From Corallococcus sp. NCRR (lineage in GTDB: Bacteria; Myxococcota; Myxococcia; Myxococcales; Myxococcaceae), in NCBI RefSeq assembly GCF_026965535.1, contig NZ_CP114039.1:2480001-2544000 (forward strand): a stretch of 64,000 bases of DNA, read 5' to 3'. Below, one piece after another: positions 1 to 64,000 of this stretch. Under the pieces are notes generated by a model that made no database searches, had not been told where the DNA came from, and saw only the letters and a program-made list of their open reading frames with translations. The translations under genes were made by a program, and so were the position numbers. Each line of letters opens with the position of its first letter. Within the stretch, counting starts at the first letter, position 1.

Positions 1-247
1 GCTGGAGCAGCCGGGCCGCATCCTGCTGTTGCCGGAGCTGCGCGAAGGCGACGTGTTCGGGGAAATCTCCCTGCTGTTGGACAAGCCCGTGTCCGCGACG
101 GTGCGCACGAAGACGCCGTGCGTGGTGCTGCGCCTGGAGCGCGCCGCCTTCGAGCGGCACGTCGTGAGCCAGCCCGGCCTCAAGGGCCAGCTCATGCGCA
201 TGGGCACGGAGCGCCTCCAGCAGACCGCGAAGGCGCTCTTCGTCTGA
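1..247 (+). CDS. Cyclic nucleotide-binding-type domain protein, C-terminal end (partial)
   Basis: The reading frame is open from base 2 and ends with TGA at 245-247, so only the last 81 residues are present. They contain the end of a CNMP-binding (cAMP/cGMP receptor-type) jelly roll: EGDVFGEISLL is the phosphate-binding cassette, followed by SATV and a final helix. In cAMP-binding members an Arg normally precedes the SATV stretch (R-S/T-A); here that position is Val, so nucleotide binding is doubtful and the fold may be used only as an oligomerisation or sensory module. No effector domain follows. The rest of the protein lies left of the window, so its overall role cannot be judged. Confidence 0.8.
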   Translation, partial: LEQPGRILLLPELREGDVFGEISLLLDKPVSATVRTKTPCVVLRLERAAFERHVVSQPGLKGQLMRMGTERLQQTAKALFV

Positions 248-251
248 AACT

Positions 252-1544
252 TCAGGCCTCCGCGTCCAGCCGCACGGGGTGCTCGCGCAGCCAGTCCTGC
301 GCGCGGCGGAGGCGGTCCGCGCCGGACGCGCGGCCCTCCTTCTCCAAGAGCTGCCGGTAGGGCTCCAACTGCTCCGGCGTCCACGCGGGCAGGGCCTTCA
401 GGTCCGCGAGCGCCACCATCTCCTCCGCGCTGCGCCCCTTCGCCTCCTGCCGCGCGGTGAGCAGCGCCGCCAGCACCAGCCGCGCGGGCTCGGCCTCGAA
501 GGCGATGGCCGCGTCGGTGAGCCACTCGCGCGTGGGCTCGTCCGCCGCCGGGTCCTTCGCTCCCTCGCGCAGCCGCTCCAGCATGCCTTCGAGGAAGTCC
601 GCGTCCACCGCGCCCTTCACGGCCTTCAAGAGCGCGGAGATGACCTGCCGCCGGCCTTCCGGGTCCTTGGGCTGGGACTTCATCGCGCGCAAGGGCTCCC
701 ACAGCACGACGGTGAGCCACAGCTCCTCCTCCGGGGAGAAGACGGACGGCGTGGCCGGGTCGCGCAGCTTCGTCTCCACCCGCTGCGCGCGCTCCTTCGC
801 CTCGCGCGAGATGCGCTCCACCAGCGCGGGGTCCGCCTGCACGTGCTTCACCAGCGCGTCCAGCTCGCCGGCCTCCGCCTTGCGCAGCGCCTCGGACGCC
901 TCGGGCGTGAGGGCCTCCGGCTCCATGTCCGCGACCAGGGACTCGTACTTGCGCACCACCTCCGCGTGCTTCTGGCTCCACTCGCGGAACTGCACGTCGA
1001 AGACGACGTCCAGCACGGGGTTGTCCTCCGGCCGCACCTTGCCCGTCTTCTTCGCCGCCGTGGCCAGGAGTGCGCCCACGCACAGCGCGCGCCGCTCCTC
1101 CGGCGTGCGGCCGCTCTTCGCCGCCTGCGCGAGCAGCCCCGCGCCCAGCTTCTCCTGGAAGCCGCGCGTGCCCAGCTCCCGCACCACGCCCACGCGCAAG
1201 GCGTTGCGCGCCTGCATCGCGTCCAGGCCTTCTTGCGCGGCCAGCTTCGCGAGCGCCTGGCCCACGTGGTCGCTGAAGGCCTTGTCGTCATAGCGCAGGC
1301 CCGGCTGGGGCCCCGCGGCCTGGAGCAGCACGCCCAGGTGCTCCAGCGCCTGGGACAGGCGGGACACGTCCGCGTCGCCCAGGAGCGACATGGCCGCCTC
1401 CAGGTCCTGCTTCAGCGGGTGGGCGGGGGCGGCGGTGGGAGGCGGCGCGGCTTTCGCGCGGTCCTCGGCGGCATGACAGGCCTTGTACTTCTTCCCGCTG
1501 CCACAGGGGCACGGGTCGTTGCGGCCGGGCTTGGAAGGGCTCAC
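252..1544 (-). CDS. SEC-C zinc-motif protein
   Basis: A 430-residue soluble protein with no signal peptide. Residues 8-24 form a SEC-C motif (C12-P-C14-GSGKKYK-x-C23-H24), the small zinc-binding module found at the end of SecA and in many unrelated proteins. A Pro/Ala-rich linker (about 30-42) leads into a long helical, Glu/Lys/Ala-rich remainder that I cannot assign to a family. The start is GTG at 1544, immediately before the SEC-C motif; no upstream start keeps the frame with a better site. It converges on the preceding gene with only 4 bases between the stops. The role is unknown; SEC-C modules usually mediate protein or nucleic-acid contacts. Confidence 0.8.
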   Translation of the reverse strand: MSPSKPGRNDPCPCGSGKKYKACHAAEDRAKAAPPPTAAPAHPLKQDLEAAMSLLGDADVSRLSQALEHLGVLLQAAGPQPGLRYDDKAFSDHVGQALAKLAAQEGLDAMQARNALRVGVVRELGTRGFQEKLGAGLLAQAAKSGRTPEERRALCVGALLATAAKKTGKVRPEDNPVLDVVFDVQFREWSQKHAEVVRKYESLVADMEPEALTPEASEALRKAEAGELDALVKHVQADPALVERISREAKERAQRVETKLRDPATPSVFSPEEELWLTVVLWEPLRAMKSQPKDPEGRRQVISALLKAVKGAVDADFLEGMLERLREGAKDPAADEPTREWLTDAAIAFEAEPARLVLAALLTARQEAKGRSAEEMVALADLKALPAWTPEQLEPYRQLLEKEGRASGADRLRRAQDWLREHPVRLDAEA

Positions 1545-1565
1545 GGCCCGGCACCGTAAGCGAAA

Positions 1566-1602
1566 GCGCCCGGCCCTTCCATGAACGGAAGGAGCCGGGC
1601 GC
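1566..1602 (-). terminator. Rho-independent terminator of the lipase/FadL operon
   Basis: Arms 1566-1580 and 1587-1602 pair with a single bulged base around a 6-base loop. Read on the minus strand the hairpin is followed by TTTCGCTTA. It lies about 30 bases past the stop of the FadL-family gene and before the SEC-C gene. Confidence 0.75.
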
Positions 1603-1630
1603 CCCGGTGCTTCAGGAAATGCTCAGCCGG

Positions 1631-2821
1631 TTACTGGAGGTTGAAGCCCAGCGTCAGGCCCAGCACGTGCGCGTTGCCGGAGTACGTGCCCGGCATGCCC
1701 GGGGCCGTGCTCTCCTTGTCCGCCAGCGCGACGAACTGGTAGCCCAGGTCCGCGCGGAACGGCTTGAACTGGTAGCCCACGCCCGCGGACACCTTGAAGC
1801 GGTTGGCGTCCGGGAGGTCCGGCGTCAGCGTGCTGTTGGGGCTGGGGGTCGGGTCGTACGTCAGGCCCAGGCGCACCTGCAGCGCGTCCGTCACGCCGTA
1901 CTCACCGCCCAGCGAGTACTTCCACTTCGCACGCCAGCGCTTGGGGATGGGGTTGTCGATTTCAGGGTTCTCGAAGCGGATGGCCAGCTCCGCGAAGGAG
2001 GACCAGTCCACCCAGCTCGCGTCGAACGCCAGCAGCAAGTTGTCCAGCGGCCGGTACGCCAGGCCCGCCGTCACGGTGGACGGCAGGACGACGTCCGCGT
2101 GCGCCTTCTGGTCCGTCAGCCGGCTCTGGAACTCCACCGGGATGTTCTGGAAGTCCGCCTGGCCCTGGAACGCGATGTCGATGGCGCTGCGGTAGTGCAG
2201 GCCCATGTCCAGGTTGTCCAGCACCTTGGCCTGCACGCCGATGTTGAAGCCGGAGCCCCAGTCCGCGCCACCCAGGTGGATGGAGCCTTCGCTGTTCACG
2301 AAGTCCAGGCCACGCGTCAGCTCGATGGTGGCCCGCGCGATGTCCAGACCCGCGCCGAAGCGGAAGCGCGGGTGCAGCTCATACGCGAACGACGGGTTGA
2401 TGTAGTACGTCGCCAGCGAGGACTCGTAGCCGCGGAAGCGGCCGCTGAAGCCCTCCTCCCAGCGGCTGCGCGCGCCGTACGGCGTGAACACGCCCACGCC
2501 GAACGCGGCCTTCTCGAACGGCTTGTAGACGATGAACAGGTGCGGAGGAGGAGACAGCGTGGTGCGCTGCCCTTCCGCCTCCATGCCCGGCCGCTGGAAC
2601 GTGATGCTGGGGAGGATTCCCGTGTCGCCCAGCGTGATGTCCAGCGTCTTCACGCCGACCATGTTCGCCACGTTGTAATAGATGGAGGACGAGTCCTCCA
2701 GCCATGCCGTGGCCGCGCCGCCCGTGCCGGTGGCGCGAGCGCTGTGGGTGTCGACCTGGAAGCCCGCGGCCTGGCTGGTACCGGCCGCCAGAATCGCCAC
2801 GAGGGAGAGTGTCTTTTTCAT
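1631..2821 (-). CDS. FadL/TodX-family outer-membrane transport protein
   Basis: A 396-residue protein with an 18-residue signal peptide ending TSQAA. The mature N-terminus GFQVDTHSARATGTGGAA and the following DSSSIYYN-x-A stretch match the N-terminal hatch of FadL/OmpP1/TodX channels, which bring long-chain fatty acids or other hydrophobic compounds across the outer membrane. The rest alternates short polar and aromatic strands as expected for a beta-barrel and ends in an aromatic-polar strand (LGLTLGFNLQ). It is slightly shorter than E. coli FadL. The RBS GAGAGGAATC precedes ATG 2821. It lies 31 bases downstream of a large lipase-like lipoprotein, with a terminator after it, so the two are probably one transcript: the lipase would release fatty acids and this channel would import them. 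Confidence 0.88.
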   Translation of the reverse strand: MKKTLSLVAILAAGTSQAAGFQVDTHSARATGTGGAATAWLEDSSSIYYNVANMVGVKTLDITLGDTGILPSITFQRPGMEAEGQRTTLSPPPHLFIVYKPFEKAAFGVGVFTPYGARSRWEEGFSGRFRGYESSLATYYINPSFAYELHPRFRFGAGLDIARATIELTRGLDFVNSEGSIHLGGADWGSGFNIGVQAKVLDNLDMGLHYRSAIDIAFQGQADFQNIPVEFQSRLTDQKAHADVVLPSTVTAGLAYRPLDNLLLAFDASWVDWSSFAELAIRFENPEIDNPIPKRWRAKWKYSLGGEYGVTDALQVRLGLTYDPTPSPNSTLTPDLPDANRFKVSAGVGYQFKPFRADLGYQFVALADKESTAPGMPGTYSGNAHVLGLTLGFNLQ

Positions 2822-2852
2822 GGGTGTTTGATTCCTCTCTCAGTGGTTGCCG

Positions 2853-5801
2853 TTACTGCGCGACGGCGCCGGTCTTCAGGAAGCCGATGAGCTGGTCCTG
2901 GGCCGCGTTGCGCACGGACTCGGGGATCTGCGGGTTGTTGAGGAACGCGTGGCGGCCAGCGGGCGGGATGGCGCCGATGACGGCCTCCGGGAACATGTAC
3001 GTCGCCACCGTGCGCGGCGCGTCCGCGCGGTTGGCCGCGTTGATGAGCGCCTGCGTGTTCGCGTTCGGGATGACCTGGTCGCCCTCGATGTACTGGATGA
3101 ACGTGCGGTGCACGGCGGGGTCCTCACCGGCGGCCGGGTTGTTGTCCAGCAGGTACGCGTAGTTGCGCGCGTCCGCCGGGTCCAGGATGGTGTTCGCTAG
3201 GCTGATGAACGTGTCGAACGTCGGGGAGCCCGGGTTCACGCCCGCGGCGGCGAGCGAGCCCAGGAACGCGGTGCGCTGCGCCTCGAAGGCGGGCGCGGTC
3301 AGCAGCACGCCGGCCAGGTTGCCACCGGCCACGTTGAGCACCGAGCGGTGCACGCGCGGGGACACCGCGGTGGACATGGTGCCCATGATGCCGCCGAGGC
3401 TCTGGCCCAGGTAGTCCACCTGGGCCGCGTTCAGGCCGCCCACGGCGTCGGACAGTTCCTTGCTGCCCAGCACGCGCAGGAACTGGCTGAAGTCCACCAC
3501 GTGGTGGCGGAAGTTGTCGCGCGTGGTGAACAGGTTGCCCAGGTTCAGGAAGTTCCAGCCGGAGATGGCCGGGACGCCCTGGGCGTTGCGCAGGAAGTCG
3601 CCGCCCTCGCACTTGTTGTCCGCCATGCACTGGCCCTGGTTGGCGATGTTGGAGCAGTACACCTGGCCGTTGGGCACGCCCTGCGGCAGCGACTCGGCGC
3701 TGCAGTCCGCGCGGGCGGCTTCCGTGCGCGCCACGCAGCGGCCGTAGGACAGGCTGGCCGGGTTGTTCTCACAGCGCTGGGTCTGGGGGTTGGCGCACGC
3801 GGCGTCATCGCCCACCGGGTTCGGCGTGGGGAGCACCGCGGCGGCGCCCACGCAGCTGGTGCGCTCACCGTGGTAGACGGCGTCCATCGCGGCGACCGCG
3901 TAGCCCGCGCCGGTCAGCTTGTTGGCCACGCCGAGCACCGCGGTGCGGTTGCTGGTCAGGCCGTGGCCGAACACCACCACCGGCCAGCCGCCCGTGGGCG
4001 CCTCGGTGGCGGGGGTGAACAGCATGAACGGGTAGCGCGTGGGACGGGGCTCGGTGGGGTTCAGCGTGCCGAAGGGGCCCGTGAGCAGCCACGGCGTGTT
4101 GGCCCGCACCTCGTAGACCGCGCCGACGTTGGTGGACGCGAAGCCGGCACCGGCCATCGCGGACTTCACCTGCGACGTGATGGGGAAGATGGACGTGGGC
4201 GCCGTGGGCGTCCCGTACACGCCGCCCGGCAGCGTGTAGAGCTGCTGCAGGATGGACGTGGTGCTCTGGGTGGTGAACGCCCAGCCCAGCGCGACCTTGG
4301 AGCGCGGCAGGCCGGCCTTGGCCAGCGCGTCGAAGAACGGCTTGTGGGCCGCGCGCACCGGCTCCAGCACCTGCGCCAGCTCGTTCGGCACGGAGGAGAT
4401 GGTGCTCTTGCCGTTGACGAACACCGGGTTGGCCAGGCGCAGCAGCGCGAAGGCCGTGGCCGGAGCGACGTTGCGGCCACGGGTGTCCTTCAGGTCCGTG
4501 GTCAGCACCGCGCCGTACTGGGTGGCGCCATCCAGCGGCGCCTTCGGGACGATCTGCAGCTGCTGCGGGACGTCGACGATGCCCGCCGTGCCCACGCTGG
4601 TGCCGCAGTCACCGGTCTTCTCCACCAGGCAGGGCACCACGTCCGGCTGGGTGCCCTTGTCCAGGTTGGACAGCTTGAAGAACTTCACGCCCGCGGCCAG
4701 CGAGTCCTTGTCCACGCGGGGGGCCGGACCGTCCGCCGCCTCGCGGAACTGGGTGCCGTCCAGCACGCCCTGCGCGTCGCCGTTCTCCGACACGAGCGCG
4801 CCCGTGGTGGAGAAGCCGTCCAGCGTGTTCAGGCCCGTGAACAGGTCCTGCTGCAGGCCCGGCGTCGTGGGGACGGGGAAGTTCAGGTGCGCCGCCGCGG
4901 TGGCCGTGGCCGGCACGCGCAGCAGGTCGTTGGGGAAGGGGATGATGGTGGGGACGCGCGCGTTGCCCGCCAGGTTGATGGTGGCCTCCGGCTGGTCGAC
5001 GATGCTGAAGGTCCAGATGAGGACGATGTCCTCACGCTTGAACCCCTGCGGCGCCAGGGCCTTGTCGAAGACCTGCTTGTAGCCCAGGCGCAGCTGCTCC
5101 AGCTGCAGGGACTTGGCGGTCTGGTCCGCCAGGCGCTTGGCCGGATCCGTCTCCGTGGAGGGGATGAGCTCCGTGGCCGGGCCGCAGTCCGGCGAGGTCA
5201 GGTCCTCGCAGGTGACCAGCGACTTGTCGGAGTTGATGAAGGCCCACGTGGCCGAACCGATGATGGACTGGCCCGAGTTCGTCTTCAGGCCGTTCTCACC
5301 GCCGACCAGCGCCACCGCGTAGCGCGAGCCCTTCGGCCACGCCGGCAGGCCCGTGTTCGGATCCACCGGGGGGATGATGTTGAGGAGGTCCGTGTCCTCG
5401 TTGTACGCGAGCGTCGGCGTCACCGGCTTCGTCGCCAGCGGCGTGCCCGCGTACATGTCGATGAAGATGACCGTCTTCGGGCTCACCGTGCGCGGATCAA
5501 GGTCCTTGATCTTGGTGTTCGCGATGGCGGACGTGGGGAAGCCGTTGAGCGAGTTCAGGTAGTCGCGCGTGAACTCCTGCTCCGCCGCGGACGCCGCCGG
5601 GTTGATGGGCGCGTTCACCCGCTTCGTCTGCGGGTCGATGGTGATGATGGCCAGGTCGTTGGGGGAGGGGACCACGGCGGGAGACGCCGAAGGGTCGAAC
5701 TCCGCGAGGCCGACGTTCAGGTTCGGAGCGTCCTGCGCAATCTCCGGCGTGCAGGCGACGGCTCCCAGGGCCATGGCCCCGAGGAACAACTGTTTCTTCA
5801 T
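2853..5801 (-). CDS. Surface lipase/lysophospholipase-type lipoprotein (VolA-like)
   Basis: 982 residues. The start is ATG 5801: GGAGGGG lies 9 bases upstream and the protein then opens with a lipoprotein signal (MKKQLFLGAMALGAVAC). A long N-terminal region (about 20-600), with repeated AxxLxL strand patterns, resembles the bacterial virulence-factor lipase N-terminal domain. An alpha/beta-hydrolase core follows: GHGLTSN near 612 (oxyanion strand), the nucleophile motif GQSLGG with Ser801, and a late His/Asp region. Between these sits a roughly 90-residue insert with eight cysteines. The arrangement lipoprotein lipase then FadL matches the VolA-FadL pair of Vibrio cholerae, where a surface lysophospholipase liberates fatty acids for uptake. 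The substrate here is inferred, not shown. Confidence 0.82.
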   Translation of the reverse strand: MKKQLFLGAMALGAVACTPEIAQDAPNLNVGLAEFDPSASPAVVPSPNDLAIITIDPQTKRVNAPINPAASAAEQEFTRDYLNSLNGFPTSAIANTKIKDLDPRTVSPKTVIFIDMYAGTPLATKPVTPTLAYNEDTDLLNIIPPVDPNTGLPAWPKGSRYAVALVGGENGLKTNSGQSIIGSATWAFINSDKSLVTCEDLTSPDCGPATELIPSTETDPAKRLADQTAKSLQLEQLRLGYKQVFDKALAPQGFKREDIVLIWTFSIVDQPEATINLAGNARVPTIIPFPNDLLRVPATATAAAHLNFPVPTTPGLQQDLFTGLNTLDGFSTTGALVSENGDAQGVLDGTQFREAADGPAPRVDKDSLAAGVKFFKLSNLDKGTQPDVVPCLVEKTGDCGTSVGTAGIVDVPQQLQIVPKAPLDGATQYGAVLTTDLKDTRGRNVAPATAFALLRLANPVFVNGKSTISSVPNELAQVLEPVRAAHKPFFDALAKAGLPRSKVALGWAFTTQSTTSILQQLYTLPGGVYGTPTAPTSIFPITSQVKSAMAGAGFASTNVGAVYEVRANTPWLLTGPFGTLNPTEPRPTRYPFMLFTPATEAPTGGWPVVVFGHGLTSNRTAVLGVANKLTGAGYAVAAMDAVYHGERTSCVGAAAVLPTPNPVGDDAACANPQTQRCENNPASLSYGRCVARTEAARADCSAESLPQGVPNGQVYCSNIANQGQCMADNKCEGGDFLRNAQGVPAISGWNFLNLGNLFTTRDNFRHHVVDFSQFLRVLGSKELSDAVGGLNAAQVDYLGQSLGGIMGTMSTAVSPRVHRSVLNVAGGNLAGVLLTAPAFEAQRTAFLGSLAAAGVNPGSPTFDTFISLANTILDPADARNYAYLLDNNPAAGEDPAVHRTFIQYIEGDQVIPNANTQALINAANRADAPRTVATYMFPEAVIGAIPPAGRHAFLNNPQIPESVRNAAQDQLIGFLKTGAVAQ

Positions 5802-6000
5802 GGTGGGAATCCCCTCCAGCCCAAGGTGAACTGCTGGAAACAATGCAGTGAGTAGCACGCCGTCCCCCGGTCACAAAGTGAGAGGGATTGACGCGCCGAG
5901 TCAGGCATGGGGCCCGCGCGTGCACGTGAGTGGACGTCTCACGCGGCGTGCGCGGTCGCGAGGGCGTGACGCGCGGAGGAACGCGGATACGCTGCCGTCC

Positions 6001-6537
6001 ATGAAACGACTGCTGACTGTGTTGGCGATGACCGTGGCGATGAGCGCGAGCGCGGAGGAGGCCGGAGGGCTGACGTGGAGCGCGCCGCCGGAGTGGGCCG
6101 CCCAGCCTCCCCGTCCGATGCGCGCCGCGACGTACAAGGTGCCCGCCGCGAAGGGAGACGCGGAAGACGCGGAACTGGCTGTCTTCTACTTCGGGCAGGG
6201 GCAGGGCGGCGCGGTGGACGCGAACGTGAAGCGCTGGGTGGCGCAGTTCCAGAAGCCCGACGGCAAGCCCCTGGAGGACAAGGACGCGAAGACGAAGCAG
6301 GAGAAGGTGAACGGGCTGCCCGTCACCACGGTGGAGGTGAAGGGCACGTACGCGGGCGGCGGTCCCATGATGGGGCCCTCCACGCCCAAGCCGCACTTCA
6401 AGCTGCGCGGCGCCATCGTGGAGGGGCCGGAGGGCGCCCTCTTCTACAAGCTCACCGGGCCGGAGAAGACGGTGAGCGGCGCGGAGAAGGGCTTCCGCAA
6501 GATGGTGGAGTCCGTGAAGCCCGCGCCCAAGAAGTAG
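6001..6537 (+). CDS. Small secreted protein of unknown function
   Basis: 178 residues with an N-terminal signal peptide (MKRLLTVLAMTVAMSASA, cleavage after ASA). The mature part begins GGLTWSAPPEWAAQ and has a mixed alpha/beta pattern with two Gly-rich stretches (FGQGQGG, YAGGGPMMG). This pattern (lead strand W-x-x-P-x-x-W, a later A-x-F-Y-K-x-x-GP) recalls small periplasmic proteins that contain a single DcrB/PsbP-like fold, but I cannot name the family. ATG 6001 was chosen because the signal peptide starts there; the frame is open further upstream. It is divergent from the lipase gene with about 200 bases between the starts. Confidence 0.75.
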   Translation: MKRLLTVLAMTVAMSASAEEAGGLTWSAPPEWAAQPPRPMRAATYKVPAAKGDAEDAELAVFYFGQGQGGAVDANVKRWVAQFQKPDGKPLEDKDAKTKQEKVNGLPVTTVEVKGTYAGGGPMMGPSTPKPHFKLRGAIVEGPEGALFYKLTGPEKTVSGAEKGFRKMVESVKPAPKK

Positions 6538-6660
6538 GGCGGGCAGGCGGATCCGCGGGGGCCCTGGAGAAGCTCCGGGCCCCTTCGCGGGACGTCGGCA
6601 AGCGGATTGCTAAGGCCTCCCGGCACACGGCGCCCGAACGCCGAGCACCGGAGGCCTCAC

Positions 6661-6975
6661 GTGTCGATGTGCCGCAGCCCTGAGTTCCAGAACCTCGTCT
6701 CCCGCGCCATCACCCTGTTCCCGGAGGACACCGTCCTGGGAGCGCTCCAGCAGATGTACCGCCACGGCGTGCACGTGCTGCCGGTGGTGGAGGGGCGTGG
6801 GGGCGACCTGTTGGGCGAGGTGACGGAGGACGAACTGCACCGCGTGGCCCGCCGCCGCCCGCTGGCCCGGCTGGCTGAAATTCTGACCGTGAAGGCGCTG
6901 GCGGTGCCGGAAGAAACGACCGTGGAGACGGCCGCCCCGCTGCGGCTGGCGGCCTCCAGCGGCTGGCTGCACTGA
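6661..6975 (+). CDS. CBS-domain protein, second repeat incomplete
   Basis: 104 residues from GTG 6661, which has GGAGG six bases upstream; Met21 of the longer open frame lies only two codons later. Residues 8-60 form one CBS motif (TLFPEDTVLGALQQMYRHG, then HVLPVVEGRGGDLLGEVTEDEL), the fold that binds adenine nucleotides as a pair. A second motif begins at about 75 (ALAVPEETTVETAAPL) but the protein stops before the HLPVV-type strand, so only one and a half CBS units are present. Either two subunits complete each other or the gene is eroded. No partner gene is adjacent. Confidence 0.72.
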   Translation: MSMCRSPEFQNLVSRAITLFPEDTVLGALQQMYRHGVHVLPVVEGRGGDLLGEVTEDELHRVARRRPLARLAEILTVKALAVPEETTVETAAPLRLAASSGWLH

Positions 6976-7203
6976 AAGGCCCGCGGGTGCCCATCCGGCG
7001 CGGGGGAGGGGAAGCCCTGGGGCCCACCCGTCTGAGCGCTGGTGGACACCCGGCCTTGCCCAAAGGGCTGGCAGCGAACACCTCCTCGTGTGACTGGCGG
7101 CTGTCTGACGACTCGTACTGGCGGGCGGGCTGCAATCCCGGAAGGAGGTCAACAGCCTGTTGGCGGTGCCCCCGGCTTTTCGTCGAGGGCGAGGAGGCGG
7201 GTC

Positions 7204-7893
7204 ATGAAGGCAGTGGCGATCATCCTTGCGGCGGGCAAGGCCCGGCGGATGTCCCACCCCAAGGCGCTCATCGAGCATGAAGGGGGCAAGAGCTTCCTCC
7301 AGTCGCTGGCGTCCACCTTCGGAAAGGCGGGGTGCGGGGTGCTGGGTGTGGTGGGCAGCGACGAGGCCGCGGTGCGCGAGCAGCACCCGAGCCTGGAGCT
7401 GGTGACGAATCCGAACTGGGAGCGCAGCCTGCTCTCGTCGGTGAAGGCCGGGTTGGAGGCGGCCATGGCCGAGGACGCGGACGTGGTGCTGCTGCATCCG
7501 GTGGACATGCCCGCGCTGCGGGTCACCACCGTGAAGTCCATGCTCAAGGACATGGAGCGCGGCGGCTCCGACGGCGTCATGGCGCTCAGGCCGGAGTACG
7601 ACAACGCCACGGGCTGGCCGGTGGTGCTGTCCAAGGGCGCGGCGCGCAAGCTCCTGGAGGCCGAGGGCGAGGACCTGGAGGCGGCGCTCAAGGTCATCAA
7701 CCCGCGCCGCCTGAACGTGAAGGACCCCGGCGTCATCGTGAACATCAACACGCCTGAAATCTACGGGCGCGTCTTCAGCATGGAGCCCAAGCTGGCCCCG
7801 CCGCCCAAGCGGCGCATGAAGCGCGCGGGCGCGTCCAACGGCTCCGGGGCGGAGACCACCCCGGCGTCCTACGCGGCGTCGTCGGAGGAGTAG
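7204..7893 (+). CDS. MobA/MocA-like nucleotidyltransferase
   Basis: 229 residues, cytoplasmic. The N-terminus AIILAAGKARRMSHPKALIE is the nucleotide-binding signature of the NTP-transferase superfamily (consensus LAAG-x-S-x-RMG-x-PK). It is followed by LLHPVDMPALR, the metal-binding D-x-P motif of MobA/MocA/IspD-like enzymes, and a conserved ATGWPVVLS segment. Members transfer CMP or GMP to molybdopterin or activate sugars; no molybdenum cofactor genes are adjacent, so the substrate is open. A basic, Ala/Ser-rich tail (about 195-229) is extra. ATG 7204 follows a GAGGAGGCGG RBS. A strong terminator closes the gene. Confidence 0.82.
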   Translation: MKAVAIILAAGKARRMSHPKALIEHEGGKSFLQSLASTFGKAGCGVLGVVGSDEAAVREQHPSLELVTNPNWERSLLSSVKAGLEAAMAEDADVVLLHPVDMPALRVTTVKSMLKDMERGGSDGVMALRPEYDNATGWPVVLSKGAARKLLEAEGEDLEAALKVINPRRLNVKDPGVIVNINTPEIYGRVFSMEPKLAPPPKRRMKRAGASNGSGAETTPASYAASSEE

Positions 7894-7906
7894 CCCCGGC
7901 GCGAAG

Positions 7907-7949
7907 ACTCCCGGGGCCCGCACGGTGCGCGGCAACCCCGGGAGTTTTT
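7907..7949 (+). terminator. Rho-independent terminator
   Basis: ACTCCCGGGG (7907-7916) pairs perfectly with CCCCGGGAGT (7936-7945) and runs into TTTTT. It lies 14 bases after the stop of the nucleotidyltransferase gene. Confidence 0.88.
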
Positions 7950-7976
7950 ACTTCAGGCTTCCAGGCCTTCGGTTCC

Positions 7977-8810
7977 TCAGAACGACAGGCCCAGGCCCAG
8001 GTAGGGGCCGGTGAAGCTGTCCGCGTGCACCACGCCGTCCAGGTGGCCGCCGTCGCTGAGGTACAGCGTGCGCCAGCCGCCGCGCAGGTTGAGGGCGCCC
8101 AGGTGCAGCGCCAGGCCGGCCTGCATGTCCACCTGGCGGTGCGGGAAGGGCACCACCTGGATGCGCGCCTCCACGTCGAAGGGCGACGGGCCGATGCACG
8201 CCTCCAGCGACGCGGCGAAGCTGGGGCCCACGAAGATGGCGTCCGGCGCGTGCGCGCTGGCGATGCCGGCCTCCATGCGGAAGCGGCCGCGCTCGGTGGA
8301 CCAGGGCGAGATGGTGAGGTGCGCGTCCAGCAGCGTCAGCCGGTCCGTGTCCGGCGAGCCGTCATCCGCCTCCAGGGCGATGCCGCTCACGCGCGCGTCC
8401 ATGCCCCAGCGCTGGCCGTCCAGGGCCATGAAGAGGTCCAGCGCGCCGCCCACGTCGCCAAAGCTGTTGCCCTGGAGGTTCAGGTGCACGAGCGGCGCGG
8501 GCCGGGGCGCGCGCTGGCCGCGGGGCGCCTCCGCGCGAGCGCGGCGGTGGTAGCTGGCCGGGCCCGAGATGAAGAGGACGTCGAACCAGCCGAGGCCCAC
8601 GCCGGACGAGCGCACGCTGGAGCGCACCGGCGCGTCCGAGGCGCGGCCCACCGGCGTGGCGCGGTGCTCGTGCTTGCCGTCCTTGTCGTCGGAGTCCTTG
8701 GCGTCGGAGGTGTTCGGCTTGGAGCGCTTGCCGAAGCGGGCCTCGGCGGGGGCGGACCCCAGCAGGACAGCGACAGCGAGCGCGGCACACAGCGTCTTCC
8801 AGAAGCCCAC
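7977..8810 (-). CDS. Secreted/envelope protein, tandem paralog A
   Basis: 277 residues beginning at GTG 8810 behind GAGGAGGGG. The signal peptide ends SAPAEA, then RFGKRSKPN and a charged, probably disordered stretch to about residue 75. The remaining 190 residues are strand-rich and end in the aromatic pattern GPYLGLGLSF typical of outer-membrane barrels. It shares with the gene immediately upstream the PAEARFGK cleavage region, the D-DGSP-TD motif, the AHAPD-x-x-FVGPS motif, the LALHLGALN-RGG motif and the SF-GPY-G-GL-F end. The pair is therefore a tandem duplication of a lineage-specific envelope protein. Function unknown. Confidence 0.75.
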   Translation of the reverse strand: MGFWKTLCAALAVAVLLGSAPAEARFGKRSKPNTSDAKDSDDKDGKHEHRATPVGRASDAPVRSSVRSSGVGLGWFDVLFISGPASYHRRARAEAPRGQRAPRPAPLVHLNLQGNSFGDVGGALDLFMALDGQRWGMDARVSGIALEADDGSPDTDRLTLLDAHLTISPWSTERGRFRMEAGIASAHAPDAIFVGPSFAASLEACIGPSPFDVEARIQVVPFPHRQVDMQAGLALHLGALNLRGGWRTLYLSDGGHLDGVVHADSFTGPYLGLGLSF

Positions 8811-8974
8811 GGCGACCCCTCCTCTTCTTCATGGGCCCACGGGATGGGCCGCGGCATGTGGACGCCTGCTCGCCCGGAATATTCAACCCTCATCACCCCC
8901 GGTGGAACCAGGGCCCCGGGGACGGGGGCCGCTGTCCGGAAGGGCGCATGTGCACCCCCGGACATGCGGGGGCT

Positions 8975-9841
8975 TCAGAAGGCCAGGCCGACGCCCGCGT
9001 AGGGGCCCACGAAGCTGTCGATGTGCTGGATGCCGTCCACCTGGCCCGCGTCGTCCAGAACGAGGCCGCGCACGCCGCCGCGCACGTTGAGGGCGCCCAG
9101 GTGCAGCGCTAGGCCGGCGCTCGCGTCCAGCTGCCGGTAGGTGCCGGCGGTGCCCTGCACGCGCGCCTCCAGGTCCAGCGGGCCCGCCACGCAGACCTCC
9201 AGGGACGTGGCGAGGCTGGGGCCCACGAAGAAGACGTCCGGCGCGTGGGCGGTGGAGAGGCCGCCCTCCAGCCGCCAGCGCACGCGCTCCGTGGACACGG
9301 GCGCCCAGGTGAGGTGCATCGTCGCCAGGCGGAGGTCGTCCGTGCCGGGCGAGCCGTCGTCGGTGGGCAGCACCAGCTGCGTGCCCTGCACGGCGATGCC
9401 CAGCGCCTCGCCCTCGATGCCCAGGAACGCGTCCCCGGCGACGCCGCCGCCCATGGCGCCCGCGTTGAGGCCCACGCGCAGGTTGAGCGGCTGGACCGCG
9501 CGCTGCTCGCGGACGGCCATGGAGGGCCCCGGGTCGGAGGTCTCCGCGACGACGGCCAGCACCTCCGCGGCCGCCACGATGGCGTCACCGTAGAGGTGGG
9601 CGGAGTACGAGGGCCGCTCGCGCGGGGGCGAGCGGTAGGAGCGGGATTCGCTCCGCGAGCTGGAGCGGATGGGCGTGGCGGCGTGCACCTTCGAGCTTCG
9701 GTCGTCGTCGCGCTTCGCGTCGTCCTTCTTGTTCTCGGACGTGTCCGGGGACTTCTTGCCGAAGCGGGCCTCCGCGGGAGACGCGGCCAGGAGCAGGCCG
9801 GCGGCGAAGGTGGCGCACAGCGCGGGGCGGAAGGCGGACAC
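8975..9841 (-). CDS. Secreted/envelope protein, tandem paralog B
   Basis: 288 residues if translation begins at GTG 9841 (GGAG seven bases upstream, then a clean signal peptide MSAFRPALCATFAAGLLL ending PAEA). A GTG at 9880 would add 13 residues ahead of the signal and has no good site. After the cleavage site come RFGKKSP, a Lys/Asp/Ser-rich linker and a C-terminal strand-rich domain ending GPYAGVGLAF. It is a paralog of the downstream gene, 164 bases away on the same strand. Function unknown; an outer-membrane barrel or surface protein is the best guess. Confidence 0.73.
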   Translation of the reverse strand: MSAFRPALCATFAAGLLLAASPAEARFGKKSPDTSENKKDDAKRDDDRSSKVHAATPIRSSSRSESRSYRSPPRERPSYSAHLYGDAIVAAAEVLAVVAETSDPGPSMAVREQRAVQPLNLRVGLNAGAMGGGVAGDAFLGIEGEALGIAVQGTQLVLPTDDGSPGTDDLRLATMHLTWAPVSTERVRWRLEGGLSTAHAPDVFFVGPSLATSLEVCVAGPLDLEARVQGTAGTYRQLDASAGLALHLGALNVRGGVRGLVLDDAGQVDGIQHIDSFVGPYAGVGLAF

Positions 9842-9922
9842 GGGAGGCTCCGAGGCGGGGCGGGGTGAAACCCCCTGCACCCCTGGACGGACCGCCAGGC
9901 GTTCTATTCACCTGCGCGTGCG

Positions 9923-10789
9923 TCAGCGCTGCGCCGTCTTCTTCGCCTTGGCCTTCGCCTGGCGCTTCATGGGCCGCGGCGGCGGCTCCGTGCGCGCCAC
10001 GGCCGCGCTCTCCGGCGTCACCGGCGTGGGGGACACCCGCAGCGTGATGCGCCGGTTGCTGGCGCGGTGGGGCGGGCTGTCGTTGGGCACCCGCGGCCGG
10101 TACGCGGCGTGGCCCGTGGCGCTCAGCCGCTCCGGAGCCAGCCCCTCGCGCTCACCCAGCCGCCGCACCACCACCACGGCCCGCGCGGCGGACAGCTCCC
10201 ACGCGGTGGTGGCCGGAGCGCCGGGCGCGGCGGGGAGGACTTCATCGGTGTGGGCCTCCACCGCCACGCGGTGGTCCGCGAGCGGGCCCCGGAGCACCGC
10301 CGCGGCCTGCTTCAACACGCCAGCGCCCTCCGGCGTGAGCGACGTGGTGGCGGGAGCGAAGAGGAGCCGCTCGGACACCTCCACGCTCAGGGCGTCGTCC
10401 TCCAGCGCCACGGTCACGTCGCCCGCCTTGAGCGCGTCCTGAAGCGTCCTGCCCAGCGTCTCGAGCGCCGCCTCGCGCTTCGTGCGCTGCGCCTCCGCGC
10501 TCTTCGCCTGGAGCTCCGCCGCCGCGCCGCCCCACTCCTGCGCCTGCTGCTCACGCTCCAGCGCGCGCAGCCGCCGCTCCATGGCCTGCCGCAGCGTCTG
10601 CAACTGCGCGACGTGGGCCTCCGACTCGGCGGCTTCGCGCTCCAACTGCGCGCTCCGGGTCTCCAGCGCGTGGAGCGAGCGCGAGCCCAGCCACGCGCCC
10701 GTGGAGGCCACCGCCACCGCGACGGCCAGCAGCCCCCAGGGCAGCCACCGCCAGCGTCCGAGCGCTGCTGTCGTCCGCGCGTCGTCCAT
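9923..10789 (-). CDS. OmpA/MotB-domain membrane protein
   Basis: 288 residues from ATG 10789 (AGGG five bases upstream); an ATG at 10846 would add 19 residues. Topology: a short cytoplasmic tail, one membrane helix at about 15-35, an Ala/Glu/Gln-rich coiled coil from about 40 to 115, then an OmpA-like peptidoglycan-binding domain (about 150-255) with VAVEAHTDEV, ELSAARAVVVV, ERLSATGHAAYRP and NRRITLRV, the usual order of motifs. A Lys/Ala/Arg tail ends the protein. It probably tethers the inner membrane to the cell wall. It follows the kinase gene on the same strand after 84 bases and may be co-transcribed. Confidence 0.85.
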   Translation of the reverse strand: MDDARTTAALGRWRWLPWGLLAVAVAVASTGAWLGSRSLHALETRSAQLEREAAESEAHVAQLQTLRQAMERRLRALEREQQAQEWGGAAAELQAKSAEAQRTKREAALETLGRTLQDALKAGDVTVALEDDALSVEVSERLLFAPATTSLTPEGAGVLKQAAAVLRGPLADHRVAVEAHTDEVLPAAPGAPATTAWELSAARAVVVVRRLGEREGLAPERLSATGHAAYRPRVPNDSPPHRASNRRITLRVSPTPVTPESAAVARTEPPPRPMKRQAKAKAKKTAQR

Positions 10790-10873
10790 GGCCCTGAAGG
10801 GTAATGGCCCCCGGGGTGTGGGCGGCAAGGTGGCGCCGTGCGACATGTGCCCGCCTGCTTCAGCCGGGGCCGC

Positions 10874-13456
10874 TCAGGACGGTTTCTTCCACCGGGGCAG
10901 GTGCAGCACGAAGCGCGAGCCGGGCCCGCCCTCCGGCGGCGTCTCCACGAGCAGGTCGCCGCCGTGCGCGCGGGCGAGCTGCCGGGAGATGTAGAGGCCC
11001 AGGCCCAGGCTCGCTCTCGCGTGCTCGCCGGTGTTGCGCGCGAAGCGCTCGAAGACGCGCTCGCGCGCCTCCGGGGGGATGCCGGGGCCCCAGTCGCGCA
11101 CGGCGATGATGGCCTTCTCCGCGTCGCGCTCCACGTACAGCTCCACCGGCAGGCCCGGCGCGTACTTCATCGCGTTGGTGAGCAGGTTCATCAGCACCTG
11201 CTCCACGCGCGGCCGGTCCGCCAGCGCCACCACCGGCTGGTCCGCGTGCACCACCGCCACGCAGCCCGCGGTGGCCAGCGCCTCCTCCATCCGCGCCACC
11301 AGCGCGTGCACCAGCGAGGACAGCTCCACCGCGCCCAGCTCCAGCGCCATCTGCCCCGTGCCCAGCCGGGCCACGTCGAACAGGTGCGCCACCAGCCGCG
11401 TCAGCCGGTCCGCCTGCCGCAGCGCCCCTGACAGCCCCTGGCCCAGCCGCTCGGATTCCTCCGACGCGAGCTTGTCCACCGTGCGCTGCAGCGACGACAG
11501 CTGCAGGTGCAGCGCGGACAGGGGCGTGCGCAGCTCGTGCGTCGCCACCGCCACGAACTCGTCGCGCGCGGCCACGGCCTGCTCCGCCTGCCGGTACAGC
11601 CGCGCGTTGTCCACGGCCAGCGCCGCGCGCCAGGCCAGGTCCTCCAGCTGTGACAGGTCCCGCGTGCTGAAGCGCCGCGTGGCGGAACATGTCGCCGCGC
11701 TCACGATGCCCAGCGTGCGCCCGCGCGCCATCAGCGGGACGATCATCACCGAGCGAGGGCTCAGCCCCTCCAGCACCTCCCGGTGCACGTCGTTGACGGA
11801 GAAGGCGCGCATGGCGGTTTCGTCCACCTCCGCCACCAGCTCCGAGCGCCCCGTCTCCAGCACCTTGCGCAGCAGGGTGGTGGCGCCGGGTTGCGGCGCG
11901 TAGGGCATGGACTTCTCCAACTGGGCCTGGAGCCTGTCATTCCGGGCGCGGCGCTCCACGCGCTCCAGGTGCTGGCCGTCCTCGCCCAGCATGTCCACCA
12001 GGCAGTAGTCCGCCATCTGCGCCACCACCAGCTCCGCCACGTTGCGCACGGTGGTGCGCCAGTCCAGGGACGTGGCCAGCCGGGTGGTGGCGTCCGTGAG
12101 GAAGCGCAGGTGCGTCTCCATGCGGCGCTGCTCGGTGATTTCGCGCACCACCCCGCCCACGCCCAGCAGGTCCGTGCCGGAGCGCACGGGGAAGTACGTG
12201 GCCAGGAAGGTGCGCGGCTCCGGGCCGGCGACGTACTCCACCGGGTCGTCCACCACGGCCGCCTCCGACTCCAGCACCTGGCGCAGCAGGTCCTCGATGG
12301 GGCCTCCCGCCGGGCCCATCAGCTCGCGAGGCGTGAAGCCCAGGTGCTTCTCCAGGGGGATGCCGTTGTTCTCCGCGATGACCTTGTTGAGCCGCACGTA
12401 GCGCAGGTCCTGGTTCACGAAGCCCATGCCCACCGGCGACGCGGCGAAGAAGGACTCCAGCATGGCCGCGGACGCGTCCCGCTCACGCAGGGCCTCGCGG
12501 GCCTCTCGGTACAGCCGCGCGCTCTCCACCGCCAGGGCGGCGCGGCGCGCGAACTCCGTGGCGTAGCCCAGCTCCCGCTTCGTGTAGCGGCGCGCGGGCG
12601 ACGCGGAGACCAGGTTGATGATGCCGAAGCGCCGGCGCCCCACCGCCAGAGGCAGCAGCATGGACGAGCGCGGCGCCAGCGCCTCCAGCAACTGGCGGTG
12701 CTCGCTCGAGCGGGAGACCTGATCCAACCAGTCGGGCGTGATGTCCGCGATGAGCACGGGCTTGCCGCGCGCGAACGCCCGGCCCAGCGGCGTGTCCGAG
12801 CCGGCCTCCGGCGGAAAGGGCAGCGTCTGGTCCAGCAGCGACTGCTTGCGCGGGTCCTTCGCGCTGAGCGCCAACCGGTGCAGCGCGCCGTCCGGCCCCA
12901 GCACGTCCACCATGCAGTAGTCCGCCCACTCCAGCGTGGCCAGCCGCGCCACGGCCTTGAGCGTGGTCTCCCAGTCCAGGGACTCGGCGAGCAGCCGGCT
13001 CGCCTCGCTGACGAAGAACTCCGCGCGCTCGGTGGCCTTGCGCTCGGTGATGTCCACGTTGATGTTCACCGCGCCCACCAGCCCGCTCTCCGCCGAGTAC
13101 AGCGGCGCCGAGGAGTTGAGGATGGTGCGGCGCGCGCCGTCCTTCCCGACGATGTCCACCTCCTCGTTGGAGACGGTCTGCCGGGTGCGCAGCGTGCGCG
13201 CCACGGCCCACTCCTCGCCGCGCAGGCGCCGGCCCGTGCCGGGCCAGTACGCCTCGAAGGTGCCGAAGTGCTCCAACTGCATCCGCGCCAGCGCGTCCTG
13301 GCCCCACAGCGCGCTCGCGGCGGCGTTGGCCGCGAGCAGGCGGCCCGCCGTGTCCACGATGACCACGCCCACCGGCAAGAGGTGCAGCACCGTGCGCAGC
13401 CACTCCTGCGGCACGGGTGTGGACTCCGCCAGAAAGGTGCCAGTCGGCTCGGACAT
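10874..13456 (-). CDS. PAS-GAF-PAS-GAF sensor histidine kinase
   Basis: 860 residues, soluble, from ATG 13456 preceded by GGAGGGGGG. Domains in order: PAS (about 20-130), GAF (145-315), PAS (330-450), GAF (460-620), HisKA with the intact H box ATHELRTPL (His640), and an HATPase with N box NLLTNAMKY, G1 DWGPG and G2 GLGLYISRQLARAHGG. The two PAS-GAF units are recognisably duplicated: both GAF domains carry SLDW-T, W/MADYC-VD-LG and the PRS-M-PL core. There is no receiver domain, and no response regulator is next to it, so it is an orphan kinase. It probably integrates two small-molecule or redox signals; the ligands cannot be predicted. Confidence 0.9.
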   Translation of the reverse strand: MSEPTGTFLAESTPVPQEWLRTVLHLLPVGVVIVDTAGRLLAANAAASALWGQDALARMQLEHFGTFEAYWPGTGRRLRGEEWAVARTLRTRQTVSNEEVDIVGKDGARRTILNSSAPLYSAESGLVGAVNINVDITERKATERAEFFVSEASRLLAESLDWETTLKAVARLATLEWADYCMVDVLGPDGALHRLALSAKDPRKQSLLDQTLPFPPEAGSDTPLGRAFARGKPVLIADITPDWLDQVSRSSEHRQLLEALAPRSSMLLPLAVGRRRFGIINLVSASPARRYTKRELGYATEFARRAALAVESARLYREAREALRERDASAAMLESFFAASPVGMGFVNQDLRYVRLNKVIAENNGIPLEKHLGFTPRELMGPAGGPIEDLLRQVLESEAAVVDDPVEYVAGPEPRTFLATYFPVRSGTDLLGVGGVVREITEQRRMETHLRFLTDATTRLATSLDWRTTVRNVAELVVAQMADYCLVDMLGEDGQHLERVERRARNDRLQAQLEKSMPYAPQPGATTLLRKVLETGRSELVAEVDETAMRAFSVNDVHREVLEGLSPRSVMIVPLMARGRTLGIVSAATCSATRRFSTRDLSQLEDLAWRAALAVDNARLYRQAEQAVAARDEFVAVATHELRTPLSALHLQLSSLQRTVDKLASEESERLGQGLSGALRQADRLTRLVAHLFDVARLGTGQMALELGAVELSSLVHALVARMEEALATAGCVAVVHADQPVVALADRPRVEQVLMNLLTNAMKYAPGLPVELYVERDAEKAIIAVRDWGPGIPPEARERVFERFARNTGEHARASLGLGLYISRQLARAHGGDLLVETPPEGGPGSRFVLHLPRWKKPS

Positions 13457-13673
13457 GGGCGCGGAGCCCCCCTCCCCCGCGGGAGGCTCTACGGTGGGGG
13501 TGAGGGGGGCGTGGGACCACCCGACCCGGGTTCCATCCGGCTTTCCGGGAGTTGGCACTCGACTCCGCCCGGAGGCAGGGCAGGGGGCTTGATTCGGAGC
13601 GGCCAACGGGGCGTCATTCGGGGCTTTCGTTCACGGCCGCGCTTCCATGCGGCCGGGCTGCAAGGACAGGTGG

Positions 13674-14522
13674 ATGGGAATCGCGTGCGTGGTGCTGGAC
13701 TTCGATGGGACCTTCACGGACGTGCTGGCGGAGGGCGAGCCCTTCCTCAAGCACTTCCAGGACGCGCTGTACGGGGTGCTGGGGCAGGACGCGTCCCAGG
13801 CGTGGGCGGAGGAGGTCGCCGCGCTGCATGAGGGCGTGGACCAGTACGGCTGGGAGGTGGCGGGGCGCATCGTGGCGCCGGCCACCGCGGACCCCTACCT
13901 GACGGCCACCTGCACCGCGCACCGGCTGCTCAAGCGCTTTGGCAAGGGCGACGACGAGGCGCTGCGCACGGACACGGTGCAGACGCTGTACCGCGAGGCG
14001 TACCGGCACTCGGCCACGGCCTTCAAGGCGGAGGCGAAGGAGGTGCTGGAGGCGCTGCTCGCCACGGGCCTGCCCGTGTCCGTGGTGACCAACGCGCACA
14101 CGGAGCTGGTGGAGGCGAAGCTGGACAAGCTGGCCCCCAAGGGCCGCGAGCGGCTGAAGGTCTTCGGCGACGCGCGCAAGTTCCAGCTGGAGGACACGGA
14201 GCCCAGGGACGCGCGCTTCGACGCGCTTCCGGAGGCGCTCCACCTGGACGGCGTGCTGGGCCGGCCGGTGTACCTCAAGCGCGGGCGCTACTTCTCCGCG
14301 CTCAGGCGCATCTGGGACGCCACGCACACGGGCCCGGAGTCCACGCTCGTCGCGGGCGACATCTTCGAGCTGGACCTGGCCATGCCCGCCGCGCTGGGCG
14401 CGCACGTGCAACTGGTGGAGCGCGCCAACGTGATGCCCTACGAGCGCGCCGCCGTGCAGCGCCTGGGCACGCGGGGCAGCGCGGACAAGAGCCTGCGCGC
14501 CATCCTGCCCCGGCTGCGCTGA
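13674..14522 (+). CDS. HAD-superfamily hydrolase
   Basis: 282 residues from ATG 13674 (AAGGA upstream). Motif I is VVLDFDGTFTD with nucleophile Asp9 and acid/base Asp11, motif II is VVTNAHTE, and motif IV is AGDIFELDLAMPAALG. A helical cap lies between motif I and II. This makes it a phosphatase-type haloacid dehalogenase superfamily member; the substrate is unknown. It is divergent from the kinase gene and convergent with atpA, sharing the terminator region between them. Confidence 0.85.
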   Translation: MGIACVVLDFDGTFTDVLAEGEPFLKHFQDALYGVLGQDASQAWAEEVAALHEGVDQYGWEVAGRIVAPATADPYLTATCTAHRLLKRFGKGDDEALRTDTVQTLYREAYRHSATAFKAEAKEVLEALLATGLPVSVVTNAHTELVEAKLDKLAPKGRERLKVFGDARKFQLEDTEPRDARFDALPEALHLDGVLGRPVYLKRGRYFSALRRIWDATHTGPESTLVAGDIFELDLAMPAALGAHVQLVERANVMPYERAAVQRLGTRGSADKSLRAILPRLR

Positions 14523-14535
14523 AGGCAAACGAAAA

Positions 14536-14566
14536 GCCCCGCCTCCCGGTGAAGGGAGGGCGGGGC
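14536..14566 (-). terminator. Terminator between HAD gene and atpA
   Basis: GCCCCGCCTCCC (14536-14547) pairs with 14554-14566 with one bulged G around a six-base loop. On the minus strand the hairpin runs into TTTTCGTTTGC, so it ends atpA transcription; it may also serve the convergent HAD gene. Confidence 0.82.
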
Positions 14567-14600
14567 CGTCGTTACCGCAACCGCGCGTGGGGCGCGAAGA

Positions 14601-16148
<1,548 letters not shown>

Positions 16149-16394
16149 GGGCGTCTAGCGTCCTTGCGGAGGGGGCGGCCTTGAGGAAACGGGGATGGCC
16201 GCCGCGAAACTGGATGTACCGGGTGGCCCCCTATCACGGGCACCGGGACTCTCGCAACGCGCCACGCGCCAGGGACTTCCCCCAACCCCGCCCCCCTTTA
16301 TCGCGCACGTAAGCCGGCGGCCCGGACGTGGGGGGCCCCGCCCGGCCGGAAGCCCGGGGAGCGCCCGGCGTCCGCACCCGGCGCCGGGCCGTCC

Positions 16395-17879
16395 TCAGAC
16401 GCCGGAAAGGGAGGGGCCGTCCTCGCGGGGCAGCCACACGATGAAGCGGGTGCCGTCCGCCGCCCCCGACTCCACGGAGATGCGCCCGCCGTGGGCCAGG
16501 GCGATCTGCCGCACGATGAAGAGCGACAGCCCCAGCCCGTCATCCGCGGAGCACAGGGCGCGGTGCTTGAACGGCTCGAAGAGGGTGCCCTGGTACTCCG
16601 GCGGCACCCGGCAGTCCGGGTCGTGCACCTGCACCGTGACGCCGTCGAAGCGCCCCGTCAGTTGGAGCACCACGGAAGAGGACACCGGGCCGTGGTGCAG
16701 GGCGTTGCCCACCAGGGAGTCCATCAACTGGAAGAGCCGCTCGCCGTCCCAGGTGCCCCGCAGGTCGCCGCTGGCGACGAGCCGCAGGTCGCGGTCCGGG
16801 TGGGCCCGCTGCCGGTCCGCCAGCACGCGCTCCGCCAGCTGTCCCAGGTGGACGGAGGAGGGGTGCACGGGCAGGCCGTTGGACAGCCGGGCGCGGGTGA
16901 AGTCCAGGAGCTGGCGGATCAGCCGCTCCACCCGCCGCACGCCCGCGCCCACCCGGCCTACCTGCTCGGTCAGGCCCTCCGGCATCGCCGGAGCGTGTTG
17001 GAGGGCGAGCACGTCGCACTGGAGCGACTGGAGCGGGGCCTTGAAGCCGTCCCCCGCCGCGTCCAGGAACTGGTCGCGGAAGTGCTCCATCCGCATCAGG
17101 CGCTCCTCGGCGGCCTTGCGGATGCTCACGTCCCACACCGCGCCCATGCGCACGGAGCGGCCCTGGAACGTCGCCGGCCGGCCCATGACCTCCACGGGGA
17201 TGCGGCGGCCGTCGCGGTGGAGCACGGCCAGTTCGTAGGGCGCCTCCACGCCGCGCTCCATCACGTCGCGCGCGGGGGCGCGGAACTCCGGCGCCACGAC
17301 CTCCAGGATGTTCCGGCCGATCAGCTCCGCCGTCTCGTAATAGCCCAGCAGGCGCCCCAGGCCGGGGCTGATCTCCAGGAACTGCCCGCGGTCGTGGAAG
17401 AAGTACCCGTCGCAGGAGATCTCCACGATGGAGCGCATGTGCTCCTCGCGCGCGCGCAGCGCCGCCTCCTCGCGCAGGCGCGCGGACGAGTCCCGCAGCA
17501 GGAGCAGCACGCCCACCCCGGGGCCCGCCGGCATGGCGCTCACGGTCAGGTGGCGCAGCGTGCCCACCTCGCCGAAGCGGCCGGACACCAGCTCCTCCGC
17601 CACGCGCTCACCGGACTGCGCCCGCGCGAGCAGCGGTGACAGCGGCGGCGCCAGGCCGGGCCACGACTCCGAGAGGAAGCGCCCCACGCACAGCTGCGCC
17701 GGACGGCCGCACAGCGAAGCCAGCAGGTCGTTCATCCAGACGAGGCGGGAGTCCCCGTCCACCAGCGCCACCCCCCAACCCGGCGCGTTGAGCAACGCAC
17801 CCAGGAAGGGCAGGGTCTCCTCGGGAACCCCCGGGGTCGGAAGGGCTCCGGGAAGCCGTTGGAACACAGGCTGCGGCAT
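16395..17879 (-). CDS. PAS-domain histidine-kinase-like protein lacking the phosphoacceptor His
   Basis: 494 residues from ATG 17879; the site is weak. Two PAS-like domains (about 20-130 and 145-265; SCDGYFFHDRGQFLEISPG starts the second) precede a HisKA-shaped helical hairpin and an HATPase. In the H box the expected GHDLRNPL is GDGFKAPL: the acceptor His is Asp277 (codon 17049-17051). The N box keeps its Asn (SLVGNALHHG), but the G1 box DxGxG reads DPDCR. The G2 box GLGLSLFIVRQIALAHGG is intact. It is therefore probably a catalytically altered sensor or ATP-binding scaffold. It sits between atpH and atpA on the same strand, 148 bases after atpH. Confidence 0.87.
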   Translation of the reverse strand: MPQPVFQRLPGALPTPGVPEETLPFLGALLNAPGWGVALVDGDSRLVWMNDLLASLCGRPAQLCVGRFLSESWPGLAPPLSPLLARAQSGERVAEELVSGRFGEVGTLRHLTVSAMPAGPGVGVLLLLRDSSARLREEAALRAREEHMRSIVEISCDGYFFHDRGQFLEISPGLGRLLGYYETAELIGRNILEVVAPEFRAPARDVMERGVEAPYELAVLHRDGRRIPVEVMGRPATFQGRSVRMGAVWDVSIRKAAEERLMRMEHFRDQFLDAAGDGFKAPLQSLQCDVLALQHAPAMPEGLTEQVGRVGAGVRRVERLIRQLLDFTRARLSNGLPVHPSSVHLGQLAERVLADRQRAHPDRDLRLVASGDLRGTWDGERLFQLMDSLVGNALHHGPVSSSVVLQLTGRFDGVTVQVHDPDCRVPPEYQGTLFEPFKHRALCSADDGLGLSLFIVRQIALAHGGRISVESGAADGTRFIVWLPREDGPSLSGV

Positions 17880-18027
17880 GGGCGGGTCGTCTCGGAAAAC
17901 GCGGCCTTGTCCGCGTTGCCCAGAAGTATACCCATTCCCCACGCCGACGGGAAATACAGGTTTGACTAGGACTGCGGGGCAACCCTGACAACCCGGCACG
18001 TCCGCCGCACCGGGAGTGAGGTTCGGG

Positions 18028-18570
18028 TTACTTCAGCTCGCGGCGCATCTGCTCCAGCTGGGTGCGCAGGGAGCCGTCGTAGAGGGTGCCACCGACCTGG
18101 GCGGCCACGCCGCCGAGCAGCGCGGGGTCCACCTTGGTCTCCAGCACGACGTTGCGCTGGGTGAGCTGCGTGAGCGACTGCTGGAGCTGGGCGACGGCGG
18201 CCGCGGAGAGCGGCACGGCGCTGGTGACCTGGCCCCGGACGCGGCCCGCGCGGGCGTCCGCCATGTCGCGGTAGAGCCGGGCGATGTCGGGCAGGTAGCC
18301 CAGGCGGTTGCGGTCCACCAGCAGGCGCAGCGCGTTGGCCAGCGCGGGCTCCGCGGGGGAGGGCATGGCCTGGAGCAGGGCCTCCACCACGCGGTTGCGC
18401 TGGGCGCGGCTGTAGGCGGGGTTGAGCAGCACGTCCGACAGCTCGGGGCTCTGGCCCACGACGGCGGCGAAGGCGTTGAGCTGCTCGGCGACGGCGTCGG
18501 TGCGGTTGCCTTCCGCTGCGACGTCGAGGATGGCGCGGGCGTAGCGGCGGGCGATGGAGACGTTCACCAT
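18028..18570 (-). CDS. atpH: ATP synthase F1 subunit delta
   Basis: 180 residues from ATG 18570 (MVNVSIARRYARAILDVA, the typical delta/OSCP start; the frame extends further upstream without reason). The C-terminal motif VDPALLGGVAAQVGGTLYDGSLRTQLEQMRR is shortened by nothing and matches the family end. Delta fixes the alpha3beta3 head to the peripheral stalk. The following gene on this strand is a kinase-like protein and then atpA, an unusual interruption. Upstream, an Hsp70 gene runs the other way with 272 bases between the starts. Confidence 0.95.
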   Translation of the reverse strand: MVNVSIARRYARAILDVAAEGNRTDAVAEQLNAFAAVVGQSPELSDVLLNPAYSRAQRNRVVEALLQAMPSPAEPALANALRLLVDRNRLGYLPDIARLYRDMADARAGRVRGQVTSAVPLSAAAVAQLQQSLTQLTQRNVVLETKVDPALLGGVAAQVGGTLYDGSLRTQLEQMRRELK

Positions 18571-18842
18571 GACGCTGGCGCCCTTAGCATGGGGCGTCCC
18601 TGGCGGCAATGCCGCCGGCGCCGCGCGGTGGATCGCCGTGGCCGGCCGGGGCCTCCCGGGGTCTTGGAAGAGAGCGGGCGGGGAAGCGTCTCCCGGTGGG
18701 CGCTCCGGGTGTGTGGTGGTGGCCGTCCTTGGAGTCCCAGGGGGCCCCCCGAGGCAGGCCGGCGCCCGGCAATGGACGGCCTGGGTGCGACAGGACTTGG
18801 CGGAAGTGGGCGCTTACCCGTAGCGTGGGCCCCACCCTCGCC

Positions 18843-20669
18843 ATGCAAGAACCTGTCATCGGCATCGACCTGGGCACCACCAACAGCGTCGTCGCGACCG
18901 TGGAAGACGGCCGTCCGCGCCTCATCCCCTCGCGCTCGGGAGGACGCCTCACGCCCTCGGTGGTGGGCCTCACCCGGGCGGGCGACCGCCTGGTGGGGCA
19001 GCCGGCCCAGGCGCTGGGGGAGGAGCACCCGGACGCGGTGGTGTGGGCCACCAAGCGCTTCCTGGGACGCCGCTACACGCCGGAGCTGGTGCAGCAGGCG
19101 AAGGCGGTGGTGCCGTATCCCCTGGTGGCCGGCCCCACCGGCGACGTGCGCGTGAAGCTGTCCGGCCGCGTGCTGCCCGCGACGCAGGTGTCCGCCTTCA
19201 TCCTGGGCGAGCTGCGCCTGGACGCGCAGGCGCACTTCGGGCGCGACGTGCGCAAGTGCGTCATCACCGTCCCCGCGAACTTCGACGACAACCAGCGCCA
19301 GGCCACCCGCGAGGCGGCGGCCATCGCGGGGTTGGAGGTGGTGCGGCTGGTCAACGAGCCCACCGCGGCGGCGCTGGCGTACGGCCTGTCGCGCGGCTTC
19401 GAGGGCAGCGCGCTGGTGTTCGATTTGGGCGGCGGCACCTTCGACGTGTCCATCCTGGACGTGAAGGCGGGGGTCTTCGAGGTGAAGGCCACGGGCGGCG
19501 ACCACGCGCTGGGCGGCGAGGACTTCGATCAGCGCATCGTCCAGTGGCTGCTGGCGCAGGTGGAGGACCCCTTCCAGGAGGCGGTCTCCAAGGACGCGCA
19601 GTCGCTCCGGCGCCTGAAGGTGGCGGCGGAGGCGGCCAAGCGCGAACTCACCGAATCGGAAGAGGCCACCATCTCCGTGTCCGGCCTGGGCGACCACACG
19701 GCGGGCGTGAAGCGCTTCACCGAAATCAACACCGCGCTCACGCGCAGCTTCTTCGAGACGCTCTCCGAGCCGCTGTCGCGCCGCTGCCTGGAGGTCTGCA
19801 AGAGCGTGATGGCGGAGGCGCGGATGGATCCGCGCTCGGTGGACGTGGTGCTGCTGGTGGGCGGGATGACCCGCGTGCCGCTGGTGCGCCGGCTGGTGGC
19901 GGACTTCTTCGGCCGCGCGCCCTCCACGGACGTGCACCCGGACGAGGCCGTGGCGCTGGGCGCCGCGGTGCAGGCGGACGAGCTGGTCCGCCAGGCGGGC
20001 CAGGCGCTGCTCTTGGACGTGGCCAGCCAGAGCCTGGGCGTGGGCGTGATGGGCGGCCGGGTGAAGCGGCTCATCCCCAAGAACACGGGCGTGCCGGTGG
20101 TGGCGCGCGACATCTTCTTCCCGGGCACCTCCGGCCAGTCCGAGGCGCGCATCCCCGTGTACCAGGGGGAGAGCGAGTTCCAGGACGAGAACCACAAGCT
20201 GGGCGAGGTGGTCCTCAAGAACCTGCACGTCGCCAGCCGCGGGGAGACGCCGCTGGAGGTCGTCTTCGAGCTGTCCGGCGAGGGCATCCTCTCGGTGAAG
20301 GCCACCGACCTGACCTCCGGCAACATGGAGCTGGTGCGCCTGGAGGCCCGGGCCGGCCTGCCGCAGGGCGAGGCGGAGAAGCTGGGCCAGGAGCAGTCCC
20401 ACTACGCCCAGGCGCAAGGGGTGGTGGACGCGCGCAAGGCGGAGGAGACCTTCCGCAAGCTCCTGGAGCGCGGGGAGAAGCTCGCCCGCCTGCTCCAGCA
20501 GAGCGCCCGGGAGAACCCCAGCCCGGAGGCCGAGTCCGCGGTGGGCACCGTGCAGCAACTGCTGGTGGGCGGCAAGGACGCGCTGGCCGCCGGTGACGCC
20601 GCGCAGTGCGCCCAGATTGCCCGTCAGCTCACGAAGCTGCTGTCCGGCCGCGCGGAGCCCCGCGGCTGA
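18843..20669 (+). CDS. Hsp70-family chaperone
   Basis: 608 residues from ATG 18843. The ATPase domain has [18 protein letters not shown] at the N-terminus, phosphate-2 motif [15 protein letters not shown] near 192 and the adenosine motif [11 protein letters not shown] near 336. The substrate-binding domain follows ([18 protein letters not shown], then the beta-sandwich [10 protein letters not shown]-like strands and [15 protein letters not shown]). The C-terminal helical lid is present but the protein is about 30 residues shorter than DnaK and lacks the acidic EEVD-like tail. No dnaJ or grpE is adjacent, so this is likely an additional Hsp70 rather than the housekeeping dnaK; a HscA-like role is possible but no iron-sulfur genes are near. 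Confidence 0.92.
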
Positions 20670-20762
20670 CGTCCCGCGGCGCACGCAACGGGCGTCCACC
20701 AGCGCACGTTGTGGCGCCGGGTCCGTGGTGCCTTCCCTGGAGTCCGCGTATCTCCGGGAGTC

Positions 20763-21935
20763 ATGACGACCCCCGGCTTTTCTCCTCGCCCGAGAGATCT
20801 GGTCTTCGTGGTGGACGACTCGCGGACGGCGCGGGACGTGATGCGGCTGCACCTGTCGCGCATGGGCTGCGACGCGGTGGTGCTGGAGGGCGCGGATGCG
20901 TGCCTGGCGGAGCTGGCGCAGCGGACGCCGGCGCTCATCCTGATGGACCTGCACCTGGAGAAGCTCCAAGGGGACGAGGCCTGCCGTCTGGTCAAGGCGC
21001 ACCCGGCGGGGCGCAATGTCCCGGTGGTGATGTTCACCGCGGCGGACGAGCCCCATGAGGTCATGCACTGCGGGCGCGCGGGCGCGGACGACTTCCTGCC
21101 CAAGCCGGTGAGCCAGGAGGCGCTGGCGGCGAAGGTGGCCGCGGTGCGCCTGTCGCGCGAGCGCGCCTGGACGGGCCCTCCGCGCGGGCGGGGCGTGCTG
21201 CTGGTGGAGGGCGGCCGGTTCCTGCACACCTTCCTGGGCGGAGCGCTGGAGCACGAGGGGCTGCACGTGCTCTACGCCAAGGACCTGGACGACGCGGCGG
21301 CGCAGGCCACGGCCCATGGAGACCGGCTGGACGGCTTCGTGGTGGACGTGTCGCGGCTGCCTCGCGAGGCCCTGTCGCTGGCCACGCGCCTGCGCGAGCA
21401 GTTCGCGCGCAAGCCGCTGGTCCTGATGTCGCGGGTGGAGGAGGCGCCGGACGTGCTGGACCGCGCGCTGGAGCTGAGCGGCGCGCCGCTGCTGCTCAAG
21501 CGGCAATTGGGCGCGGACGAGCTGTTGACGATGGTGCTCTCGCGCCTGTCTCCGGGCACGGTGCCGCTGAGGGCCGCGGAGCGGGTGCCCTTCTTCACCG
21601 TGGTGGAGTTCAACACGCCGGGCGGCCCCACCCTCAGCGGCTTCAGCCATGACGCCAGCCCCCAGGGCCTCTTCGTGCGCACGCTCACGCCCGCGCGCGA
21701 GGGCTCGAGGCTGTCCCTGCGCCTGGTGATGGCCGGCCAGCGCACGCCCTGCGAGGCGCAGGCGGTGGTGGCGTGGTGCAACCCGCCCGGGATGGGGAGC
21801 ACGTTCCGCTCGCAGACGGGCATGGGCTTGAGGCTGGAGGGCATGGACGCGCAGCTGCAGCAGCGCTTCGTGCGCTTCGTGCCCCAGTCCCTCGGTTTTC
21901 CCACCGCGGGGCCGGTGCGCGCCTCAGGTTTCTGA
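20763..21935 (+). CDS. Response regulator: receiver, degenerate receiver, PilZ-like domain
   Basis: 390 residues from ATG 20763. Residues 12-130 are a complete receiver (D18 D19, phosphoacceptor D62, T92, K114). Residues about 140-265 repeat the fold in degenerate form: VLLVEGGRFL replaces the acidic pair, and VVDVSRLP and LLLKRQL remain. The C-terminal part (VVEFNTPGGPTLSGFSHDASPQGLFVRT, read here in pieces; then a strand pair ending AVVAWCNP) resembles the PilZ-like domain common in Myxococcales regulators. The RxxxR c-di-GMP motif is not clear, so ligand binding is uncertain. There is no adjacent kinase in the same direction. Confidence 0.83.
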   Translation: MTTPGFSPRPRDLVFVVDDSRTARDVMRLHLSRMGCDAVVLEGADACLAELAQRTPALILMDLHLEKLQGDEACRLVKAHPAGRNVPVVMFTAADEPHEVMHCGRAGADDFLPKPVSQEALAAKVAAVRLSRERAWTGPPRGRGVLLVEGGRFLHTFLGGALEHEGLHVLYAKDLDDAAAQATAHGDRLDGFVVDVSRLPREALSLATRLREQFARKPLVLMSRVEEAPDVLDRALELSGAPLLLKRQLGADELLTMVLSRLSPGTVPLRAAERVPFFTVVEFNTPGGPTLSGFSHDASPQGLFVRTLTPAREGSRLSLRLVMAGQRTPCEAQAVVAWCNPPGMGSTFRSQTGMGLRLEGMDAQLQQRFVRFVPQSLGFPTAGPVRASGF

Positions 21936-22061
21936 GAGCGGCGGGCCCCCCCGCGCGCGTCCCAACCCCCCGCAATCACAGACAGACGCGACGGGATTCT
22001 CCCCTGGCATGGGCGTGGCAGAGCGCCTGGCCCCACGAGGCTTTCGAGGGAGGATTCACGC

Positions 22062-24194
22062 ATGCGCTTCAGTCTTTTCGGAACGGTGGGGCTCACGCTC
22101 CTGGCGGTGGGGTGTGGTGACGGGGGCAAGGCCCCGGAGGGGCTGGACAACGAGCCCGTGCAGCAGTCGCTGAAGCTCACGACCTTCGACGACTGCTCGG
22201 CGCTGGAGCGGTACATCGAGGACACCGCGACGAAGCAGATGCGCGCGAGCCTGGAGCAGCAGAAGCCCGGGTACTGGGAGCGCTTCGGCCGGCGGGGCGG
22301 CATCATCTTCGGGCCCATGCCCGCGGAGGACTCGGCGGGGGGCGGCGTGACGTCCGGCTCCGGCAATCAGGCGCCGCAGGACTCCACCGGCACCAACAAC
22401 CAGGTGGAGGGCGTGCACGAGTCGGACTTCGTGCAGAACGACGGCACGCGCATCTTCGTGCTGTCGGGCAACCGGCTGTACGCGCACCGCTCGTGGCCCG
22501 CGGAGCAGCTCACGCTGGCGGCGACGCTGGAGGTGGAGGGCTGGCCCCGGGAGATGCTGCTCGACGAGCAGAACCGGCTGGTCATCGTCTCGCAGGTGGC
22601 GCAGTCGCTGCCGGGCACCCCGGCGAAGGGCGGGGGCGCGGGCGGCGGCATGGTGCCCGCCGTGGACATGGCCTGCTACGGCTTTGGCTGCGGCTACTAC
22701 AACGCCGACAGCACCAAGGTGACCACGGTGGACGTGTCGGACGTGGCGCACCCCACGGTGGTGGACCAGGTCTACCTGCCCGGCATCTTCAACCAGGCGC
22801 GCCGCGTGGACGGCAACGTGCGGCTGGTGCTGTCGGACGCGTTCCGCTGGCCGGAGGACGTGAAGTTCTGGGTGGACTACTCGGAGGACCTCTACAAGGA
22901 CGAGGGCAAGCTCACCAAGACCATCGACGCGCTCATCGCCGAGAACGAGAAGCGCATCCGCGCGAATACGCTGGACCAGTGGCTGCCCTCGGGCAGGCAC
23001 GTGGACGCGGCGGGCGTGGAGACGTCCCTGCCCACGTCCTGCGGTGACTTCTACCGGAGCAACGCGCCGTCCGCGCTGGGCTTCGTGACGGTGGCCTCGC
23101 TGGACCTGGACGCGCGCACCGCGGCGCCGGGGCGCACCAGCCTGGTGGCGGAGCCGGGCACGGTGTACGCGTCCAGGGAGTCGCTGTACCTGGCGCACCC
23201 GCATTACTGGTGGTGGCCGCTGCCGGGGCAGAAGGACTTCACCTACCTGCACAAGTTCGACCTGACCCAGCCGGGCCGCGCGGTGTACGCGGGCTCCGGC
23301 ACGGTGGAGGGCACGCCCATCAACCAGTTCGCCCTGGATGAGTACGAGGGCGTGCTGCGCATGGCCACCACGGTCACCACGCGCCTCCCGGAGCCAGAGC
23401 ACGACGACTGGTGGTGGGGCCGCACCACGACGGCCAGCCGCGTGACGACGCTGGGCCTGAAGAACGGGCACCTGGCGGAGCTGGGCCGCAGCGAGGACCT
23501 GGCCGAGGGCGAGCGCATCTTCAGCGCGCGCTTCGTGGGCAATCGCGGCTACGTGGTCACCTTCCTCCAGGTGGATCCGCTCTTCACCTTCGACCTGAGC
23601 GACCCCGCGAACCCGCACAAGGTGGGTGAGCTGAAGGTGCCGGGCTTCTCCACGTACATGCACCCGGTGGGCGACCACCACCTGCTGACCCTGGGCATCC
23701 ACACGGATCCGAATGGTGGCTGCTGCGGGACGCGCGCGCTGAAGCTGTCCCTCTTCGACGTGGACGACCTGGCGAACCCGAAGGAGGTCTCCACGCAGCT
23801 GGTGGGCGAGGCCTACGGCTGGAGCGAGGCGCTCTACGAGCACAAGGCCTTCAACTACTTCGCGGCCAAGGGGCTGGTGGCCATCCCGTTCACGGACTAC
23901 TCGAGGTCCTACGGGTCCTACGAAGACTACTGGAGCGGCTTCCGCACGGACCTGCGCGTGTTCCGCGTGGACCTGGCGGCGGGCATCTCCCCGGTGGGCT
24001 CGGTGCCCATGTCGGACCTGTACAAGCGCGCGGGCATGCCGCAGTGGAGCTACTACTACACGCCGGAGGTGCGCCGCAGCGTGATGGCGGATGACTACGT
24101 CTATGCCATCAGTGACGCGGGGATGCGCGTGTCGAAGGTGCAGAGCCTCCAGACGCCGCTCGTCACGGTGCCGTTCCCGGCCAGCACGCCCTGA
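22062..24194 (+). CDS. Lipoprotein with C-terminal beta-propeller (Beta_propel family)
   Basis: 710 residues from ATG 22062 behind GGAGGATT. The signal MRFSLFGTVGLTLLAVGC has a lipobox with Cys18. The segment GVHESDFVQNDGTRIFVLSGNRLY followed by LEVEGWPREMLLDEQNRLVI is typical of the secreted beta-propeller family distantly related to WD40 (COG4880). Several propeller blades follow with Trp/Tyr-rich repeats such as YLAHPHYWWWPLPG and DDWWWGRTTTASRVTTLGL. These proteins are surface or periplasmic; the biochemical role is not known. It stands alone between a regulator and a MATE exporter, all on the plus strand. Confidence 0.87.
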   Translation: MRFSLFGTVGLTLLAVGCGDGGKAPEGLDNEPVQQSLKLTTFDDCSALERYIEDTATKQMRASLEQQKPGYWERFGRRGGIIFGPMPAEDSAGGGVTSGSGNQAPQDSTGTNNQVEGVHESDFVQNDGTRIFVLSGNRLYAHRSWPAEQLTLAATLEVEGWPREMLLDEQNRLVIVSQVAQSLPGTPAKGGGAGGGMVPAVDMACYGFGCGYYNADSTKVTTVDVSDVAHPTVVDQVYLPGIFNQARRVDGNVRLVLSDAFRWPEDVKFWVDYSEDLYKDEGKLTKTIDALIAENEKRIRANTLDQWLPSGRHVDAAGVETSLPTSCGDFYRSNAPSALGFVTVASLDLDARTAAPGRTSLVAEPGTVYASRESLYLAHPHYWWWPLPGQKDFTYLHKFDLTQPGRAVYAGSGTVEGTPINQFALDEYEGVLRMATTVTTRLPEPEHDDWWWGRTTTASRVTTLGLKNGHLAELGRSEDLAEGERIFSARFVGNRGYVVTFLQVDPLFTFDLSDPANPHKVGELKVPGFSTYMHPVGDHHLLTLGIHTDPNGGCCGTRALKLSLFDVDDLANPKEVSTQLVGEAYGWSEALYEHKAFNYFAAKGLVAIPFTDYSRSYGSYEDYWSGFRTDLRVFRVDLAAGISPVGSVPMSDLYKRAGMPQWSYYYTPEVRRSVMADDYVYAISDAGMRVSKVQSLQTPLVTVPFPASTP

Positions 24195-24278
24195 CGCAGG
24201 CGGGCGGGCGGCCAGTCAGACGGGGTGGGGGGATTGCGTCGCTTGCACCGGCGCACTCCCTTCCCTATAGGCCCCGTC

Positions 24279-25685
24279 ATGCCGCCCGAAGCCGCCGAGC
24301 CCTCCGTATCGTCCTCCCCCCCGGCCGGAGGCACGAAGGGGGAGCTGCGCGCCCTGCTGCGGCTGGCGATTCCCCTGTGCATCGCGCAGGCGGGCCAGTC
24401 CCTGATGAGCGTGACAGACACCTTCATCGTCGGCCGGGCTGGCACGTCCGCCCTGGCGGCGGTGGGCCTGAGCCACGCCCTCTTCTTCGCCGTCAGCAGC
24501 TTCGGCATGGGGCTGATGATGGGCGTGGACCCGCTGGTGTCCCAGGCCATTGGCGCCGGCAACCCGCGCCGCGCGCGGGACGTGCTCTGGCAGGGCGTGT
24601 GGCTGTCCGCCTTCGTGGGCGTGGTGCTGTGGGCGGTGCTCATCACCGTGCCCAGCGGTCTGCCGTGGGTGGGCGTGGCGGAGGAGCAGATCGTCCAGGT
24701 GCGCGCCTTCCTGCACTTCCGCGCGCCCAGCCTGCCCCTGATGCTCATCTTCCTCACGGTGCGCGCGTACCTGCAGGCCATCGGGACGCCCCGGCCGCTG
24801 GTGGTGTCCGCCGTGCTGGCCAACATCATCAACGTGATGCTGGTGCCGCTGTTCGTCTTCGGCGGCGCGTCGTTGCCCGCGTGGGCGGGGCCGCTCACCC
24901 ACGTGCCGGCCATGGGCGCGGCGGGCGCGGCGCTGTCCACGCTGTTGTGCACGGCCCTGGAGGTGCTCATCGTCGCGCGGGCGGTGCAGGCCATCCCGGT
25001 GCCGGGCACGCCGTCGCGCAAGCCGGTGAAGGCGGATCAGCTGCGAGCGTTCCGGGTGGGGCTGCCCATCGGCCTGCACATCGCGGCGGAGGTGGGCGTC
25101 TTCGCGCTGGCGGGCGTGCTGTCCGCGAAGCTGGGGCCGGAGAGCGTGGGCGCGCATCAAATCGCCATCTCCTTCGCCAGCCTCACCTTCACCATGGCGC
25201 TGGGCATCGGCAACGCGGGCAGCGTGCGCGTGGGCTGGGCCGTGGGCGCGCACGACACGCCCCAGGCCCGCCGGAGCGGGCTGATGGCCTTCGCCCTCGG
25301 CGCGGTGGTCATGTCGCTCGGCGGGCTCGTGTTCGCGCTCTTCCCCCGGGGCCTGGCGAGGCTGGCCGGGGCTCCGGAGGACGTGCTGCCGCTCCTGCTG
25401 CCCCTGCTGATGGTGAGCGCCATCTTCCAGATCTTCGACGGCGTGCAGGGCGTGGGCGCGGGCGTGCTGCGCGGCGCCGGCCAGACGCGCTTCACCTTCC
25501 TGGCCAACATCGTGGGCCACTACGCCGTGGGCCTGCCCCTGACCCTGCTCCTGGGGTTCCACCTGGGCATGGGCGTGCTGGGCATCTGGTGGGGCCTGTG
25601 CGCGGGCCTCATCTCCGTGGCCGCCGCCGTGCTGTGGCGCTTCTGGCGCGTCAGCGCGGGCACCCTCCGCCCCTTGGAGGGCTGA
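24279..25685 (+). CDS. MATE-family efflux transporter
   Basis: 468 residues from ATG 24279, with a short Pro/Ser-rich cytoplasmic tail (1-20) and about twelve membrane helices. The N-terminal bundle starts LLRLAIPLCIAQAGQSLMSVTDTFIVGR and G-x-G-x-DPLVSQAIGAGN, and the same pattern returns in the second half (VSAIFQIFDGVQGVGAGVLRGAGQT), the NorM/MATE signatures. These antiporters export cationic drugs or organic compounds using Na+ or H+. No regulator is adjacent, and the substrate cannot be predicted. Confidence 0.92.
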   Translation: MPPEAAEPSVSSSPPAGGTKGELRALLRLAIPLCIAQAGQSLMSVTDTFIVGRAGTSALAAVGLSHALFFAVSSFGMGLMMGVDPLVSQAIGAGNPRRARDVLWQGVWLSAFVGVVLWAVLITVPSGLPWVGVAEEQIVQVRAFLHFRAPSLPLMLIFLTVRAYLQAIGTPRPLVVSAVLANIINVMLVPLFVFGGASLPAWAGPLTHVPAMGAAGAALSTLLCTALEVLIVARAVQAIPVPGTPSRKPVKADQLRAFRVGLPIGLHIAAEVGVFALAGVLSAKLGPESVGAHQIAISFASLTFTMALGIGNAGSVRVGWAVGAHDTPQARRSGLMAFALGAVVMSLGGLVFALFPRGLARLAGAPEDVLPLLLPLLMVSAIFQIFDGVQGVGAGVLRGAGQTRFTFLANIVGHYAVGLPLTLLLGFHLGMGVLGIWWGLCAGLISVAAAVLWRFWRVSAGTLRPLEG

Positions 25686-25788
25686 GGGGATTTGGCTGTA
25701 AAGTTGCAGCCCGGACGGAAACTCCAAGAATCTGGGAATCGGACGCAACCTGGATCGGGAAGACCCGACAATTGTCCCAGGAGCCTAC

Positions 25789-26427
25789 ATGTCCAACTAC
25801 CGCATCCGCCCCGGCGACACCCTCTCTGGCCTGGCCGCTCGTTTCGGCACCTCCGTGCAGAAGCTGGCGCGCGACAACAACATCTCGAACCCGGACCTCA
25901 TCATCTCGGGTCGGACGCTGCGCATCGGCCACTCCGGCCGTGACAGCTTCGACGCCGGTGGCCGTCAGGGCATCCGGGGCGGGCGTGGCGTGGGTGGCGG
26001 CGCGGACGTGGGCGGCCCCATGGGCGTGGCCCCCACCGGCGGAACGGCCACGGGGCGCCGGCTGGCGGAGGCGGCGCGCGCGGCGGCCATGGGCATGGGC
26101 GGCTACAACAGCCAGGGCCTGTGCGCCACGGGCGTGAGCCGGGCCATCCGCAACTCCATGGGCATCGGCGTGTCCGGCAACGGCAACCAGATCGACAACA
26201 ACCTGCCGCGCGACAAGTTCCGCCAGGTGGACATGTCCCTGGAGGACGCGCTGAAGATTCCGGGCCTCGTGCTCACCTGGGAGAGCACCTCCACGCGCCT
26301 GGGCAGCATCTACGGCCACACGGCGGTGACGCTGGGCGACGGCCACTCGTCCGCCAGCGACTTCATCGAGCGCAACACCACGAACAGCGGCCGCTCGGGC
26401 TTCAAGGTGTTCATGCCCATCGAGTAG
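25789..26427 (+). CDS. LysM protein with a Cys/His C-terminal domain, no signal peptide
   Basis: 212 residues from ATG 25789 (AGGAGCCTAC upstream). A LysM peptidoglycan-binding module begins at residue 2 (NYRIRPGDTLSGLAARFG, about 2-48), followed by RDSFDAGGRQGIRGG and a Gly-rich linker. The C-terminal domain (about 85-212) has Cys112 in GLCATGVSRAI and His177 in YGHTAVTLGDG, the spacing of an NlpC/P60- or CHAP-like papain fold, so it may cleave peptidoglycan. No signal peptide or membrane helix precedes the LysM module. A paralog with the same N-terminal half lies at 40855-41559. A strong terminator follows. Confidence 0.8.
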   Translation: MSNYRIRPGDTLSGLAARFGTSVQKLARDNNISNPDLIISGRTLRIGHSGRDSFDAGGRQGIRGGRGVGGGADVGGPMGVAPTGGTATGRRLAEAARAAAMGMGGYNSQGLCATGVSRAIRNSMGIGVSGNGNQIDNNLPRDKFRQVDMSLEDALKIPGLVLTWESTSTRLGSIYGHTAVTLGDGHSSASDFIERNTTNSGRSGFKVFMPIE

Positions 26428-26459
26428 CCCTTCCGGCTGCTCGAGGATGGCGCATCACG

Positions 26460-26491
26460 AAAGCCTCCGGGTCCTACCGACCGGAGGCTTT
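26460..26491. terminator. Bidirectional terminator
   Basis: AAAGCCTCCGG (26460-26470) pairs perfectly with CCGGAGGCTTT (26481-26491) around a ten-base loop. It lies between two convergent genes, the LysM gene and the esterase, and both sides carry A/T ends, so it can serve both. Confidence 0.88.
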
Positions 26492-26512
26492 GTCGTGTCC
26501 GGAGCCCGGCGC

Positions 26513-27226
26513 TCAGGCCGGCAGGTACTGGCGGATCATCCGCCGCCACACGGGCCAGTCGTGGGTGCCGCCGTCCCAGATGGACAGGTCGTTGCGGATG
26601 TCCTTCTGCCAGAGGAGCTTGGAGAGGTTCTCGTTGGAGGGGCGGCAGAAGTCGTGCTCGCCCACGGCCAGGGTCATCTCCACGCGGCGCAGGGCGGACA
26701 GGCGCCCGGGGTCGTTCAGGCCCGGCAGCCACTGCGGCGCGGTGTGGAAGTACACCTGTTCGTCGTGGTGGCCGTCGAGGAAGTCCTCCGTCTCGAACTT
26801 GCCGCCCATGGAGATGAGGCGCTGGAAGACGTCCGGGTGGCGCAGGCCCACGTTGTACGTGTGGAAGCCGCCCAGGCTGCACCCGGCGAGCGTGAGGCGG
26901 CCTCCGGTGGAGCGGCCCCTCGCGAGCGGCACCACCTCATGCAGCAGGTAGTCCTCCCACTGGGCATGGCGGGCCACGCGCGCGGCGGGGACGACGCCCT
27001 TGTTGTACCAGGACTCCTCATCCACCGAGTCCACGCACACCACGACGTAGCGGCCCGCGGCGATGCAGTCCGAGATGGCGCCGATGAGGCCGAAGTCCTC
27101 GGCCTGGAAGAAGCGGCCCTTGCTCGTGGGCACCAGGATGACGGGTTCGCCCGAGTGCCCGTACAGCAGCACTTCCATGTCCCGGTTCAGCCGCGGGCTG
27201 TGCCAGCGGTGGTATTCGCGGTTCAT
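26513..27226 (-). CDS. Esterase-family alpha/beta hydrolase
   Basis: 237 residues from ATG 27226 (the frame is open upstream but the family fold begins at NREYHRWHSPRLNRDMEVL). The nucleophile elbow is GCSLGG with Ser117, the acid is probably in the VGEHDF segment, and the His in GGTHDWPVW closes the triad. This matches the putative esterase/esterase-D type family. It has no signal peptide. It is the last of three minus-strand genes (28643 to 26513) with gaps of 20 and 62 bases and a terminator after it. Confidence 0.87.
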   Translation of the reverse strand: MNREYHRWHSPRLNRDMEVLLYGHSGEPVILVPTSKGRFFQAEDFGLIGAISDCIAAGRYVVVCVDSVDEESWYNKGVVPAARVARHAQWEDYLLHEVVPLARGRSTGGRLTLAGCSLGGFHTYNVGLRHPDVFQRLISMGGKFETEDFLDGHHDEQVYFHTAPQWLPGLNDPGRLSALRRVEMTLAVGEHDFCRPSNENLSKLLWQKDIRNDLSIWDGGTHDWPVWRRMIRQYLPA

Positions 27227-27288
27227 GGCCGCCACATTAACCAACGCATTCAAGGCGCGAGCGGGGCGGCCACACGGACGCGTCCGGC

Positions 27289-28002
27289 TCAGCCGCCAGT
27301 GAACACCTGCCGCGTTTGCTCCACACCTCGCCACGGCGTGAGAAAGGCATCCGCCTCCTTCGCGATGAGCTCCAACGAAGCGGTCAGCTCATGGCCGTCG
27401 TCCACCTCCACCAGCCGGACGTGGCGTTTGCCTTTGGACCATTCGCGCGAATAGCGCACGTCGCAGGTGTCGTCCTGGCGGCCGTGGATGATGAGGGTGG
27501 GCACGCGCACGTCTGGCCAGGGGCCGCGCTTCGCGTCCATGAGCGCGGCCTCCTCCATGATGCCGTGGTGCACGCGCGTGCGGCGCTTCTCCGCGTGGTC
27601 GTCCGTCTCCAGGTAGCCCGTGCGCTTCCACTCCGTCCAGTTGTTGGGGCCCAGGCGGCGCTGGAGCTGCTCCACGAAGTGGAAGGCCGGGGCCAGCAGC
27701 ACCAGCGCGCCCACGCGGGCGTCCTGTTCCGCGGTGCGAGCGGCGACGTACCCGCCCATGCTGGAGCCGATGAGGACGGCGCGGTCGTTGGGGGCGCCCA
27801 GCGCGTCCCGCACGGTGTCCAGCATGGCGTGCAGGCTCAGGTGCTCCAGCGACGGCACGCGCAGGTTGAGGCGCTCCAGGGGGATGCCCTGCTTCGCCCA
27901 GTACGCGTCCAGCCAGACGCCCTTGGCGGAGAGGGGGCCGGAGGCGAAGCCGTGCAGGTAGAGCCAGCGGGGACCGGAGGTGGGGGGCGGCGGCGCGTTC
28001 AT
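27289..28002 (-). CDS. YqiA/YcfP-like alpha/beta hydrolase
   Basis: 237 residues from ATG 28002. WLYLHGFASGPLSAKG is the start strand and HG oxyanion loop of the YqiA-type single-domain esterases, IGSSMGGYVA carries nucleophile Ser81, IIHGRQDDTCDV holds the acid and VDDGHELTAS the catalytic His. The enzyme is cytoplasmic; the substrate is not known. It lies 20 bases after an outer-membrane protein gene and 62 bases before another esterase on the same strand, so all three may share a promoter. Confidence 0.88.
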   Translation of the reverse strand: MNAPPPPTSGPRWLYLHGFASGPLSAKGVWLDAYWAKQGIPLERLNLRVPSLEHLSLHAMLDTVRDALGAPNDRAVLIGSSMGGYVAARTAEQDARVGALVLLAPAFHFVEQLQRRLGPNNWTEWKRTGYLETDDHAEKRRTRVHHGIMEEAALMDAKRGPWPDVRVPTLIIHGRQDDTCDVRYSREWSKGKRHVRLVEVDDGHELTASLELIAKEADAFLTPWRGVEQTRQVFTGG

Positions 28003-28022
28003 GGGCGCGCACTGTACCCGCG

Positions 28023-28643
28023 CTAGAAGCGCAGCACGGGCCCGGCGACGATGCTCTGGAGCGGTTTGGCGCACATGTTCACGCTGACGCCCGCGCTGGC
28101 GCTGGTGTCGTCCGTGGCCTTGGTGAACTTCACGTCGCAGAACTGGATGGCGGTGGCGAGCGAGATGCCCCATCGGTCGGAGATCCACCCGTCCAGGCCC
28201 ACGCGGAAGGCCATGCTGGTGACGTCGAAGTCCTCGCGGCGCAGCTGGCCCAGGCTGTCCGGGGTGAAGGGCTGCGACCAGCTCTTGGCCAGGCGCGCGC
28301 CCACCCACGGGGTCACCGGCTTGTCTCCGAGGAAGCGCAGGCGGGCCTCCAGGCCCACGGCGGTGTAGTCCAACTGCACGCGGCTCATCTCGGACGGGTT
28401 CTGGGCTTCGGCGAACTGCTGGCCCCAGGTCTGGGTGGTCTCGAAGACGACGCCCAGGGACAGGCCGGGTGGCGTTTCCAATCCGAGCCAGGCCTGGAGG
28501 GCGGGGCCCTTGGCGCGCCAGTCGCTGAAATGATCCAGGGTGATGCCCGCGCCCAGGGAGGCATAGCCATGCCACCCGTCCGCGACCGCTGGCCCCGCGC
28601 CCAGGACGCCGGCCAGGGTCAGCCACTTCCACTTCGTATCCAT
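28023..28643 (-). CDS. Secreted outer-membrane-type protein
   Basis: 206 residues from ATG 28643. A signal peptide (MDTKWKWLTLAGVLGAGPAVA) is followed by a strand-rich protein, with the aromatic and Gly pattern of a small outer-membrane beta-barrel: YASLGAGITLDHFSDW, LEARLRFLGD, WVGARLAKSW and a terminal VAGPVLRF ending in Phe. I cannot name the family. Only 45 bases separate its start from the start of the MoxR gene on the other strand, so the two share a very short divergent control region. Confidence 0.75.
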   Translation of the reverse strand: MDTKWKWLTLAGVLGAGPAVADGWHGYASLGAGITLDHFSDWRAKGPALQAWLGLETPPGLSLGVVFETTQTWGQQFAEAQNPSEMSRVQLDYTAVGLEARLRFLGDKPVTPWVGARLAKSWSQPFTPDSLGQLRREDFDVTSMAFRVGLDGWISDRWGISLATAIQFCDVKFTKATDDTSASAGVSVNMCAKPLQSIVAGPVLRF

Positions 28644-28688
28644 GCCGCCACTGTATGCCGGACCGGGGGCGAGGCTAGGCTCGCGGGC

Positions 28689-29846
28689 ATGTCCGTATCT
28701 TTCGAAGTCGCGGCGGCCGAGGTCCGCGACGCGCTCACCGACGCGAGCCGGGGGCTGGTCGAGCGCGAGGCGATGGTGGAGCTGGTGGCGTTGTCGGCGG
28801 TGGCGGGCGAGCACCTGCTCGTGGTGGGCCCGCCGGGGACGGCGAAGAGTGAAGCCGTGCGCAGGACGGCGCGCGGCCTGGGCGGTTCGTACTTCGAGTA
28901 CCTGCTGGGGCGCTTCACGGAGCCGTCTGAAATCTTCGGGCCGGTGGACCTGCGCAAGCTGCGCGAGGGGCTGGTGGAGACGGAGACGGCGGGCATGTTG
29001 CCGGAGGCGGAGGTGGCCTTCCTGGACGAGGTGTTCCTGGGCTCCACCGCCATCCTCAACACGCTCTTGGGCCTGCTCAACGAGCGGACGTTCCGGCGGG
29101 GCCACACGCGCATGCAGTGTCCGCTGCGGGTGTGCGTGGGCGCGTCCAACGCGCTGCCGGAGGATGACGCGCTGGCCGCGTTCGCGGACCGGTTCCTCGC
29201 GCGCATCTTCGTGGAGCCGGTGCCGGATCCGCGGCTGGAGGAGCTGCTGGAGGGCGGCGCGTCGCTGTGGGTGGACGCGGCGCCGCGAGTGGCGTCGCTC
29301 CAGTCCCTGGACGTGGTGGCCCAGGCGGCGAGGCGCGCGGACCTGGGGCCGGTGAGGCCGCACCTGGCGCAGGCGCTGCGGACGCTGCGGGCGGCGGGCA
29401 TCGCGCTGTCGGACCGGCGCGCGGTGAAGGTGCAGCGGCTGGTGGCCGCCGCCTCGGCGCTGGCGGGGCGGACGACGCCGGGCGTGGCGGACCTGTGGCC
29501 GCTCGTCTACGCGGTGCCCACGAAGGAGGCGCAGGCGCTGGCGCGCGACGTGCTGCGTGACGTGCTGTCCGCGTCGGAGAACCTGGCGCTGCCGGCCGCG
29601 GCGCTGGAGGCGAGCGCGGGGCCGCTGGCCCGGGCCCAGCGCATCGCGCAGGCGGGGCAGGTGCTGCTGGAGTCGCGGCCCGTGGAGGGGGACGTTGACG
29701 CCGTGGCCGCGTGGCGGCTCAAGCTGGAGGGCGTGGCGCGCGAGATGGACGCGGGCTTCGCGCCGGAAGCGCTGCCGGAGACGCTGCGTGCGTTGCGCGG
29801 CGCGGTGGCGGCGGTGCTGGCGGAGGCGAGCACCCGCGCGGCGTGA
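28689..29846 (+). CDS. MoxR/RavA-type AAA+ ATPase of a bpX ternary system
   Basis: 385 residues from ATG 28689. The AAA+ core has Walker A GPPGTAKS (47-54), the MoxR-specific FTEPSEIFGPVDL segment, Walker B AEVAFLDEVFLG and an arginine-finger region (FADRFLARI). A helical C-terminal domain follows. MoxR ATPases act as chaperone-like motors and pair with vWA proteins; in E. coli RavA-ViaA. Here the likely partners are the vWA and bpX-type proteins at 31898-37061, 2 kb downstream. In the described MoxR-vWA-beta-propeller ternary systems the ATPase, the vWA protein and the propellers work together; the intervening four genes are not part of that set as known. Confidence 0.9.
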   Translation: MSVSFEVAAAEVRDALTDASRGLVEREAMVELVALSAVAGEHLLVVGPPGTAKSEAVRRTARGLGGSYFEYLLGRFTEPSEIFGPVDLRKLREGLVETETAGMLPEAEVAFLDEVFLGSTAILNTLLGLLNERTFRRGHTRMQCPLRVCVGASNALPEDDALAAFADRFLARIFVEPVPDPRLEELLEGGASLWVDAAPRVASLQSLDVVAQAARRADLGPVRPHLAQALRTLRAAGIALSDRRAVKVQRLVAAASALAGRTTPGVADLWPLVYAVPTKEAQALARDVLRDVLSASENLALPAAALEASAGPLARAQRIAQAGQVLLESRPVEGDVDAVAAWRLKLEGVAREMDAGFAPEALPETLRALRGAVAAVLAEASTRAA

Positions 29847-29977
29847 CATCGTCCGAAAGTCCTTCCTGAAATCCGATGGAATCCAATGGATGCGGGGCCC
29901 CGTATGGGTTGCTGCCAGCGGAACGGCGGCGCTGGGAGCGCCGTGCCGAAGGCATTTCATCCACGGGAGGACACTTC

Positions 29978-30577
29978 ATGCGAAACACCTTCGCGGCGCT
30001 GGCTCTTGCCTCGGCGGCCCTGCTGGCGGGCTGTGGCGACGATGATGACAACAACAACATGCCGGACGCGGGCACGGGCTACATGCCCACGGGCAAGGGC
30101 CCGGGCACGGCGCTGCGCTGCACGAGCAGCAGCAAGAACGCGTGGGACACGTTCGGCGCGAACGCGTTCGTCGCGGTGAACAAGTCCATCGTCGCGAAGA
30201 CGCTGGCGGAGCTGCAGGGCCCCAACGGCACGACGAACCTGGGCGAGTCCTTCACCCATATCGGTGACGCGAGCCAGGGCCCGGCGTATGCGGACGACGC
30301 GGCCACCTTCGAGGGCAAGCTGGCGGCGTTCCTCGTCTATGCCTACGGCGGTCCGGAGTCCATCCAGTACACGGATGGCAAGACGTACGCGGGCCCGCAG
30401 GACATGGCGGCGGCGCACCTGGGCATGGCCATCACCAACTCCCAGTACGACTACTTCATCGCGAACATGGTGGTGCCGGCGCTCACGGACAACGGCGTGA
30501 CGTCCGCGGACGTGTCCTCCTGCTTCGCTCCCATCGTGACGGACGCCGCGTTCAAGGCGTCCATCGTCGGCAAGTAG
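29978..30577 (+). CDS. Lipoprotein with truncated-haemoglobin-like domain
   Basis: 199 residues from ATG 29978 (GGGAGG seven bases upstream). A lipoprotein signal ends LLAGC with Cys19, followed by an Asp/Asn stretch. Residues about 53-199 follow the group-I truncated-haemoglobin pattern: AWDTFG start, LAAFLVYAYGGP, then QDMAAAHLGMAIT with proximal His147, and YFIANMVVPALTDNGV. An anchored, extracytoplasmic haemoglobin is unusual; it may bind or detoxify NO or oxygen at the envelope. The assignment is by pattern only and the distal residues were not checked. The next gene starts 20 bases later and is probably co-transcribed. Confidence 0.7.
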   Translation: MRNTFAALALASAALLAGCGDDDDNNNMPDAGTGYMPTGKGPGTALRCTSSSKNAWDTFGANAFVAVNKSIVAKTLAELQGPNGTTNLGESFTHIGDASQGPAYADDAATFEGKLAAFLVYAYGGPESIQYTDGKTYAGPQDMAAAHLGMAITNSQYDYFIANMVVPALTDNGVTSADVSSCFAPIVTDAAFKASIVGK

Positions 30578-30597
30578 TCACCGCTTCCGAGGGCTCC

Positions 30598-31353
30598 ATG
30601 ACTCGCATCGTTCTCCCGCGCGCCTTGCGCCGTGTGCTGGTCTCCACCGTGGGGGTGGGCGTGCTGTTCACGGCGGTGATGGGCTTTGCCCATACGCCGT
30701 CCGGCCGGCCGCTCCTGAAGTGGATGGGGATGTCCATGCCCCAGGCCGCGTCCGCGGCGGGGTGTCCGCTGGGGTACGACGTGAAGCAGAGCCCCGAGCA
30801 GAAGGAGGCCGCGAGGATGCGGTTCGCGGCCTCCTACCGGGGAGAGAGTCCCGCGCTGGCCCGGCCCGCGCTGGGGTTCGACCTGGAGCAGACGACGCGC
30901 GAGTCGCTGCTCGCGTGGGCCCAGGCGCACGGGGTGAAGTGCTCGGTGCCGCGCAGCCAGGGGGACCTGGATTGTGAAGAGGTGCCGGCGGCGCTGTTCC
31001 CGGGGTTGAATCGGCAGGCGGCCATCCGGAACCTGTGGGTGACGTTCGGCGCGGACGACCGGCTGGTGTCGCTGGTGGCCGTGAGCCGCGCGGTGGATCC
31101 GGTCCCCATCAGCGCGACGTTCCTCGCGGCGAACGCGACGCTCGCGACCCTGGCGGGGCCGCCCATGAAGCAGGACGGGGAGGGCAGCGTGGAGGAGCTG
31201 CGGCAGGGGCTCCTGCGGCAGGCGAGCGCGGAGTACCGCTTCCAGGACTTCTACGCGCTCACCCGCGTCACCAACATGGGGGACGGCTTCGTGCTAACGG
31301 AGGAGTACCGCGCCCTGCCGAAGGTCGCGGCGCGAGAGCTGCCGTCACGTTGA
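30598..31353 (+). CDS. Secreted or membrane-anchored protein of unknown function
   Basis: 251 residues from ATG 30598. An N-terminal hydrophobic segment (VLVSTVGVGVLFTAVMGFAH, about 13-32) is a signal or anchor. The soluble part has three Cys (about residues 57, 118 and 127), a helical region LARPALGFDLEQTTRESLLAW and a C-terminal region EYRFQDFYALTRVTNMGDGF. I do not recognise the family. It starts 20 bases after the haemoglobin-like lipoprotein and shares its strand, so a joint role at the envelope is likely. Its last nine bases overlap the end of the SRPBCC gene on the other strand. Confidence 0.75.
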   Translation: MTRIVLPRALRRVLVSTVGVGVLFTAVMGFAHTPSGRPLLKWMGMSMPQAASAAGCPLGYDVKQSPEQKEAARMRFAASYRGESPALARPALGFDLEQTTRESLLAWAQAHGVKCSVPRSQGDLDCEEVPAALFPGLNRQAAIRNLWVTFGADDRLVSLVAVSRAVDPVPISATFLAANATLATLAGPPMKQDGEGSVEELRQGLLRQASAEYRFQDFYALTRVTNMGDGFVLTEEYRALPKVAARELPSR

Positions 31354-31815
31354 GGCGGGGGACTCCACGTACTTCGCGAGCTTCTCCAGGGACATCCGCC
31401 AGCCGAGCTCGTTGTCTTCAGGCGGCACGCCGGGCGGGAGTCCTTCGTGCACGGCGTCGACGTCGGTGCCTCCGTCCGGTGCGTCGCTGAGCGTGAACGT
31501 GATGCGCATCTCGCCTTGGAGCGCGGGGTCGGAGGTCTCGAACCCGGTGGTTTCGATGACCTGTTCGTCCGGCACGAGCTTCACGAAGCGGCCGTGGTGC
31601 GTGTCCGTGTGCGCGGTCGTCTTTCCGGTCTGCGTGGGCGCGTCGTAGGTGAGGGAGATCCGGAACGCTCCGCCCTCGCGGGGTTCGAAGATGTGCACCT
31701 GGCTCGTCATGCCGTCGGGCACCATCCACGTCTGGACCGCCCGGGCGTCAATCAGGGCGCTGTAGACGCGCGAGCGGGGGGCCTTCACGTGGTGGCGGAT
31801 CCGGGTCGTGCTCAT
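31345..31815 (-). CDS. SRPBCC/AHSA1-family protein
   Basis: 156 residues from ATG 31815 (MSTTRIRHHVKAPRSRVYSALI). The opening strand-helix V-x-AP-x-x-V-Y-x-ALIDA, the WMVPDGMTSQVHIFEPREGG section, GRFVKLVPDEQVIET, EMRITFTL and the final helix GWRMSLEKLAKYV are the sequence of an AHSA1/CalC-type hydrophobic-pocket (START-like) fold. Members bind hydrophobic ligands or modulate Hsp90; the ligand is unknown here. It converges on the unknown secreted protein gene with a nine-base overlap of the 3' ends. Confidence 0.86.
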   Translation of the reverse strand: MSTTRIRHHVKAPRSRVYSALIDARAVQTWMVPDGMTSQVHIFEPREGGAFRISLTYDAPTQTGKTTAHTDTHHGRFVKLVPDEQVIETTGFETSDPALQGEMRITFTLSDAPDGGTDVDAVHEGLPPGVPPEDNELGWRMSLEKLAKYVESPAST

Positions 31816-31897
31816 GCTCGGGAGCATGGGCAGGGCTCCGGACGCTGTACAGCGAGATGCCCTGTTGGCGCTCACGCCCCTTCGTTAGAGTGCGGGG

Positions 31898-32374
31898 GTG
31901 CGCAACGGTGTGATGAGGCCGCCATCGGAGCCCGCTGTCGCGGGGCTTCCTGTTCGCTGGCGCCCCCGGGCCCTGCCCCTGGAGCCCGTGGCCGTGGCCG
32001 GTATCGGTCCCGTGGCGCTCGCGCTGGGACACCGCGCTTCACGGGCGGAGGACGCGGTGCTCGCATCGTGGAACGGTGTCGCGGGGTCGGACGTGCTCGT
32101 GCTGCTGGGGGGTGCCGCTTCGCTGCCCTGGGTGGATGGCGCGGTGTACCTGGGCCGTGACCCGCTGGCGCCCGCGCTGCTGCTGCCCTGCGCGCTGGAG
32201 CCGGAGGTGGCGCCTTCGCTGCTGGAGCGCGCGCTGCTCGCGGGGCAGGGCGATGCGCCGCTCGCGGTGCTGCCCGCATCCGGGATGCTCGTCTCCGTCG
32301 CGGCGGCCAGGTCTGTCGCGCGCGTCTCGCTGCGCGCGTGGCTGTCCGCCATGGCCCTGGAGGCCGCTTCGTGA
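31898..32374 (+). CDS. bpX5-like protein, first gene of the coupled bpX operon
   Basis: 158 residues from GTG 31898. The core from about 50 is ASWNGVAGSDVLVLLGG, SLPWVDGAVYLGRDP-APALLLP and EPEVAPSLLERALLA, a pattern I associate with the bpX5 domain of MoxR-vWA-beta-propeller ternary systems. The bpX number is from memory and should be treated as tentative. Its TGA stop (32372-32374) overlaps the GTG start of the next gene (32371), a translational-coupling arrangement. No signal peptide or membrane segment. Predicted role: accessory recognition module working with the MoxR ATPase and the vWA protein. Confidence 0.75.
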   Translation: MRNGVMRPPSEPAVAGLPVRWRPRALPLEPVAVAGIGPVALALGHRASRAEDAVLASWNGVAGSDVLVLLGGAASLPWVDGAVYLGRDPLAPALLLPCALEPEVAPSLLERALLAGQGDAPLAVLPASGMLVSVAAARSVARVSLRAWLSAMALEAAS

Positions 32375-34191
32375 CGACCGCGCTGCCTCCCGCGCTGCGC
32401 CCCTGGGCGGCGCAGCTGTCCCTGTTCCCGGAGGACCTGGCGCGGCACCTGGGGCCTCATGTGGCTCGGCTGTCCGCGGCGGTCGGGACACTGCGGCCTC
32501 GCGGTGAGGCTGAGGGCGGTGAGCCTCAAGGCTACGACGGGCTCTCCCGGCGGGGGCCTTTCGACCGGCTGCTCGTCAGTGAGTGGCTCTGGGCGCTGGA
32601 GGCGCCGGACGAGCTGGTGCGCCGCGCGGCGTTCGGTGAGCTGTCATTCCTCAAGCCTGCGTTCCGGCAGCCTCGGGGGGCTCGGCGCACCGTGGTGCTG
32701 CTGGACGTGGGGCCTGATCAACTGGGCCTGCCGCGCATCGCGCACCTCGCGTTGCTCGTGGTGCTCGCGCGCCGTGCGGAGGCCGTGGGCGCGGCGTTCA
32801 CCTGGGGCGCGCTCCAGACCGAGCCCGCGCACGTCACCCATGAGGGCCTGAGAGGCACGTCGCTGCTCGCGTGGCTCCACGCCCGCTCCACCACGCCCGC
32901 CTCCGCACGGCACCTGTCCGCGTGGCGCGAGGCCCTGGACCTCTCACGCGCACCCGAGGACGTGTGGCTCGTGGGCTCCTCGCGCCTGGGACGAATGGCG
33001 GGCGCGGAGGGGATGTCCCGCGTGGAGGTCTCCGAGCCGATGGAGCCCGGCGCGCACCGGCTCACCGTGGACGTGCGGCCCGCGGCGCGGGTGCCCCGCT
33101 CGGTGGTGCTGGAGCTGCCGCCTCCGGAGGATTGCGTGCGCCTGCTGCGCAATCCCATTGCTTCCCAGCCGCAGGCTTCCGGGTGGATGCCGCGCAAGGC
33201 CGGCCAGCGCATCGCGGGCTTCTCCTTCTGCGCGGATGGCACGCGCGTGCTGCTGTTCTCCGTGAACGGCGCCGTCGAGGCCCTGGCGGTGCCGCATTCT
33301 CCTCGTTCGACCGTGCCCAAGCCCCGGCGCGTCCAGGTGCCTCCGGGGCAGCGGGTGATCGCGGCGGGATGGCGCTCCTCGGGCGGCCTGCTCGTGCTCG
33401 CGCGCCAGGAGGACATCTACGTGATGCACGGGAATCTGCAGGTGCCCGTGGGCTTCCGGAAGGGGCGCTATCACTATCACGCGGCGGATGACTCCTTGCG
33501 GCCGGACCCCGCGCCGGGCGCGCTCCCGCTGACCCTCTTGAGCTGGAGCTGGGGAGGGCGGCGCGAGTATGAGCGCCTCTGGTTGAAGGACGGCAAGGGC
33601 CGGCTGTTCTCGCTGCCACATCCCTCCTCGAGGACCGAGACGCTCGAGGTGGAGGAGGAGGGCGTCTCCGCGATGGCGGAGGTGAAGGCGCGCCCGGTCT
33701 GGGTGCTGCGCCCCCAGGGGGAGGGAGGCGCGGTCATCTCGCGGTTGCGAGCGATGCGCGGGGGGCTGCCCAACCTCACCCCGCTCAACGCGCGCCACGG
33801 AGAGGCGTACTTCGGCCATTCGCCGTCGAAAGCGCATCCCGACGCGGGGCTGCTGGCGGTGCGTGACAGTGAGCTGGACTGGCGGCTGTTCCTGGACACC
33901 GGCGCGTCGGTCATCACCGTGCCAGAGACGCATCGCGTGGTGGGCGTGGTGCAGCCGCCTGCTCCGTCCCTGCCCGGACTGGTCGCGTTGCATCTGGATC
34001 AACGCACCTTCTCCTTCTTCTCGACCGAGGAGTCCCGGACGCTCGTGGTGGCCAGTGGCCCCGTGGTGCAGGCCGCGGCGAGCCACGGGCAGCCGGTGTT
34101 GGGATGGCTGACGCGGGCGGGGGAGTTCGTGTTGTGGGACCTGATGGCGCAGGCGGTGCTGTACCGCTCCGTCCCGGAGGCCACGCCGTGA
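32371..34191 (+). CDS. vWA-like plus beta-propeller protein of the bpX system
   Basis: 606 residues from GTG 32371, which overlaps the previous stop as GTGA. A lead region (about 1-115) with RRGPFDRLLVSEWLWALEAP precedes a vWA-like Rossmann core: RRTVVLLDVGPDQLGLPRIA, LALLVVLARRAEAVGAAFTWG and APEDVWLVGSSRLG. The metal site DxSxS of classical vWA domains is absent; the loop reads DVGPDQ. From about 270 to the end there are repeated 40-50-residue blade-like strands (GFSFCADGTRVLLFSVNG and similar), a beta-propeller. It stops in GTGA overlap with the next gene. Cytoplasmic; proposed adaptor between MoxR and the bpX6-like protein. Confidence 0.8.
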   Translation: MTTALPPALRPWAAQLSLFPEDLARHLGPHVARLSAAVGTLRPRGEAEGGEPQGYDGLSRRGPFDRLLVSEWLWALEAPDELVRRAAFGELSFLKPAFRQPRGARRTVVLLDVGPDQLGLPRIAHLALLVVLARRAEAVGAAFTWGALQTEPAHVTHEGLRGTSLLAWLHARSTTPASARHLSAWREALDLSRAPEDVWLVGSSRLGRMAGAEGMSRVEVSEPMEPGAHRLTVDVRPAARVPRSVVLELPPPEDCVRLLRNPIASQPQASGWMPRKAGQRIAGFSFCADGTRVLLFSVNGAVEALAVPHSPRSTVPKPRRVQVPPGQRVIAAGWRSSGGLLVLARQEDIYVMHGNLQVPVGFRKGRYHYHAADDSLRPDPAPGALPLTLLSWSWGGRREYERLWLKDGKGRLFSLPHPSSRTETLEVEEEGVSAMAEVKARPVWVLRPQGEGGAVISRLRAMRGGLPNLTPLNARHGEAYFGHSPSKAHPDAGLLAVRDSELDWRLFLDTGASVITVPETHRVVGVVQPPAPSLPGLVALHLDQRTFSFFSTEESRTLVVASGPVVQAAASHGQPVLGWLTRAGEFVLWDLMAQAVLYRSVPEATP

Positions 34192-37061
34192 GCACCGCGG
34201 CCGGAGTCGTGCGTCCTCGCGCCCAGGTGCACCGGGGCACCGTGGTGGCGGCGGCCTGGTGGTTCCATCCCGGGCTGCTGGGAGAGGCCGAGGCGCGCCG
34301 CCGCGTGCTGGCGGCCTGGAGGCCCGGCGCCACGGTCTGGGCGCTGGCGGGAGGCCACCTGCTGAAGCTGGCGGCACCGTGCAGGAGCGCGGTGGAGGCC
34401 GCGCCCGGACTGCCGCTGGTGCTGGATGCCGGAGTGCTCACCAGCGCGCCGCTGAGCCCGAAGGATCGCGAGCGATTGGAGCCACCCTTGGGCGCCGTCG
34501 TGCTGGTGCAGGAGGGCGTCGCTCGCGTGTACAAGCCCTGGGACCTGCGTCAGGTGGATCCGGGGACGTGGCTGGACGTCTCGGAGTGGCGACGCGTGCG
34601 GGTGAAGGGCTTGGGCGCGCCGCCTCCGCCTCTCAAGAGCGCGCTGGAGCCGCTGCCTCCGCCCACGCGCGCGGCGTTCGGACCGAAGGTGCCCGCGCTC
34701 GCGCCCGAAGCGGAGCGCATGCTGGCGCGCATGGCGGGGCAGGAGGTCCCGGTCGTGCGAGAGGGCTTCTTCGAGCGGCTGCGAAAGGCTTTCTCGCGGA
34801 GGCCCGGCGACGCAGTGCTGACCGTCCGTCGTGAAGGCGTGTTCGCGCGGCTGCGCCGGGCATTCCGTTCGCGGCCAGAAGGAGCGCGGGAGGGCGCGGT
34901 GACCGTGCGGCGTGAGGGCTTCTTCTCTCGCTTGCGCCGTTCCTTTCGCGCGGAGACGCAAAGCGCGCCGGGCACCGGGGCACGGGATGGTGGGGCCAAC
35001 CCAGGCACGCGTCCCGCCGAACCCGAAGGTCCGGACGCGCTCGAGCAGCTCAAGGAGTGGATGCTCCGGAACACGCTCCTGGGGCAGCTCGTGGGACAGC
35101 GCAAGGGCGACTACCTGCGCCACCTCTTCGAGCTCTTCGAACAGGGCAACCTCGACGAAGCCCTGCGCCACGCCATCCCCCTGGGCAAGGACATGGACGA
35201 GCGCGCGAAGCTCGCGCTCGGTGTGCCCGGCCCGCGTGAGAACCTGCGCATCCAACCCCAGGGCCGGAGCGGGGCCGCGCAGTCGTTCGGCGGAGGCCCC
35301 GCCGTGTTCGATGCGCTGCGGGAGCGCTACCGCGAGACCTTCCGCCGCCTGGAGCGCGAAGGCCGCATCGACGAGGCCGCCTTCGTCCTCGCGGAGCTGC
35401 TGGAGGCGACCGAGGAGGCCGTGTCCTTCCTGGAGCGCCACGGCCGCTTCCAGCTCGCGGCGGAGCTCGCGGAAGGGCGCGGCCTTCCGCCGGGCCTCGT
35501 GGTGCGCCAGTGGTTCCTCGCGAAGGACGTGGAGCGCGCGGTGGCCATCGCTCGGCGCTCGGGCGTGTTCGCGGACGCCGTGCTGCGCCTGGAGAAGACC
35601 CATCCCGCCGAAGCGCAGGCCCTGCGCCTCTTGTGGGCGGAGTCGCTCGCGGAGGCCGGGGACTGGTCGCGCGCGGTGGACGCCGTGTGGCCCGTGGCGT
35701 CCGCGCGCCACCTCGCGCGCGCCTGGGTGGAGCGGGGCATCCAGGCCGGAGGCACGGGCAGCGCGAAGCTCCTGGCGCGCCTCGCGCTCGAGTTCCCGGA
35801 CGGCTTCGGCGCCGCGCGCGAGGACATCCAGACCCTGCTGTCGGACGAAACGCCGGCGCGCGCTCCGGAGCGCCTGGCCTTCGCCACGGAGTTGCTGCGC
35901 GCGGACACCTCCGATGCCCGGAGCGCGCTCGTCATCCCCACCGTGCGCGCGCTGATGCGGGACGAGGCGGTGGAGGAGCTCCCCTCCAACGCGAAGCTCC
36001 TCCAGCAACTGCACGCGCTCAAGGACCCGGCGCTGGCCGCGCTGCGCGCGGACCTGCCGACGCCGCGGGCCTCCCAACGGCGCCCCTGGGCCGAAACGCA
36101 CGACCTGCCGCACGTGCGCGTGTGGATGGACCGCGGCCACGCGGGCGCCCACGCCGTGCATGACGCCGTGGTGCTGCCGGGCCAGCGCGTGCTGCTCGCG
36201 CTGGGCGAAGCGGGCGCGCGGCTGGTGGGCCCGGACGGACGCACGCTCGCGGGCTTCGACGTGCCGGCGTTCTCCCTGGTCCTGTCCTCGCAGGGAGACC
36301 GCGCGCTCGCGCTCGCGCGCCGGGGCGACCTGTGGCGCGTGTCGCGGCTGGACCTGGTGGAGCGCCGGGCCACGCGCTGGTGCGACCTGGAGCTGGACGC
36401 GTGGGCCCCCACCTACGACGGGGAGCGGTGGTTCACCGCCACGCGCGACACCGTGAGCATGGTGGACACGCTGGCCTCGGAGCCGCGCTCGCTGTGGCGC
36501 GTATCGGAGGTGGGCGGCACCGTGCTCCGGATGGCCGTGGACGCGAAGCACCTGTCGTTCCTCGTCCTGCACCTCACGCCGGAGCAGGGCTTCGAACGGC
36601 TGGAGCGCTGGGCCTACGAACTGGCGGGAGGCCCCGTGCTGCGCGGGCGCGCGGACATGAAGGACCTGCGGGGGCCGCCGGACGCGCTCTCGCTCACGCC
36701 CGACGGCGAGGCGATGGGCGTGCGCATCGCGGTCCCCGAAGGCGAGGAGCCCGGACCCTGGCCCTACTATGTGGCCCCCATCATCTCGCGGCGCTTCCAC
36801 CGCCCGGCCCGGCCGGACGCGGAGCGCGCGGGCGAGGTGCTCGCGCACTCCTGGCGCGTGACGCGCTTCCAGAAGGGCGAGCTGCACACGGCCGTCCTGC
36901 GCACCGTCGCCGACCACCCCCGCGCGACGGTGGAGTTCTCCGGTACCCCGCCTCAAGTCGTGCGGCTCACGGAGGACTGGTGCGCCGTCCACGACCTGCA
37001 CGGGCGCGTGGTGTGGCTGGACCTGCACTCCGGCGAGGTCCACCGCGTGCCGGTGGTGTGA
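34188..37061 (+). CDS. bpX6-like protein with helical repeats and C-terminal propeller
   Basis: 957 residues from GTG 34188, overlapping the previous TGA. Residues about 1-140 are the bpX6-like domain (RPRAQVHRGTVVAAAWW, LLGEAEARRRVLAAWRPGA, VYKPWDLRQVDPGTWLDV). Residues 189-258 hold three tandem Arg/Phe-rich amphipathic repeats. Then comes a hydrophilic segment and an alpha-solenoid (about 290-620) with TPR-like helices (AAFVLAELLEATEEAVSFLE, VVRQWFLAKDVERAVAIA). From about 650 to 957 a beta-propeller ends the protein (ARVLLALGEAGARLVGPDG-type strands). It is the last gene of the coupled trio and its stop abuts the stop of a convergent response regulator. Confidence 0.8.
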   Translation: MSTAAGVVRPRAQVHRGTVVAAAWWFHPGLLGEAEARRRVLAAWRPGATVWALAGGHLLKLAAPCRSAVEAAPGLPLVLDAGVLTSAPLSPKDRERLEPPLGAVVLVQEGVARVYKPWDLRQVDPGTWLDVSEWRRVRVKGLGAPPPPLKSALEPLPPPTRAAFGPKVPALAPEAERMLARMAGQEVPVVREGFFERLRKAFSRRPGDAVLTVRREGVFARLRRAFRSRPEGAREGAVTVRREGFFSRLRRSFRAETQSAPGTGARDGGANPGTRPAEPEGPDALEQLKEWMLRNTLLGQLVGQRKGDYLRHLFELFEQGNLDEALRHAIPLGKDMDERAKLALGVPGPRENLRIQPQGRSGAAQSFGGGPAVFDALRERYRETFRRLEREGRIDEAAFVLAELLEATEEAVSFLERHGRFQLAAELAEGRGLPPGLVVRQWFLAKDVERAVAIARRSGVFADAVLRLEKTHPAEAQALRLLWAESLAEAGDWSRAVDAVWPVASARHLARAWVERGIQAGGTGSAKLLARLALEFPDGFGAAREDIQTLLSDETPARAPERLAFATELLRADTSDARSALVIPTVRALMRDEAVEELPSNAKLLQQLHALKDPALAALRADLPTPRASQRRPWAETHDLPHVRVWMDRGHAGAHAVHDAVVLPGQRVLLALGEAGARLVGPDGRTLAGFDVPAFSLVLSSQGDRALALARRGDLWRVSRLDLVERRATRWCDLELDAWAPTYDGERWFTATRDTVSMVDTLASEPRSLWRVSEVGGTVLRMAVDAKHLSFLVLHLTPEQGFERLERWAYELAGGPVLRGRADMKDLRGPPDALSLTPDGEAMGVRIAVPEGEEPGPWPYYVAPIISRRFHRPARPDAERAGEVLAHSWRVTRFQKGELHTAVLRTVADHPRATVEFSGTPPQVVRLTEDWCAVHDLHGRVVWLDLHSGEVHRVPVV
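34752..34961 (+). repeat. Three tandem Arg/Phe amphipathic repeats inside the bpX6-like protein
   Basis: Repeat units begin at 34752, 34824 and 34905 (residues 189, 213, 240). The unit is VxREG[FV]FxRLRxxF followed by a basic, Pro/Gly-rich spacer: VVREGFFERLRKAFSRRP, VRREGVFARLRRAFRSRP and VRREGFFSRLRRSFRAE. Each forms a short amphipathic helix with Phe/Leu on one face and Arg on the other. Unit spacing is 24 and 27 residues. Confidence 0.85.
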
Positions 37062-37748
37062 TCAGGCGCAGCGCAGGTGGCTGGGCACGATGACGATGCT
37101 CGCCGTCAGCGCGCAGGCGGCGTCGTCCACCTCCAGCACCACGCGCACGCCCTCCACCGTCACCAGCAGCGACGGCTGCTCGCTGTGCAGCGCCATCAAC
37201 CACGATGACGCCAGGGGCAGCTCCGACGCGGCCAGCTCCGCGGCGCGCAGCAGGTGCACGCGCACCGCGTGGCGGACCGGGCCCGGCAGGGCGTGCAGCG
37301 CGTAGAGCGACTCGTCCGTCAGCCGCAGCGAGTACGGCACGCGCGGTGGTTCCTTCGGACGCTCGGGCAGCTCGCGCAGCCGTTCCGCCAGCGACCGCAC
37401 CAGCGCCTCCGGCTGCGACGGCTTCTGCAGGAAGCCCACCACGCCGTGCAGCGGCACGTCCGGCGTCCCACTCGCCGAGGACACCAGCATCACCGTCAGG
37501 TGCCGCAGCCTCGCGTCCGTGCGCAGCTGGCCGTACAGCTCCCATCCATCCACCCGGGGCATCACCAGGTCCAGGAGGATGAGGTCCGGGTGCTGCGCGC
37601 GCGGGCGATGACGCAGCCAGTCCAACGCCTCCGCGCCGTCCGCCACGGACGACACCAGGAAGCCCGCTTCACGCGCTGCGCGGCCCACACCCTCTCGCCA
37701 TGTCCGATCGTCCTCGACGAGCAGCAGGTGATGGACGCCCAGGGCCAT
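37062..37748 (-). CDS. Receiver-domain response regulator with an extra C-terminal domain
   Basis: 228 residues from ATG 37748 (a GTG at 37790 would add 14). Receiver domain 5-125: acidic triad E12 D13 D14, phosphoacceptor D60 in LILLDLVMP, Ser-Ser at the Thr position, and K in FLQKPSQPEAL. About 95 residues follow (from 135) with no recognised DNA-binding motif: PYSLRLTDESLYALHALPGP-type helices, then two strands VTVEGVRVVLEVDD. The output may be a protein interaction. Its stop touches the stop of the bpX6-like gene, and it is divergent from a small plus-strand gene. Confidence 0.83.
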   Translation of the reverse strand: MALGVHHLLLVEDDRTWREGVGRAAREAGFLVSSVADGAEALDWLRHRPRAQHPDLILLDLVMPRVDGWELYGQLRTDARLRHLTVMLVSSASGTPDVPLHGVVGFLQKPSQPEALVRSLAERLRELPERPKEPPRVPYSLRLTDESLYALHALPGPVRHAVRVHLLRAAELAASELPLASSWLMALHSEQPSLLVTVEGVRVVLEVDDAACALTASIVIVPSHLRCA

Positions 37749-37825
37749 CCCCCGATTCGACCTGTTTTTCCTCGGGTTCTTGAAGCGCACCCGGGGCCGA
37801 CGGGAGCCCCAGCGTCACCTGTCCG

Positions 37826-37846
37826 ACAGTGGTCCCCGGCCACTGT
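37826..37846. promoter_or_regulatory. Inverted repeat in a divergent promoter region
   Basis: ACAGTGG (37826-37832) is followed by seven bases and a perfect complement CCACTGT (37840-37846). It lies 78 bases from the start of the response regulator (37748) and about 90 bases from the start of the small plus-strand gene (37938), where an operator would be expected. Sequence similarity to a known operator is not claimed. Confidence 0.35.
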
Positions 37847-37937
37847 TTCCCCCAGACGCCCGGCGCCTGACCGTTCGCATCACCGTGTCACTGTCATCTT
37901 GCAGTTGGGCTGTAGATGCACACCCTTGGCGGCGCTC

Positions 37938-38198
37938 ATGGCCTACCGCTGCCAATTGGAACCCCCGGTGGTGCGCGCGCTCACGGCGTGTACGCCCGCG
38001 GTGCGTGAGCGGCTCCAGGCGGAGCTGGGGGCGCTCGCCAGCCGGATGCCGGGCCTGCCGGTGCCTCCGTCCGGGCGGGAGGGAGCGACGGTGCTCGCCT
38101 GCGGCTTCCAGGTCCGCTACCGCGTGGAGCCGGGCGCGGGGCTCCTGCGGTTGACCGCCTTGTGGCCGCTGGGGCTGGTCCGTTCGCCTTCCTCCTGA
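37938..38198 (+). CDS. Small hypothetical protein
   Basis: 86 residues from ATG 37938. A helical start (PPVVRALTACTPAVRERLQAELGALASRMPG) is followed by three strands (ATVLACGFQVRYRVEPGAGLLRLTALWPL). The shape, helix then a short beta-hairpin sheet, is like the RelE/ParE-type toxin fold, but the conserved basic residues of those toxins are not evident and there is no antitoxin gene. The RBS is poor. An opposite-strand frame covers the same region; codon pattern favours this one. Confidence that it is a real gene is moderate. Confidence 0.5.
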   Translation: MAYRCQLEPPVVRALTACTPAVRERLQAELGALASRMPGLPVPPSGREGATVLACGFQVRYRVEPGAGLLRLTALWPLGLVRSPSS

Positions 38199-38234
38199 CA
38201 CGTCGCCAGGCGGTCCTTAGACGGTCCTTGTCGC

Positions 38235-40241
38235 ATGGGAAGCAGGAGCCTAAGTCGGAAGGAGACCTCCTCTTCTTCCCGGACGCACCCCAGGTCCCCT
38301 TCGCCCCGCGAGCCGCGCACCGTGTCCCTGCCCCTGGCCGACTTCCTCTTCCAGTCCCGCGACATCCTGCAGGACGCGTGGCTCCACGAAGCCCCGGGCT
38401 CTGGCGACACCTTCACACGCGGGCTGTTCGCGGTGGCGGCCCGGATGTCCAACCCGGACGCGCGCGTCTCCGACGCCCTGGCGCGCGAGCTGTCGCTGCT
38501 GGTGCAGGGCTCCGACGGGCACCCCACGACGACGAACTTCCGGCGCCTGCGCGACACGGTGCTGCGGCTGTGGCGTGAGCAGAGCGCCAGCGGCCCGGAC
38601 GACGAGGAACAGGTGGAGCGCTTCCACGACGCCGTGGACGCGGTGGAGGCCTCGGCGCTGGAGGCCCACGTCCAGGCGCGGATGCTCGCGTCGCGCGAGG
38701 CGGCGGAGGCGGCGCGCGAGCAGGGCGCCCCGGACGCGTCCGGCCCCCAGCGCTGGGAGGACATCTTCACGCACCTGGGCGTGGGCGTGGCGGTGATGGG
38801 CGCGGACGACAGCACGTTCGTGGCGGCGAACCCCGCGCTCGCGCGCATGCACGGGCAGCCCGCGGAGGCGCTCAAGGGCCTGCGGCTGGAGGACCTGGTC
38901 GCGCCCGAGTCGCGCGGCGCGCTGCCCCGGCACATGGCCGCCGCCAGCTCCAAGCCCTTCCACGAATACGAAGCGCTGCACCTGCGCCGCGACGGCAGCC
39001 GCTTCCCCGCGTTCGTGCACGTGACGTCCCTGCGGGATGCCACCGGCCGCCGCGTGGGCCGCGCCGCCACGGTGCTGGACATCACCCAGCGCCGTCAGGC
39101 GGAGACGGAGCGGCAGCGCCTGCTGGCCACCATTGAAGCGGAGCGCGCGCGGCTGGCGGCGGTGTTGGATCAGCTCCCCGCGGGCGTGCTCATCGCGGAG
39201 GCGCCCAGCGGCCGGCTGCTGTTGGGCAACCGCGCGCTGGAGTCGCTGTTGGGCCAGCCGTTCCGCCCTTCCTCCAGCCTGGCGGACTACGAGGCGTCGC
39301 ATCAGATGTTCACCGCGGACAACCAGCCGCTCGCGGACGACGCGTGGCCCATGGCCCGCGCGCTGCGCACCGGTGAGACGCGGCAGGCGGAGCCGCTCCA
39401 GGTGCGCCGGCCGGACGGCACCACCGCGCACCTGCTGGGCTCCAGCGCGCCCGTGCGCGACCGGGACGACCACATCGTCGCGGGCGTCGTCACGCTGGTG
39501 GACGTCACCGAGCGCCGCCGCGCGGAGGAGGCGGCGCGCGAGGCGGCGCAGTTCGGCGAGCGGCTCATCGCCATCGTCAGCCACGACCTGCGAAACCCCC
39601 TCAACGCCATCCAGCTGTCCGTCACCAAGCTGCTGCACGGCGACGCGCTCCAGGAGCGCGACCGCAAGGCGGTGTCCCGCATCGCGCGCTCCAGCGAGCG
39701 CATGGCGCGGATGATTTCGGAGCTGCTCGACTTCACCCGCAGCCGGCTGGGCGGCGGCATCCCCATCGAGCGCGTGCCCGGCGACGTGCGCGCGGTGGTG
39801 CGCCAGGCGGTGGAGGAGCTGGAGGCGGCGTGGCCGGAGCGCTCGCTGACGTTGAACGTGGGCCCGGGCCGCTACGACGGCGTCTGGGACGCGGGCCGGC
39901 TGCTCCAGGTGGTGAGCAACCTGGGCGGCAACGCGCTCCAGTACAGCCCGCCGGAGTCCCCCGTGCGCTTCACGCTGTCGGACGCGGACGCGCACGTGGT
40001 GCTGGAGGTGCAGAACGGCGGAGACCCCATCGCGCCGGACATGCTGCCCCGCCTGTTCGACCCCTTCCGGCGCGGCGCGGGCGGCAACACGCACGGCGGC
40101 CTGGGGCTGGGGCTCTACATCGTCGAACAGGTGGTGAAGGGCCACGGGGGCCGCATCGAGGTGCGCTCGCGCGCGTCGGAGGGCACCGTCTTCCGCGTGC
40201 TGCTGCCGCGTGAGCCGGCGCAGCCCGCCGCGGCTCAGTAG
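38235..40241 (+). CDS. PAS-PAS sensor histidine kinase
   Basis: 668 residues from ATG 38235; a GTG at 38322 (VSLPLADFLFQ) is an alternative and would remove a Ser-rich stretch. A helical N-terminal region (30-150, RDILQDAWLHEAPGSG, W-REQ helix) resembles the RsbRD/RpoE-regulator-type N-terminal helical domain. Two PAS domains follow (about 170-290 and 310-430; GVAVMGADDSTFVAANPALAR starts the first). HisKA has the intact H box SHDLRNPL with His450, and the HATPase has NLGGNALQYSP, then GLGLGLYIVEQVVKGHGG. No transmembrane helices; a soluble orphan kinase. Its end overlaps by seven bases with a convergent receiver gene, a possible partner. Confidence 0.88.
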   Translation: MGSRSLSRKETSSSSRTHPRSPSPREPRTVSLPLADFLFQSRDILQDAWLHEAPGSGDTFTRGLFAVAARMSNPDARVSDALARELSLLVQGSDGHPTTTNFRRLRDTVLRLWREQSASGPDDEEQVERFHDAVDAVEASALEAHVQARMLASREAAEAAREQGAPDASGPQRWEDIFTHLGVGVAVMGADDSTFVAANPALARMHGQPAEALKGLRLEDLVAPESRGALPRHMAAASSKPFHEYEALHLRRDGSRFPAFVHVTSLRDATGRRVGRAATVLDITQRRQAETERQRLLATIEAERARLAAVLDQLPAGVLIAEAPSGRLLLGNRALESLLGQPFRPSSSLADYEASHQMFTADNQPLADDAWPMARALRTGETRQAEPLQVRRPDGTTAHLLGSSAPVRDRDDHIVAGVVTLVDVTERRRAEEAAREAAQFGERLIAIVSHDLRNPLNAIQLSVTKLLHGDALQERDRKAVSRIARSSERMARMISELLDFTRSRLGGGIPIERVPGDVRAVVRQAVEELEAAWPERSLTLNVGPGRYDGVWDAGRLLQVVSNLGGNALQYSPPESPVRFTLSDADAHVVLEVQNGGDPIAPDMLPRLFDPFRRGAGGNTHGGLGLGLYIVEQVVKGHGGRIEVRSRASEGTVFRVLLPREPAQPAAAQ

Positions 40242-40621
40242 GCGGCGGCTAATTGCGACTGCGGGGAGGAGCGGAACGGCTCCAGCGCGCGCATCAGGTC
40301 GTCCAGGTCCAGCGGCTTGGGGATGGACGCCCGGATGCCCTGGGGCACGGGGCGGGTGGCGCCCGCGCCCGACACGACGATGACGGGCAGGTTCTTCAGG
40401 CGCGGCTCCTTCTGCACGCGCTCCATCAGTTCCCAGCCGCTCATCACCGGCATCATCAGGTCCAGCAGCATCACATCCGGCATGGTGCCCTTCCTCAGGC
40501 GCTCCCAGGCGTGCAGGCCGTTGCCGGCGACCTCCACGGCGAACCCTTCCAGCGTGAGGAATTCCTCCAGCATCTCACGGCTGTCGACATGGTCTTCCAC
40601 GAGGAGGATGAGGCTTCGCAT
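40235..40621 (-). CDS. Single-domain response regulator (receiver only)
   Basis: 128 residues from ATG 40621: MRSLILLVEDHVDSREM with D10 (E9 in the acidic pocket), phosphoacceptor D54 in VMLLDLMMPVMSGWEL, the Ser of VIVVSGAGA and Lys105-type in IPKPLDLDDLM. There is no output domain, so it acts by protein contact or as a phosphate relay. It converges on the PAS kinase gene with overlapping ends; cognate pairing is plausible but not shown by the order. Confidence 0.9.
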   Translation of the reverse strand: MRSLILLVEDHVDSREMLEEFLTLEGFAVEVAGNGLHAWERLRKGTMPDVMLLDLMMPVMSGWELMERVQKEPRLKNLPVIVVSGAGATRPVPQGIRASIPKPLDLDDLMRALEPFRSSPQSQLAAAY

Positions 40622-40776
40622 GGCACCCGGGAGCCTCCCCCCGTCCGGCTCCGTCCGAAAGACCCCGTGTCCAGGGAACGTCCAACCCTGGACGATAGGC
40701 CATGGGCACTGTGCGGCCCGCGCCACTCCGGGGGCCCTGGAGGGCAGGCGGCCAGGGCCATCCCCTCGAAAAGACG

Positions 40777-40830
40777 GATGGGGCCTCCCCCTTCCAGGCG
40801 CCAGGGGCGCGGGAAGGCGAAGGCCCCATC
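40777..40830 (-). terminator. Terminator downstream of the LysM/NlpC gene
   Basis: GATGGGGCCT (40777-40786) pairs with AGGCCCCATC (40821-40830), with inner CTTCC/GGAAG pairing. On the minus strand the hairpin runs into CGTCTTTTCGAGG. It is 25 bases past the stop of the LysM-type gene. Confidence 0.75.
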
Positions 40831-40854
40831 GGGGACCCACGACTACAGGTCTGT

Positions 40855-41559
40855 TCAGCCCCGGTACTGGTGCACGGACATGATGGGGTAGTTCATCGAC
40901 GTGTAGCTGATGCGCTGCGAGCCGTCCGAGTTGATGTTGTTGGAGCCGATGAACTGGGGCTTGCCGTCCTTCCAGCCCGCGAACATCACCACGTGCTGGC
41001 CGCTGCCCACCTTCATGGAGACGACGTCGCCGGGCTTGGCGTCCTTCAGGCTGACGCGCTGGAAGTTCGGGTCGCGGTCCAGGTTCGCCTGGAGCGTCAT
41101 CACGGACGCGCTGTGCTGGCTGTCCTTGATCTGCCCGGCCTGCTCCAGGCACGCGGAGACGAAGTTGGCGCAGTTCACGTTGTTGGGGACCCAGTCCTCC
41201 ATGTCCGCGCCCACGCCGCTGCCCTCGAGCTTCAGCGAGCCGGCGTTCTTGCCCAGGTGCGACACCGCGATGTCGAACGGGCTGCCGCCGGGGCCGCGCG
41301 TGGCCGGACCCGCGCCGCCCGGAGGCGCCGACACGTCACCCGCGCCGCTGTTGTTGCCGCCGGAGCCGCCGCCGCGCACGCCCTGGCTGCCGGACTCGAA
41401 GCTGTCGCGCGAGCCGGGGATGTTCAGCGTCTTGCCCGTGTAGATGAGATCCTTGTTGGTGATCTGCGGGTTGGCCTTCATCAGCGAGTCCACGGACGTG
41501 CCGTAGCGCTGGGCCAGAGCGGACAGGGTGTCACCAGACTGGATGCGGTAGCTGCTCAT
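40855..41559 (-). CDS. LysM protein with NlpC/CHAP-like C-terminal domain, no signal peptide
   Basis: 234 residues from ATG 41559 (GGAG eight bases upstream). The LysM module begins at residue 2 (SYRIQSGDTLSALAQRYG), followed by RDSFESGSQGVRGG and a Gly-rich linker. The catalytic-type domain (about 95-234) has Cys130 in VNCANFVSACLEQAG, the block AKPGDVVSM and His189 in SGQHVVMFAGW, the order of an NlpC/P60 or CHAP peptidoglycan amidohydrolase. It shares the first 65 residues with the plus-strand paralog at 25789-26427. No Sec or Tat signal is present, so export must use another route or depend on lysis. Confidence 0.86.
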   Translation of the reverse strand: MSSYRIQSGDTLSALAQRYGTSVDSLMKANPQITNKDLIYTGKTLNIPGSRDSFESGSQGVRGGGSGGNNSGAGDVSAPPGGAGPATRGPGGSPFDIAVSHLGKNAGSLKLEGSGVGADMEDWVPNNVNCANFVSACLEQAGQIKDSQHSASVMTLQANLDRDPNFQRVSLKDAKPGDVVSMKVGSGQHVVMFAGWKDGKPQFIGSNNINSDGSQRISYTSMNYPIMSVHQYRG

Positions 41560-41797
41560 GGGGGGGCTCCGAAGGGGAGCAGTGACCCGGAGGTGGTCAC
41601 CGGCTGCGATTGTTTCCATTCTCGCCATTCAAGAACCGGTGTTGCGTCCCCCACCTGCTTTTCACTCCAGGCGCGCACATGTGTGCGAAGGGCCGCACCC
41701 GGAGCGGAATCCCGGCCACGAAAGCGTCGCACTGGCGACAGGGCCCCCGGGGGGCCGCCCGGGAAGGCCCTTGTCGCGGTGCGTAATTTCCGGGGCT

Positions 41798-42112
41798 TTA
41801 GCGGCTCTGGGCGTCGTGCTTCTGGCGGGCGATGCGGCGGCTGAGGGCGTCCTGCTTCGCGTCGATGCGGGCGCGCTCGGCGGCGTCCAGGTGGCCGTCG
41901 TCCCGGCGGTCCTGGCGGATTTCGCGGTTGAGGGCGCGGTGCTGGCGCTCCAGGCGCGCGGCCTCGCGGCCCGTGAGCTCACCGCTCTTCACGCCTTGGT
42001 TGATGCGCTGCTGCTGGTTCACCTGGCGTTTGTCGGCCTCCGCGGCCACGGCCGGCAGCGCCACCGTCAGACCCAGCACCGCCGCGAGCATCCCCAGTCC
42101 ATTGCGCTTCAT
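41798..42112 (-). CDS. Small secreted Arg/Gln-rich protein
   Basis: 104 residues from ATG 42112 behind GAGGAGGAAT. A signal peptide (MKRNGLGMLAAVLGLTVALPAVAA) is followed by a helical, highly charged body: RQVNQQQRINQGVKSGELTG, REAARLERQHRALNREI and LDAAERARIDAKQDALSRRI, a three-helix Arg/Gln/Asp pattern. It resembles short secreted helical proteins common in myxobacteria and other deltaproteobacteria. Function unknown. The region to the LysM gene (41560-41797) holds no other gene. Confidence 0.82.
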   Translation of the reverse strand: MKRNGLGMLAAVLGLTVALPAVAAEADKRQVNQQQRINQGVKSGELTGREAARLERQHRALNREIRQDRRDDGHLDAAERARIDAKQDALSRRIARQKHDAQSR

Positions 42113-42264
42113 GGTGATTCCTCCTCGATGGGCGCGGGCGTCCAGTGCCAGCGCGTCGTCCTTGAGGAAATGAACCCGGGATTCGCGCGGCGGTTGCGGG
42201 GGAAGTGTTTGACGGGGTGCGTCCAGGTGGGTGGCCCTTATGAAAGGGGAAACAATCCGAGGGG

Positions 42265-43410
42265 ATGGCGATGCGCGGCGTCCTTGAATGGGTGGGAGCG
42301 CCCGCGCATGGTGGCGGGGTGACGACCATTGCTCATCCCGACTTCGCGGCGGCGCGGTTCAGCGGTTCCCCCGACGCGCGCTTCACCCCGGCTCCGGCGG
42401 ACGGCGTGCTGCCGGAGGGCTTCTTCACCACGACGAACCTGCCCACGTACGTGAGGCTGGGCGGGAAGTGGCGGATGCCGCGCGAGCCGCGCATGGACGG
42501 CGCGCTGGTGCTGGACGCGCAGGGCGAGCTCTGGGTGCGCGAGGGCCGCCGGGTGCGCGCGGGCGAGCAGGTGGTGGTGGGCAAGGCGGAGGACGGCAGC
42601 GAAGGCGTCTACGTGAACATGGCCTACCTGGCGGAGGGCGGGGAGGGCGAGTTCAAGTTCATGACGAGCGAGGTGTCGCGCGAGAAGCCCATCGACTACG
42701 CGCACATGGCGCGGCTGCTGGTGGAGGAGCGCGAGCGGGGCGGCTATCCCATCTGGGTGACGGGGCCGGCGCTGGTGCACTCGCGGGCGCGCGCGGACAT
42801 GACGTGGTTCGTGGAGAACGGCTTCGTGGGGGCGCTGCTCGCGGGCAACGCGGTGGCGGTGCACGACATCGAGGCGTCCATCTACGGCACGACGCTGGGG
42901 ATGAGCGGCGCGGGCGAGGCGACGTCGGGCGGGCACGGGCTGCACATGCGCGCCATCAACCGGGTGCGGCAGGCGGGCTCCATCGCGAAGGCGGTGGAGG
43001 CGGGCGTCATCACCAACGGCATCATGCACGCGTGCGTGAAGCACGGGGTGCCGTTCGTGCTGACGGGCTCCATCCGGGATGACGGGCCGCTGCCGGACGT
43101 GGTGACGGACAACCTGGCGGCGCAGGACGCGATGCGCCGGCACGCGGTGAAGGCGACCATGGCGGTGCTCGTGGCCACGGCGCTGCACGCCATCGCGACG
43201 GGGAACATGCTGCCCGCGTTCGTGACGGAGCAGGACGGCTCCTTGAGGGAGCTGCCCACCATCTGCGTGGACTCGTCCGAGTTCGTGGTCAGCAAGCTGA
43301 AGGACCGGGGCACGCACCAGGCCTTCGGCGTGGTGACGAACGCGCAGGACTTCATGCACATCCTGCGGCTCTACGTGGAGCGCGAGCTGACCGCGCGGTC
43401 TCAGCGCTGA
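42265..43410 (+). CDS. TIGR00300-family / archaeal-type ornithine cyclodeaminase-like protein
   Basis: 381 residues if it starts at ATG 42265; ATG 42271 or GTG 42318 (MTTIAHPDF) are possible, and the start is uncertain. The body matches the conserved C-terminal unit of the LOR/SDH-type family (TIGR00300): EGVYVNMAYLAEGGE, the tight run YPIWVTGPALVHSRARADM, VGALLAGNAVAVHDIEAS, GHGLHMRAINRVRQAGSIA and VTNGIMHACVKHGVPFVLTGSIRDDGPLPD. In archaea and cyanobacteria such proteins act in arginine/ornithine turnover (ornithine to proline with NAD). Its single catalytic role here is inferred. Convergent with the next gene; ends overlap by ten bases. Confidence 0.72.
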   Translation: MAMRGVLEWVGAPAHGGGVTTIAHPDFAAARFSGSPDARFTPAPADGVLPEGFFTTTNLPTYVRLGGKWRMPREPRMDGALVLDAQGELWVREGRRVRAGEQVVVGKAEDGSEGVYVNMAYLAEGGEGEFKFMTSEVSREKPIDYAHMARLLVEERERGGYPIWVTGPALVHSRARADMTWFVENGFVGALLAGNAVAVHDIEASIYGTTLGMSGAGEATSGGHGLHMRAINRVRQAGSIAKAVEAGVITNGIMHACVKHGVPFVLTGSIRDDGPLPDVVTDNLAAQDAMRRHAVKATMAVLVATALHAIATGNMLPAFVTEQDGSLRELPTICVDSSEFVVSKLKDRGTHQAFGVVTNAQDFMHILRLYVERELTARSQR

Positions 43411-45071
43411 CTGAGGGCCGGAGCCGAGACGGCCTTCCACGCCGCGCTCGACAGTCCGCCCTCGGTGCCGAAGAGGGCGGAGTCACCGTCGGGGAGCACG
43501 GCGTACACGCGCGGGTCGGCCAGCTTCGGCAGGGCGCGTGTCTCTCCCGTGGCCGCGTCGAAGTACGAAGCGCCGAGCAGCGTGCCCACCAGCGCGCCAC
43601 CGGGCACGAGCGCGGCGGAGACGATGGCGGAGGAGGGCAGACCGGGCGCGGCGCGCACGCGGGTCCACTTCGCGCCGTCGAAGTAGCTGAAGCCATCCTG
43701 GCAGGTGCCCGCGACGGCGCGCCCCTGCGCGTCGGTGGACAGGGCGGTGATCCAGTTGTCGGTGAGGTCGCGGCCGTCGTGGAAGCGCTGCCACTTCGCG
43801 CCGTCCCAGCGCAGCAGGCCCCGGTCCTCGCTGCCCATCCACAGGAAGCGGCCCGAGGCTTCACCCACGGAGGGGTGCTTGCTCCACTCCTTCGGCAACG
43901 GCAGCCGCTTCACGAGCGACAGGGGCGCGGTGCCGGGAGCGACCAGGGACACGCCCCGGCCGTCCACCAGCGCGACACCGTCATCCATCCGGGACACATT
44001 GAGCACGGACAGCTTCCCCAGCTTCACGGGGTTGCGAGCCCCGTACGCGACTTGCGTCCACGTCTTCCCGTCATGGAAGCCCAGTCCATACGTGGTGGCG
44101 ACGTAGAGGTTCGGTCCGTCGCTGCTGATGCCCAGCACCTGGTCGCTGGGAAGAGAGGGCGCGCGGACGGTCTGCCACCGGCCGTCCTCGCGCTGGATGC
44201 ATGCGCCCCGGTCGAACGTGCCCACCACCAGCCGCCCCTGATGCCGGGCGAGCGCGGTGATGTGATTGCCGCAGAGCTGCCCCGTGGGCGTGACGCGGCG
44301 CCACCCCTTGGGGCCGAGCTTGAACACGCCGGAGGTCCGCGTGCCCGCCCATTCCGTGTTCAACACGGTGGCGCCCTTGGGAACGCTCACGGCCTGGAGC
44401 GGCACGGACTCCGTCTCCCACGCGTGCACCTCGCCGTGACTGCCCACGATGCGCACGCCCTGCTCCGTCACGGTGAAGGACAGCGGCCCGGTGGGCACGT
44501 CGCGCAGCGCGGAGAGCCGGCCACTGGCGCTGATGGAGAACGCGCCCTCGGTGGTGCCCACGTCCACGCCGTCACGCGTGTCGGAGATGAAGCGCACCGG
44601 CCCCGGCAGGGACCACGCGCGCTGGGTGCCCAGCTCGAACAGCCGCCCCTCCGCCGTGCCCGCGAAGCGCGGAGAGAACGCCGTGTACGTGGCATTGGGC
44701 GTCAGCACCGAGGCCAGTGACTCCAGCCGGCTCACGTAGTCCGGCGAACTCGCGTCCTCGGAGGGAGGCAGGGCCTGCCAGCGCACGTCCAGCACGGGCG
44801 TCACCTGGAAGCGGGCATCCAGCGACACGAGTCCTTCATCCGTGGCGACGAAGAGCCGGTCGCCCGTGGACTCCAGCGCGCGGCAGGAATGGCTGGGGAG
44901 CCCGTCCTCCACCGTGAGCACGCGCACCGGACGGCCGGAGGGCGTGAACAGCTCCAGGCCGCCTTCGGTGCACGCGACGACGTGGCCGCCGAACGGCTTC
45001 AGGTCGTGCACGGTCTCGGTGTTGGTGACGGTGGCGGCCAGGGTCAGGGCGGTGAGGGTGGAGAGCATCAT
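43401..45071 (-). CDS. Secreted beta-propeller protein (Reg_prop-like)
   Basis: 556 residues from ATG 45071 or the next Met. A short N-terminal hydrophobic stretch (MLSTLTALTLAATV) may be a signal peptide. The rest is about ten repeats of the two-component regulator propeller type, e.g. FVATDEGLVSLDARFQV, VATTYGLGFHDGKTWTQV, WMGSEDRGLLRWDGAKW and GTCQDGFSYFDGAKWT, each about 45-55 residues. Such propellers sense ligands at the envelope, but no kinase or output domain is fused here. Function is unknown. Confidence 0.83.
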   Translation of the reverse strand: MMLSTLTALTLAATVTNTETVHDLKPFGGHVVACTEGGLELFTPSGRPVRVLTVEDGLPSHSCRALESTGDRLFVATDEGLVSLDARFQVTPVLDVRWQALPPSEDASSPDYVSRLESLASVLTPNATYTAFSPRFAGTAEGRLFELGTQRAWSLPGPVRFISDTRDGVDVGTTEGAFSISASGRLSALRDVPTGPLSFTVTEQGVRIVGSHGEVHAWETESVPLQAVSVPKGATVLNTEWAGTRTSGVFKLGPKGWRRVTPTGQLCGNHITALARHQGRLVVGTFDRGACIQREDGRWQTVRAPSLPSDQVLGISSDGPNLYVATTYGLGFHDGKTWTQVAYGARNPVKLGKLSVLNVSRMDDGVALVDGRGVSLVAPGTAPLSLVKRLPLPKEWSKHPSVGEASGRFLWMGSEDRGLLRWDGAKWQRFHDGRDLTDNWITALSTDAQGRAVAGTCQDGFSYFDGAKWTRVRAAPGLPSSAIVSAALVPGGALVGTLLGASYFDAATGETRALPKLADPRVYAVLPDGDSALFGTEGGLSSAAWKAVSAPALSQR

Positions 45072-45226
45072 GCTGCACCCCTATTGCGAACCCCGGGCCA
45101 GCCCGGCGTGTGTCCCCCGGGCCGCACCCGAGGCCCCGGGTCAAGCGGACCCGTTGACCCTGTCGCCTTTCACGAACGATGGTCGCGCGGGGGGATTGGG
45201 GCCGGGCCTCCGTGGGAGTCCAAGAC

Positions 45227-46069
45227 ATGCTGCGTTCTGCTTCTTCCCTGGCGATGGCGCTCGCGCTCGCCCTTCTCTGCGCCTGTGATTCCGACCCGTG
45301 CGAGGACGCCGACTGCGCTCCGGTGCGGAACGTGCGCGAGGGGGATGACCACGGGGACTCTCTCGAGGCCGCGACCCCCTTGGAGCCCATGGAGCCCTTC
45401 CACTGGGTGAATGCGAACCTGGACAACCCCAAGGACGTGGACCTGTTCTCGTTCCACGTCAAGGCCGGCCGCATCTACCGATTTGGCTGCCATGGCTTTG
45501 GTTCTGGCTACAGGCCGAGCTGCAGTGTCGAGCTCCTCGGCGCGGACGGGCTCACGTTGCCGGGCTCGATGGCGACGGTGGGGGTCACAAACCATCAGTC
45601 GTCCGTACTCGCCACGCAGGAGGGCACCGTTTACGCCCGCGTGAAGAGCTTCTCCCCCGAATCCGGTTTCGTTCCCTACTATGAATACTCGCTGCTCGAC
45701 CGGGGGCCGGACGAACTCGCGAACACCCTCGCGGAAGCCACTCCGGTGTCCGTTGGCACCACCGTCTCGGGGACCATCGAGCCCGCCGGCGAAGCCGACA
45801 TCGCCGCGCTGGACGCTGTCGCGGGCCGCACCTATCGGTTGAGTTGCAGCGGTTTCGCCAACTCCCACAACTGCGGCATGCGCGTACGCAGCCCTGAGGG
45901 TGAGCTGCTGTACGAGTCGAAGTTCAACAGCAGAGATACGATCGAAACGTTCGACCTCCAGGTGCCGCGGGGTGGCCGTTATACGGTCGAGCTATTCGTC
46001 ATTGTGGTGAGCAGCCTCTACACCGGCGTGAGTAACTACGTCCTCTCGATCGTCGACCTGGAACCCTGA
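45227..46069 (+). CDS. Lipoprotein with PPC-like domains
   Basis: 280 residues from ATG 45227 (GGGAG eight bases upstream). The signal MLRSASSLAMALALALLCAC has a lipobox and the mature part starts with an acidic CDSDPCEDADC cluster. Two repeats, about 45-170 and 180-280, share the jelly-roll pattern of pre-peptidase C-terminal (PPC) domains: D-x-DLFSFHVKAGRIYRF and ADIAALDAVAGRTYRL are equivalent strands. Such domains bind carbohydrate or calcium at the surface. It is a non-enzymatic surface lipoprotein. The end is eight bases from a convergent GST gene. Confidence 0.8.
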   Translation: MLRSASSLAMALALALLCACDSDPCEDADCAPVRNVREGDDHGDSLEAATPLEPMEPFHWVNANLDNPKDVDLFSFHVKAGRIYRFGCHGFGSGYRPSCSVELLGADGLTLPGSMATVGVTNHQSSVLATQEGTVYARVKSFSPESGFVPYYEYSLLDRGPDELANTLAEATPVSVGTTVSGTIEPAGEADIAALDAVAGRTYRLSCSGFANSHNCGMRVRSPEGELLYESKFNSRDTIETFDLQVPRGGRYTVELFVIVVSSLYTGVSNYVLSIVDLEP

Positions 46070-46077
46070 GCGCGCGG

Positions 46078-46740
46078 CTAGCGAGCAGTGCCCGCCGGGA
46101 TCCCGAGGCGCTGCTCATAGGCCTCCAGCGTCCGCTTCCATGCGGGCCGCGCCTCACAGCGCTCGCGATAGGCGCAGACGCGGGGGAAGCCTTCGAGCAC
46201 GCCCCCGTTGCGCACCTCGCGCAGCACCGTGGTCATCAGGATGTCCGCCACGGTGAACGCCTCGCCGGTGAGATACGGACGCTCCCGCAGCCAGTCCTCG
46301 AGCGCGGTCAGGTGGTGCTCGGCGTACTTCACCAGTCCGGGACGCCGCTGCGCCCCGGTGGCGTCGGCGTCGCCGAGCAGGTCGATCATGATGATCTGCG
46401 ACAGCGGGAGCTCCACGGTGGTGAGCGCGGCGAAGCACCAGCGCGTCACCTGGGCGCGGCCCTGGAAGTCCGTGGGCATCAACTGGCCCGTCTTCTCCGC
46501 CAGGTACAACAGGATGGCGCCCGTCTCGGTGAGCACGAAGCCGTCGTCATCGAGCACCGGGACCTGACGGAACGGGTTCAGCCGCTGGTACGCCTCTCCG
46601 CGGGTCTCTCCGGCGGGATGATCCACGCCGTGCACCCGGTAGGGCACGCCCAGCTCCTCGAGCATCCACAGGACGCGCAAATCGCGCGTGAGTCCCACGA
46701 CCTTCGAATGGACGCGGCCAAAGCCATACAGGGTGATCAT
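46078..46740 (-). CDS. Glutathione S-transferase-family protein
   Basis: 220 residues from ATG 46740. The N-terminal thioredoxin fold begins MITLYGFGRVHSKV, then the GSH-binding NPFRQVPVLDDDGFVLTETGAILLYLAEK with cis-Pro and the TE pair, and the C-terminal all-helical domain includes GEAFTVADILMTTVL, the N-capping motif. The active residue near the N-terminus is not certain (Tyr5 or Ser12). Likely a detoxification or redox enzyme; cytoplasmic. Confidence 0.9.
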   Translation of the reverse strand: MITLYGFGRVHSKVVGLTRDLRVLWMLEELGVPYRVHGVDHPAGETRGEAYQRLNPFRQVPVLDDDGFVLTETGAILLYLAEKTGQLMPTDFQGRAQVTRWCFAALTTVELPLSQIIMIDLLGDADATGAQRRPGLVKYAEHHLTALEDWLRERPYLTGEAFTVADILMTTVLREVRNGGVLEGFPRVCAYRERCEARPAWKRTLEAYEQRLGIPAGTAR

Positions 46741-46811
46741 CCCGGCATTGTCGATGCATGCCCGCCCGCTGTCGAGGCGCTTGTCCCAGCCAGCGGGCGG
46801 CGGATGTGCCG

Positions 46812-48626
46812 CTAGAACGCCTCTTCGGCCAGGTCCATCAGGTCCAGGTTGCCGTTCTCCACCATGCGCGCCGCGTGCGCGATGCCGGGCAGCACCTCAT
46901 GGCAGTACCAGCGCGCGCTGGCCACCTTGCCGGCGTAGAACGCCTTGTCGCCCGGGTTGGACTTCATCCGCTCCAGCGCCACGGCCGCGTGGCGCACCAG
47001 CAGCCAGCCGATGATGACCTCCGCCACGGCGAACAGCACGCGGTTGCCCTGGAAGCCCACGTGGTAGACGGACTCGCCCAGCTTGCCCATCAGCGTGCCG
47101 AGCAGCGTCTGCAACTGGCCCACCGCCTCACCCAGCGCGGCGCGCTCGGTCTTCAGTTCGGGGCCGCCCTCGTCGCCGTCCGCCGTCGCGCGCACGCGCT
47201 CCAAGAGCCCCATCAGCGTCGCGCCGCCGTCGCGCGCCACCTTGCGCATCAGCAGGTCCAGCGCCTGGATGTGCGTGGTGCCCTCGTAGAGCGAGTCGAT
47301 CTTCTGGTCGCGGATGTACTGCTCCACCGGGTAGTCCGTGAGGAAGCCCGAACCGCCGTGCACCTGGAGTGACAGGGACAAGAGCTCGTACGCCTTCTCC
47401 GAGCTGTACCCCTTCACCAGCGGCAGCAGCATGTCGTTGAGCACGTCCGCCTCGCCCGCCGCGGTGGAGCGGTGGCCGCCCTGGAGCTCCACCTGGTCCT
47501 GCACGGACGCGGTGAACAGCGCCAGCGCGCGCAGGCCCTCCGCGTGCGCCTTCTGCGCCATCAGCATGCGGCGCACGTCCGGGTGCTGGAGGATGTTCAC
47601 GCGCGGCGCCGTCTTGTCGCGCGCCTTGCCCAGGTCGCTGCCCTGCACGCGGTCCTTCGCGAACGACAGCGCGCGGAAGTAGCCCGCGGACAGCGCGGCC
47701 ATGGACTTGAGGCCCACCGCCATGCGCGCGTTCTCGATGATGTGGAACATCTGCCGGATGCCGTCGTGCACGTCACCCAGCAACAGGCCGCGCGTGGGCT
47801 TGCCGTCGCCGAACGTCAGCTCGCACGTGACGGACCCCTTCAGGCCCATCTTCTTCTCCAGCTTGGTGCACACGACGTTGTTGTGCTCGCCCAGGCTGCC
47901 GTCCTCGTTCACCCAGTACTTGGGCACCACGAACAGCGACAGGCCCTTGGTGCCCGGCGCGGCGCCTTCCGGACGCGCGAGCACCATGTGGATGATGTTC
48001 TCCGCGATGTCCGACTCGCCGTTGGTGATGAAGCGCTTGACGCCTTCAATCTCCCAGACGTCGCCGCCCACCTGACGGGCCTTGGTGCGCGCGGCGCCCA
48101 CGTCGCTGCCCGCGTCCGGCTCCGTCAGCACCATGGACCCGCTCCAGCGCTTGTCCAGGATGTGCGGCAGGAAGCGCTGCTTCTGCGAGTCCGTGCCCAG
48201 CTTGTCGATGACGCGCGCGAGCAGGTTGCCCAGCGTGAAGAACGCCAGCGCGGGGTTGGAGCCCAAGAGCAGCTCGAACGCGGCCCAGCCCAGCGACGGC
48301 GGCGCGCCCAGGCCGCCCAGGTGCGGGGGCGTCTCCAACAGGTGCATGCCCGCGTCGTAGTAGGCGCCCATCGCGGCCTTGAGGCCGGGGGGCAGCTTCA
48401 CCTCGCCGTTCTCCAGCTTCGGCGGGTTGTGCTCGGACTCGTCGAAGCTCTTCGCCAGCTCCTGCGTGCACAGCTGCGCGAACGTCTGCAGCGTCTGCCG
48501 GGCCGCCGTCTCGTCCAGGTCTCCGAAGGGCGCCTTGCCCAGCGACGTGTGGCCGATGTCCAGGAACTCGAAGAGGTTGAACTCAATATCGCGGAGGTTG
48601 GGCGTGTAGTGCAGGGACGACGACAT
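46812..48626 (-). CDS. Acyl-CoA dehydrogenase, long form
   Basis: 604 residues from ATG 48626 (GAGGAG upstream). The FAD-binding and substrate segments are MVLTEPDAGSDVGAARTKA, WEIEGVKRFITNGESD and GLKSMAALSAGYFRAL, with the catalytic-type Glu in SLYEGTTHIQALD. The size and the C-terminal extension (from about 430) match the long FadE/AidB-type and DUF-fused acyl-CoA dehydrogenases rather than the 380-residue short kind. It likely performs the first step of fatty-acid beta-oxidation, which fits fatty-acid acquisition by the VolA/FadL-like pair elsewhere in the window. Confidence 0.9.
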   Translation of the reverse strand: MSSSLHYTPNLRDIEFNLFEFLDIGHTSLGKAPFGDLDETAARQTLQTFAQLCTQELAKSFDESEHNPPKLENGEVKLPPGLKAAMGAYYDAGMHLLETPPHLGGLGAPPSLGWAAFELLLGSNPALAFFTLGNLLARVIDKLGTDSQKQRFLPHILDKRWSGSMVLTEPDAGSDVGAARTKARQVGGDVWEIEGVKRFITNGESDIAENIIHMVLARPEGAAPGTKGLSLFVVPKYWVNEDGSLGEHNNVVCTKLEKKMGLKGSVTCELTFGDGKPTRGLLLGDVHDGIRQMFHIIENARMAVGLKSMAALSAGYFRALSFAKDRVQGSDLGKARDKTAPRVNILQHPDVRRMLMAQKAHAEGLRALALFTASVQDQVELQGGHRSTAAGEADVLNDMLLPLVKGYSSEKAYELLSLSLQVHGGSGFLTDYPVEQYIRDQKIDSLYEGTTHIQALDLLMRKVARDGGATLMGLLERVRATADGDEGGPELKTERAALGEAVGQLQTLLGTLMGKLGESVYHVGFQGNRVLFAVAEVIIGWLLVRHAAVALERMKSNPGDKAFYAGKVASARWYCHEVLPGIAHAARMVENGNLDLMDLAEEAF

Positions 48627-48662
48627 CGAAGGACTCCTCGCGGCCGGGTGCGAAAGCAACCA

Positions 48663-48688
48663 GCCCCGCGCCAGTGAAGGCGCGGGGC
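48663..48688 (-). terminator. Terminator of the VIT-vWA gene
   Basis: GCCCCGCGCC (48663-48672) and GGCGCGGGGC (48679-48688) form a perfect ten-base stem with a six-base loop. On the minus strand it is followed by TGGTTGCTTTCG and lies 40 bases after the stop of the VIT-vWA gene. Confidence 0.82.
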
Positions 48689-48727
48689 CGAAACGGACCG
48701 CCAGGGTATCCGAGATTGATTCGCGGG

Positions 48728-51229
48728 TCAGTCACGCCGAGCGTGGATGACGCGCAGCGTCTCCCGGCGCTCGAAGCGGTTGCCGGCGGCGTCGCGGGCG
48801 ACGAACACCAGCTCGTAGGAACCGGCGGGCGTGCCCTCCGGGATGACGAGCGAGGTGTTGAAGCGCAGGCCGTCCGTCGAGTCGAAGAGGTGCTGGTCCT
48901 CGCCGAAGAGGTCGCCGTACACGCTGACCTCCTGCGTGGCCTCCACCGCGTCCACGTCCAGCGTCAGCGTGTCACCGGGGGCGAGCTCCTTCTGGGAGAG
49001 GACGACGTCGAAGTCGTTGCCCTTCGAGTCCAGGCGGTAGCGCACCTCGCTGCGCTCCACGCGGCCGTCCGCCAGCTCCGCGATGATGAACACGGTGTAG
49101 TAGCCATCCGCGACACCCAGCGGCACGAGGAACCGGCCGCGCCACGAACGGGTGAGGGTGTCGAACGTGAGCGGCTTCACCAGGCCGAAGGGGAAGTAGG
49201 CGGTGACGCGGCGGGCGTTGCGCGGGGCGCGCACGGAGATGATGGGGTCGCCGGGGGGAATCTCCTCGCGGCTGAGGGCGCCCGCGACCATGCCGTCGGG
49301 GAGCTGCACGGGGACCGTCTCGCGGACCGTCTCGCCGTCGGGGTTCGTGCGGGCCACCTGCTCCACCGCGACGAAGGACGTGTAGCGGCTCATCAGGTGG
49401 TACTGGAGCGCGGTGTCGGTGATGCCCTGGACGACCTCGGGCGTCTCGCCACGGTAGCCCTCCACGGTGAGCTCCTCGATGCGCTGGCGGGCCCAGAGGC
49501 TCTTGAGCGAGTCGTGCTCCGGGGCGACTTCCGGGAAGTGCACGGGCACGTCGAAGTGGCGGACCTGGCCACGCACGCGGCCGGAGATGCGGAGGACGCC
49601 GTCACCGGTGCCGGTGAACTTGCCCACGAGGAACAGCGGCTGGCCGGCGAAGAGGTCCGGCACGGACTTCGGGTACACGTCGCTGACGGGCAGGCCGTCC
49701 GTGTCCACGTTGACGGAGGTGAGGACGGGGCCGCGCATGCGCTGCTCGAACTCGCGGGCGACGTCCTCCTCCGGGCGGTTGAGGTTGACGAGGGTGGAGG
49801 CGCCGCGGCCCAGCTCGCCCATCTTGGTGATGAGGTAGCGGTTGGTGCTGGAGCCCACGCCGGCGGAGAAGATGCGCGTCTCTTCACGCAGGTGCTCCTG
49901 GAGCGTGGAGAGGACCTGCTCGTCTCCGCCGATGAGGCCGTCCGTCATGAAGAGCACCATGCGCAGGCGGGCGGGGTCGTTCGGAGGGACCATGGCCTCC
50001 TGGGCGGCGATGCGCACGTCGGTGCCGCCACCGCCCCAGAAGTTGGCAACGTAGGGCAGGGCGTTCTGGATGTTCTCCGGCGTGGCGGGGACGGCGGTGG
50101 GCGCGAACTTGGTCACCTGCGTGTCGAAGTTGAGGACCTGGAAGGTGTCCTCGGGCATCAGGTGGTTGAGCACCTCCTTCGTGATGGCCTTGGACTTCTC
50201 GATGGCCAGGCCGGACTGCGAGCAGGACGTGTCGAGCACCATGTAGAGCTCGCGCGGGACGACTTCCCGCTGGGTGGGGGACAGCTGCGGGTTGAGCATC
50301 ACCAGGAAGTAGCCGTGGTCCGCGCCGGGCTCGCGGTGCATGAGGACGGCGGGGCGGATGAGGGCGTCGGCGACGACGTACTCCAGGACGAAGTCCTTGT
50401 TGGGGATGCGGTCATCGCGGCCCAGGCTGACGGTGGCGCGGGACTGGCCGTCGCGCTTCACGTCCACGCGGTGGGTGGTGGAGCGCAGCGAGTGGACCGG
50501 GAGGCCCGCGTCCAGGCGCACGGTGAGCTGGATGTCATGGCCGCTGCGCGTGTCGGTGAGGACCGGAGGCGTGATGCGGCTCGCGTCGGGGACGGTGGTG
50601 GTGTCGGGCTCCACGCCCTCGCCCTGGCGGGTGGGCAGCGGCGTGCCGCCGATGAAGCGGGGGGCGACGACCATGGGGAAGCTGAAGCGGTAGGTGCCGG
50701 CGTCGTAGGTGAGGCGCTCCACGTAGTGGATCCGCACGCGGATGGTTTCGCCGGGGAGGATGTTGGCGACGGACTGGGTGAAGATGTTGGGCCGCTCCTG
50801 GTCGAGCAGCGCGGCCGTCTTGCCCTCGGCCTTGGCGCGCTCGTAGGTGTCGCGGGCCTGCTCACGGGTCTGGATGACGCCGGTGATGACGCGCTCGCCG
50901 ATGTGCATCTCCATGCCATCCACGGCGGCCAGCTCCGGCAGCGGGAAGACGTAGAGCGCTTCGAGGGGAGCGGAGTAGGGGTTCTCGAACACCTGCGTCA
51001 CGGTGACGGAAGCGAGGAACCCGCTGACCTCCGCGTCCACCTGCGTCTGCTTGAGGCTGAAGGTGCGCGGCTCCGTGTCCGGGCACGCGGCGTCGGGCTG
51101 CGCACGGAAGCGGGCCACCAGGGTGCCCTGGGCGACGCCCGCGGTGGGCGAAGCGGCCGGGGGACAATCTTGAGCGGAGGCCGGGGCGGCCAGAAGACAG
51201 ACGAAGAGCGTGGCGAGCAGGACTCGCAT
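48728..51229 (-). CDS. Secreted VIT and vWA domain protein
   Basis: 833 residues from ATG 51229 (the frame is open upstream). A signal peptide MRVLLATLFVCLLAAPASAQ starts the protein. The VIT domain (about 50-175) holds FLASVTVTQVFENPYSAPLE, YVFPLPELAAVDGMEM, the Arg-containing REQARDTYERAKAEG helix and LPGETIRVRIHYVE. The vWA domain (about 325-500) has an intact MIDAS DTSCS (Asp333), a later Thr/Asp pair and FMTDG. The C-terminal 300 residues are strand-rich. These are the bacterial counterparts of inter-alpha-trypsin inhibitor heavy chains, usually surface or extracellular. Role unknown. Confidence 0.9.
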   Translation of the reverse strand: MRVLLATLFVCLLAAPASAQDCPPAASPTAGVAQGTLVARFRAQPDAACPDTEPRTFSLKQTQVDAEVSGFLASVTVTQVFENPYSAPLEALYVFPLPELAAVDGMEMHIGERVITGVIQTREQARDTYERAKAEGKTAALLDQERPNIFTQSVANILPGETIRVRIHYVERLTYDAGTYRFSFPMVVAPRFIGGTPLPTRQGEGVEPDTTTVPDASRITPPVLTDTRSGHDIQLTVRLDAGLPVHSLRSTTHRVDVKRDGQSRATVSLGRDDRIPNKDFVLEYVVADALIRPAVLMHREPGADHGYFLVMLNPQLSPTQREVVPRELYMVLDTSCSQSGLAIEKSKAITKEVLNHLMPEDTFQVLNFDTQVTKFAPTAVPATPENIQNALPYVANFWGGGGTDVRIAAQEAMVPPNDPARLRMVLFMTDGLIGGDEQVLSTLQEHLREETRIFSAGVGSSTNRYLITKMGELGRGASTLVNLNRPEEDVAREFEQRMRGPVLTSVNVDTDGLPVSDVYPKSVPDLFAGQPLFLVGKFTGTGDGVLRISGRVRGQVRHFDVPVHFPEVAPEHDSLKSLWARQRIEELTVEGYRGETPEVVQGITDTALQYHLMSRYTSFVAVEQVARTNPDGETVRETVPVQLPDGMVAGALSREEIPPGDPIISVRAPRNARRVTAYFPFGLVKPLTFDTLTRSWRGRFLVPLGVADGYYTVFIIAELADGRVERSEVRYRLDSKGNDFDVVLSQKELAPGDTLTLDVDAVEATQEVSVYGDLFGEDQHLFDSTDGLRFNTSLVIPEGTPAGSYELVFVARDAAGNRFERRETLRVIHARRD

Positions 51230-51308
51230 GGTCGGGAACCTTGGTTTCAGGGTGTGCCCGGGGACATTGCAGCCCCCGGGCCAACCCCGGTTCCCCTCTG
51301 AAAGGGCA

Positions 51309-51336
51309 GGCCGTGTGGCTGTGAAGCCACACGGCC
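51309..51336 (-). terminator. Terminator of the slipin gene
   Basis: GGCCGTGTGGCT (51309-51320) pairs perfectly with AGCCACACGGCC (51325-51336) around GTGA. It lies five bases beyond the slipin stop and on the minus strand is followed by TGCCCTTTCAG. Confidence 0.85.
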
Positions 51337-51341
51337 GTGTG

Positions 51342-52466
51342 TCAGCCGCCCTTGAGCTGGAGCGTGGGCACCGCGCCCTCACCGAGCACCAGGTGCACCT
51401 GACCCACCTTCGCGGCCAGGTCCTTGTACGCCTCCAGCTCCTTGAGGCGCACGAGCAGCGGGTTCTCCGCGAGCACCTTCGCCGTCTGTGCCATGGAGCG
51501 CGTGGCCGCCGTCTCCTCGCGCCGCAGGATGACGTTGGCCTCCGCCTCCTTCTGCGCCTGGATGACCCGGTTGAGCAGGTCCTTCATCTCCTTCGGCAGC
51601 ACCACGTCCTTGATGCCGAAGCGCAGCAGCTCCAGACCCACGCCCTCCGCCCCCGACTTCACCTGCGCGTACAGCTCCGTGGACACGGCCTCGCGCGCGG
51701 CCAGCAGCTCGTCCAGCGTGCGCGTGGACACGGCCTCGCGCGCAGCGAGCTGCATCGCCAGGTAGAGGATTTCATCCGGCGCCCGCGCCACCACCGCCAG
51801 CCGCCGCGCGTCCACCACCCGGTACGCCGCGGACAGGTTGAGCCGCAGCGTCACGCGGTCCCGGGTCATCACCTCCTGGCCGGTGACGTGGAGCAGCTTC
51901 TCGCGCAGGTCGATGACCGCGAACTGCACCTTGTTCGCGACCGTCCACGCCGCGTGACGGCCCGGCGGCAGCACGGCATCCAGCACGCCGTTCACGTACC
52001 GCAGCGCCACCGTGCCCTCCGTGGCCGTGGTCTCCACGTAGTCGCTGGCCGGAATCAGCGAGCGCACCTCGTCCCGCGGGGGCTCCGTCGCCACCCCGGA
52101 CACGTCCACGCGCTCCACCCGCACCGTGGGCGTCTCCGGCCGACCGGTACGACCGGGCAGCCGCTGCGCCGTCCACACCTGGTGCTGACCCCGCCCCAGC
52201 CACCGCACCGGCTGGCCGTGATGGAAGACCACCGCGCGCTCGTCCGCGCCCAGCTCCACCACCTGGAGGTCCTTCTCCGGCACCAACGCGAGCTTCGCTT
52301 CATCCAGCCGGGTGACGGGCGGCTCCAGCGGCACGCGCTCGAAGCGGACGGTCTGGAACGGACGCACCACCCAGTGCCGGCCCGGCCCCAGGTACTGCTC
52401 CGCCTTCCCGTTCACCACCACGAACAGCCGCTCGTTCTGCGCCACTTCCACCCGACCAATGCCCAT
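51342..52466 (-). CDS. SPFH/slipin-family protein with an extra N-terminal unit
   Basis: 374 residues from ATG 52466 (GAGGTGAC upstream). The SPFH core lies at about 150-330: TEGTVALRYVNGVLDAVLPPGRH, the band-7 segment VRLNLSAAYRVVDARRLAVV and TLDELLAAREAVSTELYAQV, then a coiled coil with QAQKEAEANVILRREETAATR. The N-terminal 120 residues repeat the first motif (NERLFVVVNGKAEQYLGPGRHW), so the usual single SPFH entry is doubled. There is no clear transmembrane segment. Slipins organise membrane domains; here the partner NfeD-type protease is absent. A terminator follows the gene. Confidence 0.86.
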   Translation of the reverse strand: MGIGRVEVAQNERLFVVVNGKAEQYLGPGRHWVVRPFQTVRFERVPLEPPVTRLDEAKLALVPEKDLQVVELGADERAVVFHHGQPVRWLGRGQHQVWTAQRLPGRTGRPETPTVRVERVDVSGVATEPPRDEVRSLIPASDYVETTATEGTVALRYVNGVLDAVLPPGRHAAWTVANKVQFAVIDLREKLLHVTGQEVMTRDRVTLRLNLSAAYRVVDARRLAVVARAPDEILYLAMQLAAREAVSTRTLDELLAAREAVSTELYAQVKSGAEGVGLELLRFGIKDVVLPKEMKDLLNRVIQAQKEAEANVILRREETAATRSMAQTAKVLAENPLLVRLKELEAYKDLAAKVGQVHLVLGEGAVPTLQLKGG

Positions 52467-52735
52467 GACACGTCACCTCGACGACAAGAAAAGGAGTGCA
52501 GCCCGGCTGCTGGGAAAAGGACCCCGCCGCCCCACGGGCGCGTCACGCGAACAGGCCGTCCGGATCCGCGTTCAGCCTCCCGGGCTTCCGCACCGGATAC
52601 CGGTCACGGACGGCGACCGGAGCGCTTCCGCGAACAGCACGGAAGCCTCCAGAGGCCCTGGCGACCAGCCAGTGTGCGGAGTGGGGAGGAGGACGCGGTG
52701 GACTCGCGTTGGCACCAGCGGAAACGACGGGGTCC

Positions 52736-52807
52736 CGATGAACGAAGGAATCGAACCTTCAAATGCGAGAGTGACCGTCTCGTGCTCTACCGTTGAGCTA
52801 GTTCAGG
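52736..52807 (-). tRNA. tRNA-like sequence, anticodon position GTC (Asp-type), abnormal
   Basis: On the minus strand from 52807 a tRNA shape folds: D stem GCTC/GAGC with loop AACGGTA, anticodon stem CGAGA/TCTCG, a 7-base loop CGGTCAC, T stem GAAGG/CCTTC with TTCGATT. The anticodon position is GTC, which would read Asp. Two faults: position 33 is G, not the nearly invariant T, and the acceptor pairs only five of seven bases (CCTGAAC with GTTCATC). No CCA is encoded. It may be a pseudogene or a genuine divergent tRNA. Confidence 0.5.
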
Positions 52808-53114
52808 TTGTGCCCAGCCAAGGGCCTCAATGCGCGCCTCACGGTATGGCGTGCGACCGGTGCGGCCTTCGATATGAAAGGAACCTCGGGCGGTGATGGC
52901 CGTGAGGAACGTCCGAACCCCATGCCTGGGCCCAAAGAGCCACCGCATGGAGCCGGACGCCTCGGGACAACCCCGTGCGCCCCCCTGAAGCTGCCGACGG
53001 GGCCACTGGACGCGGCCGTGCGGAAATCCTGACGCCCGCATGCGGATTCGATGACGAAGCGAATCCCCGGGGACCGATAGTTTCAACCGCGTCGGGTGGA
53101 CCCGGAGGCGGAGC
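52808..53114. other. Intergenic stretch with one hairpin and no gene
   Basis: Short frames cross this 307-base region on both strands but none has a usable RBS or a recognisable product. GGATTCG (53044-53050) pairs perfectly with CGAATCC (53060-53066) around a nine-base loop, 49 bases ahead of the next gene; it could be a transcript end or a leader hairpin. Otherwise nothing is visible. Confidence 0.4.
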
Positions 53115-53375
53115 GTGAAGCGCTGGAGCTTGGTGGTGGGGATGCTGGGGATGACGATGTCATCCGCGTGCGGACGGCACCGACTCGAATCATGCACCAC
53201 CGATTCGCAGTGCCGAGGAGACCTGACCTGCTTCCAATGGGAGGACCGTCCCAGCTGTCAGTACGTCTGCGACCTGTCCAAGCGCGGAACCGCAGAAGAC
53301 ACATGTCCTGAAGGTTTTGTCTGCGGAGAGGCCAAGGGAACAAACGCAGGCGTGTGCATGGTCACCCATACCTGA
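53115..53375 (+). CDS. Small Cys-rich lipoprotein
   Basis: 86 residues from GTG 53115 (GGAGGCGGAGC directly upstream). The signal MKRWSLVVGMLGMTMSSAC holds a lipobox with Cys19. The mature protein has eight more Cys in a regular pattern (SCTTDSQCRGDLTC, SCQYVCD, TCPEGFVCGE, VCMV), which resembles the repeated Cys-rich lipoprotein motif common in myxobacteria and suggests four disulfides. A surface or periplasmic role; function unknown. Confidence 0.78.
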   Translation: MKRWSLVVGMLGMTMSSACGRHRLESCTTDSQCRGDLTCFQWEDRPSCQYVCDLSKRGTAEDTCPEGFVCGEAKGTNAGVCMVTHT

Positions 53376-53386
53376 CGCCGCCTCGC

Positions 53387-54052
53387 TCAGCCGCGCGTCA
53401 CGTCCCACCAGCCGAACCACATCACGCGCTCCTCGGCCATCAGCTCCCAGCCCGGCCCGTGCGCGTAGTCGCGGACCCGCAGGCCCGCGGCCTCCACCGC
53501 GCGCGCCGTCTCCTCCGCGCTGTACAGGTGCAGCGTCACGTCCGTGTCCGCCGTGCGCACCCGCCGCGTGGACGCTTCGTGCGCCTCCAGCCCGGCCCTG
53601 CGCTCCAGCACCGTGAACAACATCCGGCCGCCCGGCTTCAGCACCCGGCCCAGGTGCTCCATCACGCGCAGCAGGTTGTCACAGAAGTCCAGGCATCCAA
53701 TCACCAGCACGACATCGAACGTGCCCAGGTCGTCCGGCACCGGATCCATGTAGCTGTGCACGCGCCACATTCCTGACGGCCTGGAGCGCTTCGCCAGCTC
53801 CAGCATCTCCGGCGCCAGGTCCAGGCCCACCACGTCCACGGACGCGTCCAGCCCGCGCGTGTGCAGCGCCGGGCCACAGCCCACGTCCAGCACGCGCATC
53901 TCCGGCTTCACCACGTCCGCGAGGAAGCGCTCCACCCGGTCGCCGTAGCGGTGCAGCGCGGGGTAGAGCACCTCGTAGGCGGAGGCGATCTCCCCGTACA
54001 CCCGCGCGACGGCGGCCTCTTCCCTCCTGCCGCCGTCGACCTCGTCCGCCAT
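53387..54052 (-). CDS. Class I SAM-dependent methyltransferase
   Basis: 221 residues from ATG 54052. SAM-binding motif I is MRVLDVGCGPALHTRGLD, followed by motif II VDVVGLDLAPEML with the acidic ribose-binding Asp, motif IV FDVVLVIGCLDFCDNL and the helix-strand GRVLKPGGRMLFTVL. The substrate is not apparent; the acceptor domain is short. It lies 36 bases downstream of the glycogen debranching gene on the same strand, and could be transcribed with it. Confidence 0.88.
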   Translation of the reverse strand: MADEVDGGRREEAAVARVYGEIASAYEVLYPALHRYGDRVERFLADVVKPEMRVLDVGCGPALHTRGLDASVDVVGLDLAPEMLELAKRSRPSGMWRVHSYMDPVPDDLGTFDVVLVIGCLDFCDNLLRVMEHLGRVLKPGGRMLFTVLERRAGLEAHEASTRRVRTADTDVTLHLYSAEETARAVEAAGLRVRDYAHGPGWELMAEERVMWFGWWDVTRG

Positions 54053-54088
54053 TGTCGTGCGCTCCTGCTCAACCGCGCGGGCACCGTA

Positions 54089-56233
<2,145 letters not shown>

Positions 56234-56370
56234 GCGTCTCACTCGATTCCGTGGGGAAACTGCCGACGGAATGTGGGTGCGACTGCGCCATGCGGCAAGA
56301 CGTCCGGGTGCGCTGACTGTCCACCGGGCAGCGCTTTGGCAAGTGGTCGGTGCTGAAACGAATGGCCCCG

Positions 56371-57639
56371 TCAGGCGGCGACGGCGTGGTCCAGTGAACG
56401 CCAGGTGCCCAGGGCCCAGTCCTGCTCGTCCGGATCATCGAAGCTGACCACGCAGAGGGCGCGGCGGTTGCCGGAGCGGCACAGGGCCGTCAGCCGGCAC
56501 TCGCCGGGGCCCATGTGCAGGGACGCGCGGCCGCTGACGCGGGCGCCGTGGTGCTCCAGCTCCAGGGCCTTGCGCTCCGGGCTGGTGGGCGCCAGTTGCT
56601 CCTCCGCGGAGTCCTCCAGCGGCACCACGCGCACGGTGCGGCGGTGGTCGCGGGCCACCCAGCTCCCGTCGCCCAGGCGCGCCTCCGCCAGGGAGCCGGG
56701 GATGCGAATCTCCCAGCCCTCGGGGAGCGCCACCTGCACGGAGCCCCGCCGGTAGCCGATGGACGGCCCCACGCCGGGCGACTCCAGGGCGCGGCGGTGG
56801 ACCTCTTCCGCCACCGTCCCGCCCATGCCCAGGTAGCCGAGCACCTCCTGCCACTCGCGCCACGGGTAGGGGAGCGTGGGGTCCTCGCGCCAGGCCTGCT
56901 CCAAGAGCCGGGTCACGTCGCGCAGGCGCTGGCGCTCCTCGTCCAGGAGCGGCGGGCGCCAGACGACGTCCGTCCACAGCCGGCACAGGGCGCGCGCGAA
57001 GCGCTCGCGGGCGTCCACGCCGGGGTTCCACCAGGGGAACACGTCCGTGCCCTGGCGCGGGTCTTCATGCACGGTGCGCAGCCAGCGCTCGTCGCGAGGC
57101 CCCATGGGCGTGAGCAGCGCGCCCGGGTGCTGGAAGGTGTGGCCGAAGCGCATGGAAAGCGCGAAGCCGGAGTTGCCCAGGTCGCGCATGCGCAGCACCT
57201 GACCCACCGAGTGCTGGAGCCAGCCCAGGAAGTGCTTCTCCACCATGTCCACGTCGCCGCCATGGAAGTAGCCCGTGGCGTCGCCCACGCCCGCGTCCTC
57301 GTCGGGCGGGGCCCAGGAGATGCCGTGCAGGTCGCCCAGCCCCTTGAGCAGGTCCACCAGATAGCGGTGGTAGCCGGGCCCCGCGGAGCTGGTCTCCGCG
57401 GAGACCACGACGCGCTCCTGGGTCGTCGCGAGCAGCATGACCTCCGGCGCGGCCGGGTGCAGGCGCAGGTGCAGCACGGGCGCCCCCTGGGGGCCCTCCT
57501 CGATGTGGCTGCCCTCCAGCACGCCTTCGGCCACCTGCTGGAACCACGCCTCCACGCGCTGAAGCCAGGGCAGGGACGCCTCCGGGGGGGCGAACAGCGG
57601 ATCGCTTGCTCCTCGTCGGCCTGCCAGCAACAGCTTCAT
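56371..57639 (-). CDS. Conserved hypothetical protein
   Basis: 422 residues from ATG 57639 (MKLLLAGRRGASDPLFAPPE); the frame is open upstream but without a site. No signal or membrane segment. A central part holds YFHGGDVDMVEKHFLGWLQH and RFGHTFQHPGALLTPMGPRD, and the last 120 residues (GSVQVALPEGWEIRIPGSLAE, VARDHRRTVRVVPLED, CVVSFDDPDEQDWALGTWRS) resemble a strand-rich DcrB-like domain. I do not know the family. It stands alone on the minus strand, 137 bases upstream of the debranching enzyme start. Confidence 0.78.
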   Translation of the reverse strand: MKLLLAGRRGASDPLFAPPEASLPWLQRVEAWFQQVAEGVLEGSHIEEGPQGAPVLHLRLHPAAPEVMLLATTQERVVVSAETSSAGPGYHRYLVDLLKGLGDLHGISWAPPDEDAGVGDATGYFHGGDVDMVEKHFLGWLQHSVGQVLRMRDLGNSGFALSMRFGHTFQHPGALLTPMGPRDERWLRTVHEDPRQGTDVFPWWNPGVDARERFARALCRLWTDVVWRPPLLDEERQRLRDVTRLLEQAWREDPTLPYPWREWQEVLGYLGMGGTVAEEVHRRALESPGVGPSIGYRRGSVQVALPEGWEIRIPGSLAEARLGDGSWVARDHRRTVRVVPLEDSAEEQLAPTSPERKALELEHHGARVSGRASLHMGPGECRLTALCRSGNRRALCVVSFDDPDEQDWALGTWRSLDHAVAA

Positions 57640-57820
57640 GCGTTGGACGCTTTCGGTGGTGGGTGCGCGCTGCCTGGACCTCTTTGGATAAGCCCCCGGC
57701 CGCTCCCTGTCATCCAGGAGAAGCACATTCCGGAGGCCGGGGGGCATGCGGGCGGGGGGGCCCCTGGTGGCACAAAGCCCCCGCCCACCCCAACCTCAGA
57801 GGGGAAAGGAGGCGTTCGTC

Positions 57821-58033
57821 ATGAGCAAGAACAAGAAAGACGTGCTGCACATCCCCTTGGAGGACCTGCCTCCAGCGCGCGAAGCCGGGACGGAAGAGGA
57901 ACGGCGTGAGCGCCACGTGCCGTCCACCTTCGACCCGGGGGGCGGTCCCGGCAATGGCCCGGGGGACAACGGGAGCCCGCGCATCATCGAACCGGTGGGC
58001 CAGCCGTACTCACCCGGCGTCAAGGTGACCTGA
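57821..58033 (+). CDS. Small acidic, Pro/Gly-rich protein
   Basis: 70 residues from ATG 57821 with a strong RBS (AAAGGAGG). It begins MSKNKKDVLHIPLEDLPPAR, continues with Glu/Arg pairs and ends in a Gly/Pro segment (FDPGGGPGNGPGDN, then RIIEPVGQPYSPG). It has no signal or membrane helix and looks intrinsically disordered. The RBS and the strong terminator after it support a genuine gene. Function unknown. Confidence 0.72.
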   Translation: MSKNKKDVLHIPLEDLPPAREAGTEEERRERHVPSTFDPGGGPGNGPGDNGSPRIIEPVGQPYSPGVKVT

Positions 58034-58057
58034 TCATCCAGGTCCCGCTGTCTTCAT

Positions 58058-58098
58058 GACCCCGCTGACGCCCTTGAGCGTCGGCGGGGTCTTGTCGT
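58058..58098 (+). terminator. Terminator of the small acidic protein gene
   Basis: GACCCCGCTGACGC (58058-58071) pairs with GCGTCGGCGGGGTC (58078-58091), one G-T pair, six-base loop, then TTGTCGTT. It begins 25 bases after the stop at 58033. Confidence 0.82.
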
Positions 58099-58128
58099 TC
58101 GCGTGAAGCGCCGGCCGCGGAAACGGCG

Positions 58129-58161
58129 AAGCGCCCGCGACCGTGAAGGCCGCGGGCGCTT
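58129..58161. terminator. Hairpin between small gene and lipoprotein gene
   Basis: AAGCGCCCGCG (58129-58139) and CGCGGGCGCTT (58151-58161) form a perfect stem. On the minus strand it lies 22 bases past the stop of the lipoprotein gene; on the plus strand it is followed by TTGCGTT. It can end either transcript. Confidence 0.75.
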
Positions 58162-58182
58162 TGCGTTCATCCCAGGGAGGGA

Positions 58183-58761
58183 CTAGCGCGTGGTGCCGTT
58201 GTTGGGCGCCATCGTGCCGGTGGAGTCCGGCACCGGCGTGGTCATGTTGCCCTTGGCGCCCGAGCTGTTCGGGTCGAGCGTGGAGTCATTGGGCAGGCTG
58301 CTGTCGTCCGGGATGGCGCTGTCGTCCGTGTCCATGCCGGAGCCGCCCGTGCCTGGCTCGGTCATCTCGCCGTCGTGCACGCCGGGCTCGGCCTCACCGG
58401 TGCCCGCGCCGCCCGTGCCCGGGTCCAGGGTGCCGTCGTTGGTGGCGGGCGGCAGCGTGGAGTCATCCGTCGTGCCGGAGCCGCCCGTGTCCATGTCCGA
58501 CGGAGGCATCGTCGAGTCCTGCGACGTACTGCCTGTGTCGTAGCCGGAGCCGCCGCTGCTGGGCGGCGGCGTGGTGGTGGTGCCGGAGCCGGACGTGTCC
58601 GTGCCCATGCCGCTGGAGTCCGTGGGCATGGTGGAGTCGGAGGCCGGCGTCGGCTCGGTGCCGCGCGTCGCGGACTGGTCCGACTTACAGCCCGTGCCGA
58701 GTGCGAGCGCGCCCGCGAGAACCGCCGCCACCGTCAGCTGGGTCTTCAGGAACTTCTTCAT
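58183..58761 (-). CDS. Low-complexity Asp/Ser/Thr/Gly-rich lipoprotein
   Basis: 192 residues from ATG 58761 (GGGGGAATCC upstream). A lipobox ends LGTGC. After it the protein is a repeat-like run of Asp, Ser, Thr, Gly and Pro (SDSTMPTDSSGMGTDTSGS, TTDDSTLPP, DSAIPDDSSLPNDSTLD), with no folded domain visible. The acidic, flexible polymer is likely a surface spacer. It is the 3' neighbour of a Thr/Pro-rich secreted protein of similar kind, 223 bases apart. Confidence 0.78.
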   Translation of the reverse strand: MKKFLKTQLTVAAVLAGALALGTGCKSDQSATRGTEPTPASDSTMPTDSSGMGTDTSGSGTTTTPPPSSGGSGYDTGSTSQDSTMPPSDMDTGGSGTTDDSTLPPATNDGTLDPGTGGAGTGEAEPGVHDGEMTEPGTGGSGMDTDDSAIPDDSSLPNDSTLDPNSSGAKGNMTTPVPDSTGTMAPNNGTTR

Positions 58762-58984
58762 GTGGATTCCCCCGAGTAGGAGTCTGACTGCTTGAAAGGT
58801 CCTGGCTGCCTGCACGACCGAAGGTGAGCAGGCCCCGGGGTGTGTGCAGGGGTGGCTCATCCGCCTGCCTGCTCGGGGGACGGCAGGGGCGGACGCGAGG
58901 GGTGGGTTGCGCGGAAGGGGGTTGTCCTGCGCGCGCCAGGCCCGCTGGCCGGGAGTGCGAGCCAGTGAGCCGGGTGGCAAGGGC

Positions 58985-59656
58985 TCAGGGGTTCGGGGGC
59001 TGGGTCACGTTGCCGCCTCCGAGCGGCGCCACCGAGTTGCTGGACGTGTTGCTGTCCGGCGTCAGCGTGGAGGGCTGCGAGCCCGTGATGGTTGGCGGCG
59101 TCATGTCCGTGGTCGGCGGAGGCAGCACCGCGCCCGTGCTGGACATGGTGCCCGTGGGCGTCCCCGGCGTGACGGTGCTGGTGGAGGCGCCCGGCGCCAG
59201 GGTGCCGGGCGTCGTCGTGGCGGGCGGCATCAGCGCGCCCGTGGTGGCGGTGGAGCCCGTGGAGCCCGCCACGGTGGTGCTGGTGCCGGGGGCCAGCACC
59301 GCGCCGGTGCCCGTCACGGTGGTGGCCGAACCGGGCGCCACCACGGTGCCCGCGCCCGTCACGGTGGTGGCATTGCCGGGGCTCGGCGGCAGGGGGCTGT
59401 ACGGCTGCGGAATCACCGCGCCCGTGGACGTGCCGCCGCCACCCGTCCCCGTGTTCGCGCCGGTGAGGTCGCCAATGGGCTGCGTCACCGGACTGGCCGA
59501 CACGCCATTGATGGGGGCGGGGGTCCCCGGCGCGGCCCCCGGGTTCGGCTGGCTGGTGGTGATGGCGCCCGCGGAGTTCGGATCCTCCTGCGCGTGCGCG
59601 GAGCCCAGCGCCAGGGTGCACGCCGCCACGCTCATCCAGATCCATTGCTGAGACAT
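58985..59656 (-). CDS. Thr/Pro/Gly-rich secreted repeat protein
   Basis: 223 residues from ATG 59656 (GAGGAG nine bases upstream). A signal peptide MSQQWIWMSVAACTLALGSAHAQ is followed by a Pro/Thr/Gly-rich body with internal repeats of the kind ATTVTGAGTVVAPGSATTVTG and variants (three to four copies, 15-20 residues each, about residues 90-175). It has few charged residues and no known domain. Likely a cell-surface or matrix-type polymer-like protein. Transcribed toward the Asp/Ser-rich lipoprotein gene. Confidence 0.75.
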   Translation of the reverse strand: MSQQWIWMSVAACTLALGSAHAQEDPNSAGAITTSQPNPGAAPGTPAPINGVSASPVTQPIGDLTGANTGTGGGGTSTGAVIPQPYSPLPPSPGNATTVTGAGTVVAPGSATTVTGTGAVLAPGTSTTVAGSTGSTATTGALMPPATTTPGTLAPGASTSTVTPGTPTGTMSSTGAVLPPPTTDMTPPTITGSQPSTLTPDSNTSSNSVAPLGGGNVTQPPNP

Positions 59657-59736
59657 CGCTTTCACTCCTCGCGGGTGTGGGGCCAGACGGACGACGCCTC
59701 GGCCTGATGGGTGGGCGTGGGCCGCTGGAGGACCCT

Positions 59737-62232
59737 TCAGCCATCCCTCATGAGTTGCTCACCCATGGGGCGCGGGGGAACCGCACGGTGGCGCCGCTTG
59801 CGCTCGGAGAGCACCAGCAACAGCGCCGGGAAGGTCACCAGCATGATGAGCAGGTTCATCCCGAACCCCACGTTGGCCAGGGCGCCAATCGAGTTGAGGC
59901 CCGGGTGGTCCGCGAGCAGCAGCGCGCCGAAGCCCACCGCGCTCGTGAGCAGGCCGCCGCAGATGGCCTTCCCCGTCTCCGAATACACCCGCACGAAGTC
60001 GCTGCGCGGCGACGCGAGCCGCGTGATGAGGTGCACGCCCGCGTCCACCGTCGTCCCGATGAGCACCGGGATGACCAGGATGTTGAGGTAGTTGAACTCC
60101 ATGTGCAGCAGCGGCATCAGCCCCAGCACCGCGAACAGCGACACCACCGTGGGCATCAGGCACAGGAGCGCGGTGCGCAGGCCGCCCAGCGTCATCCACA
60201 TGGCCAGCAGCACCATGAGCGTGGAGCCCAGCAGGATGAACGGCGCCTCGTGCGACACCATGTTGAAGATGTCCGCCTGCACCATGGCCTCACCGGCCAC
60301 CACCGCCGGCCGGCCATCCGGCAGCGTCATGCCGCGGACCTCCTTCGCCAGCCGGCGCATGGCCTGTCCGTCGGACTGGTCCGCGGACGGATACACCAGC
60401 ACGAAGCCGGTGCCCGGGCCGCCGCGTCCCTGGAACTGCTGGCGCACGCTGGAGGGCAGGTCCGCCTCCGTGAAGGGCTTCGAGCGCACCTGCCTGCGCA
60501 GCTCCGCCAGCTGCCCGCGCTGCTCCGGGGTGAGCTGCCCTTCGGGCACGTCCTCCACCAGCTTCCCGATGTCCTTCAGGATGGCCTGCTTCTCCGCCTG
60601 CCGCGGGGGCACCAGGCTCGCGAGCGCCGCGACGAAGTCCACCGTGGAGTCCTTGCCCCGCTCCCGCTTGCGCTCCTGGAGCTCCCGGACGACCGCGGCC
60701 TCCTCCGCGCGCGAGCGCGTGAGCACCACCAGCGGCACCTGCGAATAGCCGATGAGCTGGTTGACGGCGCGGTCCAGCACGAACGAGCTCAGCCGCTGGT
60801 CCTGAAGCGAGCCGATGTCGTAGTCGAACCGCAGGCGCGGCAGCTGCGTGAGCAGGCCCGCCACGACGAGCGCGGACACGGCGGTGAGCAGCCCTCGCCG
60901 GTGCATGATGACGCGGCCCAGCGGCGCCTCCGTCGTCTCCGTGGCGTTCGCGCGCGGCCTCCAGCGCCAGCGCGCCCCCAGCCCCAGCACCGCCGGCAGC
61001 ACCAGCACGTACGCGAGGATGAGCACCAGCATGCCCACGCCCGCGATGACGCCGAACTCGCGGAACGCCGTGAGCTTGGACGTGCCCAGGACGAAGAAGG
61101 TGAGCGCCGCCACCAGCGCGGACACCAGCGCCGCGCCGCCCGTGTGCGTGAACGATTCCCGCGTGGCCTGCTCGGAGGTCCGGCCCTCGCCGCGCAGCGT
61201 GAGGTAGCGGCCCAACAGGTGGATGCCGTGCTCCACGCCCAGGCCGCCCAGGATGGCGCCCAGGAAGGCCGTGAGCAGGTTCACGCGGCCGTACGCCACG
61301 GCCACCAGCCCGTAGGTCCAGGCGAGGCCCGCGCCCACCGGCGCCAGCACCATCCCCACCGCGAGCGCGCTGCGGAAGTGCAGGAACAGGTAGAGCAGCA
61401 CCAGCACCGTGGCCACCGTGGAGGACACCGCCACGTCGCGGGTGATCTGCGCCTGTTGATCCATCTTCTTCTGGAACGAACCGGTGATGGCCGTGTGGAA
61501 GCCGGGCCCGTACTTCGACAGGTCCTGCTGCCGCAGGACGCCCTGCACCTCCTCGACGATCTTCGTGGAGAAGGTGAGGTCCGCGGACGACACCTCCGGC
61601 TTGGCCAGCACCACCACGCGGCGCGCGGCGGGATCCAGGTAGTAGTCGCTGGGGTGGCTGGACAGGCGCGTCACCGCGTCGCCGCCGTACTTCTTCTCCA
61701 GGTCGGAGAAGTCCAGCGACGGGGGCGGGGCGTCATCCAGCGGCACGAAGAGCGGGTTGGCGCGCGCCTTCTCCCAGGTGAGGCGCGCGTCGATGCGGCG
61801 CTCCACCTCCTTCAGGTCCTCGGGCGACAGGAAGTAGAGCGCGTGGTCGCGGAAGAAGCTGCTGGGGCGGGTGATCTCCACGTAGCGGATGCCCGGCAGC
61901 GCCTCCAGCTTCGGCGCCAGGTCCTCCGCGAATCGCTGGAGCTGCGCCGGGTCCCCGTCCTCGCCCACCACCACCACCCACCCCTGGGCGCCGAAGCGCT
62001 CCTCCAGCGTGTGGATGGCCTGCACGCTTTCGAACGACCGGGGCAGCAGGTCCACCAGGTTCGCGTTGAGGGTCAGGTGTCGCGCGGACAGAAGCCCCAC
62101 GACGGACAGCACGAGCGCGCAGACGAGCGCCGTGAAGGGCCGGCGGTGGTTGTGCGCGGCCAGCGCACCCATCGTGCGCTCCATCCGGAGCATCCACGTG
62201 CGCTCCGCTGCTGACGACGGGTTCGAGGCCAT
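59737..62232 (-). CDS. RND/MMPL-family transporter
   Basis: 831 residues from ATG 62232. One N-terminal helix, a large periplasmic loop with NANLVDLLPRSFESVQAI and the YLDPAARRVVVLAKP strand, then a six-helix bundle whose start is VLVLLYLFLHFRSALAVGM and GAILGGLGVEHGIHLLGRY, and the same topology repeated in the second half (LLGSTLMVLLAMWMTLGG, IPVLIGTTVDAGVHLITR). This is the MMPL/HpnN-like branch of RND proteins, which moves lipids or hydrophobic compounds across the inner membrane. It is divergent from a paralog at 62610. Confidence 0.9.
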   Translation of the reverse strand: MASNPSSAAERTWMLRMERTMGALAAHNHRRPFTALVCALVLSVVGLLSARHLTLNANLVDLLPRSFESVQAIHTLEERFGAQGWVVVVGEDGDPAQLQRFAEDLAPKLEALPGIRYVEITRPSSFFRDHALYFLSPEDLKEVERRIDARLTWEKARANPLFVPLDDAPPPSLDFSDLEKKYGGDAVTRLSSHPSDYYLDPAARRVVVLAKPEVSSADLTFSTKIVEEVQGVLRQQDLSKYGPGFHTAITGSFQKKMDQQAQITRDVAVSSTVATVLVLLYLFLHFRSALAVGMVLAPVGAGLAWTYGLVAVAYGRVNLLTAFLGAILGGLGVEHGIHLLGRYLTLRGEGRTSEQATRESFTHTGGAALVSALVAALTFFVLGTSKLTAFREFGVIAGVGMLVLILAYVLVLPAVLGLGARWRWRPRANATETTEAPLGRVIMHRRGLLTAVSALVVAGLLTQLPRLRFDYDIGSLQDQRLSSFVLDRAVNQLIGYSQVPLVVLTRSRAEEAAVVRELQERKRERGKDSTVDFVAALASLVPPRQAEKQAILKDIGKLVEDVPEGQLTPEQRGQLAELRRQVRSKPFTEADLPSSVRQQFQGRGGPGTGFVLVYPSADQSDGQAMRRLAKEVRGMTLPDGRPAVVAGEAMVQADIFNMVSHEAPFILLGSTLMVLLAMWMTLGGLRTALLCLMPTVVSLFAVLGLMPLLHMEFNYLNILVIPVLIGTTVDAGVHLITRLASPRSDFVRVYSETGKAICGGLLTSAVGFGALLLADHPGLNSIGALANVGFGMNLLIMLVTFPALLLVLSERKRRHRAVPPRPMGEQLMRDG

Positions 62233-62609
62233 CGACCATGCCTCCCAGCGGCGCCTGCCTCCTGGCAGGGCCCATGTCGAAGCAGAAGCTGGCCATGCCG
62301 CGATCCTCCGACACGGCGGCCCGAGGGGTCGCTCCGCCCGTCCGCCAAGGCCGGAAGGGTGGGGCAAAATGCCTCAATCCCCAGAGGAGAAGCGGATCCC
62401 CTGGCGGGCTTCGCGCCCGGGCGGCATACATGGCGGCGTTTGTTGATGCGCCCCTTGTTCCCCATGCCGGGCATGCGGCCGGTGGAGGCCCCGGGCCGAT
62501 GCCTGGACGCACGGTGGCCCGAGGCATATACGCGTGAGCGGCCCGGTTCGTTCGGGCTCAAGGTTGTCCCCGGCCGTCAGGCGCGGGCTTTCAGCAGGAA
62601 ATCACATCC
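62233..62609. other. Divergent intergenic region between two RND genes
   Basis: These 377 bases separate the two start codons and should hold both promoters. A perfect inverted repeat CATGCC-G-GGCATG lies at 62463-62475, and the stretch is GC-rich without a credible gene. No sigma-70 or sigma-54 box is clear enough to name. Confidence 0.4.
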
Positions 62610-64000
62610 ATGAGTGAGACGCGGTGGTCCGGACGGTTCGAGGCGGCGATGGGCTCCCTGGCGGCCCGCAGCCACCAGAGGCCCTGGGTGGCGTTGTTCG
62701 TGACGCTGGTCCTCACGGGCCTGGGCACCTTCTTCGCACGCGACCTGCGCCTCAACGCGGACCTGGCGAACCTGCTGCCCAAGTCGTTCCAGTCCGTCCA
62801 GGACCTGGAGAAGCTGCGCACGCGCTTCGGCGGCCAGGGCAACGTGGTGGTGGCCGGCATCGGCGCGGAGCCGGAGCAGCTCCAGCAGTTCGTGGATGAC
62901 ATGGCGCCGAAGCTGGCGACGCTGTCGGAGATCCGCTTCGTCAACGCGCAGCGGCCCAGCCAGTTCTTCGACGAGCGCGGCCTCTACTACGTGGACCTGC
63001 CGGACCTGAAGACCATCGAGCAGCGCATCGACGCACGCTTCGCGTGGGAGAAGGAGCAGGCCAACCCGCTCTTCGTGCGCCTGGAGGAAGAGGCGCCCCC
63101 GTCGCTGGACTTCAGCGACATCCAGAAGAAGTACACCGGCGGCGCGAACATGCGGCTCGCGGGGCAGGGGAGCACGTACTACCTGGATCCGCAGGAGCGC
63201 ATGGTGGTGATGCTCCTCAAGGCCAGGGGCTCCTCCGCGGACCTGGGCTACTCCAAGACGGTCATCTCCCAGGTGGAGGACTACCTGGCGAAGCAGGACC
63301 TGTCGAAGTACGGCCCCGGCTTCCACACGGCCGTCACCGGCACGTTCAAGAAGAAGATCGACCAGCAGGCGGTCATCACCGGCGACCTGGCGCGCGCGTC
63401 CACGCTGGCGCTGGTGCTGCTGCTGGCCTACCTCATCTTCCACTTCCGCAGCGGCCTGTCCGTGGGCCTCACCATGGTGCCGGTGGTCGCGGGCCTCGCG
63501 TGGACCTACGGCTTCGTGGGCATCGCGTACGGGCAGGTGAACCTCCTGACGGGCTTCCTCGCGGCGGTGCTGGGCGGCCTGGGCGTGGAGCACGGCATCC
63601 ACCTGTTGGGGCGGTGGGGCACGCTGCGCTCGGAGGGCATGACGTCCGAGGAGGCGGTGCGGGAGACGTTCCGGCACACGGGCTTCTCCGCGCTCATCTC
63701 CGCGCTGGTGGCGGCGCTCACGTTCCTCAGCCTGTCGTGGTCGGAGTTCAGGGCGTTCCACGAGTTCGGCGTCATCGCCGCGGTGGGCATGATGGTGAGC
63801 GTGGCGTCGTACCTGCTCATCCTGCCGGCGCTGCTGGGGCTGGTGTCGCGCTGGGGCTGGGTGCCGCGCGAGCACTCGTCGCAGTCCGGGCCCATGGCGA
63901 TGCTCGCGCGCTTCCTGCCGCGCCACTACCGCGCGGTGGCCATCGTCATCGGCGTGGTGCTGGTGGGGCTCATCAGCCAGGCGTACCGGGTGAGCTTCAA
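62610..64000 (+). CDS. RND/MMPL-family transporter, N-terminal part (cut by the window end)
   Basis: 463 residues from ATG 62610 (AGGA upstream) run to the last base without a stop. It aligns through most of its length with the divergent gene at 59737-62232: RLNADLANLLPKSFQSVQDL, FVDDMAPKLATLSEIRFVNA, FARLEEEAPPSLDFSDIQ-like, LSKYGPGFHTAVTGTFKKK and GGLGVEHGIHLLGRWGTL. So the window holds an inverted paralogous pair. The first six-helix bundle and the start of the second half are present; the C-terminal half lies right of the window. Confidence 0.9.
   Translation, partial: MSETRWSGRFEAAMGSLAARSHQRPWVALFVTLVLTGLGTFFARDLRLNADLANLLPKSFQSVQDLEKLRTRFGGQGNVVVAGIGAEPEQLQQFVDDMAPKLATLSEIRFVNAQRPSQFFDERGLYYVDLPDLKTIEQRIDARFAWEKEQANPLFVRLEEEAPPSLDFSDIQKKYTGGANMRLAGQGSTYYLDPQERMVVMLLKARGSSADLGYSKTVISQVEDYLAKQDLSKYGPGFHTAVTGTFKKKIDQQAVITGDLARASTLALVLLLAYLIFHFRSGLSVGLTMVPVVAGLAWTYGFVGIAYGQVNLLTGFLAAVLGGLGVEHGIHLLGRWGTLRSEGMTSEEAVRETFRHTGFSALISALVAALTFLSLSWSEFRAFHEFGVIAAVGMMVSVASYLLILPALLGLVSRWGWVPREHSSQSGPMAMLARFLPRHYRAVAIVIGVVLVGLISQAYRVSF

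Follow-up and report, generated by a model that had tools for sequence, protein, structure and literature searches.

The linker of the bpX6 protein analysed here carries tandem 13-residue amphipathic units of the pattern RREGFFARLRRAF, an array newly found in this work. The four-protein system to which bpX6 belongs would, on balance, probably form a membrane-tethered AAA+ remodelling complex in which the unit array acts as an avidity-tunable inner-membrane tether and three genes inserted in the locus are passengers. The system lies in the window, a stretch of 64,000 nucleotides (positions 2480001-2544000) of a 9.79 Mb Corallococcus genome, and is composed of a bpMoxR ATPase, bpX5, a "vWA"/propeller protein and bpX6, as identified by Pfam matches and reading frames. 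The last three genes (the trio) are joined by two GTGA overlaps, both present and in frame, as an earlier sequence-only reading of the window had described.

28689..29846, + strand: bpMoxR AAA+ ATPase, 385 aa (PF20030, 278 bits)
31898..32374, + strand: bpX5 (PF19921, 84 bits; probable start ATG 31913)
32371..34191, + strand: vWA-like domain plus seven-bladed propeller, 606 aa (AF2 pLDDT 89.8)
32704..32736, + strand: DxGPxQxGxPR motif, at the place of the vWA MIDAS DxSxS
34188..37061, + strand: bpX6, with bpX6 domain, helix-array linker, helical solenoid and propeller, 957 aa (PF19922, 115 bits)

Families and architecture of the four proteins

The sequence-only reading had named a MoxR ATPase, a bpX5-like protein and a 957-residue bpX6-like protein, and all three identifications held, the matches scoring far over the Pfam cut-offs (27 bits for PF20030). 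Profile searches of the genome gave a single strong bpMoxR match (280 bits; runner-up 78 bits) and one bpX6; this MoxR was not among the matches of an AAA_3 search of the genome. Judged from its sequence, the locus belongs to the MoxR-vWA-beta-propeller ternary systems described by Kaur, Burroughs, Iyer and Aravind in 2020 (subsystem 4; PMC7159879, section 22), the family already proposed for it, to which the PF20030, PF19921 and PF19922 matches and the architecture correspond. These systems were called enigmatic because no conventional effector was seen (PMC7159879). The locus has in common with them a bpMoxR with GXXXTAKS, a propeller-bearing partner, the gene neighbourhood, and a third component with a variable region, helical repeats and a propeller, which here is bpX6. 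In contrast, the variable region here is made up of amphipathic helices, with no transmembrane segment, insertions part MoxR from the trio, and the modelled propeller has seven blades instead of the approximately four given in PMC7159879.

The P-loop of MoxR, GPPGTAKS, occupies residues 47-54, and GXXXTAKS, the P-loop variant named by Kaur et al. (PMC7159879), was present in 107 of 108 MoxR sequences of at least 300 aa, some rows being duplicates. The MoxR orthologues of relatives were 60-98% identical to that of the window, and the match of the latter to the NCBIfam RavA model was weak (146 bits, cut-off 681). A MoxR without the TAKS P-loop was seen in a Massilia relative (L152). In most of the relatives shown the N-terminus of bpX5 is MRPP or MRAPP, and for this reason ATG 31913 is its likely start.

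Only a part of the earlier vWA/propeller description of the 606-aa protein stood. Its AF2 model has an alpha/beta region to about residue 260 and then 28 strands that make up seven blades; the propeller (residues 275-603) gave VIA matches to propellers with Z of 12-14, and the Pfam cut-off of one propeller family, and no other, was passed. In the model the beta-propeller is C-terminal to the vWA region, an arrangement that Kaur et al. call strict (PMC7159879). The vWA domain was not recovered by sequence, with no Pfam vWA match in 64 aligned sequences; of the profile searches that the earlier reading had suggested, those for bpX5 and bpX6 matched and that for vWA did not. An hhalign comparison with 25 vWA domains gave a probability of about 0 (positive control, 99.7), the set being 25 of 30 domains gathered via PF13519, of which five failed the DxSxS/length filter. 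Of 119 sequences, some of them duplicate rows, 108 have the exact DxGPxQxGxPR motif, which follows strand 106-111 in the model; a subset of these vWA domains is without the aspartates according to PMC7159879. The Foldseek and VIA lists for this protein were filled by propellers and thus barely probed the N-terminal domain; the label vWA-like is based on the published analysis and the strand-helix order.

The AF2 model of bpX6 (pLDDT 85.3) has helices at residues 284-622 and strands at 643-954, with propeller matches, and the linker, residues 186-300, connects the bpX6 domain to the helical solenoid. A 1014-codon open frame antisense to bpX6 (33999-37043, - strand) is probably a high-GC shadow frame.

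The amphipathic unit array in the bpX6 linker

A bpX6 search of the phylum found 63 of 195 genomes with one copy each, and the 62 loci besides the window were fetched and mapped. They are referred to as crown (the window and L039-L089; genus codes g1, g3, g5, g6, g7, g8 and g19) and deep (L090-L100, eight with the family code of the window and three with another). A scan of named genomes added further loci, 80 of 131 confirmed relatives being kept; the wide loci (L125-L180) take their class from database entry names, and ten of their rows repeat L075, L090-L094, L096 or L098-L100. An entry labelled Comamonas sp. KCTC 72670 (L120) carries a myxobacterial locus, and its label is probably wrong. 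The linker counts include five loci with bpX6 cut by a contig end (L074, L082, L095, L098 and L100) and leave out L129 and L132, whose linkers have fewer than 30 residues.

34755..34793, + strand: unit 1, VREGFFERLRKAF (PSSM 34.2; model helix 194-202)
34827..34865, + strand: unit 2, RREGVFARLRRAF (PSSM 33.4; model helix 218-226)
34908..34946, + strand: unit 3, RREGFFSRLRRSF (PSSM 29.6; model helix 246-254)

AF2 placed an isolated helix on each of the three units of the window, within a low-confidence stretch. When 226 open frames of at least 150 aa (73,170 residues) of the window were scanned with a PSSM that includes these units, they scored 29.6-34.2 and the next site 1.3, 28 bits lower. With a PSSM trained and tested on one set, each of the 16 Corallococcus had 2-6 units per linker, and at least one unit was found in 48 of 52 crown rows (32 of the 36 crown rows outside Corallococcus), the unit-less ones being L044, L056, L075 and L088. 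A PSSM from the other crown rows detected 60 units in the linkers of the 16 Corallococcus, whereas 200 shuffles gave 0.035 on average and 1 at most; unit 3 of the window fell under the threshold when the PSSM was trained on other crown Myxococcaceae. The hydrophobic moment of 160 units was 0.63 versus 0.34 for permuted letters, a pattern that the PSSM itself favours, and their mean net charge was +1.6. A stricter helix count (moment 0.75, charge +2) gave at most one helix per linker and none in the window. Parsimony on a tree of 56 proteins gave a minimum of 25 changes in unit copy number; the tree carries a long-branch warning and leaves out L043, L074, L082, L095, L096, L098 and L100. Elsewhere in the genome, the best other match to the array had E = 0.10 and three loci inspected were unlike the units, while the comparison of the linker with solved structures gave one chance match, to a designed protein (E = 1). 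The word 'amphipathic' is absent from the main text of PMC7159879.

Of 24 rows from Beta- and Gammaproteobacteria, 22 have a predicted transmembrane segment in the same linker slot; such a segment was predicted in 0 of 52 crown, 0 of 11 deep and 3 of the 28 remaining wide rows. No 19-residue stretch with a mean hydropathy of at least 1.6 occurred in any of the 52 crown linkers, in a scan that covered the linker. This equivalence of slot is the main reason for reading the array as a membrane tether. Kaur et al. also place the systems near the membrane, via a spanning segment in the third component that is not called strict in the passage concerned (PMC7159879). The deep Myxococcota rows, nearly all without a unit or a transmembrane segment, are the weak point of the tether reading: a unit was found in 1 of 11, and short basic aromatic stretches were noticed by eye.

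According to the mechanism that we favour, the MoxR ring would be an ATP motor working on the vWA-like/propeller protein, bpX5 a small adaptor, and bpX6 a scaffold whose propeller and helical solenoid would hold a partner or client. Through its linker, bpX6 would anchor the complex to the inner membrane. In crown Myxococcaceae this linker would be flexible and carry short basic amphipathic helices in varying number, the copy number setting the membrane avidity; in Beta- and Gammaproteobacteria the anchoring would be through transmembrane helices in the slot of the crown units. At the inner membrane, the ring would pull on or re-shape the putative client held by the vWA-like/propeller protein and bpX6.

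The nearest tested analogue known to us of a MoxR pair at the inner membrane is RavA-ViaA of E. coli, a MoxR-type ATPase and a vWA protein that act there through phospholipids (PMC9489729). It differs from the present system in having two proteins and lipid-binding sites within RavA and ViaA themselves, and the abstract of PMC9489729 has no mention of propellers or bpX proteins. FtsY has an autonomous membrane-binding amphipathic helix (Parlitz 2007, as cited in PMC8082313 and PMC6158289), and in the FtsY of this genome one KTQGFMARLNGLF stands directly before the N domain. The units have in common with this targeting helix a stretch of the G-F-x-A-R-L-x-x-x-F type directly in front of a folded domain, although the latter is a single copy in an unrelated protein. 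With the unit PSSM the FtsY site scored -1.7, a value inside the background tail, so that the likeness is one of pattern and not of homology, and FtsY-type lipid binding by the units is putative, by pattern only.

Possible conflict role, peptide binding and membrane sensing

The system was present in 16 of 16 Corallococcus and in 60 of 96 family genomes, and was missing from 7 of the 27 genomes of the related genus g19. Kaur et al. predicted a conflict role (PMC7159879), and we regard as possible, if tentative, an anti-phage or other conflict system in which infection would be sensed and the ATPase would free an effector activity of the third component, a physiological role that is compatible with the tether. 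The absences in g19 are in line with it, as is the faster evolution of vWA and bpX6 (dN/dS 0.46 and 0.45) relative to MoxR (0.17) and four flanking genes (0.19-0.37). However, all these ratios are under 1, an effector domain was not found, and a PADLOC search with seven proteins had no match reaching E 0.001, MoxR alone giving a weak one, to mad8, at E 0.03. Moreover, the system is kept by all the Corallococcus, mostly with the same downstream genes: a response regulator in 14 and a histidine kinase in 13 of the 15 fetched loci. For the loci that lack them (L082; L079 for the kinase), the fetched stretch is short. The system is stably inherited and quickly diverging, which neither proves nor excludes a conflict role. 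Downstream of bpX6, the 37062-37748 frame (- strand) has a response regulator receiver domain and, by eye, a RelE/ParE-like C-terminus, with a small, similar frame following near 37940-38198 (+ strand). No experiment on a bpX system was found by title or abstract in the open-access literature, where bpMoxR appeared in no match listed and the bpX6 mentions were unrelated by title.

Less likely than the tether, but possible, is the idea that the units are protein-binding peptides, ligands of the MoxR ring, the vWA-like groove or clients, whose copy number would tune protein avidity. MIDAS-type vWA domains do bind extended peptides (Kaur et al., PMC7159879), but the metal site of the domain is replaced here. 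Peptides would suit the model, in which the units form short separate helices within a stretch of low confidence, much like multivalent peptide arrays, and also the scarcity of both units and transmembrane segments in the deep relatives, whereas the basic, aromatic and amphipathic pattern and the equivalence of the slot to transmembrane segments in Beta- and Gammaproteobacteria speak for the membrane. It seems unlikely that the array is an evolvable multivalent membrane sensor, its copy number setting how much membrane charge or damage, as from phage entry or rival toxins, is needed for bpX6 binding and MoxR-vWA engagement; if it were, species would differ in this threshold through gain and loss of 13-residue units.

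Gene order and the inserted genes

The trio is kept in order and tightly coupled in relatives. All 15 Corallococcus and all 11 deep loci have the vWA-bpX6 NTGA overlap, as do 35 of 36 crown loci outside Corallococcus and 31 of 54 wide loci; the bpX5-vWA overlap is found in 13 of 15 Corallococcus, 32 of 36 other crown, 7 of 11 deep and 34 of 54 wide loci. This conservation fits a fixed complex, of putative stoichiometry. The order MoxR-bpX5-vWA-bpX6 extends from Pseudomonas and Massilia through Acidobacteria and Armatimonadota (L132); in a Massilia relative (L155) two tandem frames match the vWA/propeller profile.

The separation of MoxR from the trio, in contrast, was mostly not kept. A 4-nt overlap joins MoxR and bpX5 in all nine deep loci that show both genes, and the gap between them is at most 150 nt in 48 of 51 wide loci and never exceeds 600 nt there, with distances taken up to where the bpX5 match begins and some negative values coming from long open frames. 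Among crown loci outside Corallococcus the gap is at most 300 nt in 29 of 35 and more than 400 nt in 6, start codons in fetched loci being rough and gaps such as 107, 308 and 521 artefacts. It is longer than 400 nt in the window and in 14 of the 15 other Corallococcus loci; two seemingly coupled Corallococcus cases span inserts and are chance frames. The fetched stretch of the 36th crown locus outside Corallococcus (L043) is without MoxR despite ample upstream sequence; the MoxR orthologue (81%) is found on that contig, 12 kb upstream and in the same orientation. These approximately 12 kb (G101:C10, about 49100-61130) are the largest insert seen. As the same MoxR directly precedes the trio in most relatives, the gap of the window is derived, and originally the four genes most likely formed a single coupled unit, the gene orders compared suggesting that the split came later. 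A different MoxR beside other copies of the trio, named in advance as counter-evidence, was seen in none of the relatives' loci.

It had been proposed that the split lets the MoxR ring serve more than one partner. We find this improbable: a separate promoter-like block before the trio could allow separate dosage, but coupling of MoxR and trio was seen in each of the nine deep loci that show both and in 35 of 51 wide ones, orthologous MoxR adjoins the trio in most relatives, and the genome has one strong bpMoxR and one bpX6.

29978..30577, + strand: lipoprotein, globin-like below threshold (Glb; PF01152, 19.2 bits, cut-off 21)
30598..31353, + strand: inserted protein (Sec), family-less in profile searches, hydrophobic N-terminus
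31345..31875, - strand: AHSA1/SRPBCC protein (PF08327, 74 bits), conserved start near 31827
31885..31892, + strand: promoter-like block TTAGAGTG, upstream of the trio, pattern [CT]TAGA[CG]TG

Instead of the four-gene insertion reported earlier, three genes were counted between MoxR and the trio. The SRPBCC assignment of one was confirmed, on the minus strand. That of a haemoglobin-like lipoprotein was borne out halfway, the Bac_globin score lying below the cut-off (17.9-19.7 bits in five orthologues scanned) and a lipobox-like LLAGC being visible by eye; an exported, lipid-anchored globin would be unusual. The Sec product gave nothing at E up to 1 in Pfam, NCBIfam and PADLOC. Seven of the 16 Corallococcus have an intact Glb here, and Glb, Sec and SRPBCC occur together in six, the window included. 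This insert typifies the clade of the window, Glb-Sec being decayed in L070 and absent from L076 and L083. Six Corallococcus (L053, L067, L071, L079, L082 and L086) have a DUF2381-like plus small lipoprotein-like pair, an assignment tested with Pfam in L053; L079 has Glb-Sec as well and the other five are without Glb. One Corallococcus has no insert. The state of the insert changed at least five times on the tree of 56 proteins.

Insertions at this junction are lineage-specific, reach 12 kb and differ in contents, as judged by Pfam for ten gap proteins and by eye for similar contents elsewhere. They include an extra EVE/NOV_C gene between SRPBCC and bpX5 in L085 (9029-10105), whose make-up presumably recalls defence genes, a TsiV type VI immunity protein in L039 (8749-9657) with look-alikes in L040, L045 and L047, and a Tox-PAAR-like, ketoacyl-synthase-like and DUF2169 set in L060 (5386-8752). 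The MoxR-bpX5 junction of Myxococcaceae is possibly an insertion hotspot for type VI toxin/immunity genes. The three genes of the window look like recent passengers in a permissive junction; that they are functional partners of the ATPase complex, as their joint occurrence in six Corallococcus might suggest, is highly improbable given the opposite strand of SRPBCC, the decay or absence of Glb-Sec in three loci of the clade, and the replacement of the insert by the DUF2381-like pair or its absence in others.

All Corallococcus regions but one (15 of 16) contain the [CT]TAGA[CG]TG block, compared with 3 of the 36 remaining crown regions and none of the 11 deep ones; the rows share descent, and single-base shuffles gave an expectation of 0.006 per Corallococcus region. 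It sits 13-105 nt from the bpX5 start used, and the sequence above it differs among Corallococcus; a sigma-70 scan of 29700-32000 gave 0 sites. The block resembles a -10 element, so the trio would have its own promoter, and this putative promoter may let the trio be expressed without read-through from MoxR.

Given their conserved order, the four genes are to be treated as one unit and the genes between them as optional. The different chemistry in the transmembrane slot across a group of genera, together with the fast-changing copy number of the units, makes the putative binding of this system to the membrane an idea that would be cheap to test.
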